Source: Prostheceraeus crozeri (lineage: Eukaryota > Platyhelminthes > Polycladida > Euryleptidae). Taken from it: a stretch of 64,000 bases of DNA. A model generated the notes under the pieces. That model was not told the origin of the DNA. It did not search any database and was given only the letters and a program-made list of their open reading frames with translations. Numbering within the stretch: the stretch's first letter is position 1; the number at the start of each line of letters is the position of its first letter. Shown piece by piece: positions 1 through 64,000 of the stretch. The DNA lies in the NCBI GenBank assembly GCA_907163375.1, contig CAJQUW010012946.1, positions 62,001 through 126,000 on the forward strand, written 5' to 3'. The translations under genes were made by a program, and so were the position numbers.

Positions 1-1
1 C

Positions 2-523
2 TGGGACTCAGACCGTTGTCACATTAGTGATACCACCAAGAAGCAATTGAAGAAACTACAGATTGACGTGACCGTGATTCCAGGCGGGTGCACCAAATTC
101 ATGCAGGCCCCGGACGTCTACTGGAATGCCCCATTCAAGGCCAAAGTCAGACAGTTCTACGAGAATTGGATGTTGCACGGCGAGAAGAGCTACACCAAAT
201 CCGGCAACATGCGAGCGCCATCAATGGAAGTATGCTTGAAATGGATTGTCGATGCCTGGTATCAGCTGCCGAAGGATCTGATCATCAAGTCATTCAAAGG
301 ATGCGGACTGACCAACGCTCTCGACGGCTCGGAGGATTGCCAGATCCATTGTTTCAAGCCAGACTCGGACGGTCCAATTCAGACTGGTTTGTAACTTCTC
401 CGGCAAGCCCGAGCCAATGCTGGTGTCGAGCGTGGAATCAATCAGAACTTTGACGATGATGCTGAAGGTGATGCGAATGACAAGGACAGCTACAACAGCG
501 ACGTGCCACTTGATTTTCACTAG
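2..523 (+). pseudogene. pogo/Tigger-type DDE transposase, C-terminal part, cut by the window edge
   Basis: The frame is open from the first bases of the window. It begins with a WDSDRCH stretch, where the second catalytic Asp of pogo-group DDE transposases sits, then runs through VIPGGCTKFMQAPDV, WNAPFKAK, a TKSGNMRAPS block, and a DGSEDCQIHCFK block. These are the conserved C-terminal blocks of pogo transposases of the type common in animals. An in-frame TAA at 392-394 interrupts the frame. The same frame then continues to an Asp-rich acidic tail (FDDDAEGD) and ends at TAG 521-523, so the nonsense codon is probably a decay mutation. The N-terminal DNA-binding part lies outside the window. 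Confidence 0.85.
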
Positions 524-804
524 TGAGTTTGTGATTTCCAACCAGTGATTACCGGTAACCTGTGTTTGCTAACTTTTGTCAAATAGATATATGCAGAGTT
601 CTTATGTTACATGTTTTCGCTCTTCATCTATAAAATTTACAGATTTAAGATAAAAATTACTGAAAATTTCATCTCTAAATTCTGATCAGCTAGTCGAAAA
701 ATAGAACGGCACCTCTAATTGACCGGTACCTCTAATTAAACGGCAGTGCGGGGAAAGGTTTGAAAAATAAAGCGCCATGCCGTTCAAATAGAGGTTTTAC
801 GGTA
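524..804 (+). repeat. 3' non-coding end and terminal inverted repeat of the pogo element
   Basis: Downstream of the transposase, the stretch around 695-804 holds short inverted pieces of a CGGCA...CCTCTAATT type and ends with gccgttcaaatagaggtttt followed by acggtata. A short GC-containing end next to TA is typical of pogo terminal repeats. The partner terminus lies outside the window, so the exact boundary is an estimate. Confidence 0.5.
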
Positions 805-869
805 TATGCAATAAAAATTCACCATCTTCGCAGAATAGTGGTTCACTATTCCGAATACTGAAATAGAAC

Positions 870-1018
870 TGTGGACATGGCGTGGAAATGCTCGGGTTCA
901 ACGTTGCGAAGCTAAGAAATCCTCAATAACTAAATGCAAGGAAAATAAATTTGATGATAAACTCATGAAACTTGTTGAGATATTTTCAGCGAAAGATTTC
1001 TAAATCCGCGTGAAATTT
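870..1018. repeat. Dispersed repeat, copy 1 (partner at about 29512-29710)
   Basis: The stretch contains gacatggcgtggaaatgctc followed by an AACGTTGCGAAGC block and a run rich in 'catgaaac.tg.tgag'. A related order (gacatagcgtgggaatgctc, then a GCAACGTGGCTAGGC block, then 'catgagaaacttatgaaat') recurs near 29512. No coding capacity is seen. It is probably a short interspersed or miniature element. Confidence 0.4.
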
Positions 1019-1019
1019 C

Positions 1020-1830
1020 ATGAGGAATTTCGTGAGAGAGGTTTTAGATTTTTTACAACATTTGATTGATGGCAGTAATCCCCACAATTTGATTGTTGCT
1101 GGTGACATAAACGATTTAAGGAAGCATTTTTCAGATTTTTGTGTGACATATAGTACTTTCAAGGAATTGGTTCTTCAACCAACTCGCAGTGCGAAATTTC
1201 CGAGACATTATTGCCGTCTCTGACTCACTATCCTAGACTTCTTGAGAATACCTCGCTCCACTATAGGTCGTTTTGACCATGTAGGGATCTTGGCTAGATC
1301 ACAAGCCCCCAAACCTGTGGTAGCCACTAAGGTCAAAACCCGTTCCTTCACCTCCGCTTCATTTGGCTCAATGCCGTCTTGCCTTAGCCTCTGTTGACTG
1401 GAGTATTATTTTCCATTCTCATCTACCCGGTTTTGCTGGTCCTAATGTCAACCAAATTGCCTCGAAGTTCCAATTTGTCTGTCATAATTTCTATAACATC
1501 TTTTTCCGGAGAGAACTGTTCGGATGAGAAACACTGACTAGCCGTGGTTGACTCCCACTTTAAAGGTGCTCTCAGATGATCGCGATAAATCCCTTTCTCG
1601 CAGTAGCAAGGTCAAGTACATGTACATGTATTTGAGACAGAGGTTAATTGATGAAGCTTCTAGGGCCAAGCGTCATTTTCTTTCCAACCTTTCCGCTGGG
1701 TCAACCAACGCAGATAACTGGAAAAAAATCAACTCCTGAGTTCGCAAGAATTCTAACTGCAAGATCGATGAAAAGTTGACTCTTGAAATCAATGATGGTT
1801 TCAAGCCGAATTTTCTTACATCTGATATTG
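1020..1830 (+). pseudogene. Decayed LINE: end of endonuclease and start of reverse transcriptase region
   Basis: A conceptual read gives LIVAGDINDL, the GD-N block of the LINE AP-like endonuclease (EEP fold), followed by a LVLQPTRS block (the usual ..V..PTR.. motif). Farther on, in other frames, 'VDWSIIFHSHLPG' and 'SDDRDKSLSRSSKVKYMY...AKRHFLSNLSAGS..NADNWKKINS' match the linker before the RT domain in CR1/jockey-like LINEs. Several stops and frame changes (for example TGA at 1221-1223) show it is dead. The RT core itself is absent, so the copy is truncated on both sides. Confidence 0.65.
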
Positions 1831-1839
1831 ATTGATTTT

Positions 1840-3299
1840 ATCAATAATATATATAGAAATTCACAAGCACAATAATTATGTTACACTTTAGATAAATAAA
1901 CAGTGGATGCAGAACTTATCTACTTCATCGAATTCGGCAATTTCATTTCTAAATGACGAGTAGCCTACAGACTGCAAGAGGACAGCAAATTTCATTTAAT
2001 GTTTTGATATAGATACGAAAAAAATATGTGCCAAATTCTTGAAATAGGACTTTGATAATTGATTGACTTTTATTCCTTACTGGTAAGTTTCAAGGTGTTT
2101 TTGTTTGAATTTGAGATGAAATTCCTTTATTCAATACAGGTGCCGTGGAAATGTCTTTCTCCATTTTATTTCCATGCGGCCAGGAATTGCATTTCCCTGC
2201 ATTTTGCTCCTTAGCAGCTGTGATCTCGTGGATGGCTGCCTATTGATTGCGTCACATGCAAAGTAGCCGCCTTATATTTCATGCATTATAAATGCTATTG
2301 TGTAAAAGGATGAATTGTTGAATAATATCTTCTCTCTCACAGGTATGATGATTGACTTGACAGTAGTGAGGTATGCATATCGTGATTTGACTATATCGTT
2401 CATCTGTAATTTGTTCTGACAGACTGGTGATAATATGGAACACTCCCTAGGTTTCAATGACCATGTTGCAAGAAGTCCTGCTACAAGTCTCCACATAAAT
2501 GTGTTTTTCTGGAGATAATGTAATCGCATAATAATTTGTAAAATGTTAATGTCATTGTAGAAGCTATATATGTAATTAACACTTATGCAGTGGTGTTAAC
2601 TACATAAGTTACTCGGATAATGACGACAACCATTGGATTTTATTGAAGGATTTCAGGCAGCCATCCTGCCATGAATCCTACATAGGAATAATAAAATTAA
2701 TAGCAGAACATCCCTGCAGAGGTGTTTACGGTGTAGGATGACATGAACGTCCAGGATTGAAACTTTCAGCATTAACACGTTGAGCACCGGTTCTGTATTT
2801 CCACATGACGAGCAGTGCTCGTCATTCCTTTCATTGTCATATCTGCCAATTTTCGCACGAACAATAGCACCTTGATGAGCAGTGCTCGTCATTCCTTTCA
2901 TTGGATTAACGGTTAATACTGAAGCAAACGAAGTTGCCAGGAATATCAATGCACTGTAAACTGTAAACAGCCACTTGTCAGACAATTTATCAGTCAAATC
3001 AGCATTTTGGCTGATGCTACATAATATTATCATATAAATTTCCTGCTTATCAGACAATTTTTGTCTCATCGCACGGATTAATTTGTATTATTACGTTTAC
3101 TGCATATCATACTACGTATGACTAATATATACACTTTTATCAAAATTGGATGGTATCCTTGATAATTTTCGATTACAAGAATATCCAATGCTTAAATAAG
3201 TAGGGTTCTTTTGAAGTACTTGAAGGCATTGGAATAACCGGTCTGAATATTTGACATATTGATGCCATCTTTTAATTCTGTTTTTACTATGTTCTTTAC
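1840..3299. other. No gene recognised; short tandem duplication inside
   Basis: AT-rich sequence with only short, unconvincing open frames on both strands. The one structured item is a direct duplication of about 66 bp: gagcagtgctcgtcattcct at about 2812 recurs at about 2878. Each copy contains a perfect palindrome, gagcagtgctc. A 138-codon minus-strand frame (2653-3069) runs through this duplication but has no recognisable domain. Confidence 0.5.
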
Positions 3300-4150
3300 A
3301 ACTTTCAAGGGTATATATACTTCCCGAAAGTTGACAGCAACAGAACGAAAGACATCTTGGAAGATATCAGATTAGTTCATAATCTGTATATAACAATGCT
3401 TGTGTGAGTGAGTTGGACAGCGGTAGAACAGATATGATTGCGAGTGTCCAGATATACTGTAAATAGCTAGTGTCAAATCGTTCTAGTGTCATTACTTCTA
3501 GAAAAATAGACAGGCTGATTGTGACAGCTATCTGCTCAAATCTCCTATCGATCTATCTGCTCTCCAATCACGTTCTACTACATCTGCTGTCTAACGAGCA
3601 TGTGGAATTCCGAGCCGGAATGCGCCGTTGCCGCAATCAAAGCAAACTCACCTCAAAGCGTTGATATGCAGAATCGAAACTGGAATTCAAAGTGCGCGCG
3701 TTGTGGACATTGCGGTTGTTCTATTAGTTAAAATGCATCAATACTGAATTTTGTTAACTTGGCTCATCCAGAGCTATATAAGCTGTCGTTTGTAAAATAA
3801 ACAGCACGGACGTGTGAGAGTATTAAACTTGTTTTAAATACTCAGTTGTGGGCTAGAGCACTGATATTTTGTGTGGTGATTGTCTCATCTTGTCTGGTCT
3901 GAACAGCCACTTTTGGCTGCTATTTTGTCTGATTTTTGGCTGTCTACTGTTTACAGTGTACTGTATCACTTATAATCGCACGTTGGCGCTCGAGACCTCT
4001 GTTCACGCGCAGAGATTTTGGTTTACTGTCGGCAGCAGTAGAAACCAGAATCGGCCTAACCGAGCAGAGAAAGCAGAAATCAAAAAAAGTGAGTTGAAGA
4101 AGCATAATTACTTCTTCTATTATCAGAAATTAACGGCATTTAACCCCTAA
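3300..4150 (+). other. LTR-like regulatory stretch, no gene assigned
   Basis: At 3770-3845 the order gagctatataagctg (TATA box), then aaaataaacagcac (polyadenylation signal), then gtgtgagagtattaaactt resembles the U3/R/U5 boundary of a retrotransposon LTR. The downstream frame 3869-4150 (starting TTG or GTG) has no domain I recognise. I see no primer-binding site, gag or pol in the window, so a solo LTR is only a guess. Confidence 0.2.
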
Positions 4151-4774
4151 GTTTTGGAAACTCTGACACAGGTATAATGTCCATAGGTGAGAATTATCTT
4201 CGTTCGATGCACAGACTATCTTGTTGCTGTATCATGACTCGCTGTGGCAGCCAGGGTCGGAACCGGTCGGAACCGGCCGGGCCGGTGTATTCAAAACCAG
4301 CCGGTCGGTGGCCGGCTTATTAAAAATTGCCCGATCGGCGATGGGACGGCGGCTGGCGTCTCTGTAGCCGACCAGTTGGTCAAGGCTTTGATCGTCAGAC
4401 ATTAGTTGGTGAACTGATGTTATTACACATTACTCAATTTCCACATGGCATACATGCAATGCATGAATGGTAGGCCGACCGGTGCTCCGTATGAACGATA
4501 GTTACCTACTAGAATGCAATATTGCACAATGCAATGATTCGCACTTTGATATAATGCTTAGTACGATACTCGATACAAGTACAAGCAGTAATACAAATAA
4601 CCAGTGATACTCGCAATGACTTATTTGATAATCTAATGAGTTGTAGGCCTGTTTTATAGTTTATTACGATGTTAACTGCATTTTCAAAGTCAATCAAACA
4701 CAAGCAAGCTGCAAGCATATAATCAAAATGATGACCCAAACGGACATTGATGTTACAACAACATTGGTACAATA

Positions 4775-5245
4775 GCAATATAAAGTATAAAGTCCTTCAG
4801 TGGTATAGTTCTCTTCAAAATTTCTTTATTGGCAAGCTTTTGGGTGATCCCAATATGAAAGAAGGTTTTCATATGCTCAGCAACGACACGTTCAACCGAG
4901 ACTGCGTGGAGTTGCAGTAGACCGCGTGTGGAAGTCTCTCTATCGGTGACTGCTTCGTTCTGTACTTAAGCATTTCGTGTTTTATGTATTACTTTTATTG
5001 TTCTGTACTCAGTAGTATCTTAATGTGTTTTAGTTTGTTGGTAGAGTGTAGTGGACAGTAGCGTGGCTTGTGACCTTGGCGTCAGTTGAGTGCCGTGTTT
5101 TTAAGTAATTTGTGTTTAACAGTGATTGTGCATGTTTGCCAGCTTGTCTTGTTCACTCTCAACTTGTCGTACCTGAGGAAGGGTGGATCACCCGAAAGCT
5201 TGTCAATAAAGAAATTTCGAAGAGAACTATACCACTGAAGAATTT
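4775..5245. repeat. Inverted repeat of Penelope-like (pLTR) type
   Basis: The arm at about 4775-4847 (ccttcagtggtatagttctc, then ttctttattgRcaagcttt, then gggtgatcc) is repeated inverted at about 5183-5245, where aataaagaaatttcgaagag precedes aactataccactgaag. The spacer of about 330 bp has no coding content beyond short frames. Paired inverted ends with an AATAAA signal and a 'ctgaggaa...cccgaaagc' core resemble the ends of Penelope-like elements. Two further inverted dimers of that class in this window contain GIY-YIG coding sequence, but this one does not, so the class is inferred. Confidence 0.4.
5172..5195 (+). other. Hammerhead-ribozyme-like core motif
   Basis: The string cctgaggaagggtggatcac followed by ccgaaagc fits CUGANGA, then a GGGTG/CACCC stem, then GAAA. 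This is the catalytic core order of hammerhead ribozymes, which are known from Penelope-like element ends. One unpaired A sits before the stem. I could not confirm stems I and III, so this is a motif, not a proven ribozyme. Confidence 0.25.
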
Positions 5246-5837
5246 TTACTTTATGCTAGCTTCGTTCTCGAGAAGAAGGAACAATGTACAATAGCAATAG
5301 GGGAGCGAGGGGTAATAGCGGACGTTTTCGGGAATGCTCAAATTTCAAGCAGTTATCCCAGTCCAAATAAAGTTTCCTGTCTGATGTGATATCTTAGGAA
5401 TATGCTTGTCATATAGATGCAATTATAGACACGTAGCTTAATTGTTCAAGCATTGGGAGCACTTTGAAAATTGACCCCACTGTTCGCAATAGCGGACAGG
5501 TGGCGGGGAAGAGCGGACAGTGAAAAATATTTGATTGAATATACTCATAAACATGTAATTACATCTTATCGTTACGTCAGAATATTCTAGCATACCATAA
5601 AGTATTCAAAAGAACAAAAATCAAGGCACTTGTACAAAAAGGAATATTATTGTAATTACTATTACAAAACAAAAAGAAGGGATAGACTAAGGCCTACATC
5701 AGAAAATGAAATTCGTGTAGATGTTTGAGTTATCGAGTAAATCACTCTAAAATTACATTGCGATTGCAATTATGATATTAATAATGCAAAATAAATTTGC
5801 TTAGTATTGATTATTGATATATGCCTGCAACACACGA

Positions 5838-6450
5838 TCACAATCCTCGACGACAAAAGTCGCATATGTATTCCCCGTGTGATCCACATGGACCACTACC
5901 ATAGTCTGTGCAACTTTCGTGTGCCCATTTGTCGCAACCTCTACATTTTATCCAGTCTTCAGATAGCGGTTCATGATATTCATCGTGACAAAATATGCAG
6001 TACCAAATTCTGTCAGATGTCGTTCCGGTAACGGTCACTTTCTTCTTTTTCTTGGTTTCAGTTTTCTTAGTTGACGTAGTAGACCCATTTTTGCCTTTGG
6101 TCTTAGTTTTGACACTGAGAAATCCGCTCTTAATAGATGGCGAAGTCAAAATCTCTGACTGACCACATTTTCGTTTTCTGGTTGTATGAGTTCTTGCAGC
6201 CTTTGGAAGGGGGAATATGTCCTGAATAGAAGCATCCAAATTATTCGAAGTAGACGGTGTAGTCTTTCCTTGTTGCTTTTGTAGGTCACTCACCTCGTTT
6301 TCGCCACCCTCCGTATTTTTAGCTTCCTCACAAAGTCTGTCAGCTTGATGCTCCTCTGCCTCATTTGAATTTTGCAGCAGTGCATCGGTTTCATTGTCGT
6401 TTGATGGTGTTAATGTGTCTGCTGGACAAAATTCGTCGTTTTGAAATATC
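5838..6450 (-). pseudogene. Tigger transposase, C-terminal part with PHD zinc finger
   Basis: Read on the minus strand from the insertion site, this segment continues the transposase frame. It passes through an acidic linker, a Lys/Thr-rich basic region (TKTKGKNGSTTSTKKTE), and a PHD finger: WYCIFC, then C-x2-C (CRGCDKWAH), an ESC, and ending CDFC, i.e. Cys4-His-Cys3 spacing. A C-terminal PHD finger is known in some animal pogo-type transposases and may bind histone tails. The segment itself has no stop before its natural end at 5838. It is cut off from its N-terminus by the 19.45-kb Polinton. Confidence 0.8.
6445..6450. repeat. Polinton target-site duplication, left copy (AATATC)
   Basis: AATATC directly precedes the left terminus AGTAAT and is repeated directly after the right terminus ATTACT at 25905-25910. 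Six-base duplications are the rule for Polinton/Maverick integrases. Removing one copy plus the element leaves the host transposase frame intact. Confidence 0.93.
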
Positions 6451-6850
6451 AGTAATGGGCAAAAGACCGTTCCAGGACACCATAAATTAAAAAAAATAGT
6501 ATCTTTAAAAACGACATAAATTCATGAATTTAGACCCTTTTTCAGGTTTTTAAGACCTAAATTCATGAATTTAGACGTTTTTATAGATACAGATTTTTCA
6601 AAAAATGGTACTTTTTAAATGGTCTAAATTCATGAATTTTGGTCATTTTTTCAGGTTATGAAGACCTAAATTCATAAATTTAGGCGTTTTTAAAAATACC
6701 CAATTTTCAAATTTTTCAAAATCTCAAATTTGAGAATTACAATTTTTACCTTGTAAATCATGACCGTTCCAGGACACCGAAAATCATAAAAGTTGAGAAA
6801 CTCAAATTCATGAATTTTATCCATCTTACAGGTTTTTTAAAATATATCAT
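6451..6850 (+). repeat. Polinton left terminal inverted repeat
   Basis: About 400 bp are repeated inverted at about 25465-25904. The repeat is internally structured. The 17-mer gaccgttccaggacacc occurs at 6465-6481 and 6762-6778. The 16-bp palindrome taaattcatgaattta occurs at 6517-6532 and 6558-6573, with one-base variants at 6625-6640 and 6667-6682 and a weaker one near 6803. Flanking GTATCTTTAAAAACG and CGTTTTTATAGATAC arms make larger nested hairpins. These sites may bind the terminal protein, polymerase or integrase. Confidence 0.92.
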
Positions 6851-6874
6851 GTGTCTAATAATATTTCTTTAAAA

Positions 6875-7480
6875 ATGGAAGAAACAAAAGTGGAAGAAAC
6901 CGCAAGAATATATCCTTCGTTATCACAGTTAAAAATAAGTGAATTGAATAAAGAAAAACACAAAGATAGAGTACGTTATATGAAAGATAAGGAATCTCAA
7001 TTATTATTAAGATTAGAACATTATAGAAAATTAAGAAACAGATGGACTAAAGTTAAGAATGTAACACAAGGAATTGGAATCTTTATAACAGTAAGTTTAG
7101 GGGTATTCACAATTATAATAACTTCAGGTGTTTTAGTAATTCCAGTAGTTGCTACAGCTTTAACAGGTACGGGTGTTTTTGCAACTTCACTTGTTACAAT
7201 GTTAGATAAATCTTTAATAACTAAGAAACGAAAATCATTAAAAACTAAGCATTTACATATTAAAGAAGTCTATGATAAACTACATTACTACTTTCAAAGA
7301 GTATGTGATGATAATGTTATTACGTTAGATGAGATTGAAAAATTTGATCAAATAGCTAATGAAGTAAATCAAATATCATTTCAATTACAGTCAGAAAAAG
7401 TTGATGATAAGAATAAACAGGATGGCAAAATTTCGAGTAATGGTAAAATTTCTAATGAAGAAAATGATAAAATTTTTTGA
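6875..7480 (+). CDS. Polinton membrane protein of unknown function
   Basis: The ATG at 6875 follows the 'tttaaaaATGG' context shared by other genes of the element; an upstream in-frame GTG at 6851 is less likely. The product is 201 residues. It has a charged N-terminal helix (about 1-60), two adjacent hydrophobic segments at about 65-110 (FITVSLGVFTIIITSGVLVI and VVATALTGTGVFATSLV), then a Lys-rich helical region and a hydrophilic tail of DGKISSNGKISNEEN repeats. It looks like a hairpin membrane-inserting protein. I do not recognise the family. It is the first gene after the left terminal repeat and is intact. The Penelope-like insertion lies 20 bp past its stop. Confidence 0.65.
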   Translation: MEETKVEETARIYPSLSQLKISELNKEKHKDRVRYMKDKESQLLLRLEHYRKLRNRWTKVKNVTQGIGIFITVSLGVFTIIITSGVLVIPVVATALTGTGVFATSLVTMLDKSLITKKRKSLKTKHLHIKEVYDKLHYYFQRVCDDNVITLDEIEKFDQIANEVNQISFQLQSEKVDDKNKQDGKISSNGKISNEENDKIF

Positions 7481-7486
7481 GAAGAG

Positions 7487-7500
7487 CTAAAAACTTTAAG
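7487..7500. repeat. Target duplication of the Penelope-like insertion, left copy
   Basis: The 14-mer CTAAAAACTTTAAG is found here and again at 9238-9251, immediately after the right end of the inverted dimer. This defines the insertion as 7501-9237 within intergenic Polinton DNA. Confidence 0.75.
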
Positions 7501-7787
7501 ATTTTGAAAACGCCTTTGATAGATATCACTTTGTATATAAAGAATAACACCAAGGTATTCATGATGACCCGATATATTTCGCCGGTTCTAGACGTGGGAC
7601 ACACCGGAATGAATGCTGACAGAAGCGTAGTGAACATCGTTATAGGTTAACACGTGACAAGAAGTAAAAATGAATTCTAAGGTAGAAAATAATGTCAATG
7701 CGGATAATACTGATAGACAGAGTACAGAGTAATACATATAAAAGCACAAAAAGGGAGAAAGAAGCTAAAGAAAACACCAGAGAAGTC

Positions 7788-8380
7788 ACCAAGGCAGCAG
7801 TAAGCTAATGACAGTTTCTTTTTGAATGCACAAGTCAGGTTGTTTTACACTGATAAAAAGTGCTTCCAAGACACACAAATGCAGTCTTCCGCGACACTTG
7901 TACTTGTGCTCCATCCATTCAATGTTTCAAAAAGAGATTACAAAATGTCGATCTTGACCACTTTTTTGATGACATTGTGTGATGTTCTATGTGTAACGCT
8001 CGTCTCTAAGTGCCATTCATGGCCATGGCTGGCGTAAAGTTCATGCATGTTAAGTTCTTTTTAAATGATTTTCATTAAATATAAATTATCCTATCTTATC
8101 CTATCTTATCTCCTCAACACAGTAAAGCATGACTTGGCTGGCTTTGATGGGGTACATTGCTGTAAATGACGAGTGATGGCGCTTGCAGCTTTGGAACGTC
8201 GGTCCCCGTTCAGCAACCACCGTGGCACATGCTCAGAAATCCTTTGAGATAGTCTCCTCTCTGTCCGACCGACATACTTGATACCGCAAGTACAGTTGAA
8301 CTGGTACAGTACGTTAGATTCGGCGTCCAATGGGATTCTATCTTTGGGATTCTGGCACAAGAGTGGTTTAGTCACTGGAA
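7788..8380 (-). pseudogene. Inverted second copy of the GIY-YIG endonuclease, interrupted
   Basis: On the minus strand, 8375 to 8106 repeats the endonuclease almost residue for residue (TCGIKYVGRTERRLSQRISE), with Ile replacing Ser before KYVG. The frame stops after FTVLRR, where a 210-bp insertion enters. The remaining C-terminal codons resume at about 7898 and run to about 7788. Confidence 0.75.
7899..8108 (-). mobile_element. Short SINE-like insertion inside the Penelope-like left arm
   Basis: The right arm reads gtgttgaggagatgtcgcgg without a break, whereas the left arm has about 210 extra bp between the matching halves. One end of the insert is a simple tail of TATCC/TATCT pentamers (about 8088-8108). 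No coding sequence is seen. A short unit with a microsatellite tail suggests a SINE or a LINE 3' fragment. Orientation is uncertain. Confidence 0.45.
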
Positions 8381-8389
8381 TTTATATGC

Positions 8390-8974
8390 CGTACGCTTCT
8401 TCTCAACGGTTACCCTCAGAGCCTTATCGACAGGCATAGTATTTTACGCTCCCATGATCCACAGTTTGGACCGAAGAAGAAGATCATCACACTTCGGGTC
8501 CCATTCAAAGGAGATGTGTTGAACAACTACATCAAACGGCAACTAAGACAGGACGTAAGCGCGGTTTACTCTACCGTGGAGCTGCGGGTGGTTCCAGTGA
8601 CTAAACCACTCTTGTGCCAGAATCCCAAAGATAGAATCCCATTGGACGCCGAATCTAACGTACTGTACCAGTTCAACTGTACTTGCGGTAGCAAGTATGT
8701 CGGTCGGACAGAGAGGAGACTATCTCAAAGGATTTCTGAGCATGTGCCACGGTGGTTGCTGAACGGGGACCGACGTTCCAAAGCTGCAAGCGCCATCACT
8801 CGTCATTTACAGCAATGTACCCCATCAAAGCCAGCCAAGTCATGCTTTACTGTGTTGAGGAGATGTCGCGGAAGACTGCATTTGTGTGTCTTGGAAGCAC
8901 TTTTTATCAGTGTAAAACAACCTGACTTGTGCATTCAAAAAGAAACTGTCATTAGCTTACTGCTGCCTTGGTGA
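8390..8974 (+). pseudogene. Penelope-like element, C-terminal linker and GIY-YIG endonuclease
   Basis: The frame opens with an NGYPQSLIDRHS-type block and PKKKIITLRVPFKGD, the linker after the RT. It then gives NVLYQFNCTCGSKYVGRTER (GIY-YIG fold, here LYQ...KYVG), RLSQRISEHVPRWLLNG with the conserved Arg and His, and AKSCFTVLRRCRGRL..LEALFI with the Glu. It ends at TGA 8972-8974. The endonuclease core looks complete, but the RT that should precede it is missing, so the copy cannot be autonomous. Confidence 0.8.
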
Positions 8975-9237
8975 CTTCTCTGGTGTTTTCTTTAGCTTCT
9001 TTCTCCCTTTTTGTGCTTTTATATGTATTACTCTGTACTCTGTCTATCAGTATTATCCGCATTGACATTATTTTCTACCTTAGAATTCATTTTTACTTCT
9101 TGTCACGTGTTAACCTATAACGATGTTCACTACGCTTCTGTCAGCATTCATTCCGGTGTGTCCCACGTCTAGAACCGGCGAAATATATCGGGTCATCATG
9201 AATACCTTGGTGTTATTCTTTATATACAAAGTGATAT

Positions 9238-9251
9238 CTAAAAACTTTAAG
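9238..9251. repeat. Target duplication of the Penelope-like insertion, right copy
   Basis: Same 14-mer as 7487-7500. After it, Polinton sequence resumes with an aaacaaaactttatt-rich spacer leading to the next gene at 9409. Confidence 0.75.
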
Positions 9252-9408
9252 CGAAAATTTAAGCAAAACTTTAATAAACAAAACTTTATTAAACAAAACT
9301 TAAAACGAAAAGATGTCAGACAACAAAGCAATAAAATAATAATTTGTTCAGTAAAATGTCTTTGTTGTATTCCAATGTTACCACAAAATTCAAATATTAT
9401 ATTTAAAA

Positions 9409-10242
9409 ATGGATAAAATTAGAGCTGATAATTTTAAAAGAATAAAACAATTAGAAGAGTTAATAAAACAAAGAAATATTATGAAGGAAAATCATCTTCA
9501 ACATAGAATGATAAAAGCTGGTATTCAATCTGATATGTTTGAAAAAATGCAGCAAACCGAGCAAGTAAAAACTGATTTTGAAAAAACTATGAAACCATTT
9601 AAAACTCTTGAAAAAGAACTTACAAATAATGATAAACAAATTGATATAACAGATCCAGAGCACAAAACTATATTAGATGACTATGGATTACTAGAATCAA
9701 ACATTAATAAGAAATTACCGAAATCTATGCAATTTGAACATTCTATTTCATTTATAGATGGAAAAACAATACCTAGATTTTATCTCGGACAAAAAGAAAT
9801 ATTTCCACAACCTTTTCGAGGTTTAATTTTTTCAACAGATAAATCTCCTTTTAGTTTAGATAGAAATTTTGTTGATCTTTTAAGGTGAGCAGATTTAAAT
9901 AATTATGCTGTAGATGATCTCATAAAATATAAAGCTATGTTAGATAGAGTTGGTGCAGTAAAATCTCTAAGACGTTATAAACAATTAGAAAATTTATTAT
10001 CAACGGGAGTTAAAGTAGGAAAAGGTTTTAAAACAGAAACAACTGTATTTTTACCAGATGATCCACAAGAATTACTAAATAGATTAAATATTTTAATATC
10101 TGCAATAAAAGAAGGACATAATTCTAGTTTCAATGAAATTCATGCTATATTGAAAAGACTGTTAGAAAAGAAGATTCTAAATGAAGAGGATTATAAAAGT
10201 ATAACGAGACATCGGAGATATCTTCCAGGGCTTCGCCCGTAG
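9409..10242 (+). pseudogene. Conserved-looking Polinton protein of unknown role, one in-frame TGA
   Basis: ATG in 'atttaaaaATGG' context. The N-terminal 100 residues are a charged coiled coil, followed by a compact domain (SISFIDGKTIPRFYLGQKEIFPQPFRGLIF...). TGA at 9886-9888 interrupts the frame after FVDLLR. The same frame continues (ADLNNYAVDDLIKYKAML..., VFLPDDPQELLNRLNILISA) to 10242, about 277 codons in all. The arrangement 'fold domain, then GL.., then a C-terminal helical part' is seen in other Polinton hypothetical proteins, but I cannot assign a function. The last codons (GLRP-stop) come from a GC-rich hairpin GGGCTTCGCCC, which may have replaced the original end. Confidence 0.55.
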
Positions 10243-10306
10243 CTGAAATATGTTGTTGTTTTTAATTTTTTATAAAAAATGTTTATTTAAAATTTTTAGT
10301 TAAAAA

Positions 10307-11090
10307 ATGTGTTCAGCAGATTTAGACAAAATTAATAATCATTTAGAAAATTTGACAGAGATTTTGGGTTCATCAAAATTTAGTACGACGTTAAAAATTA
10401 TAACAACTACTTCATCACACACTTGTAATTTAGAACCCATTCTACATTTGGAACAAAATAAAAATTATCAAATTGCATTGACTAGTTTCTCCACATTTAA
10501 CACTATTCAAAACGTTATCAAAGATATGAATGATCAATTTAGATATTCTACTGATAAAGGCAAAACATGGAAAATACTAACTTTTCTTCCTGGTTCTTAC
10601 GAAGTTGAATCAATATCAAATGAAATTAAGAGAAATTTAGGTATACCATTTAAAGATAAGAAACAATTACATTTTGCAGTTGAACCGGCAGTTAATAAAT
10701 TTTCTCTTAGACGAAAATCATCAAGTTGATTTTAATCATGATAGATCATTGTCAAAGCTACTAGGATTTAATAAACAAACCTATAGTCAAGGTTATCATT
10801 TAGGTGAGAAGATTCCAAAAATAACTGAAATAAATTCAATTGTTGTACATTGTGACATTATTGAAGGAGGATATATAAATGGTAAATTATCAAATTTAAT
10901 ATTCAGTTTTCCAGCTTTTACTGTACCCATTGGTTATAGACTAAATGTAATTCCACAAACATTAATATATTTTCCTATTACAAGAAAAACTATTAACAAC
11001 ATTGGCATTAGAATCACTGATGAGAAAGGACAAGAAACAAATTTTGGAGGTGAAGAGATTATGATAGATCTTTTGGTTCGAGAGGTATAA
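10307..11090 (+). pseudogene. Penton/minor-capsid-like Polinton protein, frameshifted
   Basis: ATG follows a TTAAAAAATG context. About 260 codons lie in two overlapping frames (10307-10729 and 10674-11090). The join lies in a TTTT run near 10700, where one extra T breaks the frame. The C-terminal half has a beta-rich pattern: LLGFNKQTYSQGYHLGEKIP, INSIVVHCDIIEGGYING, LNVIPQTLIYFPITRKTINN, GIRITDEKGQETNFGG, EIMIDLLVREV. Proteins with this LGF...Y....HL.E...I.....I.VHCD..GG layout occur beside the packaging ATPase in animal Polintons and are candidates for the penton or another minor capsid protein. That role is inferred, not shown. Confidence 0.5.
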
Positions 11091-11147
11091 ACTCCCGTTC
11101 GGGAGGTATAAACTCCCGTTCGAGAGGTATAAAATCCCACGCGAAGC
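11081..11147 (+). repeat. Three tandem 21-bp repeats at a gene end
   Basis: GAGAGGTATAAACTCCCGTTC-type units occur three times across the stop codon of the penton-like gene and just beyond. Each unit can fold through CTCCCGTTCGGGAG. This could act as a 3' processing or termination hairpin. Confidence 0.6.
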
Positions 11148-11206
11148 TAGAGAAGTTTAATTTTCTTCTTCTTCTTTTAAAATAAAAATAAATTTTTTAT
11201 TAAAAA

Positions 11207-11973
11207 ATGAGTGAAGTACTACCATTAAATAAAAAAAACTTAAATTTAATCATCATCCAAATTTATCTAATAAAGTTTTGTCAGTTATTTGTGGAAGATC
11301 AGGATGTGGAAAAACATATCTATTATTTAAAATTTTAACGACTCCAAATTTTTTGGATTATAACAATCTTATAATTTATACAGCAACAGCAGAACAACCC
11401 GTCTATCAATTTTTAAAATATGGATTTGAAAATAATCTTAAAAAAACAGCAATTGCTTCATTATTCAAAGAATATGAAAAATCTGAAGATGAAGAAGAAA
11501 TAAGTTCGTGGTGTGAAGAAGCAGCAAAAAATAATCAGTTAGTTGAATCCAATAAAAATAAGCATATAAAGATACAATTAATAGATGATAGTGGTAATAT
11601 GCAAGATCCTAGTAAACTAGATAAAACAATGAAACATTGTGTATTTTTTGATGATTGTGTCAATGATAGAAATCAGTCAGTTCAGAGAAATTATTTCACA
11701 AGAGGTAGACATAATAACTGTAGTGTATTTTATTTAACACAAAGTATGTATTCATTAGACGGAAGTGTTATTAGAAAGAATTCAAATATATTTGTACTAT
11801 TTGAAATAAATGCAAGAAACTTAAGTGATTTGTTAAGAGATTTATGCGTAAGAAATAAAGATGAATTTAAACAATCGTGTAACAATGCTTGGTCAAAAGA
11901 TTATGGCTTCATTACAATTAATATTGATAAAAAAATTCATGATAGAGTTATAGAAGATTTGTTTACCGAGTGA
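11207..11973 (+). pseudogene. A32-like genome-packaging ATPase (FtsK/HerA superfamily), one frameshift
   Basis: VICGRSGCGKTYLLFK is the Walker A P-loop and KHCVFFDDCVN is Walker B. FTRGRHNNCSVFYLTQSMYSL is the helix/sensor block typical of viral packaging ATPases of the Polinton-PRD1-NCLDV lineage. The likely start is the ATG at 11207 (TTATTAAAAAATGAG). An eight-A run at 11229-11236 is one base out of frame with the domain. The downstream frame is open from about 11236 through HHPNLSNKVLSVICG. The product should drive ATP-dependent DNA loading into preformed capsids. Length of about 255 residues is normal. Confidence 0.85.
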
Positions 11974-12054
11974 TAAAAATATACAAATATAGTGTTACAA
12001 TATTTTTTTTATTTTATATATATATCAGATTTGTCTATCTTAGAAATTAGAAAA

Positions 12055-15000
12055 TTAAAAAGGTGAAGTAGTTATTCCATCAGGTAAAATTTTTCTTTTA
12101 TCATCAAATGGATCTAATGCTAATTTATGTTCTTCTTTTAAATACATTTTATGTTTCTTTGAATGAAGTCTATAATTACATGCTGTTTTTATTTCATTAT
12201 TAAATAATGCATTCTTATAATCTTGAAATGTTATTTGGTTAGCCACTGATGCCTTTGAAATTCCTTTTAATGTTTTATGTGTTTTAATATTATTAGTTGC
12301 ATTATAACAATAACATTTAGATTTTAAAAATATAGCTTCTGTTATGAAATCTTCATTTCCTTCTAATTCATCTTTTACTTTACATAAATCAGAAGGATGA
12401 ATGATATCTTTTATTTTATTAATTTCTTCATCAAGTGAAGAATTATACGGTATTGTTAATTCTAAGAAAACAGAATCGGTATCTGTAAAGTGTAATTTAT
12501 AGTTTTTGCCATAAGCAGGTGCTAAATAATCATATATAAATCTATACATAAATAGTTTAGCTAATTCTAATATAGTGAATCCTATAAAATTAAATTTATC
12601 ATGTTTTACGCTGATTCGACGTAAATGTACAGCACATAGTTCATCACTAAATCTAGTAGTTCTTTTATATGTAGGTTTCCTTGTTAAATTTTGAAACCTA
12701 TCTTTATCATAAACTATTTCAATATTTTGTCTATTACGCACATTTTCTAAAGTCTTACCATAAAATGCATTATTCATTAATTTGAAGAACACGTTTCCAA
12801 AATCATCTTTATTTCTTTTAGCTATTTTACGTTTTTCAATATTGAACTCTATATAATTTTTTAACCACCTAGATTTTCTATACACTAGTTTCCGGTGAAT
12901 TTTTAAAACAATCATTCCATGATCTAAATACCAATCTAGCATTCTTCCTTCAACAACATACTTTCTTTTATTACTTTGTGTTAACTTAAGTTTTTTTGTT
13001 GGTCTGTATTTTTTAGGAATTAAAGATTTTTGATAATCTGAAAAATCTTCTATATTGGGAATTTTGTTTTCGGGACAGAAAGGAAAATATTTTGTTTTAT
13101 CTTTTATTTCATCAGGATATACTAAATCAACTTCATATATATAACCATGATTATAATTTCCATCATATGTTTTTTGATAATCTAGAATATTACACCATGA
13201 CATTTCACCTGTTGGTAATTCTTGTATCATGCAAGAAGAATATAAGCTATTAAAATCATAATATAACAAATAGTTTTCTCTCATGATTTCATCAACTGCT
13301 GCTTGACTATCTTCATTTGATATAAGTCCTTCTATATTTTGATTAAACAATTTTATAAACTGATCACTTTCTTCTGGAGATAAAGGTTTCATTATTCCAT
13401 AATCATCAGGATTTACTTTTTTATTGTAACACTGTACATAACGATTACCTAAAACTGATGAAACTCCACCTCTAATTCCGGATTCAAAAAATAATAATTT
13501 ATCATATGTATTTTCTTTATAATGTTTAAGTTTAACACCAGTATGTTTTAATCCTGCTAACCATGTTAAACCTGGTGTAGAATAACAATAACATGGATCT
13601 ATTCCGTAATATTCTAAACACATATCACGAAAGTTTTCAAAAAGATCAGCAAGGATTAATACATCTATCTGAAGATATTTCATTGTATAATCATACATTG
13701 TTTTACAATTTAACTCTCTCCAATTCTTTTCAGCTTCTGCATAGTCTTCTTTAGATAATTGTGATTGTTTTAATGTTGATTTAAATTTATTTATTGGAGG
13801 AAGTTTTTGTTCTTTCATTATTTTGTTCACAGAATTAAAATCTCCAGTTATATATTCATACGGAAATATTCCTTTTAAAGGTTTTAAATTATATTTATTT
13901 AATATTTTACATTGTTCAGTTTTCAAAGTTTTTCCCATAACATCTAATGAATAAGGAGTAAAAAATCTAAATGCATCTAAAATTCTAATACAACCTAATT
14001 GCATTGAAAAATATTCTTCTTCTGTTTTACATAGTACATTTATTTGTTTTTGTTGTAATTTTTCAGATGAAAATAAATCTTTCATTACTAGATGGAAATC
14101 ATATTTAGAACCATTGTAGAAATATAGAGGAACAAAATTATATTTAAATTTATTAGCATTAAGATTACAAGAATTATGTGCTGCACCTCTATATAATCCA
14201 TTTAGATGATCATGATCTTTTACTTTGTCGGCACAGCCGTCGCTTCGCTTATCAATATATCTACCTCTGCCATTTTTATAATTTTTTGTAAATTCTTTTC
14301 CACAGTAATAACAATATTGTTTCATTAACAAAATTAATTTTTTCTTCATCCGTTAATGGAAGTATTGGTATATTTGTTTCAAGCAATTGTGAAAAATAAT
14401 TTTGTAATTCTTCTACTTTCTTTGTTAACATTTCTGAACTATCTTCACCATAGTATTGATAATATTCTGATTTAAATAATTCAGGATAATTTGAATGAAT
14501 GTACACTCCCCAACATAATGGTTTTTGTTCAACTAAATATTTTTCTCTACTTTGTTCAGCTGCACTTTTTTCATATTTACAATTATCAGAATCGGGCGAA
14601 GCCCTAGAGCCTTCGGTTCGATTTTGTGTCATGTTAACATTATATGCTTCAAAATCACAATAAATAGTAAAGGGTACTTTATTTTTGAAAAACCATTTAT
14701 TGTATTCTAAATAATCATCTTTAGGAAAAGTATTTTCAACTGCTTCGTTTTGTTGACAATTCTCCAAATGTCTATTCATTTCTTCTTTAGTTCTAAAACT
14801 TGTCATACATTGAAGACAAGGAAAATCTGTATTATCTGAAGTTTTTTGTAAATATAGAAACATCTTTACACAATATAAAATGACCCTGATAATATAATAT
14901 ATTCGCTTGTGCTGGTTGCTTTAATTTTTCAAATTTATCTTTATATATTTCATGTGTTTCATCAATTTCTTTTGTAAGATTAAATGTATTTCGATGAAAA

Positions 15001-16506
15001 TTTTGATTTAATATTTGTAGCTGATAAATATATTCTTTATCATATTGTTGTTGACATTTTCTTAGACATTCATTTAATTCTTTATTTTCTTCATTATTTA
15101 ATACTTTATTGTCTTCATTTAATTTTTGTATCGTTTCTATCTTATTTTGATATTTATGGCCATATTCTTGTACTAATATTTTTGTTTGTTGTTGATAATC
15201 TGTTTTACATTTTTGTAAAATTTCATTTAAATTTTGTAATTTTTGTTGATATTCTAAAGATAAAGATAAATAATCGGAATCATAATCATAATTATAATTA
15301 CGTCCTTTATAATTATTATGATTAATCATTATTGGTGATAATGTTTTAACAATTTCAAATTTTTCAGTACATATTATATTTCCTTGGTAAAAAATATTAT
15401 GATGCATGTAATTTCCTCTATCATTATATACTATTTCTGATTGACATAAATTTTTATTATTCAAATAAAATTTTTTTGAATCTGAGTAAAGTGGAGTAAT
15501 TTTACAAATAGAAACATAATTCACATTTAATTCAAAAACATTTACTTCTATTAAATTTTTATTCTTTTTATGAAACTTTGTTAACCTATTGTAATCATAT
15601 GGAAATTCATGTAAGCCATCAGAGACATCAAATTCATTTATGTATTCTTCTTTATTGTAATGACTTAGTCTTTCTTTATGATATTCTGCAGGATGTAAAT
15701 GTGCTATAATACTCCACAGAAAACAATGATCATCTTCATTTTTTATGTTGATTATTTGTGGTGAACTGAAAGGTAAAGGAACATAACTACCACCAGTATT
15801 ATTTTTATATTTATCAATTACTATTTTCTTAGATAGTATTTTAACAAATCGCCAACCAGATTCACGTAACTGGGCTTCAATTATACAATTTTCTAATTTA
15901 AGTATCATTTGTTCAAATATAGGTTGTATATCATTTACATTATGAATTTCTTGTGAATTTGTAAAATGTCCTTGTATTATTTCTTCAGGAATTCCATCAG
16001 GTCCATTTTTTGTATAAAGTACTTCTACATTCATATAACATTTGAAAGATTTTCTAAATATATTATAAAAGTTTGTTAATACATTATAAAAAGTTTCATC
16101 TGTTTCATTATGTTCAACAGATTCATTAAATAAATATTTTATATCTGTTACGGCTTCATCGGTTCGTTCAGCTTCATCTGTTTTTTTAATTTCGTTTAAT
16201 TCTTCTATTTCGTTAAATTCATCAGTATCGCTAAATAAATATCTTCCATCTGGTATGGACTTATCTTCACTATTAAAAACTTTTTTATATTCTGAATGTG
16301 AATAATCATCAAACATTTTTTTAACTTTTATATCAGTAGGTAATGTTTTTAGATAGTTTTTATAATTATTAAAATTTTAATATATTTCCTTCATCAACTC
16401 GATCTACATTTTGTAAATGCAATTTACTATTTAAATGAGATTGATAACTTCTTTTTGTTTGCAACTGTTTTTTACATAAGACACAATAAAACTTGGTATT
16501 TTCCAT
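12055..16506 (-). pseudogene. polB: Protein-primed family B DNA polymerase, three frameshifts
   Basis: The gene runs from an ATG at 16506 to 12055, about 1480 codons. In order: an N-terminal C2H2 finger (FYCVLC...H...H) in a frame ending at 16374; a region with CFLWSIIAHLHPAEYHKER typical of Polinton polymerases; a CLQC...H...C finger; the exonuclease start TIYCDFEAYN; a CYYC...KDHDHLNGLYRGAAHNSCN Cys/His module; YNGSKYDFHLV; palm motif A YYDFNSLYSSCM; motif B KLMNNAFYGKTLENVRNR; and motif C FTDTDSVFLE. Frames change near 16375 (T run), 14845 (six-A run) and 14300. The catalytic Asp residues of motifs A and C are present. It would replicate the element using a terminal protein as primer. Confidence 0.9.
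14593..14620. repeat. GC-rich double-hairpin insert inside the polymerase gene
   Basis: CGGGCGAAGCCCT (stem GGGC/GCCC, loop GAA) is followed by a second stem containing GCCTTCGGTTCG. It is a GC island in very AT-rich DNA. Read in frame in the polymerase it adds a TEGSRASPDS-type peptide. A near copy lies at 17482-17510 inside the next gene, and a single-stem copy at 10227-10239. Confidence 0.6.
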
Positions 16507-16507
16507 T

Positions 16508-16862
16508 TTTTTATTTTTTAAAGAAAAAATTGTGTTTTAATTTTAGATATAAACATTCTAATAACAAGGTCTTGAGAGTTATTTTATATTATAATATATT
16601 TCACGTACTTAAGTTATTTGATTTTCTTTATCACATTAAGTTTTATCATATTAAGTTTTATCATATTAAGTTTTATCATATAATGTTTTATCACATTAAG
16701 TTTTATCATATTAAGTTTTATATGATATAATATAATATATATAATATAATATATATATCATATAATGTTTTATCATATTAAGTTTTATTATATTAAGTTT
16801 TATCATATAATGTTTTATCACATTAAGTTTTATCATATTAAGTTTTATCATATAACGTTTTA
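16508..16862. repeat. AT-rich 15-bp tandem repeat array between two minus-strand genes
   Basis: Units of ATATTAAGTTTTATC or variants are repeated about a dozen times at 16632-16862, with a palindromic TATATA-rich core at 16716-16765. The array lies between the polymerase start and the end of the upstream 465-codon gene, whose last codons run into it. Plus-strand open frames here (FYHIKFYHIKF...) are just the repeat read in frame. It may be a promoter or replication landmark, or a simple expansion. Confidence 0.7.
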
Positions 16863-18235
16863 TCAAAAGATAATTTTAATTTATTTTCACAAAATATTGA
16901 TTCTTCATCATCATAAATTGATTCTTCATCATCATAAATTGATTCTTCATCATCATCATAAATTACACTTTTTGGGATTGGATGCCATTCTCTTATTGGT
17001 ATATCTAATTCTAAATTACATTTTATATCTGATAATAATATAATAGAGAAAAATATTGGTCTTTGATCTCTTTTGGAAAATTTAATAACGCCACCATAAT
17101 CTGAATCACTTTTAGTTTTTATTAAAGATGATAAAATTTTAAATTGATTAGATGTAAATCCTAATTTAAATTTTGTAGACCCGACACATAGTTGTCTAAC
17201 AGTATCTTCAACTATACCATCATTATTATTTTCAATTGTAAGAAGATGAAATTTAGATAAATTTTGATTATATGTAGTATTAATATCATGTACATCAATA
17301 TGAGATATAAATTTTTCTTCACTTAAATTTTTATAATTACTAATATTTTTATAATATTTTTTACCATTTACACCTTTTTCAGATGTTTCAGAATCATCAT
17401 TTATATTATCATCATCTATATTATTATCATCATTATTATTATAAGATTCTTTAAAATTATTGTTATTGGATTCTTTAGGATCGGGCAAAGCCCTAAAACC
17501 TTCGGTTCGTTTATTATGATTATGATTATGGTCATTGTTTATAGTATAAGGTGTAGTCCACATATAAATTTTCTCTTGTTGAGCTAAACCATTTATATAA
17601 GATTTTAACAAATTAATATTTAAGTTTGAATATAATCCTATATAAGTATCATCATCATATATTTGGGGCATTTCTAATGTTTCTTGTTTATAAATTGTAT
17701 CTCTATAATAAACTTGGCATAATAATTCTTCATTATGTTTTTTACTTTCAATATGAATATTATATTGGTTTTGTTCATCAACAAATAATCTTATTTTTTC
17801 CTTTGAAAAAGATTTTAATTTTTTAACTAATTCTCTAATATTGATATAATTAATAATTTTATTTTCTATCCAATCAGTATTAATAATTGGTAATGCTGCT
17901 CTAATAAAACCATAAACATTATTATGACCAATAATAACCATATTTTCTTTATTTAATTCAACATAAGCTACATCATTATATTTACTAACAATATCCATAA
18001 ATTTTATAAATGGATCTCCGGGAAAAATACAATAGTTTGTTTCTATAGAAGGTAAACCTTTAGTCTGTTCTCTAAATATTTCTGCTTGTAATTCAAATAA
18101 AATATTTACATCTATACATGGATTATTATTATTATTATTATCAAAATATTTATTTTCAAATCCCGTTGATCTCGTCGAATAAGAAGAACAGGATGATGCA
18201 GGCGAATATAATTTTTTTAAATTTGGTTTTTCCAT
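16838..18235 (-). CDS. Polinton protein of unknown function, two ordered domains and acidic repeats
   Basis: 465 residues, uninterrupted; the start lies in an AAAAAAATGGA context. N-terminal domain at about 45-225 (IVSKYNDVAYVELNKENMVI, FIRAALPIINTDWIENKI). A low-complexity Asn/Asp linker at about 240-300 includes the GC-hairpin peptide RTEGFRALPDPK. A second domain at about 310-425 (QLCVGSTKFKLGFTSNQFKI, GGVIKFSKRDQRPIFFSIIL). It ends in three copies of DDEESIY and a basic tail. The two-domain beta/alpha pattern next to the polymerase makes a DNA sliding-clamp-like or other replication factor conceivable, but no diagnostic motif confirms it. Confidence 0.6.
   Translation of the reverse strand: MEKPNLKKLYSPASSCSSYSTRSTGFENKYFDNNNNNNPCIDVNILFELQAEIFREQTKGLPSIETNYCIFPGDPFIKFMDIVSKYNDVAYVELNKENMVIIGHNNVYGFIRAALPIINTDWIENKIINYINIRELVKKLKSFSKEKIRLFVDEQNQYNIHIESKKHNEELLCQVYYRDTIYKQETLEMPQIYDDDTYIGLYSNLNINLLKSYINGLAQQEKIYMWTTPYTINNDHNHNHNKRTEGFRALPDPKESNNNNFKESYNNNDDNNIDDDNINDDSETSEKGVNGKKYYKNISNYKNLSEEKFISHIDVHDINTTYNQNLSKFHLLTIENNNDGIVEDTVRQLCVGSTKFKLGFTSNQFKILSSLIKTKSDSDYGGVIKFSKRDQRPIFFSIILLSDIKCNLELDIPIREWHPIPKSVIYDDDEESIYDDEESIYDDEESIFCENKLKLSFDKTLYDKT
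17482..17510. repeat. GC-rich double-hairpin insert, second gene
   Basis: CGGGCAAAGCCCT and then CCTTCGGTTCG: the same two-hairpin unit as at 14593-14620, read in frame as RTEGFRALPDP in the 465-residue protein. It lies in the low-complexity linker, where an insertion would be tolerated. Confidence 0.6.
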
Positions 18236-18310
18236 TTTTTTATTTTTATTAGAAAAAATTTTATTTTTTTTCTCATCATATAAAAAAATTACTTTTTTAT
18301 TGTTTTAAAA
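18236..18310. promoter_or_regulatory. Divergent intergenic promoter region
   Basis: Only 75 bp separate the starts of two divergent genes (465-residue gene on minus, fibre-like gene on plus). The interval is nearly pure A/T, with T-rich tracts and a (T)TTTAAAAATG context at both starts. It probably holds both promoters. The same start-proximal TTTTTTATTAAAAATG-like context precedes most genes of the element. Confidence 0.45.
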
Positions 18311-19197
18311 ATGATGTTTCCAAATGTTGGTGGAGGTGCATATATCCCGAATAATCGTGAATTAGAAATAGAGATTGAAAATTATATCATGAAAACTGGA
18401 GACGTTTTATCTGGTCCATTGCATCTTTCTATTCTTCCGCAACAAAATACAGAGTTAACAAATAAACAATATGTTGATACACAAATCAATGACTTAAGAG
18501 AAAAATATATAAACGATGTTTTGGTTCCACTGATGAATGAATTGAAGTTGCTAAAACTTAATGACAAATCATTAAACGAAAGATTATTAAAACTTGATAA
18601 AAATGATAGAGAGCTAGAAGCAGATATAGCAAAACTTTTTAAAAAAATTTCTGAACAATCAAAAAATTTAATATTACGTTCTTTAAATTTAAAATCTGCA
18701 GTCATTAAAAATAAACATCAGATAAAATTATTGAAAGAACAATTAGAAGATGAAATAGAAAAACTACCTGAAAGAATTAAAAAAATTTAAAGCAGTTACA
18801 AACTACATTCCAAAAAAGTGTTGATGAATTAAGTTCTAAAATTACTCAACAAATGAAAAAGATGAATAGAATAATAAATGAAGTAAACTCGCTTAATCAA
18901 AAAGTTGATAAAATGAAAACTCTTAAAATCAATTTAGAAAATGAATTAAAGAAAAATTTACAAGAAAACTCTAAAGAAAATAAATAACAGTTAGATTCTG
19001 TTAAAAGACAATTAGATGTTCTTAAAATTAAGTTAAATGCTCTTAAAACGGCGTTGAAGATGAATCAGGAGAAAATGCAAGTTAATAGAAAAGAAATTAA
19101 AGTACATCACACGCTACTTGACGCAATAGATAAAGTGCAAAAGAAACTTGATAAAGTTATCACGAAGTTGTTGGACATTCACAAACGTAAATCCTAA
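18311..19197 (+). pseudogene. Fibre-like trimeric coiled-coil protein, frameshifted
   Basis: The N-terminus begins MMFPNVGGGAYIPNN. The block KTGDVLSGPLHLSILPQQNT, then ELTNKQYVDTQI, matches the 'M.G.L.l...P....a.nKqYVD' repeat of viral and phage fibre proteins. The remaining 230 codons are almost unbroken heptads of Leu/Ile with Lys/Glu. A frame change in the A run near 18785 ends the first frame at 18790, and TAA at 18985-18987 stops the second. Coiled coil continues to 19197. A receptor-binding or surface fibre role is inferred; no knob domain is visible. Confidence 0.6.
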
Positions 19198-19237
19198 CGT
19201 AAATATTTTTCCCAAAAGTCAAATTTATTCCTAAAAA

Positions 19238-19745
19238 ATGCCTATAATTTATAAACACAATCTTAAACATTTTGCTTCAAATGAAAGAATTGCTCATGAA
19301 CCACGTATGAATCCTGTTTATCATTATGATAATGGAGAAACAGTTCACACGGAAGGAGCTGGCATCTTTTCTGGTATTGGAAGTATCGTTAACTTAATTA
19401 AAAATAATAAAGATTTGATTACATCTGCTGCAAAAGGAGCAGCTGCTATAGGTAGTACAGCTAGTGCAATATCAAATGCAAATGCTGTTACGTCTCAAAA
19501 CGAATTAAAACAACTAGAAGCTATTCGTAAACTTAGGAATGATTCTGAAGAACTAAAAAATTTAAAAAAATCTTTCAGAGGAAACAAAAAATAAAATTGC
19601 TAACATAGCTGTTGGGGAAACCCTCAGGAGCGGAGCTCCGTATTATAGTAAACATAAGAAGAAATCAGGCGTAGCCATAAAACGTTCAATTGAAGAAATA
19701 AGAGGTAATGGCGTGAGCAGCGCAGCTGGTCTAGCAAAATTCTAA
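19238..19745 (+). pseudogene. Minor virion protein with membrane-active segment, frameshifted near its end
   Basis: Intact for 118 codons, then TAA at 19592-19594. The next frame carries on (NIAVGETLRSGAPYYSKHKK, then ..IRGNGVSSAAGLAKF) to 19745, with the slip in an A run near 19587. Features are an EGAGIFSGIGSIVNLIKN helix and a small-residue helix SAAKGAAAIGSTASAIS. This resembles the membrane-lytic minor capsid proteins of adenovirus-like viruses in style, with a basic tail. It lies directly upstream of the capsid gene. Function is inferred from composition and position. Confidence 0.5.
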
Positions 19746-19936
19746 AATTATATTTTAGTAAAATTTTTTTAGTAAAATTTTTTAGCAAAATTTTTTTTAG
19801 TAAAATTATTTTAGTAAAATTTTTTAGTAAAATTTTTTTAGTCAAATTTTTTAGTCAAATTTTTTTAGTCAAATTTTTTTAGTCAAATTTTTTCTATGTG
19901 TGAGAAAAACAAATAGTCAAATTATTTTTTATAAAA
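19746..19936. repeat. AT-rich tandem repeats upstream of the capsid gene
   Basis: Degenerate repeats of TTTTAGTAAAATTTTT and TTTAGTCAAATTTTTT fill the spacer up to the ATG at 19937. They could contain the capsid gene promoter. No other structure is seen. Confidence 0.6.
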
Positions 19937-21271
19937 ATGTCTTCGCTAATTGAAAATAAATTTGAATTAGATAAACCACCAGGTGTTAGTTATAATCAAA
20001 AAAAGAATGACTATATCAGAATTGCTGTGAATCCCGGATCTTCTAGTAGAGTAAATACTGGAGGAGATTTAATTTTTGGAGCTGATAATCAACAAAGTTA
20101 TATATATTTACCTGATTCGTTTTTACACTGTGAATATTCTTTATATAGTGATGCTAATTTTACAACACCATTACCAGAAACCGATAATATTGCACTAGAG
20201 AATAATTTTTTTCCAAAATTATTTACACAAATGCGTTTAGATGTTGCAACTCAAAATATAGAAACAATAAGTGATTCTCCAGGTGTAATTGATACAATGC
20301 TTAGATTTGTAACAATTGGTGAAAATAATAAAAAGTATGAAATCGAAGGTTGGTTTCCTGATAATAATAATGGTATAATTGTTGATGATTTAACTCACGC
20401 TGGAACAGATGCAGCAGGAATTGCGAAAGATGTAGAAAATATTGCAAAACATTTAAATAAAACAAACAATAGTGCATATAAAGAAAGACGTGAATTTAAC
20501 AAGAAAAGTAAACAGACAGTTAATTGGTCATTGTCTCCATTATTCGGATATTTAGATTATGATGAAATATCATATCAATTAAAATTTAAATTAATAATTC
20601 ATCGCACAGCAAATAATGAATTAATCTTTTTTGGTAAGACTGGAAAAAAAGCATATCTAAAAATTGATAGACTTGAATGGTGGATTAAGCATATTACTCC
20701 TAGTTTAGAGATTGAAACAGCTATTGCAAAAAGATTAAATACTAACAAACCAATTCCACTAAATTTTCTAAAGCGTACTGCAAGTTCAGTAACTTTTTCC
20801 GAACAAAGATTTAACTGGCATTTTACTAGAACTTCAAATACTCCAAGATATTTATTACTAACATTTCAAAGAAATAATTCTTCAAGTTTTGATAAGAACA
20901 ACAATCTTTTTCATATTAATACAATTCGAAGTTTACAAGTTTCATTAAATCAAACCCGATATCCAATTGATCCATTAAGATTCGATGATACCAATAATCA
21001 ATTTATGGAAGGATATGATTTTTATCGAAATCTTTGTATAGAATTTGGAGTTGAACCACAATTAACTCCTGGAGATTGGAGACATTTATATCCTGTTTTC
21101 TGTTTCGATTTAAGTGCACAATCTGAAGATATTATCAAGACTGGTTGTGATGTAACAATTAATATTGAAAAGAAAGATTCCACAACTTCATTGATGGTTT
21201 ATGGTTTATTGCTAGAAGATGTAAAATATTCTATTGAAATTCTTAATGGAAAGATGGCTAGGATTAATTAA
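19937..21271 (+). CDS. Major capsid protein candidate, double jelly-roll type
   Basis: 444 residues, uninterrupted, the best-preserved large gene of the element; ATG in TTTTTATAAAAATGTC. It is beta-rich throughout. Characteristic blocks include VNPGSSSRVNTGGDLIFGAD near the N-terminus, LDRLEWW-like KIDRLEWWIKHITPSLEIET in the middle, INTIRSLQVSLNQTRYPIDP, and LTPGDWRHLYPVFCFDLSAQ followed by SED and a DVTINIEKKDST strand. The '(L)YPVF.FD.S.QSE' block before the final strands is typical of capsid proteins of animal Polintons/adintoviruses, though sequence identity in this family is low. Its size, position between the two minor virion proteins and intact state fit the shell protein. Confidence 0.7.
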   Translation: MSSLIENKFELDKPPGVSYNQKKNDYIRIAVNPGSSSRVNTGGDLIFGADNQQSYIYLPDSFLHCEYSLYSDANFTTPLPETDNIALENNFFPKLFTQMRLDVATQNIETISDSPGVIDTMLRFVTIGENNKKYEIEGWFPDNNNGIIVDDLTHAGTDAAGIAKDVENIAKHLNKTNNSAYKERREFNKKSKQTVNWSLSPLFGYLDYDEISYQLKFKLIIHRTANNELIFFGKTGKKAYLKIDRLEWWIKHITPSLEIETAIAKRLNTNKPIPLNFLKRTASSVTFSEQRFNWHFTRTSNTPRYLLLTFQRNNSSSFDKNNNLFHINTIRSLQVSLNQTRYPIDPLRFDDTNNQFMEGYDFYRNLCIEFGVEPQLTPGDWRHLYPVFCFDLSAQSEDIIKTGCDVTINIEKKDSTTSLMVYGLLLEDVKYSIEILNGKMARIN

Positions 21272-21417
21272 TTTTTTCTTGATAACTTAAAATTTTTTTA
21301 GTAATTAGTAATAAAATTTTTTCATAACTAGAATAGATTAAAAAAATTCTTAGATTAAAATTTATTCATAACTAGAATAGATTAAAATTTTGGTAACTTA
21401 AAATTTTTTTATTAAAA
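21272..21417. repeat. AT-rich direct repeats between capsid and minor virion genes
   Basis: The unit 'cataactagaatagattaaaa' occurs twice (about 21323 and 21368), with AAAATTTTTTTA runs. Presumed promoter or spacer. Confidence 0.5.
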
Positions 21418-21899
21418 ATGTCGCAAGCGAAAAGTAATAATAAAACTGTTGAATTAAAATTACGTAATATTGTTGACAAAAATACCCCTAAAACTATTAC
21501 GATTAATAAAAAAAGTATTACATAAGTAAACCAATGATAGAGAATATTCAATTACAAGAGGAAAAGAATGGTGGAATTCTCCCATTAATTCCACTAATAA
21601 TAGGTGGCATAGCAGCAGCAGGAAGTGTTGCAGGTGGGACAGCTGGTATTGTCCAAGCAGTAAATAAAAATAAATCAGAGAAGGCAGCATTAGAAGAACA
21701 AAATCGACATAATAGAGAGTTAGAGAAAGTTGCTAGGGGTGAAGGAATAGTAGATCATTTTATTAGTAAATGAAAATTAGTTGATGAAGGAAAACGAGTT
21801 CTTAAAAATATTCTCCACAATGTTGATGATATAATTGAAATTAAAGAAACAAAAGATGGTTCTGGAATATATCTAAGTCCTAGTATGATAAGGTTATAA
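21418..21899 (+). pseudogene. Second hydrophobic minor virion protein, frameshift plus TGA
   Basis: ATG in TTTTTTTATTAAAAATGTC. The first 31 codons (TVELKLRNIVDKNTPKTITI) slip out of frame in a seven-A run near 21508. The next frame holds QLQEEKNGGILPLIPLIIGG and IAAAGSVAGGTAGIVQAVN, a long Gly/Ala-rich hydrophobic segment of the kind seen in small membrane-active proteins of adintovirus-like elements. TGA at 21771-21773 interrupts it. The frame continues with VDEGKRVLKNILHNVDDI and GSGIYLSPS to TAA at 21897-21899. About 160 codons in all. Role is inferred. Confidence 0.5.
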
Positions 21900-21967
21900 C
21901 CTCAGGACCTTTGGTTCTATTCGGTAAAACTTTTATTTTATCTTTTAAAATTTTTTTCTCTTTAAAA

Positions 21968-22480
21968 ATAGATTCCGCAAATTCTACAAATTCTGAAAAT
22001 TTAATTAAATTAAAAATTGCTAATTTAGATTTATTAAATTATCTATTAAACAAAAATGAAAACTCAAATTGTAAAATTTATGAAGGTAACGACATACAAA
22101 AAACATTAGAAAACTTTCATGGATTTATTTGGAGTAAATATTCGAAAGAAAAACATCTTCCTGGTCATTCATATACCGGTCCAGGAACTCGATTAGATAT
22201 AAGACTAGATGAGAATAATAATCCAAAACCAGGTGAAGAACCAATAAATAGAGTAGATGCCGCAGCTTACAGGCATGATTTAGCTTATCGAAATCATGAT
22301 CTAAGTTTTCGTCATGCAGCTGATAAGAAGATGATTCAAGAATTAGATAGTATTCAAAATCCTACATTTAGAGAAAAAATTGAAAGAATGTTTGTTAAGA
22401 AAGCTTTACAAGCTAAAATATTATTCGGTCAGGGTTTAAATGAAACGACAGCAAAGCTGTCTGAGAACAACGCTCGAACA
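21968..22480 (+). pseudogene. Phospholipase A2-like domain (parvovirus VP1 type), start codon lost
   Basis: LPGHSYTGPGTRLDIRLDEN is the calcium-loop-like block. PINRVDAAAYRHDLAYRNHD is the catalytic helix with the His-Asp pair, followed by AADKKMIQEL. This is the compact viral phospholipase A2 fold used by parvoviruses, and reported in some adintoviruses, to breach endosomal membranes. The frame has no ATG. The expected start context TTTAAAAATG reads TTTAAAAATA at 21961-21970, so the start is probably mutated. The frame runs without a stop directly into integrase sequence. Confidence 0.75.
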
Positions 22481-23269
22481 TACGCGTCTGAAATCCATAA
22501 AGAATATAGAAGGCCTAAATATTTATTGAAAGTAAAAGTATTTAATAAAGATGATATTTGGAGTGCTGATCTAATAAATATGGCGAATGAAGGAGGGTTT
22601 AAGTACGCATTGACCGTTATAGATTTATATACACGATACGCTTGGGTAAAGCCTTTAAAAAACAAAAGTGGTCTATCAGTTAAATATGCGTTTGAAGAAA
22701 TCTTTAAAGAAAGTAATAGAAAGCCAAGGAAATTGTTTGTTTATACAGGGTCGGAATTTTATAACCGAAACGTTCAGCCACTATTTGAAACTGTTTATTC
22801 AACTGAAAATGCAGGGAAGGCCGTAGTGATAGAAAGATTCAATCGGACGTTAAAAAATTAATTATTCAAGAAATTTACTGAGCAAAGAAATCAGAAATGG
22901 TTGAAGATATTACAAGGAATTGTAGAGCAGTACAATAACAAAGTTCATTCTGGTATTGAAGAAACCCCAAAGAATGCTTCTGACGACCCTGATTTAATCC
23001 GAAAGAAAATATTCGAAAATAATTATTCAAATGAGAGTAATCCGAATTTGCAGAAACTTAAGCCGAAATTTAAAATTGGAGATAGAGTTAGAATATTTAA
23101 GTATAAGAATAAATTTGAAAAAGGCTTTGTTGGCTATTGGACGAAAGAGATATTTGAAGTTTGTAAAATAAATCAAACTTATCCCATTACTTACGAAATC
23201 AAAGATTTAAATAATGAAGATATCAGAGGCCGATTTTATGAAAATGAATTACAACGAAGCGATTCTTAA
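22481..23269 (+). pseudogene. Retrovirus-like integrase (rve, DDE), truncated and mutated
   Basis: From SEIHKEYRRPKYLL onward this is a Polinton integrase: DIWSADLIN carries Asp1, and YALTVIDLYTRYAWVKPLKN follows. The second catalytic position reads VYTGSEFYN, where the family has Asp in place of Tyr. VVIERFNRTLK carries the Glu. TAA at 22859-22861 breaks the frame, which then continues through VEQYNNKVHSGIEETPKNAS and the C-terminal SH3/chromo-like GDRVRIFKYK...WTKEIFEV region to 23269. The usual N-terminal zinc-binding domain is missing, replaced by the phospholipase domain in the same frame. The enzyme would integrate the element; this copy cannot be active. Confidence 0.85.
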
Positions 23270-23296
23270 TTATCATTATCATTATTATTATTGGAA

Positions 23297-23770
23297 CTAA
23301 CGTTTCGGGAATGAAATTCCCTTGTTCAATTCTAACATAATATCAAGAAATGGCACTTCTTTTTGTAATTTAAATAAAACATAAAGACATAATTGACCGC
23401 AATAAGTAGTTCCTGGTTTTTGAATTTGAAATGTATTATAAGTTCCATTGCCAAGTAATTTTTTAACTTCATTTGTAGGTGGAAGTCCATAAGAGTCAAA
23501 ATAATAATTATCTCCATTTTTATTAGACATACATGCAGACCAATGTACACCTTTTTGATCTGACGTATGAAGATTTGTTATGAAATTTATAGTTGGTACT
23601 TTGTTCCGGGAACTGAAGGTTCCTGTTGGCTTATTTTTTAGGAATTGTATTTCGTCTCTCATCAATATGTGAAAATTCTTTATTCCCAATTGATTTGCGA
23701 TTTTCTTTAAATCGAAATTTTTAGTTGTTTGCGTTCCATAGAATTTTAAAAACTCATTTATGTTGCTCAT
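23297..23770 (-). CDS. Adenain-like maturation cysteine protease
   Basis: 157 residues, uninterrupted. HTSDQKGVHWSACM carries the catalytic His, GDNYYFDSYG the acidic residue, and KPGTTYCGQLCLYVLFKL the Gln/Cys end of the active site. This is the layout of the adenovirus protease/Ulp1-like (C5-type) fold used by Polintons to process virion proteins. It faces the integrase gene, with 27 bp between their stops, and has a truncated relative at 24016-24198. All three catalytic regions are present, so it may be functional. Confidence 0.8.
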   Translation of the reverse strand: MSNINEFLKFYGTQTTKNFDLKKIANQLGIKNFHILMRDEIQFLKNKPTGTFSSRNKVPTINFITNLHTSDQKGVHWSACMSNKNGDNYYFDSYGLPPTNEVKKLLGNGTYNTFQIQKPGTTYCGQLCLYVLFKLQKEVPFLDIMLELNKGISFPKR

Positions 23771-23806
23771 TTTATAATTAAAAAAATTTCTTATAGAGAC
23801 CCCTAG

Positions 23807-23985
23807 AAGTCATAAGGGGGGTATTGATTTAAAACTGTTCCACAATGATGACTTTCCTTACTACTTAGTCAGAAGGGGGTATTGATTTAAAACTGTTTCA
23901 TAATGATGACTTTCCTTACTACTTAGTCAGAAGGGGGTATTGATTTAAAACTGCTCCACAGTGATGACTTTCCATACTACTTATT
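23807..23985. repeat. Three tandem copies of a 59-bp repeat
   Basis: AGAAGGGGGTATTGATTTAA, then aactgttccacaatgatgac, then tttccttactacttagtc: three nearly identical units lie between the full protease gene and its truncated relative. G-run-containing units stand out in the AT-rich element. Confidence 0.85.
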
Positions 23986-24015
23986 CGATTTTGAAATGAT
24001 TTAATTTAATCTAAA

Positions 24016-24198
24016 TTAAAAAGGTACATGGTAAGGAATCAGTTTATTAGCAGAGTTAGTGCTTAGCACATCTTTTATCAATAGTATTTGATCCCTCATC
24101 AATAGGTGAAAATTCTTTATTCCCAATTGATTAGCGATCGCATTTAAATCGAAATTCGTAGTTGTTTGTTTGCCGTATAATTCTAAAAACTTAGTCAT
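24016..24198 (-). pseudogene. Truncated duplicate of the protease N-terminus
   Basis: MTKFLELYGKQTTTNFDLNA and IANQLGIKNFHLLMRDQ align residue for residue with the first 40 residues of the protease at 23770. After LLMRDQ the sequence diverges and the frame closes without the catalytic His, Asp or Cys. The start is taken at 24198 by alignment, although the frame is open up to 24288. A partial tandem duplication bounded by the 59-bp repeats is the simplest account. Confidence 0.7.
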
Positions 24199-24288
24199 GT
24201 TATTAACCTGAGGACATCTATCGCCTATATTATTACTCAGTATAACTGTCGGATTTTCATCATTCATTTTAAAGGAAATAAATTCCAA

Positions 24289-24662
24289 TAACTGTAATAA
24301 TGTCTACTTCTTGTACAGAAAAATAAAAACAACGGCAGTGTATTTTGCATCAAATGTAATAATACAACAATCAATCTTATCACACAATTGTACAATAGCA
24401 GAGTCACATGGTAGTAGACTGGAGAACAAAAGAAAATTTAATTGCATTTCAAAATAATCCAAAATGCGTTACTACTTATAAAGAAGTCTTCATAAATATG
24501 TATGCATCAAATATGTATGGACATTGCACATATCTTAAAAAGTGAAACAACACAGTTAATGTTCATTCATCTTTGGAACCAAACCTCATTTCTTCTATAG
24601 CTGTCGGTTGATTCAATTTTTCTATATAAATTTTGATTTCTTTAAAATGTTTTCTAACAAAA
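24289..24662 (-). other. Spacer holding a 36-codon open frame
   Basis: A minus-strand frame from ATG 24673 to TGA 24563 encodes MPISFVRKHFKEIKIYIEKL and then NQPTAIEEMRFGSKDE. It could be a separate small peptide or a spliced 3' end of the neighbouring gene: GTAAGT lies at about 24745-24750 on the minus strand and a CCCATTAG acceptor just before this frame, but the phases do not match. The rest of the interval has no coding signal. Confidence 0.3.
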
Positions 24663-25169
24663 CTAATGGGCATTGATGAATTTAAAAATAATACGTGTGG
24701 TAGAATTAGATCTGATAAGTTTCATCAAGAAATAACAATAACTTACGTTATAGGAAATTCTAAATAGTTCCAAGTTTGCCACAAATCTGTTCTTTTTATT
24801 GTCACTCAATTCCAGAATTCTTTTAAATTCATAACCTTGATAAGCAGCACTTCTCAGCAACGAACCATGGTGTACTTTATCACTTGCAATCAGTTTTGAA
24901 ATCATAGTAGCACTATCTTCGATGGTAATGAAATGTTCTTTTGTAACATTGAACTGAGGAATTGTAGTAGTGGTCAGATACTGTTCTATTTTTACTGTAA
25001 TATCCTCCACATGTTTTTGAGAGTCCAATTTGTTCTTCTTTCTCGATTGAATTTCTAACTTCCACTCTTCTAAGTATTTATTCGCAGTTTCCTTGTGCTC
25101 TTCTTTAATTAAGTTCAGTAAAATCGGCATGTAAAACGAAAAAGCTTCCACGGCAGTACGTTTTGGCAT
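24663..25169 (-). CDS. Polinton right-end protein, possibly HMG-box-like
   Basis: The start is taken at the ATG at 25169; an upstream in-frame start at 25196 is possible. The product is about 168 residues. The N-terminus MPKRTAVEAFSFYMPILLNL followed by IKEEHKETANKYLEEWKLEI resembles the first and last helices of an HMG box (basic residues, then AF.F(Y)M, later E....Y...W), but the middle helix is short. The rest is helical, with a possible domain around HGSLLRSAAYQGYEFKRIL. Base composition is less AT-extreme than the core genes, which suggests later acquisition. Function unknown; the HMG idea is tentative. Confidence 0.45.
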   Translation of the reverse strand: MPKRTAVEAFSFYMPILLNLIKEEHKETANKYLEEWKLEIQSRKKNKLDSQKHVEDITVKIEQYLTTTTIPQFNVTKEHFITIEDSATMISKLIASDKVHHGSLLRSAAYQGYEFKRILELSDNKKNRFVANLELFRISYNVSYCYFLMKLIRSNSTTRIIFKFINAH

Positions 25170-25464
25170 TTTGCAATGAAGAAAGAAAACAGTCACTAGT
25201 TATGATTAATGGAATTGTAAAATGAAGTCTTACTTCCTACATGCTGCAATATATTCCACGTCGTTTTAATCTTTAATAGGGTAACAGCTGCTTGTTCTGT
25301 AATTCAATGGTTCAGGAATGCCAGAAGCAACTGCATTTATGTCATGTATGCGGGAGCAGCTGTTCCCTACAATTGGGAGGTTCATCAGAGTGCAAAGCAG
25401 TAACAATAACAGGCATTGTAAGAGATTGTGTTACATTCTTAAAGAAATATTATTAGTCACATGT

Positions 25465-25904
25465 TATATTTTAAAAACCTGAAAGATGGATAAAATTCAT
25501 GATTTTCGTCATGATTTTGGGAGTAAAATGTCATAATCACAAATTTTGAGATTCTTAACTTTTATGATTTTTCCGGTGTCCTGGAACGGTCATGATTTTG
25601 GGAGTAAAAATTGTAATTCTCAAATTTTGAGATTTTGAAAAATTTGAAAATTGGGTATTTTTAAAAACGCCTAAATTTATGAATTTAGGTCTTCATAACC
25701 TGAAAAAATGACCAAAATTCATGAATTTAGAACATTTAAAAAGTACCATTTTTTGAAAAATCGGTATCTTTAAAAACGTCTAAATTCATGAATTTAGGAC
25801 TTAAAAACCTGAAAAAGGGTCTAAATTCATGAATTTATGTCGTTTTTAAAGATACTATTTTTTTGAATTTTATGGTGTCCTGGAACGGTCTTTTGCCGAT
25901 TACT
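25465..25904 (-). repeat. Polinton right terminal inverted repeat
   Basis: Inverted match of the left terminus with the same palindromes and two 17-mers (25575-25591 and 25874-25890). It is slightly longer than the left repeat because an internal block (catgattttgggagtaaaa...) is present twice, at about 25508 and 25593. Small differences between the two repeats show that they have diverged since integration. Confidence 0.9.
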
Positions 25905-25910
25905 AATATC
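25905..25910. repeat. Polinton target-site duplication, right copy (AATATC)
   Basis: Identical to 6445-6450 and placed immediately after ATTACT at the right terminus. Both copies lie in the codon series for ...NPEIF... of the Tigger transposase. Confidence 0.93.
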
Positions 25911-27086
25911 TCTGGATTCAACGGACATATTACGCAGCAGCGGAATCCATTCTCGGCTTTCTGAACCGTCGCGACTTGTGAATACGCAGATCCGAATAAT
26001 GAAGCAATCTCATACTGAGTTATTCGACGACCAGGGTTGGCTTTCATGAATTCTGAGCAACTTTTGGCAAAAGTCTGTTTGATTGGTCCATAAAAGGTAC
26101 GATCCAAAGGTTGAAGTTTGTTAGATGTATGGGGTGGAATGGTTAACATTACGACGCAATTTTCATTGCACATCTCCCATGACTTGAGAGATGTATGAGA
26201 TTTGTGATTGTTCAAGATAAGGAGAACTTTGTTATCTCTCCTCGCGCCAACACAGTCAATGAAATGCTCCAACCATTTCACGAAAAGCTCTTCGTTTATC
26301 AATCCTGAATCTGAGGTGCCCCAAATTGAGCCAGTAGGAGCGCCATGCAAGAGAGCTATCACCATTTTCTTTCTAGGATAGATGAACATGGGTGGCACAT
26401 ACTGTCCATGTGGTCCAAAACAACACATAACGGTGATAGTTTGACCTCATTCAGCGCTCGTGATTCGACCGATTTGTTTCTGTCCTTTCGTTGCAATGCT
26501 TCACAGGAATGTCAGGCACAGTGGAAAGGCCTGATTCGTCGGCGTTAAATACTCTATGAAAAGGAATGTCATGTTCTTCAATACACGATTTCAGATTGTC
26601 GAAGAATCTTTGAACTGCTTTCCGATTAAACCCGACTGCACGTGCCATGCTTGTAGCTTCTGGAGAACGTAGTGACAGGTCATTGTTTCGCCTCATGAAT
26701 CCTTGAAACCAATCTTTGCCCGCTAATCGTGTTTTCTTATTGAATGGATGGTTAACATTAGCCTTCTCAGCAAAATCGTAGGCCAGGCGTCGCAGATCTA
26801 TAGGAGTTAGTCCAAAGAAACGGGCACACATTTCACGAGCATAGTTCGATAGTTCTTTTTCTTGAGTGACTGAAAATACAGAGCAACGTCCAACATGACA
26901 GTTTTGTCCTCGACGTAGATGTCTATTCTTGTTCGATTTTAAATCATATAGAGTTGATCGCGGAATTCCAGTACGAACAGAAACACGTCGAATAGAAACA
27001 CCAATGGATAATAAATGTCTTGCACTTTCTAAGTCTTGAGAAGACCATGACTTTCTTTTTCCAGTTCTAATATAATTCCTCATCAT
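25905..27086 (-). pseudogene. Tigger/pogo transposase, N-terminal and catalytic part
   Basis: The protein starts at the tandem ATGs at 27081-27086. It has a helix-turn-helix (SIRRVSVRTGIPRSTLYDLK), a CENP-B-like second domain (FGLTPIDLRRLAYDFAEK...WFQGFMRRN), and then the DDE domain. FNADESG carries Asp1. The second catalytic position reads ILNNHKSH, where the family has ILDNH, so the second Asp is now Asn. KLQPLDRTFYGPIK carries the third acidic residue. A frameshift near 26450 and a TGA at about 26430 (in ..SAE*GQTITV.., where Arg is expected) break the frame. The gene then runs into the Polinton at 25904 and resumes at 6450. Confidence 0.85.
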
Positions 27087-27737
27087 CACGATTATCGTGT
27101 GAGAACGAACAATCAAGCCACCTTCGATGATGCGTCGAACTGTAGACACTTGCTGCAGTATGCACTCAAATAAAGTCAACGCACGTGAATATTGGTAGAT
27201 GAGAGCTCTTCTATTGTGTCCTTGTTAGGTCTGTATGTAAGATGAGTCAAACAGACACATGGGAATGCTTTTGTTCACACAACGAAGCTCGGATCGTTGT
27301 AAACTTTCATCTGAAGATCAGATTGAGTTGAAGTGGGGCAATAGCGGACATGCGCCCGCAATTCCGCGCAAGCGTCACAAAATGCAAAATGATCTTCTCT
27401 CAGTAATAGACAGCAGCTGCTATCAAAAACTCTACACTGATAGAAATGGCATATAAGACGATATTGAAATGACATGTCGGATTCTATATTCATTTGTTAT
27501 TCTGGCGTGAATCCATCGGAGTGTGATGACGAAAAATCGATTTTGTAGGGGTCAAAAGGATATTTTGGCCAATTTTGATATGATAGAAAGAACCAATCCC
27601 CTAGAAAAATTAACTGAAATTGTTGAACTTCATCTACTTACATGGGAAACATATGTTTGGTTCCAAATCTAGATAGAAGATAGAGAACTCGAGGTGTCCG
27701 CAATTACCCCATTTCGCTATTGCCCCGCTCTCCCCTA

Positions 27738-29511
27738 TATGCTCACTACATGTATGTACCGCCTCCACAAGAGTGATCAACAAATTCTAAGCTCCAATAT
27801 AATAAAAGTTCTCCTAGATGAAATGTTTTGTCTGCGACGTGGAAGCTTGATTTGAAGTGATTCACTGAAGTTGCTAAACTGACCAATGAACACGATTGCG
27901 AACTTCTATCACACTCTTCGATGCATAGTAATTTTTAGAACACAGTAATTTTATTCATGAATATTTCTCTAACGCCAGGAATTTTTGAAACGCTGTCAGA
28001 ATTTTCAGAAGTGCTATGACCGTTATTGTCTGACCTATAGCTATGATTTGCGACTCTGATCGACCCTCCGTTTAACATCCAGAAAAAAGTTGACACTGCA
28101 ACCGTTGTCAATGAACAAGTTGATTACAAAATCACAAAATTTCTTGACGAGAATCTCAGTGCCGTTTACACGATAGAAAAGACACTTCATGGTAGCTTGT
28201 TCGTATTTCTTCGGATGAAGCTCATGAAGAAATTAGATTCTACATTTAGATTATCGTGCCACGAAATATCGAACACAGAATTGTCATCATGAATAATCAC
28301 AGCATGTCAGGGAAAGCAAAGCGTCTATCAGATCATTATTCAGGAAATTTTAATTCAAGAATGCAACGGCCAAAACAAGCGCTGGAACATCATGTCATTG
28401 TAAAGGTCGGATGCAACCTGGTGAAGGGAAAAAATTGAGAAGCTTCCCTCCAACAGATTACATGCTGTTTCATACTCTGCATATTGATTGCTTCCCGGAA
28501 TGGGCCGCAATTATCTCTCTTCCGTCATTAAGTTTCAAGTCCAGAAGTTGACACAAGATTTCAAGAAGATTTTCCACTTTCCTTCAATGAAGGCGAACAA
28601 CATAAAATGTTGATAGTAAGATAGATTGACTAGATCCCTAAACAATAGCTATATCTACTATATCAAAGTTTGTAGCAGTAATGAATTTTACTCACTATTA
28701 TAGCTTCATGTTCGCAAATGCTGTAATCATTTACTCGTTGTATTTCACGAAAAGAACGAACGCGGCCATGAAATGAGACTTTTCCCTTTTCAAACTATGT
28801 GATGTTCTAGGACTTGTGCTGCGCCTTCACGAATTTTTTTCTTGAGAACTCATGAAATTATGGTGAGTCTCATGATATACTCAGCAGAAAATATTTAACT
28901 CATGCTTTGATGCATAGAAATTGATAACAATAAAACCTCTAGAACGGAAGTTAAGCTTTATGCAATACACAATAGTGGCACATAAATCGCACGCATTTTC
29001 ACTTAGATACACCTGTCAACGTCTTGATCATTGGGCTAGAATCAGTCACATGCGTAAATCTAAGCTCTTAATTGGTCATTCATGCCCCAACTTAGTTCCC
29101 CCGGATGTGCCGCGACCTTGAGTCAATTTCCATTCTAGTCAACTTCAGATAAACAATCTATTTCTATGCTTTGATGAGAACATAATTAGTTGGTAATGAG
29201 AATATTCATGAGGTTTTTGTAAAAATTAGTTTATAAGTAGTATGGTGTGCATGCTAGCCGCGAAAGAAAAGAGTCACAAGAAAGCTTATTCAATCGATAG
29301 AAATCTCCAAGTTTGGTCTACGAAAGAAAAAAAAGCGAAAATATAGAATACATCATAGCGATCTGCAACACCATTTCCGAAATGATGCATATATAATTTG
29401 ACTTTATAATTACCATTACTATGCAAGATGTTGAAAATAGACATATATACGATCACAGTTCCATTACTTGTCATGACAATGGTGTATTAATGCAAATACT
29501 TGATACGTATT
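27738..29511. other. No gene recognised
   Basis: AT-rich flank after the Tigger element. Only short random-looking frames occur (longest about 60-70 codons, for example 28256-28438 and 28921-29121). I see no domains, repeats or RNA genes. Confidence 0.5.
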
Positions 29512-29710
29512 GTTGACATAGCGTGGGAATGCTCTTGGGCAACGTGGCTAGGCAAAGGAAGCATCAATAATTGAATACCACCAAAATAAATTCAGAAGGA
29601 TGAAAAAATGCAACTGTTGATTTATTAATGAGATTTTCATGAGAAACTTATGAAATTTGATGAGAAATATATGAAAAATCTCATAAAAAGTCATAGGGAG
29701 TTTTCGTGTG
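29512..29710. repeat. Dispersed repeat, copy 2 (partner at about 870-1018)
   Basis: GACATAGCGTGGGAATGCTC, then a gcaacgtggctaggc block, then several 'catgagaaacttatgaaa'-type pieces in the same order as the first copy. Divergence is considerable, so the element is old. Confidence 0.4.
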
Positions 29711-30668
29711 GGCGCATTCCTCCTGCATCCCATGATTTCCATCTTCGATTTTCATTAATATACTCCTTCAATAAACATCATTTTCATGTACCGGTACCAT
29801 AAAAAATTCTTGGCACTGTCTCAGTGGGATAAGTGATTGAATGTCCTGATTGTGCTACTCTTAAAATATTCAGGTAGCAACATTCAGAGCAACATGAAAG
29901 GAATTAACGATCACATTTTCTCAACATTTTGGATTTTCACTTCTAATGATATGAATTTTGAGTTTTAAGTTGATTTGCAAACTTCTGTAGTTTACCCGCC
30001 GGAAATATGGTCGAGTAATCATGTTAATTGATACTCAGATACTTTTTTACCTCGTTATGATGACTAATATTGCGTATGTTCTATACATACTACTTATAAA
30101 TGCGAAATTAAAGAAATGATTGTCTGAATTTCAAAAAGATATTTGTAGTGACAAGATAAACTTTGAATGAAAAACTGATTCCGCCATCGGATAGAACAAG
30201 CCCAAAATGGGAAAGCTCATATGTGATGCCACATAGGTCAGTGGTCTAGAATATCTTTGGAGGTGGCGGTATAAAGTCTCCCCTGATACTTCACCGACAA
30301 GAAAAAGTCTGAGGGAAAAAGGGCAAGATTGAAATCTCTTTGATTGTTATTATTGTCTTTTATCTTTACTCTTTCATCTCTAACTAGTAGTTTGCGGATA
30401 TTGTCTTTATTTAGTTATAGAAATTTGCATGAGAATGATGAATAATGTATCGGCATGTTAATCTTACTAAAACGCTGGAGGCAATTATTTTAGCTTGGCA
30501 GTTGAATCACTCATGAGTGGGACGAATCTGAAACATCGAGTTTTTTTCATGGTTTTGTCCTATCTATTTCTGCGCTAGTGCGTAATCACAAGTGATACAT
30601 GATTTCAATATTTTAGTCACTCAGTTTGCATTAATTTGTAGCCCTATCGCAGACTAACCTGCTGAAAA
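29711..30668. other. No gene recognised
   Basis: AT-rich, no credible coding frames and no clear repeat structure, apart from the microsatellite that begins the LINE tail at about 30669. Confidence 0.45.
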
Positions 30669-31720
30669 TAATAATAATAATAACTGTATATCTATAGAGC
30701 GCCATTACTTGGTGAGCTCATGGCGTAACAAAATTATACAAAATTACATGTACACAAAATAACATAAACACACCTGCGATTGTAAGAAATAAAGTGTGTC
30801 TTCAAAGACTTTTTAAATGAGTGTAGGGATGCAGAGTTCCTCACGTCTCTTGGTAAGGAATTCCACAATACGGGTGCAGCATAGGAAAATGATCTTCTTC
30901 CAAAGCGAGTCCGATAATTGCGAGACTCCAGAATTTGGTCATCATCAGATGAACGAAACGATCGCCTAGGAACATATACGGATACGAGATCTGACAAATA
31001 GGACGGACAAGAGCCCTGAAGAATCTTGTACACAGTGACACAAATTTTAATACATGTCCGTTGTCTGATACGACGCCATTGTAAATCAGAAAGATGACAC
31101 GATATATTATCATTGTTTTGTTTTGAATGAGCTTTAGCTTATCCACAAGATACGTTGGACAGTTTTATAGAATTGAATTACAGTAATCAATTCCAGAAAG
31201 AATAGTACTGCACACCACAGTTTTAAAAACACACGCATCTGTTGATAAATAGCGTCGGATCAGGCGCAAACGGCGCAACTCACAATTTAAAACACGAATC
31301 AAGTTGATAACGTGACACGATAAATCGAGGTTTCGATCGAATGATATACCAAGATTCCTTCCTCACTTTCTGAGGAAAATCAAAATGCGGCAGTGGCTCA
31401 GTTGGAATTCTTATGCTTGGAGGACATAACATCAGTCTTCCGTCTATTCAAAATCAGTTGATTACTTGCCAACCAATCAATGTACTCACTCAGAAGTCGT
31501 GCTTTGATAGAATTAGCAGTCATCCGCATACATACGGTATCTGAAAGAGTGGTAGCCGAACACTTCCGAGATTGGTGAGAAATAAAGCGAGAACAAAATA
31601 GGTCCTAGGACGGAGCCTTGTGGTACACCACATGGAAGAAATGATTTTTTGGATGTGCTGTGAGACACCATGACAGACTGAAATATGGAACATTGTACGT
31701 GTATTTTCCATATATCTATG
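30669..31720 (-). pseudogene. Decayed LINE reverse transcriptase, 3' half
   Basis: Read on the minus strand. At 31560-31635 the RT block VPQGSVLGPILFSLY is followed by F.YRMYADD (catalytic YADD). Lower down comes KLKLIQNK, and finally YKILQGSCPSYLSDLVSVYV ... RTRFGRRSFSYAAPVLWNSL P-type sequence, the C-terminal block of many animal LINE proteins (FSYAAP.LWN.LP...R...SL..FK..LK). Frameshifts and stops separate the pieces. The 3' end carries a (TAA)n run at about 30669-30682. The 5' part is missing. Confidence 0.75.
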
Positions 31721-33207
31721 TAAATACTTTAAGAATTGTGCGGCATTGCTTTAAGTTTTCACTATTTTCCGAGAAGCTATTTTGCTCAACAGGAAATTTG
31801 CCATTTTGATATAACTTGACCGATAAGCTTTCTCCGACTTTTATTGTCAATTTTCTACGACCTTCTTTCAATTGTTTTGTTGAATATCTGCGACAGAGTT
31901 AGAAGCCATCTGATTCCCATCAAATGATAGGACTCCGGCCTAATAGTTGTGGGAATGAACCGTGATAGTGAAAAAGGAATGTCGTATCACTCGGTGATTC
32001 AGTAGACAAAGGTCACATCAGAGACCAAAATGAAATGCTAGTTTGTTTGAGAACATTACCTTTAACCCTCACGTTAATCGTGTATGTGATGGCTTCTCTA
32101 AGGCGCATATTAAAATCGAAGGTATGCTCATATGTTTTGGAGAAGAATGGGGATTTTCCTGCCTGGTAGAGACTGGAGAAAAGACATCAAGAAGATGAGA
32201 GGAGCCGAGTCGCATGCATCCAACTGAAAGCGACATTTGATCAACTTTCATCGAAAATGATTGATAATTGATACAGCAATGACCAGTAACTCGTATAGGT
32301 TCAGGTAAGCCTATAATGATCTATGATGTAGGTTGCCAGTTAATTTTTCAAAAAAGGCTTTATACGTGCACGTATACTTGACACCCGGAGTCGGAGTCCT
32401 ATCAAAATGATAGGACTCCGCATCCCTGCTTTGAATGTAATTTCTATGGTTGATCCCGATGTCTATATTCAACGATAGAAATGTTAATACTCGTCGTTTT
32501 GATTCAGCTTTCTAGCGGGTTTTATTTGGAATTATATATATTTATATGCAGCGACATAAATTAGCTACTATCCGTAGCTATCGTTAGGCTAGGAAGGAAA
32601 TTACAAAATGTTTCTAACATCAATACAAAAAATTTTTGAAATTCACACACGACATAGAAAGGCAGGTATAACTTTATAACTGTCAAGTTCAATATTGTTG
32701 TTGATCTTTGGTTTGAGTTTAGTGATGAATAAGGCCTCTCGCATTTGTTAAGTGATGGAGTCTTTGTCATTTGAAAGAATGCTTATTGAAATTGTTGAAT
32801 TTTTACATGTTCTTAGATGTCTGATGAAATGCTGTTCACGGCAGCGGACATGAAGTTTTCATAAGCTTTCCATTTCGTTTCCATTCATAAGCTTTCGGCA
32901 TGGTATTGCGTGACATAGGTCACTAGGCATCTAATTGTTCAAATATCACAGATCTAAGAGTATTTTTATTGTTAAGTACTACTGTAGCGTGGAGTGCAAT
33001 TGATGTCAATAATAGTTTGCTTCATATTATATTTTGCTAATCTTCGGTAGGGTGTAGCTGATAGTTTTCAGGTTTTATTCTCGGAGCACTTGTTCAACTT
33101 TAGTATTTTATTTCTTAACCTTCTGTGTCGAGTGGCCAAGGAAGAGAATGGAAGACTATCGATTTCGCCTTCCCTATAAAAACAGCAGGACACACGCCGG
33201 CGGTACC
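31721..33207. other. No gene recognised; one repeat copy inside
   Basis: No coding signal. The stretch at about 32895-33000 (tgacataggtcactaggcat, then ctaattgttcaaatatcaca, then gatctaa) is repeated in the same orientation at about 35247-35345, on the far side of the Tc1 element. The tandem phrase 'cctatcaaatgataggact' appears at about 31915 and 32397. Confidence 0.45.
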
Positions 33208-33209
33208 TA

Positions 33210-34864
33210 CAGATTGTTTCATAAAAAATGGATCACCCTCAAACATCGCCTTAACTTCAACTTTGTCTAACTCCGCCAAACTTGAACGAATTTCTCTGAA
33301 ATTTGAAAGATATGTCAGTTGTGCTTACTAATATCATTGTTGGAAATTTCAAGCATGAATATTGAGTTGTTTTCCTGTTATAGATAAAAAAGTGGTAGAT
33401 AATTTGATCTTCATTTAGCAATGTTACACAAAATCATACCTCACTTTTATAAAATTACATTTGTTTCCTTTGTTATATAATATGTTGTTCTACAAACCAA
33501 AAGCTATCAAGCAAAACAAAAAAAAGAACATCGGTCAATCAGAGCCAGTATAGCATCATTATTCATCAACAATAATGTAACTGCTACATGTGATTAACTG
33601 GACTTCATGTTCCATAGCTTCCTGACTTCGTTGCGGTGGTGTTGGCAGCACTCCTGATTGCTTTCAGCTAGAAATCTATCTCTTACCGGTTGAAAACAAT
33701 ACAAAGCACAAATGAACAATAACGAGATCGCATTCACAAAAGGCAAAGTGTCAGCCTTGCTAGAACTAGGGTTTTCTTTGCGAGCTACAAGCAAGCGACT
33801 AAATGTCCCTTACACAAATGTGCATCGATGGCATAATGATGATTTTCGACTCTGTCGTAAAGAGGGCTCTGGCCGTCCACGCAAAACATCCAAACGTAGA
33901 GACCGCCTAATTTTGAGATTTGTTAAAGTTGATCCAAGTCTCTCGTTAACTGAGATGGCTGCACTGGAATCGTCTATTTCTAAGTCCACAATTCGTAGAA
34001 GACTTATTGAGTCGAATTTCAAGAGCTGTAAGAGGCCCTCTCAGATCGAATTATCAGATCAGCATACAAAAAGACGTCTCAGATGGGCAATGAGTCATTG
34101 TCACTGGCGAAATTGATGGGATCGGGTTGTCTGGTCTGATGAGGCATCAGTCCGTCTGAAGGATAGTGATGGTCGATTGAGATTATGGATAAAATCTGAT
34201 CAGGAAATTCCGAGACATTTACATCGCCCCCGGGTACAAGGTGGTGCGACTCTACTGATTTGGGCTGGCATTTGGACCAATGGCCGCTCTGAACTTCACA
34301 TACAGCAAGGAACCATGAATTCTGAACGCTATGTGAATGTTTTACGAATGAACATTGGCCAAATGACAGATCAACTTGGTGATCCATCGACTTGGTTATT
34401 TATGGATGATAATGCTACGTGTCACAGGAGTAGTAGAGTCAACTTATGCAAGTCTCAATTAGGGCTTAGGACATTATCTTGGCCAGCTCGTTCTCCTGAT
34501 CTGAATCCCATAGAAAATGTATGGAGTGTTCTAAAACGTAACGTTCGTCGTTCACTGCCACCTACAGATGGCGTATCACAACTTACGTCACTGTTAAAAA
34601 GAGAGTGGAGAAAGTTAGATCAGTCAAAAATCAACGATATCATCAAATCAATGCCTAGACGAATTGGTAATGTCATTGACAATAAGGGTGGGGCCACAAA
34701 ATATTAGCTTCTTAAGAACCGTTACTGTATCATAGCTTATCAGATTATATAAGGACATTTAAATATATTAGGGACATGAAATAACATGAAAAATGCTTTC
34801 TGTATCATACTTATGTTTTATTTAGTCAAATTTTAGGATGATCCACTTTTTATGAAACGGACTG
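33210..34864 (+). mobile_element. Tc1-like DNA transposon
   Basis: The left end cagattgtttcataaaaaat followed by GGATCACC is matched inverted at the right end (GGATGATCCACTTTTTATGA, then AACGGACTG). TA duplications lie at 33208-33209 and 34865-34866. Length 1655 bp is usual for the group. It carries one transposase gene with a single in-frame TGA. Confidence 0.85.
33712..34707 (+). pseudogene. Tc1-like DD34E transposase, one in-frame TGA
   Basis: Helix-turn-helix pair (GFSLRATSKRLNVPYTNVHR; GRPRKTSKRRDRLI), then the catalytic domain with WSDEASV (Asp1), FMDDNATCHR (Asp2) and SPDLNPIENVW (Glu), with 34 residues between Asp2 and Glu. TGA at 34114-34116 lies between CHWRN and WDRVVW; otherwise the 331-codon frame is complete. 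All three catalytic acids survive, so the loss may be recent. Confidence 0.85.
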
Positions 34865-34866
34865 TA

Positions 34867-36289
34867 TAATCGTGCATTCATCAAGGCAAGGCGTGAGGAG
34901 CGAGAGAGATAGAGAATTCTACGATACATGCGTAACTGGCGGCAAATCAACAACCTGAAACCCAAATCAACAGCTCCTGAGGGCCACCTGCATTCCTCCT
35001 CAAGAAAAGTGAATGTTACACAAGCAATTTATTTTTTTTGTTTCTCAACTTTATGTTTTGGGGATAATTAAACATCACCCGTAACACTATTTTGAGCATA
35101 AAAGTCGTTTAATTGTAATTGAAGATTTTGATTTCAAAGTAATTATAATTATAATTGTAAATGTTCAACTGCGATTGTAATTGCAATTGAAAAAATTGTG
35201 TAATTGTTCCAACCGTGTACCCATGGTAATAAAATCTTTAAATTTCGGCATGGAATTGCTTACATAGGTCGCTGGGATCTAATTGTTCAAATATCACAGA
35301 TCTAAAAGGATCTTTATCATTAAGTACAATGTTGAGCGACGTCCTTTTTTAAGGACGGTGGGCACAAAGGGGAAAACTTGATTTGCTATAATATCTGTGT
35401 GCAATAGCGTGCTGCGGAAGCACTTTTCATTAAATGCTGATGAATCTACATTATACATGTACTGCTGACAGATAAATGAGTGCTAATATCAAACCCTGAC
35501 AAATTAGACTTCTGAATATATTGAAAAATGGTCGATGCACTGTAAAAGATTGGAAAGTAATCAATGTATCGAAGATCTTTACGATTTCATACAAAGCTTT
35601 ATGATTTTCTTGTGGCAAAAGTATATACAAACAACACAACAGGCGTACTAACTCATAACACATTGCTTTGTTGTTCCATCAAGAACTGTGAACGGTTTAA
35701 CGGTGTGTGATTCGAAAAATTTTGATGGATTTCATCAGACCTGCTTTTAGTCAAAGCTTGGCCTGTTCCTACTGGATGTCGACCGTGACGATTGGAAGTC
35801 AGGTGTGCTCAGCTACTGTCATTCCAACGGTAAATGACAATCTGCACCTGCTTGTTTGTCTTCATTTATCTGCTTTTTGTTCTGTGCTTCCCTTCTTTAT
35901 CGCGATAGAATATTTGATACAAGCTTTTCGCACTTTATTCGTGCGTAGGCCTCTTGAGTTGGCATGGACCATGCCTCGATATCCAAATAGTGCTTGCTAT
36001 CCATGGACGTCCTTTGCGCTTGGCACCATGTCGACTATAGTTTAGTATCATCGAAAAGCATTTTGTTAGTTAAACTACCGGAATATACCGGTCTCCTCTC
36101 TGCTGTCAGTGGATTGCACTACATCGGTGAAAAATTGATAACACAAAGGGAAAGAATTAAAGAACGCCAACTTGACATCAAATAATTAAAGGATGATAAA
36201 GTGCTCCCTTTGCATTGCATTCAGCATCAAGATCCCAAGGAAGATGTCAAGATGACAGTATTGAAGAAGTTGGATGATAATTGCTCCAA
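34867..36289. other. No gene recognised; AT-rich and repeat sequence
   Basis: Contains the second copy of the 32895 repeat at about 35247-35345 and an 'attataattataattgtaa' stretch near 35140. The frames at 35707-36045 and 35994-36185 have no recognisable domain. Confidence 0.4.
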
Positions 36290-36619
36290 TTGATTTACAG
36301 TGTGTAGTGGGGTTCCACAAGGTAGCGTAGTGGGTCCTCTACTCTATGCATTTGCTATGGATGATTTAAATGCCAAGTTCAATAGCTCCATAATGGTGAA
36401 ATTTGCGGATGATATTTTTCCCTTTTGCAGTTAATGACGAATAGCACTGACGATCGCATTGTTGAGGAACTGCAACATATCAATCAGTGGTCAGACAATC
36501 ACGGAATGACATTGAACTATATGAAAACCAAAATCATGAACTTTGTTCTCTTCATTCGAACTTGGCGATCCGTCATTCAACATTATTATTGAAGCTGTCA
36601 GTGTTGCGAAGCTATTAGG
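36290..36619 (+). pseudogene. LINE reverse transcriptase fragment
   Basis: CSGVPQGSVVGPLLYAFAMD and MVKFADDI give the RT motif pair before and at the active site (FADD). Then EELQHINQWSDNHGMTLNYM, KTK. TAA and TGA follow FADDIFPFCS, and the frame changes. The fragment ends exactly where the pogo element at 36622 enters (..AKLLG|). No clear continuation was found on the other side. Confidence 0.7.
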
Positions 36620-36621
36620 TA

Positions 36622-37885
36622 CAGTAAAACCTGTTTACAATGGACCCCCGCTAGAACGGACACTCGTACGCAACGGACAATATAGTCTCCATATTTAGCA
36701 TTTTCCTTGAAATGTCCCTCACTAGAATGGACACCTGCCTAACGTGGACAACGGACACATTTTCTGGCTAAATTACCTGTTTTTAGTGGACCTTTTCTTC
36801 TCGATAAGGATTTGTCATTTTCGATATCAATGGGCGGTTATCAGAAATTAGTGGTTCGTCGGTTTCCTTACACGTGTTGATGACTCTCTTGTCTTTCCAG
36901 GTTGCTGATGTTTTGCTATCGCAAACTGGTAAATCATTAGCTGTGACTTGCTATTTTTAGTCAATTACAACCTTGATTTTCTCTTTAGAAGACATTTAAG
37001 TGCATGTTCAGCTTGAAAACGGTTTAATACAGATTGTGATGACTGACAAGACAGATAAACTTACACATTAAGAGGGAAATGAAAGTGATAGAAACTATTC
37101 CATTAAAAAAAACCGCCAGAAGGAATGTTGATTTTCTAAGTTGCTAAGATGACGATGTGACTTTGAGACATCCAGATCGGCAGCATATTGAGTAAGAAGG
37201 AAGAAATTCTGCAGATATTTTCTTCTGGAGAGATCAATTCCAATCGCCAGAAGCTAACAGCAAAGCAGAAGAGTGGACTTCAGCTTCATATCGACTATGG
37301 CCACAACAAGAAGGCCTGGATGACTTCGAACATCTCCGAAAATTGGCTGAGGAAACTCAACAACCACATGTGTTTCGAGAATCGGAATATCATTCTTCTA
37401 ATGGATAACTGCTTGCCACACTGCAGAATGCCGTTATCCAACATTAAGTTGCTTTTTATTCCACCAAGCAGATTGCAACCTCTCGACGACGGAATCATCC
37501 AGAATGTGAAGGAGGAAAGTCTATCTGTCAAATGTTGGATAAAATTGAGCGGCTTAAGTTATGTGGTGGATTCAACTTTCGAGTAATTCACATATCCAAA
37601 ACACAACTTCTGCCATTTCATATTGTGCAAGATATTTGTACAGATCGATTTCCCTTCAAATGTTAAGCCGACACCGGTGAAAGTAAATGCCTATATCACA
37701 TGTGCACTAGTAGTATTATAGGACATAAGGAAAATTCTATTAAAGAGTAATCACATACATATAGTCTGGAGGTGTCTAGAAGGAAATAAAAGCATTTATT
37801 GTAACCCCTTCCTACAGCGGACACCTGTACGGCAAGGACACTTTCAGCTGCAGAAATCAGTGTCCATTGTAGACAGGTTTCACTG
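36622..37885 (+). mobile_element. Short Tigger-like pogo element
   Basis: Terminal repeats cagtaaaacctgtttacaat at the left and attgtagacaggtttcactg at the right, inverted, with TA at 36620-36621 and 37886-37887. Subterminal 'tagaa.ggacacctg' and 'cagcggacacctg' repeats are present. 1264 bp, shorter than a full Tigger, so internally deleted. Confidence 0.85.
37188..37586 (+). pseudogene. Tigger/jerky-type transposase remnant
   Basis: NKKAWMTSNISENWLRKLNN, then ENRNIILLMDNCLPH (Asp2 of the DDE triad), LSNIKLLFIPPSRLQPLDDG and IIQNVK (third acid). This is the catalytic core of Tigger/jerky transposases. The N-terminal DNA-binding domains and Asp1 are missing. Confidence 0.75.
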
Positions 37886-37887
37886 TA

Positions 37888-40019
37888 TTAGCAAAAGCAA
37901 GAATGCAAATTATGCAATGGATAATAAAGTAATATACTTAAGTGACCTGTATAGATAGGCAACGGAACCGGGATGCAGACCGTATAGCAGCCGTACAAAA
38001 ATGTCGAAGTCTGGAATTGTTCTCTCTCTCTTCCCTGAATGCTGAAGACGAATTGTGCTTGACCTCTATCTTCCGGTGGGCACCATTGAACATCGATAGT
38101 AATACATACCAAAGGATGATGATAAGTAGATTGCAGCTAATCAAAACAATGCTCAACTCTACTAATCTGATAAGTAATTGCATATTTTGCATAAATAATT
38201 TGCTATGCTAACCTTCGAAAGTGTGTCACAACACATTGCAAATGATAGCAGATTTATAGAAAAGTCAAGGTGCATTTTTCTGATAAATCACATATCGAAC
38301 TAGTAAAAAAGACGGATACCTTTATTAATTTAGGTAAAATAAAACTTTTAAAAAAAATAAGAATATATCACGTATTTTTCTATGTGCCATCTGACGAGAC
38401 AGGTAGAGCGAATATACAATAATATCATAGTCATTCTCAAGGGTAATATGTCAGATCTTTGAAAACAATATGGCGTTCGATCAATCATTTCAAGAGCAAG
38501 ATGTATAAGGTAGATGATAAGTATTAATTTAATAATTGCAGGATCACAGAACTGAATCCTAGTCCTGATCTTATTAGTGATATTCATGCGGAAAGATATC
38601 TTTCATCAAACTGCGGGAGCAGGACATTAAATATGAAAATTCGCAAATTCTGAACCATCCAGAAAAGTGTATGAAAATATGAAATTCTTTCAAAATTATG
38701 TCTGAAAACAACTAAATGAAATTAAATAATTTTGGGTCCCAAAGTCCTGGAAGACTTCAAGCCATGTGCTGCTGACTTCGCAACTCTCCCCAACTCTCAA
38801 TCAAAATACTACGTACGCATATAAAAAGTCACAATTGATTCGACAATTGACTACAGGTTTTAATTTTCGAACTAAAATAGATCCATTTGTCTTCAGTTTT
38901 GATAATCTTTTTTACATAAGTCAATATTTTGATGTAGAACATCTTTTTTAAAACGTGGAGTTATTCATATCGATATGTGATTGATAAAGCTGTGAATCAT
39001 TACTTAATCGTAATCACTGTAAGTTCATATATTATTATGTTTATAGCAAGTAGGTACACAGAAATGATTTTTAACACATAATTTCCATGCTTGCAAATAT
39101 CACTTCCTCTTCGTTTCTTCCTTCTTCATTTTTGTGAAGAAAAATGTGATTTTTTTCAAAACTTGGATTGGCAGTATAAAGCGGCCTCGCTCACATCAGA
39201 ACAAAGAAATTGAAACACTTCTCAATTAGCTATCTACAAGCACCAAACATGTCAAGCAACTAATTTGATCTAAAAAAATTATCTATGGCAAAAACGAGCC
39301 AAACTAAATATGGCACAAAGATTAATATCTTGATATGAAATTTAGAGCCTGCAGTCAAAACCCTGAGTCGAAAGTCAAAGCCTTAGACACTAATCACCTT
39401 ATCTTTTGCATCTAGCTCTTGAAATGATTGATTGATTCTTATGAAATGAAATTAGCTCTTGAGAATATATCGAAATACAAACACACTTTTGAATAATTCT
39501 TTTACTATTTGCAATGCACAGTGAAAGAAATTCTCAGAAAAATTGATTGATTTAGCATATTGGATTTGCTGATACGCACCCGCATTGACAGCTCTATCAC
39601 CGGTGCTTATAAAAAAATTTTGTTACTTTTATATGAAAGAAAGACATGTCTGATCTTCAATCATGCTATTGAAAAAAGATTGTTGAAATTAGTCGATCGG
39701 AGATAAATACATGTACGAATTGCGAACAGCTTATGTTAAAATGCTGTTAATGCTGTAACAGAGAAATTTGATTATAACACACTATCGATTGCAAAATGTT
39801 ATGACTGAACTGGAATAATGACAACAATAATAATCCACCTAAAGTTGGGAGATAGAATAATTAGATATCGAGTTGCATCCTCAGTTGAAAATAATTGAAA
39901 CAGATCTGAAAAGCTGCCATTTCATCCAATATCAGGAATCATCAGCAGGCCTAGTTCACATCTCTCAAGATCGACACAACTCATTTAAAGTTGCAGCAAT
40001 GCCTGGGTAAATTCGAGAT
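37888..40019. other. No gene recognised
   Basis: AT-rich. Short frames only (38348-38587, 37942-38211 and similar) without domains. No repeat arrays seen. Confidence 0.45.
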
Positions 40020-40315
40020 TTGCAATTAGCAAGTTAGTGAAATTTCGAAGGGGATTCATTAAATATCACTTTAAACACACTGCTGGCAAATCGCCTAAGT
40101 TAGTGCGCCTGCAATAATCAATAACAACTTTTTTTGCATACACAATGTAAATGGAATAATTAGATAGGTCTATTTGATTTTTAATATTGAAAACAATGTT
40201 TAATTATTGCAGGCGCACTAACTTAGGCAATTTGCCAGCATCAATGTGTTTAAAGTGATATTTTATGAATGCCCGTCGAAATTTCACTAACTTGCTATTA
40301 GGCCTATGAGAGAGA
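40020..40315. mobile_element. Foldback MITE
   Basis: Two arms of about 100 bp are inverted copies: tagcaagttagtgaaatttc ... aaatatcactttaaacacac ... cctaagttagtgcgcctgca on the left, and the complement on the right (about 40205-40310). The loop is about 85 bp. No coding capacity. 'Agttagtg' occurs twice in each arm. Confidence 0.8.
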
Positions 40316-41504
40316 ATGGATCAGATGATAAAATATAACACGGAAGCGGACGGATATAGAGACGTGACCATAGACCTTGATAAAACAAGAAGAACAGCAA
40401 TGCAAAAAAGTGTAAGAAGTTATTGATAGCTAAGCATTTTCACATAATATGACTATGATAATTGTCGGAGCGCTTACATTAGTTGAGTGATAAGCATATT
40501 AAAGATACAAACATTCAATCAATAAGCACTTAATTATTAATTATTAATTATCGAGCACTTAATCTATAAAAGGAAAACTCAAAGCGGTTCAATTGGTGCT
40601 CCCCAATTCGTACACTGCAGAGAATTTCAAAATCTAGAAATTGCTTTGGCACATTGTCTGATTAAGACCAAACATTATAGAAATTTCAGTGACTAAATAT
40701 GACGTCAAACATTAAAGACCTTTCATGCAATGACCTTTTAACTTTCTGACGGGAGAAATGAAGATGTGATGGACTCATACATGCAGTTGGTACACAGATT
40801 ATTTAGAGAAAGGGAACTTGAAAGCCGCCTGCGTGAATTATCCGTTATCCCCTCTAAATTTGTGAGTTTGTACTGATTGCATGCACATAGGGGTCAGACA
40901 ACGTATTGGTTACATGCTGCCCATGTACCTAGCGCAATGAATGAATCACACAAGGTAGGCGTTACAGACAAAGGGGAAAGATGTGCAGCGGCTACAAAGC
41001 TGAGTGAGAAAAGGAAACGTATTGGAATGGAATCCTTGCTACTAGACTATCTAAAGTTATTACCGCATGTATTTTGGAAACATTGTCAATCAATAGAATA
41101 GAGAAAATTTTACAGTGTATCTTAGTCCATTCAAGTTTTTGGTTTAGACTTTAATATTCTAACGTATATTTTGAAATATGAGTTTAAAGCAACCGAATTG
41201 AATATTAATGACGACTTCCAGAGAATTGGTTTCTTTTACGATTATGCCTGCGTATGTGTATATTAATTTTTCGTGTTAGAGTGCCGTGATAGACTGATTG
41301 AGTTCTGATAGACTTAATTTTCAAAAAGAACAGCATTATAACACATACGCAGAATATTGCGCACGGTGCATCGCGAGTGTAATGAACAAGTGTAGCACTA
41401 CTGTAGTGCAACCCTGATAAAGCGTAATAGCACTTAATTATAATCGCTAGCATTGAATAAACAACTCGAGAAAATGAAAAATCAAACACAAATTTTCTTC
41501 AAGC
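40316..41504. other. No gene recognised
   Basis: Nothing beyond short random frames. An AATTATTAATTATTAATTA run lies near 40531-40550. Confidence 0.4.
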
Positions 41505-42730
41505 AATTAAGAAAAAATATTAAATTATTATTCTGTACAATGTTTGTCTTTCTGCTTCTGCTGATACAATCATAAAAATAAAGGTAACTTTAAAATCACA
41601 ATGAACGAATTGTACTAGAGTCTGATGCATGGGAGCTGCTTTCTCTTGTTCCCACAGGCCGACGAATTTCTATGTTCTTTGCTGAGGTGCATAGTTGACC
41701 ATTGAATCACTTTCATAGAAGGATTGGCACTGTATGTAATTAGCAGTTGATAGACATCTGATGTAGGGACAGTCACGTGAACTCACACTCTAGATCTTAT
41801 TGTGCGAGCCGATTCTCCAACATATGTCGATGTGCAACCTGTACATTCAATGAAACATATACAAAACTTTAACAATCACACTTCAGATTTGTAAGACTGT
41901 GTACAGTATACACAGCTAGGTATACACTAATGCCATTTTTATATATCTTCGACAATATATTGAAAATTGAACTTAGGTGAACTTCAAGAAATGTGAAAGA
42001 ATGATGCTTTGAAGGATAATGACATGAATATAACGCAAATTCCAAACGGCAATGCAAGAGCGATTATCCAAAGAAAGTTATCAGACATGCTATGAAGCAA
42101 GTGAGTATATCCAGTGAGAAAGAGGTGAAAGAGAAAAGTTGTGGTCATCATTACCAAATAGCAATTAAGAGAGATCAAGAGAAATAAGAAGAGAATGGCA
42201 CAAATGTAGTTTGTCACCTCATTGAATGTCTGTTTCTCTAATAAACCTTTATCTCTTATTTTACTACCCATGCCACAACAGGAGTGTATACATGATAGCT
42301 ATCTGTAAATACTGTACGTAGTCTTACAAATCTGAGGTGTGATTGTTAAAGTTTTGTATATGTTTCATTGAATGTACAGGTTGCAGATCGTCATATGTTG
42401 GAGAATCGGCTCGCACAATAAGATCTAGAGTGTGAGTTCACGTGACTGTCCCTACATCAGATGTCTATCAACTGCTAATTGCATACAGTGCCAATCCTTC
42501 TATGAAAGTGATTCAATGGTCAACTATGCACCTCAGCAAAGAACATAGAAATTCGTCGGCCTGTGGGAACAAGAGAAAGCAACTCCCATGCATCAGACTC
42601 TAGTACAATTCGTTCAATGTGATTTTAAAGTTCCCTTTATTTTTTATGATTGCACCAGCAGAAGCAGAAAGCCAAACATTGTACAGAATAATAATTTAAT
42701 ATTTTTTCTTAATTGATTGAAGAAAATTTG
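41505..42730. mobile_element. Inverted dimer of a Penelope-like GIY-YIG fragment
   Basis: Arms of about 400 bp (41505-41915 and 42300-42730) are inverted copies around a spacer of about 390 bp. In the right arm the plus strand reads FCICFIECTGCRSSYVGESA, RTIRSRV (GIY-YIG-type C..C..SYVGE...R motif of Penelope-like endonucleases), then a TGA. The left arm reads the same on minus. The pair is a different family from the dimer at 7501-9237 but has the same architecture. It is decayed. Confidence 0.7.
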
Positions 42731-44004
42731 TGTTTAATTTTTCAGTATCTTTCCAACCAGTTATGAAGCAGTGGAGTCAACCTGATAGAATACCTATTAA
42801 AGGTTTTGAAAGTGAAATCAAAGAACGATTTTCTAAATGATAGCTAAAAGACCAAAATAATTGGACTATAATTCAATCAGATAGTAGTGTATAAATTGTT
42901 AGAACACCGAGGACTTGATAACTTACTTCATGGCTTAAAACACCGATTCGAGGATTTCACCAAACGTGGATTTCTCAGAAGACGCAGCAGACTCGTTGAA
43001 AGAACCCGATTAACCCGAACTGAAATTTAAAAACATAATCAAAATTGTTTACCTAAAAACTTTGCGTATAGCATTGGATGATATTTGCACAACTGTTTGA
43101 AGTAACTGCTTGACCCCTAGATAACTTACGATAATATGCTTGGGCCAGTAAGAAGGCTATGAAACAAGCGGAATCAAAATATATACCCGGTATCTAAAAT
43201 AAGAAAAATTCTGTTATAGTTTCGGTGTAACTAACTGCTGCATCATTTAAGTGATTACAGCGTATCTTCAAGACTTATAGCATAAATGTATGCATAGGTC
43301 CTCGCTTAGAAAGGTCTACAATTTTTAAATTAATATCCTGAATAATCAAATCTAATTAAGATATTCAAATTTACAATAATTTTTGTGTTATGATAACACA
43401 CATCGCATAGCACTCGAACGTATTGTTGAACTGGCTACTTTACACATACGACAATAGAACGAGGAATAGATAAGACTGTCTACATAAATCTTATAATACA
43501 GTTCTATTTCCTACCTCGAAAAATCTAAACAATTGCATAATTCAATAAAACAGTGAGTGAATGAATTGCTAGAACAATGAGGACTTGATGATTTGACTGA
43601 TGGACTATACAAATGATAAATTAGTTTCAATTGAACTTACCAAGTGATGGTTGAGACAAACCGGATAAGATGATTAATTCAACAAACGACGGATTTTCGT
43701 AAAAATACGAGACACTGAGACACGACCAAAGGATGTGATTAACAATGACTGTTGCACATGCCAAAGGCATCTGAAATTATACTGAACATACAAATGTTGC
43801 AATATCATTGGACAAAGTCAGATTACGGAGTCAAAACTGTCGCTGCGCGTTTGCTTCTTTTGGATAGCTTCTATGGCACTCATATTTTCCCACTTCCAGT
43901 GCAATTGGATCCAATTGACTTCGATTGAATGGTGAGGTGTGCTATGGCACTCCCATTGCGTGTCATAGAATACCATAGAGTGCCATTGAATTTGGTTAAT
44001 CGGG
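42731..44004. other. No gene recognised; weak repeats
   Basis: A phrase of the type 'gaattg(c/t)tagaaca..gaggacttgat' occurs at about 42895 and 43563, suggesting an old duplication. The stretch 43870-43995 is rich in 'tggcactc...ccatt' pieces. No genes. Confidence 0.4.
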
Positions 44005-44395
44005 CTATGCTCCACGCGAGGGGCAGATTCTGGTAAAGCTAGATTTTAAGAATGCTTTCAACGCCATCAGGAGAGACCACATCGCTGAATGTTTGGACAG
44101 GTATGCTCCTCATCTGCTTGATCTGTTCACTGCCTGTTACTCGGAGCCCACAGTGTTGACTTACGGCGATCTTTCCTTTGAGTCTGAAGAAGACCTACAA
44201 CAAGGAGACCCACTTGCCCCGGCTCTTTTTTGCCTCGGTCTCCACGTTGCCTTAGCAAGTCTTGGTGGTTGCTCACTCAAGATAGCCTATTTAGATGATG
44301 TCACACTGCTAGGGAAGCATGATTTGCTACTTGCCGATCTGAAGAAGTTTATTCCATCATGCAAGGATGTTGGCCTGCAGTTGAATAGTAGCAAA
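44005..44395 (+). pseudogene. LINE with C-terminal endonuclease: RT part (first half)
   Basis: QILVKLDFKNAFNAIRRDHI (RT motif A region, KLDF.NAF), DLQQGDPLAPALFCLGLHVA (motif B), LKIAYLDDVTLLG (catalytic YLDD), DVGLQLNSSK. Coding continuity is broken after Lys at 44395 by another LINE. The same protein continues at 45918 with the Cys-Glu that normally follows (..NSSK|CEL..). 5' truncated. Confidence 0.8.
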
Positions 44396-44396
44396 T

Positions 44397-45914
44397 AATC
44401 TGTTCCCTATTGAGGTGTCTCATGTTCACCGCTTGCTTCGCAACCTATCCTGCAATAAGGCTTCATCTGAAATACCTACTAAGTTGTACAGGGCTGCAGC
44501 AGACATCTTGGCGTCTCCTTTGACTAAATTGTTTCAGCTTTCTATTGAAAGTGGCAAAGTCGCAGTCGCTTGGAAAGCAGCGGTAATCACACTTTTACCG
44601 AAGGTCTCCTCTCCAACGACAACAGACGATATCAGACCAATAAGCTTGCTACCCATTCCTGGTAAAATTCTTGAGAGAGTCATTTTGGAGTATACAAAAC
44701 CGTTATTTCTGAAGGAGTTTGGTCCCAATCAATTCGGCTTCCGTACAGGATCTTCGACCACATGTGCTCTTATTACTTTGCATGATCATTTCACAAAGTG
44801 CCTAGACAGTCCAGAAACATCCGGTGTTCAAATTGTGACATATGATTATTCGAAGGCATTCGACCGGCTAAGACACGATATTATAATCAATCGCCTCATT
44901 GAGTGCAATCTGCCAAGTAAATTAATTTTATGGGTATGCAATTATTGGGAAAGTCGATGTCAGTATGTCAGAGTGGGCACAGTGCACAGTTCAATAGCTG
45001 AAGTCACTTCAGGAGTGCCACAGGGCTCAATCATTGGCCCATTTCTTTTCTCGGTTGTTTTGGGAGATCTTGTCATTAGTCATGAAGGGTCTCGAATTAT
45101 CAAATATGCGGATGATATTGCGCTATGCATGCCAATTTACAAAGACTGTCAAAATCAGCATGTTTACAAAAATCACGAAGCCATCATACAATGGTCGGAT
45201 ATTCACAGTCTCCCCATCAATACAAGGAAGTTCAAAAGTCTAACTATGTCAAAGCGGAAGAATGCTCTCATTGTAAATTTACCGAACATCGAAAACGTTG
45301 ATAAAATAAGCATTCTTGGTGTTGTGTTCAACAGAAAAGGCACTTGGTCTGACCACATTGACAGAGTGACATCGAATGCATCTAGAAGACTCTTTCCGCT
45401 AAGATTGATACGGCCATATTTGAGCTATTGGTCCTTAAGAAGAATGAATTTCTGCATCATGAGATCGCTGATCGAATATTCCTTTCCTTTGTTGGTTGGA
45501 ATGACCAAAAACGATATGTCCCGGCTGATGATGCTCCAAAATCGCTTTCATCGTCTTCTTTGTGGCCGTGGCTGCAGGCATGAATGCCTGCCATCCCTGG
45601 ACGAGAGACTTATTTCCCAAGCCACCAAACTCTATCGACATGCAATGAATGAGGACCACATATTGAACACTTTACTCTGTCCTATCGCTAGAAGTGGTCG
45701 TGTCATCTTGCCACGTGTCAATTCTGCACGCAGACTAAATTCATTTACCATCAAAACAGCCATGTACATGAATGAGTCTTTTACACGTGTTTGAACATCA
45801 AATCACGTCAAGTTATTTTGTCATTCCTTGAAGATATATGAACCTTTATTTATTGTAACTTCTCTTTGAAAGTGTCGATTACCATTATTTAAAAATATAC
45901 ACACATACATACAT
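44397..45914 (+). mobile_element. 5'-truncated LINE inserted inside another LINE
   Basis: The insertion is delimited by AAAT at 44393-44396 and 45915-45918 (a probable 4-bp target duplication) and ends in a CATACATACAT tail. Removing it restores the reading frame of the surrounding LINE. It carries one 459-residue RT frame. Confidence 0.8.
44415..45794 (+). CDS. LINE reverse transcriptase (CR1/jockey-like), 5'-truncated but open
   Basis: The frame starts within the protein (TTG or first Met, not a true start). The RT order is: AWKAAVITLLPKVSSPTTTD, DIRPISLLPIPGKILERVIL, NQFGFRTGSSTTCALITLHD, VTYDYSKAFDRLRHDI (motif A), SGVPQGSIIGPFLFSVVLGD (motif B), IKYADDIAL (catalytic), ILGVVFNRKGTWSDHIDRVT and the C-terminal RRLNSFTIKTAMYMNES block. 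No internal stop over 459 codons. A related, decayed copy lies on the minus strand at 47392-48130. Confidence 0.85.
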   Translation: MSHVHRLLRNLSCNKASSEIPTKLYRAAADILASPLTKLFQLSIESGKVAVAWKAAVITLLPKVSSPTTTDDIRPISLLPIPGKILERVILEYTKPLFLKEFGPNQFGFRTGSSTTCALITLHDHFTKCLDSPETSGVQIVTYDYSKAFDRLRHDIIINRLIECNLPSKLILWVCNYWESRCQYVRVGTVHSSIAEVTSGVPQGSIIGPFLFSVVLGDLVISHEGSRIIKYADDIALCMPIYKDCQNQHVYKNHEAIIQWSDIHSLPINTRKFKSLTMSKRKNALIVNLPNIENVDKISILGVVFNRKGTWSDHIDRVTSNASRRLFPLRLIRPYLSYWSLRRMNFCIMRSLIEYSFPLLVGMTKNDMSRLMMLQNRFHRLLCGRGCRHECLPSLDERLISQATKLYRHAMNEDHILNTLLCPIARSGRVILPRVNSARRLNSFTIKTAMYMNESFTRV

Positions 45915-45917
45915 AAA

Positions 45918-47295
45918 TGTGAATTGTCTGTTATTGGTAGCCTTGATCCGGCCATCCTCAATGATTTCAAAGAGCTCCCATCGAACTTGACCTTTGTTCC
46001 CAAAGATAAAATCACTCTTTTAGGAGCTGCCTTGGCGGAAAATTCGCTTGAGACCCTGATTCTAGATTCACAGAAAACCTTTGAAGTCTTGGGATCCCGC
46101 TTGAAGATTCTATCGTGTCATGATGCTCTGTTTTTACTGCGCAACTGTTTTTATTTGCCTAAGCTCCTTCATCTATTACGAACGTCACCTTCGTTTACAA
46201 GAATGGACCTTCTTCTACCTATTGATGAATCGATGATGCATGTTGTGTCTTCCATTTTGAATGTTGAGTTGAGCGATTTTCAAAAGAGACAAGTTGCGCT
46301 CCCAGCCAAGTTAAGTGGACTCTTCGGCGTCCTTCATAGCTGCTTCAGCATTCTTATCTTCCCTGTATGCTTCAGACTCTGTTTGTCAGCTTATTTCATG
46401 TCACTGGAAGCTCGAGGAAACGAAGTCACACGACACAGCGCTCGAACATTGGTACTCGCAGTGTTCAGTCACATCATATCCACTGCAACCCTTTACCAAG
46501 CAGAAATCATGGACACTTCCGCTTCACCGCCAGTCCTACGACGACCTCCTCCGAAGTCCCAAGCTGCTTGACTGCACGCGACTGCTCTCCTGCGCCTCAA
46601 AGGGATCGGGCGATTGGATTAACGTCCTACCGTCCACATCGCTCGGTCTTCATTTGACGGACGACCAACTCCGCGTCGCTTCTGCCATCCTCATCGGAGT
46701 CCCCGTATCCATTGAGCACATCTGCGCTCGTTGTGGCTCTAAGGCGGACGGCGGTGGCGCGCATGGCTTCGTCTGTCCCCGCAGCAAGGACCGACATCTG
46801 CGCCATACGCTGATGAACGAGGTGGTGGACCGGGCGATGCACTCCATCCAGCTGCCCACTATGCTGGAGCCTACTGGACTGCTGCTGGACAAGAACCTGA
46901 AGCCGGACGGCATCAGTCTGTCCCCGTGGGAGCTCGGAAAGCCGATCGCGTGGGATGTCACGTGTGCACATCCATCCGCGAAATCCTGGAGCTCTACGAC
47001 TTCAAGTGGCGGATCAGTGGTGACAGCGGTGGAGAAGAGAAAGTCGGTGAAATACTGTGACCTCTATGAGGACTTCGCATTCCAGACCGTATCCGCAGAA
47101 GCTTACGGTGCTTACGGCGAACAGACATTCTCCTTTCTGAGGAAACTTGGAAGCCGTATTGCCGCCAAGACCGGCGAGAAAGACGCATGGCTTTACTTGT
47201 GCCAACGCCTCGCTATTGCCATTCAAATAGGGAACTGTGCATGCATTCTTGAGACCCTTCCGGAACCCGGAGCTGCACTTCCGGACTTGTACTGA
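45918..47295 (+). pseudogene. LINE with C-terminal endonuclease: thumb, zinc knuckle and PD-(D/E)XK-like domain
   Basis: Continues the RT broken at 44395. RLKILSCHDALFLLRNCFYL, PKLLHLLRTSP is the usual post-RT block. A frameshift near 46320 moves the frame. HICARCGSKADGGGAHGFVC is a Cys/His zinc knuckle. KPDGISLSPWELGKPIAWDV, TC and later AVEKRKSVKY have the PD...D.T....K layout of restriction-like endonucleases in LINEs. It ends LPDLY-stop at 47295. This domain would nick the target DNA. A polyadenylation-like AATAAA and an (ATA)n tail follow. Confidence 0.75.
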
Positions 47296-47353
47296 CTTTT
47301 GATTTGATTTGCTTTCTGGTTTTTGTGTTTTAATGCTAATAAAGGATTTTTCG

Positions 47354-47354
<1 letters not shown>

Positions 47355-47389
<35 letters not shown>

Positions 47390-47391
47390 TG
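47355..47391. repeat. (ATA)n microsatellite between two LINE 3' ends
   Basis: About twelve ATA/TAA units lie where the plus-strand LINE tail meets the minus-strand LINE tail, so the two elements share or abut one simple tail. Confidence 0.8.
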
Positions 47392-48130
47392 CGCTTTATT
47401 TTTTCAGAATGAAAATCGTTCATTACAGAGGAATTCATAATCATCTTTGGTGTAATGATTTGTAGAAAGAGCACATGTATAAAATAAAGCAACGGCTTTG
47501 TCTATCTGTTCGTCTGGATGGCAAAATGTATCTTCCAGATTCAGACATTAGCGGGAGTAAGTAGCTTAGTATGTGATCTTCATTTGCGATGCAGTTGAAT
47601 AGCTTTAATGCCTGGTCATGCCTTCGAAGATCAAAAGCTGGAAAAGTCTCACAATCGCATTGGGCACAACATAAAAGCTTGTGGAATCGCCTCTGTATGC
47701 GTTCTAGACGGTTCACATCTGTCATATGCAATCCTACGAAGAGTGGACCGCGTACTCAACCAGAGATCTTACAAACAGTTTTCAAATTTCTGTCGGACAA
47801 TAAAGGTCGCAATATTCTAAGGACGTAAAACTTGCGGGAAGCACTTCTAATGGTGTTATCTACATGCGTTGACCAAGTTCCTTTAGAATTGAAATGAACT
47901 CCAAGAATACACAGAGAATCAACTACTTGAGTACCAGGAATGTATACAGTGTTGACTCTGGAATGTTTGAAAATTGTCAAAGTCTTGCATTTCATTTCAT
48001 TGATTTTCAAATTCATTGATTCAGACCATTCCAAAAGTTGTTCATGACATCCTATGATGTGATTATTGTCGCTCAATTTGAAAACAGGGAAACAAAGTGT
48101 TGTATCGTCTGCATACTTGACTGTATGACT
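47392..48130 (-). pseudogene. LINE reverse transcriptase 3' half, decayed
   Basis: Minus strand: KYADDTTLCFP (catalytic YADD) near 48110, then CILGVHFNSKGTWSTHVDNT, RLERIQRRFHKLLCCAQC, ALKLFNCIANEDHILSYLLP and ESGRYILPSRRTDRQSRCFI. These blocks match the LINE at 44415-45794 one for one (SILGVVFNRKGTWSDHID; NEDHILN; SGRVILP), so both belong to one family. Frameshifts separate the pieces and the 5' part is missing. Confidence 0.75.
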
Positions 48131-48900
48131 ATATTGGTAAACATGGCTACCGGGATTATAAGTAAGGCTATAAATTATTTACTCCATGTATGCTTACATG
48201 TTCATCCGATTAGCAAAATTAGCAATGCTAGCTGGAAGTTACTAGCTACTACCGCACTAGCTGGAAGCGATCATTGATTTTCATGATAATAATCAAATGA
48301 AAACTCGAATATTGTTCAAACGTCCTATGACAACGCATGGAATTGCTCTACTAAAATTAGAAATTGAAAATGAATGATTTGACGCAGACTGTCACATTCG
48401 TCACTATCAAAAACTGAAGCTATACTCCATCGCACTGAAATAGTTAAATATTGCTTTTTCAATATGATGATTGCTTTGCATGCAAAATCTATGATAGAAG
48501 CATGAATAGCCGTTACAAGCCTTTGTCTCCCTGTTGGGGTGTTAGCAACATGGCTAAATTCACGACTGCTAAGTTATCCATAATTACATGGTTTACAAAG
48601 TAAGAATATTGAATTACAGTTTATGCAGAATATGCGATCATTTGAAGAAGATCAAACTATTGAAAATGAGAACCTGTGACCCTCATTTAAATCTTAAAGT
48701 CATAGCATAAATGTTTTACAAAGTTTTTGACATAAATTTCAAAGAGCAACTCAAAGACTAATTTAAATTTTTCCTCCTCAAGTTATGAAATTCGGGTATT
48801 ATAATGGGCATTTTAGATAGGGTTAATAGAATAGCATAAATTGTGATATTCTATATGTTATTGCATACAGACCATGGCACATGTCTTATATCTTTTAACA
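48131..48900. other. No gene recognised
   Basis: AT-rich, no domains and no convincing frames. Confidence 0.4.
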
Positions 48901-49039
48901 ATCTATCTAAGTATTTAAATACATACACTGCTAACATAAAAATTGCTCCACTCAAATATATGAACTTTATTCCACTCACACTCATAAATTATAAGATAGC
49001 ATTTTATATAAAACATTATATTTGAATAAATGGGAGACA

Positions 49040-50114
49040 TTAGTACCGAGTATGTCCTCCCCGCACTGAAATGCAGCTTTGAAGTCTCATCGGCATCAAG
49101 TAGCAAAGATGATCAAGCCGTTCCTGATCCAGCAATGACCATTGATCGACGAGTCTCTTTGAAAGAGCTGTCAGTGTTGATGGCGGATGATCATATGCAT
49201 CTCTCCCTTTCCGACCAAGTTCATCCCAAGCATGTTCGATCGGAGACAGGTCGGGGGAGCGTGAAGGCCAATGGAGGATGCGAATTCCAGATCTCACTAT
49301 CGCTGTTGTTACACAATGAGCTCTGTGTGGTCGAGCGTTGTCATCCTGGAATATGAGGTTGAGTTCATTTACCGTTGGGATGACGATTGGAGATATGATA
49401 TTCAATAAATATCGCTCTCCGTTCAAGTTCCCATTCACAATGACTGCGACAGTTCGACCTCCGTACCAGATACCGGCCCAGATCATCACGCTACCACCAC
49501 CATAGCGGTCATGCTCAGATATGCAGCAGGGTGAATACCTCTCACCAACCATTCGATGCACTCTAATGCGACCATTGTGAAAATCCAAAGTGAAACGAGA
49601 TTCATCCGTCCACATCACTTGACGCCATTCCTCTGTGCTCCACGACAGATGCTGCTCACACCATTCCACACGCTTTCGTTTGTGTTCGAGACCTGCGGAG
49701 AAAACAATTGGCAGTGAAACAATGTCATTGTGTGAAATTCTCGCATTACTTACTTAGAGGAATTCTTACAGCAGGTCGGTATGACCTCAGGCCCGCTTCT
49801 GCTAGACGGCGATATGCTGTTCGTATACTGCATGCAATTCTTGCTGCAGCTTTCCAGCTGATGGCCAGTCGAGGAACACTCTTAAAGCGATTGCGCTTTG
49901 CTGAGATAACCAACTTCCTATCGGTAGCATTGTTTGTCAATCTCGGTCTCCCTGATCCTTTCCTTCTTTTAACATTTCCATCATTGTTCCATCGACTCCA
50001 CCACCTGCTCACAGTGGAGTGTGACACACCCAACTTCCGTCCAACAAACCTACAACTCTTTCCACATGGTAGCATTCCAACAGCCATTCCTTTTACAAAC
50101 TCTGATTGCGACAT
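49040..50114 (-). CDS. Tc1-like DD34E transposase with one spliceosomal intron, apparently intact
   Basis: Exon 1 is 50114-49754, exon 2 is 49692-49040, minus strand; the intron is 49693-49753. The spliced frame is 337 residues without stops. N-terminal helix-turn-helix (VGRKLGVSHSTVSRWWSRWN), the GSGRPRLT hook, a second HTH, then WTDESRF (Asp1), FQDDNARPHR (Asp2) and SPDLSPIEHAW (Glu), with 34 residues between Asp2 and Glu. It ends SVRGGHTRY. This is the only complete-looking transposase in the window. Terminal repeats were not found with confidence; weak CACTGC-type ends lie near 48923 and 50262. Confidence 0.85.
49693..49753 (-). other. 61-bp GT-AG intron in the Tc1-like transposase
   Basis: On the minus strand exon 1 ends ..CCTCTAA and the intron starts GTAAGTAATG. 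It ends TTGTTTTCTCCGCAG, before GTCTCGAACAC. It is phase 1: the leftover A joins GT to make Ser. Without splicing the frame stops three codons later (LSK-stop). The pyrimidine-rich tract before CAG is good. Tiny introns are known in C. elegans Tc1 and Tc3. Confidence 0.85.
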
Positions 50115-50274
50115 TTTTGCTTCAAAATTTAGTCAGAAAGAATTGCTTGATAGTGATAAAAGGTCGAATTTGAAATGCATCAACTATGCCAAAGATATCG
50201 ACAATGGACAGCTGCTTTATATTAGCATGACAAATTTGATGCATAGACATCCTGGTCAGTGCAGTATGAAATGA

Positions 50275-53200
50275 AAGTCGTCCACTTCCATTGAGATTTT
50301 CTATATCAAGTGGATCGTTTTTAATGTCGTAGAGTATAATTACATAATGTGTATTTTAATTTGATTATGACTCAGAGTCAGCTCTGCGCAGGTCAGGTAA
50401 GTGCGGAAAAGTTTTTGCAAAACGTTTCGCAACCGATATTGTCGTCTATCTGCATATCCATCGGCCGGTCAAGACTTTTCAGTGAAGGAAAAATTTATTG
50501 GTCAGCCAACCTGTCGAGAGATTTTACCACCGATTGGGTCCTATTCCATACTTCATCCAACACAGGACCATAATTCATGTCAACAGTAAATTGCTCTTAC
50601 ACATACATGTACATGTGTGAAGTTTTATTATTGAAATATAATCATGCATTATCACACTACACATTTATAGTATTCATCAAATTGTTTTTGACTTAAACGC
50701 CAAATAAAATTTAAATTTTTCCATTATACTATGAAAAACATCACGTCTATTCCAGTTAAGTATATATTTCAATATACAAATCAACGACATTTTTGCATTT
50801 AAGAAAAATGGAAGTCTGTGATCGTAGAAGGTTCATATTTCTGTGCTCATCTCTCGACCGTTAACCAAACGATTTGTAATGATCGTCCATTAACGGTTCG
50901 TTTACAGCAACTAAATTACTAGTTAGTCTTCGCTTGAGGTCTTATATAACCCTAGAAATATTGCATGAATCCATGAACCAAAAAGTTCACCGGTTTCTCA
51001 ATTTATAATGCGACGCATGAAATTGAGCATGCTACTATTTGAGCTACTGTTATAAATGCATTATTCTATATTGTGTTGTTTCATTGAGTCAAATACTTAT
51101 TATTCGAACAAATCAGAGACAAATTTAAAATTGTAGAAAAAGTAGATAAAGCAAAGTCAGGGAAACGTTCCGTTTTAGTAAGTAACACAATTCAATTTTG
51201 CTGATATTTTCATATGATAGCAGTACGTGTACGAGGGTTCATATGACGTGTACGTGGTATTCACCCAAAGGCATACTTATGGTATTGTCAACTTTGATTG
51301 CAACCCAATTTGATTACTCCATGATAGAAAATATTCATAAAATATGCATGTATAAATAGCAAGAACAAAACATCTCACTCACTTGTCGCCTTTGTCATAG
51401 ATGGCTAACAATTTAAATTGATTAAGTTGATGATTCCGATGTACGAAGCATTGAAATTGTTGCTAACGCACATCAGGTTTTCCATCTTTTAAGCTGGAAA
51501 GGGACAAATCCAATAAATTGCATTGCAATGAATTTTTGATGACCCCTGTTGGAAAGACTCTTAAGTCATTACCACTAAGAAAGAACTTGTTTTTCGATGA
51601 CACAGAGATCATATAGGAAGAAAGATTTAAATTGTCCTTACTAGATCAAAATAACTGAGCACAGGATGGGAACTTGCGATGAAAGAATGCCTTGAATTTA
51701 CGATTTACGGGTATTAATGTTCGTACGGAAAACGAAGTTGCTGAATTTTGTAAAACAACAGAGTTGGTCGACAGTTCGAGTTCGCTGAGACATTGTCATA
51801 GAAGAAAGATTGGAGTCATCAGGCGCTAAAGTTTCAGATACAATTCGGCCTTTATGAAACGTTGACCAGTATCAGTCTAAGATTTTAATTGAACACTATA
51901 TTATTAGACGATTTGTCTGGTTGCGTTTTTTGCATTAGATTTCTCTTAATCTGATGCGCTTTGACGCCTTCGCGTGTTTAGCGGGGCTGCTTGAAGCTGT
52001 CCGAGTTCCCCTATTTTGCAACATGTGTTTTGTTTATATCGGATCCTTAAAATGTTTGAACACTTAATCGACAAAAAACAGACTAATTGATGTCCAATTC
52101 AAGAAGACACAAACGATCCACAGCAGAATGACAAACAGTAGCCTGCTCAAACGTTTTTTCTAAAACTAGTTGTTTTTCTTCCGTGACATCAAGATATGGA
52201 ATTCACTGAAAAGTGTAAAATGAAAACTCCAGCCTGCATGAAATTCAATAAGAGACTCAATGTCGTTGATCACTTCAATTTGTCTGTTTTGTGAGATTAA
52301 ATCTGCAGTATTGCACACAAATTATGTCACAAGTATTTTTATATTTTTAGTGTACATTTGCGTTCTTTTGTCTCACAGTGAGGAAGATTTCCATCCAGTG
52401 AATTTTTATCATATCACGATCACTCTGTAAATTTGTAAACGAGGATGTTACATGTATTTTGTGTATGATGGCAAACTTGCGGAATGTACATCATATTTCG
52501 TGTTGCATCTATTATCAACACTTGCTTGCAAGTGCGCCTTGGTGTATATTGCTTTATGTTAACAATCATGCTTCAGAAAAGACATTTATGACTAGGAGCT
52601 GTGCCCTAACCGCAGCTGTTCGCACCGGTGCACCGAAAAATTTTTAAGTCATGCTGAAGCACTTATTAAAGTATAGGTTAAATGCTATTTGTTTCGCATT
52701 CTACAATGGCCTGTGATTCAAGACTCCAAAATCTTGAAGGTAGGGTCTCAAATGCTCATACTTTCTAGAATTTATGAGGTGAAAACAAATTTTATAAAGA
52801 AGTATGAAAGTTCTACAGTAGGAAAGATTTGAAGCAGACTTACATAGTACACTTTAAACTACATTTTGCCAATACTTGCCAGTGACTCATCCTGGTTAGC
52901 CCGTGAAAAAGCAGAAATTGTACAAATGTACAGCAAAACATAATTGAAAAACATTGATCAGTGACTTACTCGCCAATTCATCACACATGAGGAGAGGATA
53001 ACCGTTGTTTGTCCTTCTAGTAAGTATTTTCAAATTTTTAGACATTTTAGGATATAAAATTTTCTTTTGAATCATATTTTGCACCTACTAAAAATTAACT
53101 AGTCATAAGCTTATTTTTTTTAATTTTGTTACCTTGACGCACTTTGCTACGTTGAATTGCACTGATTAGGTGTCCCTAGATTAGTGGCGTTTTTCTGGAA

Positions 53201-53309
53201 ACCTAACTTCCCGTTACCCAAGTGCCCTTTATGGACGCTCATTTTTAATCAGAGAAGGTCTGGAATGCAATTCCTTCATAAGTTTGTTTCTATTTTAAAA
53301 AAACGCCAC
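50275..53309. other. No gene recognised
   Basis: About 3 kb of AT-rich DNA. Frames of 60-75 codons only (for example 50349-50573, 52459-52647). No domains or repeat arrays found. Confidence 0.45.
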
Positions 53310-53311
53310 TA

Positions 53312-54719
53312 CAGTAGTGGCCAATTTTCACTTTTCATGCTTTTTCCCCACTTATACTTAATTGAATTTACTGTTATTCAACTTCTTAGTGCCAAAATAT
53401 TTAGAAATTAATTCCATATGATGAAAGACATAGCAAATATGATATCCAGTCATAACTGGTATTGACAATGCATGTCAATACTTGACGGGGAAACCTCTGT
53501 TCTTTATAACTTTTTGTAGTCTACGTGGTATGCTCCGCACCAGAGTCTTGCAGTACTCCTCTGTGATCTCCTGCGTCCAGACACGCTTGATTATCTCGCG
53601 CAGTTCCTTTTCTGAAGATGGTTGATGTGCGGCGACCTTCTGCTTCATGAGAACCCAACAAGTTTCGATGACATTGAGGTCCGGTGAGTTGGGAGGCCAG
53701 TTGGGCAGCAGAGCGATATCGTGTTCATTGAACCACCGCTTGTCAACTTTCGCGGTATGATAAGGCGATGAATCCTGCTGAAATATTGTTGTTTCACTGA
53801 TCTCCATATAAAGGAGCACCTTCTCTTCGAGGATTTGGAGGTAGCGACTTGCGTTCACTTTCTCTCCTTTACAGGACAGCTCCAAGCCGCATCATCCATG
53901 GGAAGTGATTGATCCCCATATCATCACTGATGGCGGATGCTTCACCGTCTTCTGTGTGAAATGCAGTTCGAAGCGCTGACCAATCCTACGGCGGACGTAA
54001 CCCAAGCCACCTCAGCGGACTTGCTGAAAGGTGCTCTCGTCTGAGAACATGACGCGTTCCCACCACTCGGCATCCTTATCCAGATGATCGTGACAGAATG
54101 TCAGGCGCAATCTTCGCTGCTTCTCAGTGATCAAGGGTGCTTTCGCAGGCCTACGAGCCACAAGTCCAAAATCATTTTTAAGCCTTCTGCGAATTGTCCT
54201 CGCACTTAGTTCCACTCCAGCAATATCATTGATTTCTTTGGATAGTTTTAGTGATGAAGATCGAGGGTTCCGGGTGATGAGGACTTTATGAACTCGGTCC
54301 TGTCGTTTCGTACTTTTTGGGAGTCTTCCGCATGCGGAACGCTTGGAGTCTGGAGATGAGATTGCTTTTCTAACTGCTTTCCCGGACACCTTGAGACGTT
54401 CAGCAATTGCTCTTTGAGAAGATCCCTCATTGTGCAGCGCAATCATCTGACTACGCATCAGCTGCGAGGTGTCACTCGATCTTCGAACCAATGCCATAGG
54501 TACACGATGGATGACCTGAAAGCTATTGTTTTCCTTCGTAATTGTCCGTGCCGCAACGAAGTCAGCTAGATAACTTTCACCCGGAACAACATCACACGCT
54601 AAAAGCATCAAACTATCAAGTTTTTCATCATTAAATCATTCATTTAGATCTAACAGGCCACATAAAGCAAATAGTATAAATTATCCGCTTGAGTGGGCCC
54701 TTTAAATTGGCCACTACTG
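53312..54719 (-). mobile_element. Tc1/mariner-like DNA transposon
   Basis: The left end cagtagtggccaatttt is matched inverted by aaattggccactactg at the right. TA duplications lie at 53310-53311 and 54720-54721. 1408 bp with one transposase gene on minus. Confidence 0.88.
53475..54497 (-). pseudogene. Tc1/mariner-like DD35E transposase, two in-frame TGA codons
   Basis: The start is taken at the Met at 54497 (MALVRRSSDTSQLMRSQM). HTH SSQRAIAERLKVSGKAVRKA, then FSDESTF (Asp1), FQQDSSPYH (Asp2) and SPDLNVIETCW (Glu), 35 residues after Asp2. Two in-frame TGA codons, at 54012-54014 (after FQQVR) and 53892-53894 (after TSHG), interrupt a frame that otherwise runs to 53475. At least the second sits where Arg (CGA) is plausible. 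Confidence 0.85.
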
Positions 54720-54721
54720 TA

Positions 54722-56808
54722 GTTATGGGACAACCCTCGTATGTCAGTGACGTACGAAGCCCATGTATTATTTTTCCAACATTATTAGCTTCACACAATT
54801 TTATTGTTACTATAAACGTATCTATATATTTTGATTCCTTTTTCAAGATGCCTGAAACATCAGGAGATGTGAAAAGATTCTAAAAAATGTGATCACAATC
54901 TACAAATTACTGTGCAAGAAGGTCAACATCACAACATTACTCGACTTCAAGTATTCTTTCTGCGATGCTGCAATCGGATGCCGAAAAAATCTTTCGGACG
55001 CATCGCTAGCCGCTGGAATGGTAAGATGGCCTATATCTCAGCAATATGAGCTACAGCAGGGTACGCAGGATTCACTAGGCCCGTATGATTCCGAAATTGT
55101 GACGTCGACGGGTGTTGAGATTTTGAGGCCTAAAATGACTCATCATGAACCTGAATTATCGCATTTTCGTCACTTCTTTTAAAATTTTCCTCAACATCAG
55201 GAAATCTATCTGCCAGCTTACCTTATGATATAGCCATAATCTTCAAAGGGTATGATTTTCATGATGTAGAAATTTAAAGTTGAATGGAATTGAATAAAGT
55301 TCAGCTACACTGTAAACCGCTGGATACGAAAATAACATAAAAACATATACCAAAATCACATGCAATTTGAAACTAACATCTGATTCGAGATTCTGGTATG
55401 CTTACAGAGATCTGGTATGTTTTCATACCACATCTCATTTACTTTCGTATGTGATTGGTATGTAGCGATGCGAACTATTCTATCTGTGATTGGCTGTTTT
55501 ACACTGAAATACGAGTTGTTGGTATGTTTTATATACGAGACCCGATGGAAATTCATCCTCATTCGTATGCCTCTGGTATGTGTTTGGTATGTGCAGCTTT
55601 AAGTCGCATAGCAAAAAAATATGTGTATTACATACTGCTGTCAAATAATTTTTTTCAGTATTACCAGTCGTGAATTGTTTTTGTTTGATAGAGTGATATT
55701 TAACTAGATTAGATTTATAGTGAATTTAATGCTCTGATGCTCCACGAGATTGAGACACGCTGCTATTTTGTCTAGCAACATTTACAGGACGATTAGTTAG
55801 CTCTACTTTAAAAGCCAAGTTGATAAACATTTTTCATTCAAACGATATCTTTCGTGCAATCATGTTGACTTATATGTCTCAAACATAACTATTTTTGTGT
55901 TCATGAATTATAATGTGATTTTATTTCGGATTGATAATATGCTTAATTTCAAAATTACATAATTCATAATTGTTGATGGTTGAATACTTATTGATTATTC
56001 ATGAAATGCCTTAGACTTAAATGAATCAGAATCGAAATCAGTATTGAAAGTATGACTCTTGAATGTCATCATCTCACTACTTGCAGAACAGTAGTAACAT
56101 TAGTGTGATCTTTATTGACAAAAGGCCTTAAATCAACATACTTTGGAAATGATTGATGCTTTCTTTTAACATTGTGCTGGTATGGCCTTAGTATGTAAGC
56201 ATACCACATTTGAAATGACATACGAAAAGCATGCAAATATATACCAAGAGATTGCAGAAATATACCAAAAAATATTTTGTATATTTTCTCTCCAAATTTG
56301 CTATGACGAGGATAACATAAAATTAATTAATTATAATTGAAGACATGCACCAAAATACCAGTTTGATCGAAATTCGCACATTTCGGTGCACCGAGCACAA
56401 CTTTGCGTGACTTATGACTTATTAGTCATGGATTAAACATTTCTGTTATTCATTATAGCATCAACTACGCATTCATTATTGAAGTTGTCGGAAACCGGAG
56501 ACCATAGAGTAGGGATATATAGGTAGAGCGTTGACTCAAAAAAGTATCTGTATACAGTGAAAATTTTTATATGAAAATATTCAGTTTTCTCGGAGATTAC
56601 GTTCCCGTGGTCCAAAAAATTATTTGAGCAGTTTTAAAAATGTCAAAATTTTGCCAATTTAAATACTACCGAGATGACGCACCCTTGTAAGAAGTATAAA
56701 GCAAATTGGATATCAAAAGGAATGAATATTTGCAAATAATCATCCTAACTAAGCGGAAATTAAGCTAGTTTGCAAGGGAATTTCATGAGCAGCATTATAA
56801 TGGAAGTA
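54722..56808. other. No gene; cluster of TGGTATGT motifs
   Basis: Between 55390 and 55600, and again 56170-56290, the word TGGTATG or its complement CATACCA recurs about ten times (for example 55394, 55412, 55457, 55520, 55574, 55584), in both orientations. The left group is mostly direct and the right group mixed. This might be the subterminal repeats of an unrecognised DNA transposon. No coding sequence is visible between them. Confidence 0.4.
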
Positions 56809-56955
56809 TACAGGGTGCGAGAAAAGTCTTTGCGGATTTTTGATAACTTTATATTTAGTTATTGTATGGTGAATTGTTTTACTTTATTTTCATTTTTCTT
56901 TGAACAAACCCATCTCGAAATAAAAACTAAACAGTCCATGTACTCATTGACATTT

Positions 56956-57994
56956 TTATTCTTCAAATAGGTCACCGTCATGCTCAATGCACTTCAGAAA
57001 ACGTTTCTGAAAATTCCTCAACGAATTACGGTAGCAATGTTGTTCATTTGTCGCTCAATCGCTTCCCGCAAGTCCTGAATGTTCCTGTAAATAAAACCTG
57101 GAGGATAAACCAATTGCCGCAGGTGACTCCAGAACCAAAAGTCGCAGGGTGTCAAGTCCGGCGATCTTGCTGGCCATTCAATAGGTCCTCTCCTGCCGAT
57201 CCAGCGATTGGACAAATGAGTCTCTAGAATTTGACGCGCTGAAAGAGAGTAATGGGGAGGCGCTCCGTCTTGCTGGAACAGAAGGGTTCTTCCAGTGCCA
57301 CGAGAGAAATAAGGAACGACTTGGTTCAACAGAAGATCAGAATATCTCTTTCCATTCATGGTTTCTGAACTGATATCGTAGAGAAGAAGTCCGGAATAGC
57401 CTATACAGGCCCACACGGTGAGGCTAGGAGTCTTGCCTGGGTTGGTCATTCTAATATTCGGATTCGTCGTATCCAGAAGTGCACATTGTGCTTGTTGATG
57501 TTGCCTGTCAACGACATGACACACTCGTCCGAAAATGTTAGCTTTCGGAGGAAAGCAGTATCTTCTCTCGATTTTCTCCTCATTTCTTCACAAAATTGTA
57601 AGCGGCGGTCTTCGTCCCCATCACAAAGAAATTGAGAATATAGCGGCTTGTATGGATGATAATGCTCGGCTTTTAGAACTTTTCGGACAGTGAAATCAGA
57701 GATCCCGACATCCCTCGATATCACTCTTGTCGAAGTTGAAGGATTTTCAGTGACAGCTTCAATTACCTTTTGCCTGTTTTCATCTCCAGATGCTGTTATG
57801 GGTCTGCCACTTCTGGGTCGGTCGTGGGACAGGCTGCCGGTTTCAAGAAGTTTGTTCTTCCAATACAAGATTGTTCTCGACGATGGGGGTTCCTTGTTAA
57901 ATTTCTCTCTGAATTGACGAGCACTTTCTTCACAGTTGAAAGAAATGGCCCACGATGTGCAATAAACTTTTTCTATTGTCGAGAATTCCATCAC
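56956..57994 (-). pseudogene. DD41D mariner-family transposase, frameshifted
   Basis: N-terminal HTH region (ARQFREKFNKEPPSSRTILY, GRPITASGDENRQKV, VISRDVGISDFTVRKVLKAE). FSDECVMSLTGNINKHNVHF carries Asp1, FQQDGAPPHYS Asp2, and WPARSPDLTPCDFWFW the third Asp, 41 residues after Asp2: the DD41D signature of the rosa group. Frameshifts lie near 57475 and 57020. After the second, the frame carries on to a KCIEHDGDLFEE end at 56956. Confidence 0.85.
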
Positions 57995-58189
57995 AATATC
58001 AAATTACTCACATCCATCAGTGTATCGAGTTTATAAACAAAGTGTATAAAATGTATTGATTAAAATTAAAAATCTCGTAGTAAGATTCAAATGTGAAATC
58101 TATACTGGTCAGCAAAAATAAGTGGCATAGCTTTTCAAGGCATAGCATTTATTAAGGTTAATCATCCATGGTTTAGTCCGTCATTTAAT

Positions 58190-60384
58190 CATAGACTTCT
58201 AAATTTCTCTGGACAGATAGGTTGAAATTGGCCTCATACATGATCAGGTCAGCAATTCTAAATTAGACTACTGCAAATAGACTGTCATCAAGCGTTATCA
58301 CATTTTAGAGAACGTATTGCCAGAACAATGCAGGTAAAGCACAGTATGTATGTTTATTTATGTACATTGAGAGTAAGGACGCATGAGAATGAATGGTTAT
58401 GCATTGAATACATGTGCTAGACCTCCGTGTTATTAGTCAATTTTTGCGATTTTTCTTCTAATAAGTCTCAGAAATGAGGCATCTGAGATATCATGAACAA
58501 ATTTCTTTCACATGCTGTTGAAATATTTCATTGAAATTTCGGAAATCTGATTCATGTACGTGCGAACAGCGAGATTTTTACGAAGTAATCGGAAATGTGA
58601 TGATATTCATCGATAGTCTGAGCATCGTCCTTTCATTTTTTAAAGAAAGATACCATTTTCTTAGACAATTATTCAGTTTCAGTTATGACACGTATAACCT
58701 GGAAAAATGGTTTTTCTTCGCTATTCTCACAAGTAAAAAGTTTTTACATGAAAATTAAAAACTATTCAGTTTGATCTCATAAAACACCCTCCAACAAGGA
58801 ATGTATAGTTGAAGCACAGATACGTTTGGTGGAAAAGACTTCCCATGATAAATTTTGCTCAAAAAATTTGCAGCTTCAGGATGTCGAACATTGCCAACTC
58901 ACTATTTGTGACATTACACTCACGACAAAAATCACATTTTTTACATTTCAGGAGTGAAGGGCAGCAAGCACCACTTATATCATCTCGATTATTAGGATTC
59001 ATATAAAAATCAGTTTTTGTATGCAAGCATTCTCCTGCATACACATTATCTTCTGTGGTTGACTGCATGATATTTTATCATCAACACTTCTCAGACTAAA
59101 TCCGGAAAACTTCAATAAAGTTATTGTTTTCATTTTCTTGTCACCCTCTGTAAGGTGACGCATGGAGATAAAATAATATGCACCAGTCATTTGACGTATC
59201 CAGCTAAAACCCTTCTCAATGTGATCTGGCTGTGCTTTTCCGAGCATTGGTCATTGGTCTCAGAAGAGCCTCCATCACAGGTCAGATCGCCTGATAACTG
59301 TTCAGACCTCCGTATAGAAGTAGCTGCTCAGGTTGTAAATGCTTATTGTGTCCATCATGATTGTTTTCATGAAATTGAATGCAAAGAAGGATCTCCGTAT
59401 AGTTCACTTTTCTGTTCCCCCTCATTTCAGAACATTCGTAGTGTGGAAATCGATGGCTTCTCTTTTCCTCTCGAAACTGACCCTAACATAACAATGGTCA
59501 ATGCTTCGGTTGGATCTTCCGTCCGTTGAATTCGGCTTCACGGAGCTTTGTCAGTCTTTCCCAAGTATTACATATTACTGGCTGGCCATCCAGAGATTAT
59601 CCAGAAGTCATCAGATTCATAACTTTGGAAAACTTGTGATAGATGATAGATACATTATATGCTGCTTGGAATGGATTTCTCTCTGTGATAAATGCAAATA
59701 CATATTCGCAGATTTTTCGACAGTCAATGATGCGATGATGCTGTGGGGAAGATTTCAACTTATGATCGCCATTTTTAGTCCATTATCGTTTTGAGATGTC
59801 ACAAACGCAGATGGAATGGCTTCTTTCTAAATTTTAGACAAAATTGTCGTAACAAGAAATCTTTCGATTTTGTTTCCATTGCCAGGACATATACTTGAAA
59901 ACGTGGCCATACCGGATCGCAGCTTTGTAGTTGTTTGAAGAAGCATCTAGACAGATAAAGGAATTTCGATGGCACTGTACTTTAGATCACGCTGTTTCAT
60001 TTCTTCAATTTTTCTTCATTGCTTGCCATAATGATCCAATTCCTTCGTGGTAGCATTTGTCAGATTCATGGAATTGAAGGTTACACAAGACGTCACACAA
60101 GGTTGCACAAGAATGTTTAGTTAGGATATAATACTTTCAACTAAATCGATGCAATCACAAATTCAAATTTCTTTGTTATGCAAGTAGAGGAATGTATTTG
60201 TGTTACACCGTCATTGCATTTCGGTTCACAGCCAACAATGGTATACTGCATTTGCTTGCATTTTGCATTCAAACAAGCTGCAAAATTTGATCCTTTGCAA
60301 CACGAATGTTGGTTGGCCTGAACATGTATAAAATGATTTCAAATTTTCCTCACCTATCTGTCCAGAGAAATTTAGAAGTCTATG
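58190..60384. mobile_element. Nested DNA element with TIRs and 19-bp flanking direct repeats
   Basis: The left end catagacttctaaatttctc, then TGGACAGATAGG, is matched inverted at the right (CCTATCTGTCCAGAGAAATT, TAGAAGTCTATG). The 19-mer gtttagtccgtcatttaat lies immediately outside both ends (58171-58189 and 60385-60403). The TIR homology continues weakly inward for about 80 bp. A minus-strand remnant at 58859-59247 may be its transposase. Confidence 0.65.
58859..59247 (-). pseudogene. Transposase-like remnant, possibly P-element/THAP9 type
   Basis: QPDHIEKGFSWIRQMTGAYY followed by FISMRHLTEGDKKMK, then LLKFSGFS, resembles the conserved 'E..F..(I/Y)RQ..G.....S..(Q).......' C-terminal block of P-element-like transposases. 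CPSLLKCKKCDFCRECN follows in another frame, a Cys-rich segment. A frameshift near 59050 separates them. Too short for a firm assignment; it lies inside a TIR-bounded element, which supports a transposase. Confidence 0.35.
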
Positions 60385-60414
60385 GTTTAGTCCGTCATTT
60401 AATGATCGATCCTC

Positions 60415-60585
60415 GAAGTTAGATTTAAATTTGAAATCTATGGAGCTCAGCAAAAACGAGTGGCATAGCTATTTGAAGCACAACTTTGTTGATTTGATTA
60501 AAATGAGATAAAATCTCGTAGCTAGATTCAAATGTGAAATCCATTGAGCTCAGGAAAAACAAGTGGCATAGCTTCTTAAAGCATC
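60415..60585. repeat. Tandem copies of a repeat also present at 58075-58140
   Basis: ATTCAAATGTGAAATCTATT-like, then 'gctcagcaaaaa', then 'agtggcatagct' occurs at about 58088, 60424 and 60527. The first copy lies left and the others right of the nested element, so the element landed in a small tandem array or duplicated it. Confidence 0.6.
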
Positions 60586-60839
60586 GAAAATAGCACAATG
60601 AAATGCCGAGTTTACAAAACGTATGGAAAGTAATCAATTTAAATTTTGTTGATTGAATAGCATAAAGCTCACTATGTGTTAAATCTGAAGACTTGGCATG
60701 CATAATAGTCGAGTGACAGAGTTATCTACAAACGCATTGCCACATATTGGTCACTGGAGAAATGATACTTGATCATTGAATAGCAAAATATAAAGTTGAC
60801 AAAAATCCGCAAGGACTTTTCTCGCACCCTGTATAATGG

Positions 60840-61925
60840 AAGTCTTCATGAAAAAGTCGCGATATTATTCGTGCTTTCTTGGCTATGATTTCAAGTTTCT
60901 AATTCAATTTTCACTGGCATGATTTTGTGATTCACTTACTCTTTGCCGAAGACTATATTTTGTAGAGGCGATAACCTCCATTACGTAGCCTCTTTTCTCT
61001 TCACACTTTCCTAAGCAAGACTAACTGTGTAACGAAATTCATATTGCGGCTGGAGGAAAATTTGACAATTTCTACAAAGAAACGGTATTGAATTTGTAGA
61101 ATGTTTAGTTACTCTGATCACATGATATATGAAAATTATATCACATTAAAATAGCACAATTAAATAACATGTAATTTAGATTTATTATGAAACTGATGTC
61201 TGTATACGTAAGCAGTTCGAACAGGTGCCAGCAAAATCGGTTGACCTGCTGACCTCTTCATTGTTTTAAAACTCAGTCAAGCTTTGTATACAGGTAACTC
61301 CAGTTTGTTCAATGACGCATGCAGAATATTATGAAATCAAATATTGCAACCTGATCATTAGTATATAATTAAATGTCATTTTAGTCTATTTCATTCAAAC
61401 GTCGCTGCATTCGTAATACAGTCAACAAGTCAGTGAGTATACACTAAGCATAAATAATTCACTAGCTCCTTAATATAAAAAGTCATCATCATTTTAAAAG
61501 CAAATTTTTAAAGCTGCCTGTGCATGGATTTTCTTCAAAAATAAATAAGTGGTATTTAGACATTTATTGGACAGCACTATGATGACACTACTCTAAGAAT
61601 ATGCTTCTTGCAGACTTTTCATATGAAAATTCTCAATTTCCAGTTTTTTGTTGCAATGTTTTGGAAAATAGCCGTTAGAGAGTTGATCGGAGTGACATGT
61701 AGCATGCTGCATTGCGTGAAATCTGTTCACTTTATTTGCTGTATTTTGATATCTGCGTTGAGACGCACTTAATGCAAGTTGATGCATACATACACGATTT
61801 CTTTTCATTTTACTTCATTTTTCGTTTTTAGTGATATCGTTTAAACTTCATGGAATGTATAATTGTCATTAAAACGCAATTTTGAATTACATAACTGGCA
61901 ATCAGATGACAGACCTTGGAAAATA
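60840..61925. other. No gene recognised
   Basis: AT-rich. Short frames only (61593-61808). No repeats of note. Confidence 0.4.
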
Positions 61926-61928
61926 TCC

Positions 61929-62300
61929 AGCGGTGGCCCGTCCATATGGGCGCCTGGGGCGCAGCCCTCCATACGATAATACACCAAAATTAACATAAAT
62001 CATCATCAACTTAAATGAACGCTAAATGAACGGTCAATGGCTCAACCTGTCCAATAACCAAGAATGCCCAAACACATCAGTCAAAGTACGTTTCAAGTGA
62101 CTCAGACGTCACCGTCCCTATATCTCATGGATGGGGCGCACAGCGAATGCGCCTCGCTTCATACAGGTTTTGCTGATCATATCATACATTTGCATACATC
62201 AAATATTTCTGGCTGCATCACACGCGCAAATTGTGCTGAGATGGGGCGCTCTCATGATGTCCCTCTGGTACAGTTTCGCGCATTCTTATTAGTTGTAACG
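61929..62300. repeat. hAT-like terminal sequence, probably a remnant
   Basis: CAGCGGTGGCCCGTCCATAT, then GGGCGCCTGGGGCGCAGCCC, a GC-rich start with CAG..GGCCCGTCCATA, is the style of hAT-superfamily ends. GGGGCGC recurs at about 62135 and 62243. No transposase or matching second end was found. Confidence 0.3.
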
Positions 62301-63522
62301 CTGCAGTGAGTGTTGGGAAGTCAATCCAACGTCAATTTTATGAAACATGTGCAAGCATTGCAGACTGCAGTCGAAATGCATTCTGTCACTATTCATTGGT
62401 GTCTCTCGTGTAGATTCAGTTGAAATTCAATCAGATTATTTTTCTCAAGAAAGACTTTATTTCAGCATTTCAAAAAAGAAAAATTCGTATTAAGAAGTAT
62501 TGACTCACCAAGGTTACGAATAATCAGGAATCACGTTAACGTTTCACAAAACCTTGTTTGTAACCTTCCGAATTTCAAATGAAAAAGTTGCTCAATAGTT
62601 TTGACATATTTTTGCCTTGAAAGCCGATTTAGCTTTAAAAAATTGTGAATAATTTGAAATTTAATTGAATGAAAGAACTTAATAATGTTTTTTTAATTTC
62701 AATTACCTGTTGCGAATTCGAACATATTTTCTATTTTTGCATGATTGAGAGTCCTTATTATAAAAATAATTCTTTATTATTAAGGCATCGCAGTTAGCAA
62801 ATGGAACAATTCAATTTTGTCATGTCATAATTAAATTTTTTCATATAAGTCTAGGCTTACATGTATAACTAATAGTAGTTATAGTTTGTATAGTTAGCTG
62901 CAACTGAAACCACATTCGCTTATGAGCTTAAATAATGAAGTTTGGACTGCGCCCCACTTGAGCTGAACTGCATGAGCCGACACTGTGAATTGAGACTGTC
63001 GTGTCTTAGTCTGATCACAATAGGGTTGCATTTCACAGCGCGATTGTTTCTGGCCAACATTCGCGATTTTTAATTCTACGTCATACAAAATGCGTGCGCA
63101 ATTGATTAGCGGATCAGTGACACTTGACATTTGGTCACAAGCTGAAATCCGACGATTAAAACAGTAAGTTGGGTCAGGGCTCAAGGGAATATAAAAATGG
63201 CGACTTATCAATGGCTTGCTATTGAGTGCAGTTTCTCATTATAAAGAAGGGATCAATTATAGCTCCATGCCCATAGTATCTGCAGTCATTGTATACGTGA
63301 CTTTGACATAATTTAGACCTTGATTTAGACATTTTGCCATGTTCCATGTGTTTGAAAACGTTACTTAAGAATCAAACAGTTGCATCGCTTTTGATCAAAT
63401 TGGATGAATTTGAATACATCACCAATGAACCACCCACTTCCACACTAGGCTATAATGCTCTGCTTATCCGCATCTTCATGTGAAGTTGTACAATCCAACA
63501 AGCTCAAATAAGAATAATACAA
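62301..63522. other. No gene recognised
   Basis: AT-rich DNA. The minus-strand 105-codon frame at 62894-63211 has no recognisable domain. Confidence 0.4.
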
Positions 63523-63553
63523 GGTGCGTCAGAATTACCGCCTGATTTTGAAA

Positions 63554-63907
63554 ATGGACAAAATCTGTCGAGATTGTTTCAAGCATTTTACTCATACAGA
63601 GGCACATGAGACAACATGTGAATTGATATTTTGTGCATCTGATGAGTCTGCCTGGGGCACTATGTCAGAGTTTCTGACAGTGTTCAACATCAAGTGGGAC
63701 AAACTTATCTTCATTAACTCACTGGAGATCTTGAAGAATTCTTGGTATTTTCAGCACACCATATTCCTCATTGTAGTCATTGCCCTTCATAAGGAAAAGT
63801 TAAGAGACAGAATGTTTTGGCACCACATCTTCCGATCCATCTGCACCGAAAATTGTCGACGTACCAATGCATCTGAGCCGTCATGTTTGGGAGTCACATC
63901 CTCTTAG
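63554..63907 (+). CDS. Unidentified open frame with a Cys/His-rich start
   Basis: The ATG at 63554 gives 117 residues; a GTG ten codons upstream is possible. The N-terminus MDKICRDCFKHFTHTEAHET TC has a C-x2-C...H...H pattern like a degenerate zinc finger. The middle has a hydrophobic stretch (HTIFLIVVIALH). I recognise no family. It may be an exon or a transposon fragment. The reading frame lies at the edge of the window, so its context is unknown. Confidence 0.3.
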   Translation: MDKICRDCFKHFTHTEAHETTCELIFCASDESAWGTMSEFLTVFNIKWDKLIFINSLEILKNSWYFQHTIFLIVVIALHKEKLRDRMFWHHIFRSICTENCRRTNASEPSCLGVTSS

Positions 63908-64000
63908 AGGAAAATGATGGGATTTCCGATCACTCTGAGCCAAAAGTATGCATGTTGCATGACCAAATTATGACTTTTCGAAGCACCAGAAAACTTCAAA

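What the first reader, a model, noticed from the sequence alone, without database searches (positions are those of the whole stretch)
21968..23269. Phospholipase A2 domain read directly into an integrase
The parvovirus-type PLA2 (HDLAY) and the integrase core share one open frame with no stop between them, and the integrase lacks its usual N-terminal zinc domain. It could be a real fusion protein, linking membrane breach and integration, or a deletion joining two neighbouring genes. The lost start (ATA for ATG), the Asp-to-Tyr change at the second catalytic position and the TAA at 22859 argue that this copy is dead, but a fused ancestor is possible.
Basis: partly seen in the sequence, partly recalled or inferred. 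Interest (0 to 1): 0.75.

Follow-up and report, generated by a model that had tools for sequence, protein, structure and literature searches.

The report
Phospholipase-integrase fusion gene of Polintons
A virus-like mobile DNA element carries a gene in which a membrane-cutting enzyme and a DNA-integrating enzyme form one protein; this copy is dead, but many related copies keep both active sites, so the fusion looks like a real protein type.

Summary
A PLA2 domain (PF08398) and an rve integrase core (PF00665) share one open frame, 21884-22858. The deletion reading fails: of the 120 listed relatives, 118 span both domains. A search with the integrase part alone still gave 91 of 120 listed with PLA2 in front. 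Catalytic residues of both enzymes are nearly invariant. The integrase lacks a zinc domain by nature: in the sister group 52 of 113 PLA2-less hits begin 26-41 residues before the first catalytic Asp. This copy is broken: no in-frame ATG before PLA2, Tyr at the second catalytic position, TAA at 22859. It lies in a Polinton with both ends (6451-25904, 19,454 bp, inverted repeats, 6-bp duplication AATATC) inside a pogo-like transposase gene, behind capsid and pX-like genes on the same strand. Three related proteins have a probable adenovirus-type protease before the integrase instead. My mechanism, inferred: a virion polyprotein that brings the integrase in with the entry enzyme and is cut at a Gly-rich junction. 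Ten paper searches, with passages of ten papers, showed no such fusion; the founding adintovirus paper is not held.

The parts
6451..25904 (.). Polinton/Maverick element with both ends, 19,454 bp (contains what looks like a later insertion near its left end)
   Evidence: TIRs, 6-bp TSD and empty-site reading frame
6445..6450 (.). left target-site duplication AATATC
25905..25910 (.). right target-site duplication AATATC
6451..6880 (+). left terminal inverted repeat
   Evidence: BLASTN 86% over 483 columns incl. indels, 6443-6880 against 25912-25431; alignment
25431..25904 (-). right terminal inverted repeat
11233..11973 (+). packaging ATPase (frame)
   Evidence: PF04665 E 1.2e-4, 22.1 bits vs cut-off 22.8
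12055..16376 (-). DNA polymerase B frame (12055-14352) and two overlapping frames upstream of it (14276-14920, 14832-16376), probably its N-terminal part broken by frame changes (inferred)
   Evidence: PF03175 E 2.6e-17 on 12058-14352; frames; upstream frames have no Pfam family above cut-off
19904..21271 (+). [quoted passage not shown]
   Evidence: PF21738 E 3.3e-18
21534..21776 (+). 79-aa protein like adenovirus pX, with a KNGG-ILP motif
   Evidence: PF05829 Adeno_PX E 0.0023, 18.2 bits, under cut-off 25
21884..22861 (+). open frame (stop to stop) of the PLA2-integrase fusion, ending at TAA 22859-22861; no in-frame ATG before PLA2
22148..22390 (+). parvovirus-type PLA2 domain (HDLAY at 22274-22288)
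   Evidence: PF08398
22418..22438 (+). C-end of PLA2 with the conserved G-x-G junction (ILFGQGL), candidate protease site
   Evidence: low-confidence break at this place in the model of relative P0014
22553..22780 (+). rve integrase catalytic core, Tyr at the second catalytic position (22742-22744)
   Evidence: PF00665
22862..23266 (+). C-terminal part of the integrase, beyond the in-frame stop
   Evidence: no Pfam family of its own
23297..23809 (-). probable adenain/Ulp1-type maturation protease (GVHW, FDSYG, TYCGQ motifs), tail to tail with the fusion gene
   Evidence: motifs read; no Pfam match; family assignment recalled
25911..27224 (-). N-terminal and catalytic part of the pogo-like transposase gene interrupted by the element, over two adjacent frames
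   Evidence: PF03184 E 6.4e-19 on 25913-26446, empty site
5838..6450 (-). C-terminal part of the same transposase gene, with a PHD-finger-like end
   Evidence: PF00628 E 3.2e-4, under cut-off, empty site

Best explanation
SHOWN (about 0.9): the gene is a decayed member of a widespread family of Polinton/adintovirus-like integrases that carry a parvovirus-type PLA2 domain where other integrases have an N-terminal zinc domain; relatives keep both active sites. INFERRED (about 0.45): the fusion is a virion polyprotein. It is made with the late capsid genes; PLA2, which in parvoviruses is the virion part that opens the endosomal membrane (established knowledge), brings the integrase into the particle; the element's adenovirus-type protease then cuts at the Gly-rich junction, so the incoming particle holds both the enzyme that breaches the membrane and the one that inserts the genome. 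The 0.65 below is for the whole statement, weighing both tiers; the rivals are not all exclusive of it.
Against: P4 at the PLA2-INT junction is Lys in 83 of 145, not Met/Ile/Leu as in the adenovirus rule (recalled); strict sites occur in 26 of 149 junctions against 13.5 expected from shuffles, and the GG in front of PLA2 (82 of 109 rows with that end) is a strict site in only 8 of 109. 16 of 145 junctions fit neither pattern. Of 21 GG rows 7 have a second LGxG/LGQ shortly after, so GG there is an insert, not a switch. Well-supported branches force only 5 of the GG changes, and shuffled labels give 7.7. The strict sites of the protease-INT proteins arise in 14%, 10% and 3% of shuffles, and the three are related. 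No virion, cleavage or activity was observed. Many sister integrases are separate genes, so fusion is not required for all Polintons.
Confidence: 0.65

Rival explanations
1. The fusion only couples expression: PLA2 is the virion protein, the integrase is a passenger translated with it and freed in the producing cell, never packaged.
For: Linkers of very different length (18-88 residues in 117 rows, 0 in one); separate INT genes in the sister group; the junction motif would serve release as well.
Against: An enzyme needed early after entry gains little from late expression (inference), and a second virion-type enzyme, the probable protease, is joined to INT in three relatives.
Confidence: 0.3
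2. PLA2 is an integral part of the integrase: it replaces the zinc domain as a DNA- or membrane-binding module of the assembled intasome and stays attached.
For: It precedes the part that aligns with foamy-virus integrase from residue 89 on (3oy9); one row, 6rny_K, is aligned from model residue 9 and chain residue 69, so some overlap with that domain's place is possible. K and G at its C-end are nearly invariant and invariant in 66 rows; the two domains' distances correlate.
Against: Separate sister integrases do without it; linker length varies widely; the modelled junction is of low confidence.
Confidence: 0.2
3. A deletion joined two neighbouring genes in this copy or its recent ancestors.
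For: This copy is decayed.
Against: 118 of 120 listed relatives, down to 40% identity, span both domains with conserved active sites, and separate integrases begin at the same point.
Confidence: 0.02
4. PLA2 and INT are ancestrally two adjacent genes that fuse easily and repeatedly by loss of one stop; the fusions have no common function.
For: Fused and separate forms are mixed in the 33-row group of the integrase tree; 13 of 113 INT-only proteins start with Met-Gly, as if at the G-x-G point.
Against: In the 66-row group 52 representatives are fused and the other 14 may be fragments.
Confidence: 0.3

Closest known systems
Polinton/Maverick elements with separate PLA2 (CAP) and INT genes, e.g. 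Sf Maverick 1 and 2 (PMC5803895, passages)
   Same: Parvovirus-type PLA2, rve integrase, adenovirus-type protease, PolB and ATPase in one element
   Different: There PLA2 and INT are separate ORFs and INT has a chromodomain; here one frame, and no chromodomain was found in the window
Lipases of PLVs, virophages and Polintons (PMC4642659, one passage)
   Same: PLA2 like that of parvovirus capsids, proposed there to act in entry
   Different: No fusion to the integrase is described in the passage
Parvovirus VP1 unique region
   Same: PLA2 motif and order; best, weak, PDB match of the window's PLA2 is a capsid protein VP1 (E 0.33)
   Different: Fused to a capsid jelly roll there (recalled), to an integrase here
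Foamy-virus (PFV) integrase
   Different: No zinc N-terminal domain here; PLA2 in front
Trichoplax MELD virus integrase (P0284)
   Same: Homologous integrase of an animal-associated relative (51% identity to P0007's integrase)
   Different: DUF5679-like N-end (24.5 bits, cut-off 27) and chromodomain, no PLA2
Terminal protein-OTU protease-PolB of polintons (PMC11071308, passages)
   Same: Another polinton enzyme fused to accessory domains
   Different: Different enzyme and domains

Membership tests
Polinton/Maverick | protein-primed PolB | tested here: met
   PF03175 E 2.6e-17; frames broken; protein priming itself not tested
Polinton/Maverick | rve integrase | tested here: met
   PF00665 E 9.3e-7, 3 bits under cut-off; PF00665 in 34 of 34 scanned relatives at E <= 0.01
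Polinton/Maverick | double jelly-roll MCP | tested here: met
   PF21738 E 3.3e-18
Polinton/Maverick | packaging ATPase | tested here: met
   PF04665 E 1.2e-4, 0.7 bits under cut-off
Polinton/Maverick | adenovirus-type protease | tested here: inconclusive
   motifs only, no Pfam match
Polinton/Maverick | terminal inverted repeats and 6-bp target duplication | tested here: met
   (6 bp as the Polinton hallmark is recalled)
Adintovirus | integrase with C-terminal chromodomain (as stated in PMC11071296, passage) | tested here: not met
   no Pfam match in 22862-23266; 3 of 34 scanned relatives have it
Adintovirus | PolB with OTU-like N-terminal domain and recognisable Hexon | not tested
   -
Parvovirus-type PLA2 (PF08398) | catalytic His-Asp and Ca-loop motif | tested here: met
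   YTGPG and HDLAY present; conserved in relatives; roles of the motifs recalled
Parvovirus-type PLA2 (PF08398) | lipase activity | not testable with these tools
   needs an assay
Retroviral-type DDE integrase | D, D, E catalytic triad | tested here: not met
   this copy has D, Y, E; the second position is D in 115 of 121 rows
Retroviral-type DDE integrase | HHCC N-terminal domain | tested here: not met
   0 of 149 fused proteins have an HHCC-like motif between PLA2 and D1. INT-only: 0 of 113, but D1 was located in 106 and only 54 have 26 or more residues before it

The most novel reading that the evidence does not exclude
The integrase N-terminus of animal Polintons is a docking point for virion enzymes: PLA2 in one great group, the maturation protease in another lineage, a zinc ribbon in others. 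Each fusion loads the integrase into the particle and is cut there by the viral protease, so these 'transposons' enter cells as virions with a ready integrase, as retroviruses do, but by a separately evolved route.
Probability: 0.4. Interest if true: 0.82.

Novelty: new variant of a known kind. Interest (0 to 1): 0.62.

Why it matters
Whether Polintons spread as infectious particles is an open question. A conserved protein that joins an entry-type enzyme to the integrase makes a testable prediction: integrase is delivered by the particle. It also sets the compact integrase without a zinc domain in context and gives a domain signature by which such lineages can be recognised in genomes and metagenomes.

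Tried and rejected
Deletion between two genes: rejected. Missing integrase N-terminus: rejected. Relatives with DNA: four scans of viral contigs and one of genome contigs found none, so gene neighbourhoods outside the window, and whether PLA2 lies just upstream of the separate INT genes, could not be read. Search of the window's own genome: seven requests unanswered, so copy number and host are unknown. Protease part of P0283: no PDB match by sequence up to E 1, only a short motif shared with the window's protease (E 0.22), weak model there; the fold search listed integrases and barely tested that part. Its protease identity rests on weak Pfam matches (PF00770 E 4.2e-4 in P0283, 0.0088 in P0275, 0.059 in P0274, all under cut-off) and motifs. 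Likewise the PLA2 part of the P0014 model was barely tested by the fold searches. One origin or several of the fusion: unresolved, because INT-only labels include fragments (P0283 was dropped there as a near copy). The first repeat search started too far right and missed the TIR. A first count of the junction motif was out of register and was replaced.

Limits of the counts: admits only proteins 0.55-1.75 times the query length and ranks two-domain matches first, so 118 of 120 overstates; one search is the fairer test. Only the best 120 of 726, 7234 and 1345 hits were listed. Of the 149 fused proteins 38 begin inside PLA2. In one search the K and the P2 Gly are part of the search pattern, so their constancy there is by construction. 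Start codons of the relatives are those of a gene caller. Paper PMC8502044 is not held.

Full report
WHAT WAS CHECKED. The frame 21884-22861 on the + strand is open for 325 codons and holds PF08398 (PLA2-like, E 5.7e-9) followed by PF00665 (rve core, E 9.3e-7, 29.5 bits against a cut-off of 32.6). It stops at TAA 22859-22861; the rest of the integrase continues in frame to 23266. There is no in-frame Met before the PLA2 domain, and the second catalytic position is Tyr (22742-22744).

THE ELEMENT. A repeat search with a wider left flank gave inverted repeats 6443-6880 / 25912-25431 (86% over 483 columns). The element's ends read AGTAAT.../...ATTACT, bordered by the same hexamer AATATC at 6445-6450 and 25905-25910. 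Joining the flanks with one hexamer gives one frame without stops across the site, of a pogo-like transposase, whose right part has PF03184 at E 6.4e-19. The Polinton is thus 6451-25904, 19,454 bp, and was once inserted by a working integrase (its own or another's; inference). It carries PolB (PF03175 E 2.6e-17), an ATPase (PF04665 E 1.2e-4, just under cut-off), a double jelly-roll capsid protein (PF21738 E 3.3e-18), a 79-residue pX-like protein (PF05829 E 0.0023, under cut-off) and a probable protease known here from motifs only. The fusion gene follows the capsid and pX-like genes on the same strand.

THE FUSION IS CONSERVED. A protein search with the frame gave 726 hits, 120 listed. Aligned with the window, 118 of the 120 cover both the PLA2 His column and the first integrase Asp column. 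Over the 121 rows: PLA2 His 118, Asp 118, Tyr 119, distal Asp 120; integrase first Asp 121, second Asp 115 (window Tyr), Glu 107 with 12 gaps. That ranking favours two-domain proteins, so I searched with the integrase part of P0007 alone (1345 hits, 120 listed). My PLA2 profile finds PLA2 in 91 of the 120; 29 lack it. Of the 29, three have a probable protease before the integrase (P0274, P0275, P0283), one is the Trichoplax MELD virus integrase with a DUF5679-like N-end (P0284), and 25 begin inside the integrase, in the linker or in what looks like the last helix of PLA2; they may be fragments or separate genes. One fused, partial gene model is from a named animal genome, Hydra vulgaris LOC136074287 (P0156).

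PHYLOGENY. A quick integrase tree of 99 representatives (of 266 segments) has two deep groups: one of 33 with 18 INT-only, 11 PLA2, 2 DUF5679 and 2 protease forms, and one of 66 with 52 PLA2 fusions and 14 INT-only. The nearest listed relative of the window, P0001, is in the second. The number of origins is not resolved: the PLA2 label needs 24 changes, many of them caused by INT-only rows that may be fragments. PLA2 and INT distances correlate across 66 fused proteins (r 0.561; 0 of 999 permutations), as expected if the two domains travelled together.

MECHANISM. Three things suggest a virion polyprotein. First, the window's gene order. Second, the junction: in 145 of 149 fused proteins a K....G was found at the PLA2 end. 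The next two positions hold Gly at one or the other in 129 of 145 (table 16, 103, 21, 5; Fisher 4e-11 without correction for relatedness), which looks like the adenovirus protease rule xGx|G or xGG|x (recalled). On a tree of 66 fused proteins the G-G and G-x-G states switch 7 times by parsimony (5 forced by well-supported branches; shuffles 7.7), and rows with neither need 3 changes. In the model the chain is of low confidence at 123-128, exactly there. Third, three relatives have a protease-like domain with adenovirus/Ulp1-type motifs before the integrase (PF00770 E 4.2e-4, 0.0088, 0.059, all under cut-off), and in each the only strict sites lie at the junction (shuffle frequencies 0.14, 0.10, 0.03). 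Against: P4 is Lys in 83 of 145; strict sites are only 26 of 149 against 13.5 expected; the GG before PLA2 is strict in 8 of 109; 7 of 21 GG rows are better read as inserts with a G-x-G after them; and no cleavage has been seen. In the window's pX-like protein the G-G motif also has Lys at P4, which would suit a shifted preference but is one example. I put the polyprotein reading at about 0.45.

LITERATURE. PLA2 in Polintons is known (PMC4642659, one passage; PMC3671162, a figure legend, the figure itself not held), as is a separate PLA2-bearing CAP gene beside INT in insect Mavericks (PMC5803895, passages). Ten paper searches were made: PLA2 or phospholipase with Polinton, Maverick, adintovirus, integrase or parvovirus, and PF08398 with integrase, Polinton integrase with zinc and chromodomain, and adintovirus with integrase and virion. 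Passages of those three papers and of PMC11071296, PMC12220804, PMC11071308, PMC12721341, PMC8363768, PMC4061559 and PMC7805220 showed no PLA2-integrase fusion; the other listed papers were seen as listings only. The founding adintovirus paper (PMC8502044) is not held, so an earlier mention there cannot be excluded.

VERDICT. A real and conserved domain architecture of Polinton integrases, for which I found no report in what I could search, seen here in a dead copy; new variant of a known kind.

Noticed in passing
P0274, P0275, P0283 (relatives): Probable adenain/Ulp1-like protease before the same integrase, with a protease-type site at the junction: perhaps a second, separate fusion of a virion enzyme to INT.
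   Followed up: partly
P0217, P0284 (relatives): DUF5679 (in P0284 under cut-off) directly before the integrase without PLA2; DUF5679 matches in 5 of 34 scanned PLA2 fusions.
   Followed up: partly
7520-9240: Two perfect inverted repeats (377 and 273 nt arms, 100%) around a frame that looks like a Penelope-type GIY-YIG end (recalled motif; no Pfam support); inside the Polinton near its left end: a recent insertion or an assembly fold-back.
   Followed up: no
5838-6450 and 25911-27224: Pogo-like transposase gene with a PHD-finger-like C-end, split by the Polinton.
   Followed up: partly
23626-23764 and 24063-24201: 139-nt direct repeat (81%), a second partial copy of the start of the probable protease gene; three 58-nt tandem units at 23817-23990 lie between.
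   Followed up: no
16584-16908 and 19739-19903: AT-rich tandem arrays of about 15-nt and 13-15-nt units between frames inside the element.
   Followed up: no
P0121 (relative): Tandem duplication of the integrase within one 562-aa frame.
   Followed up: no
P0187 (relative): An integrase of this family filed under a Methylococcales MAG, probably contamination of the bin (inference).
   Followed up: no
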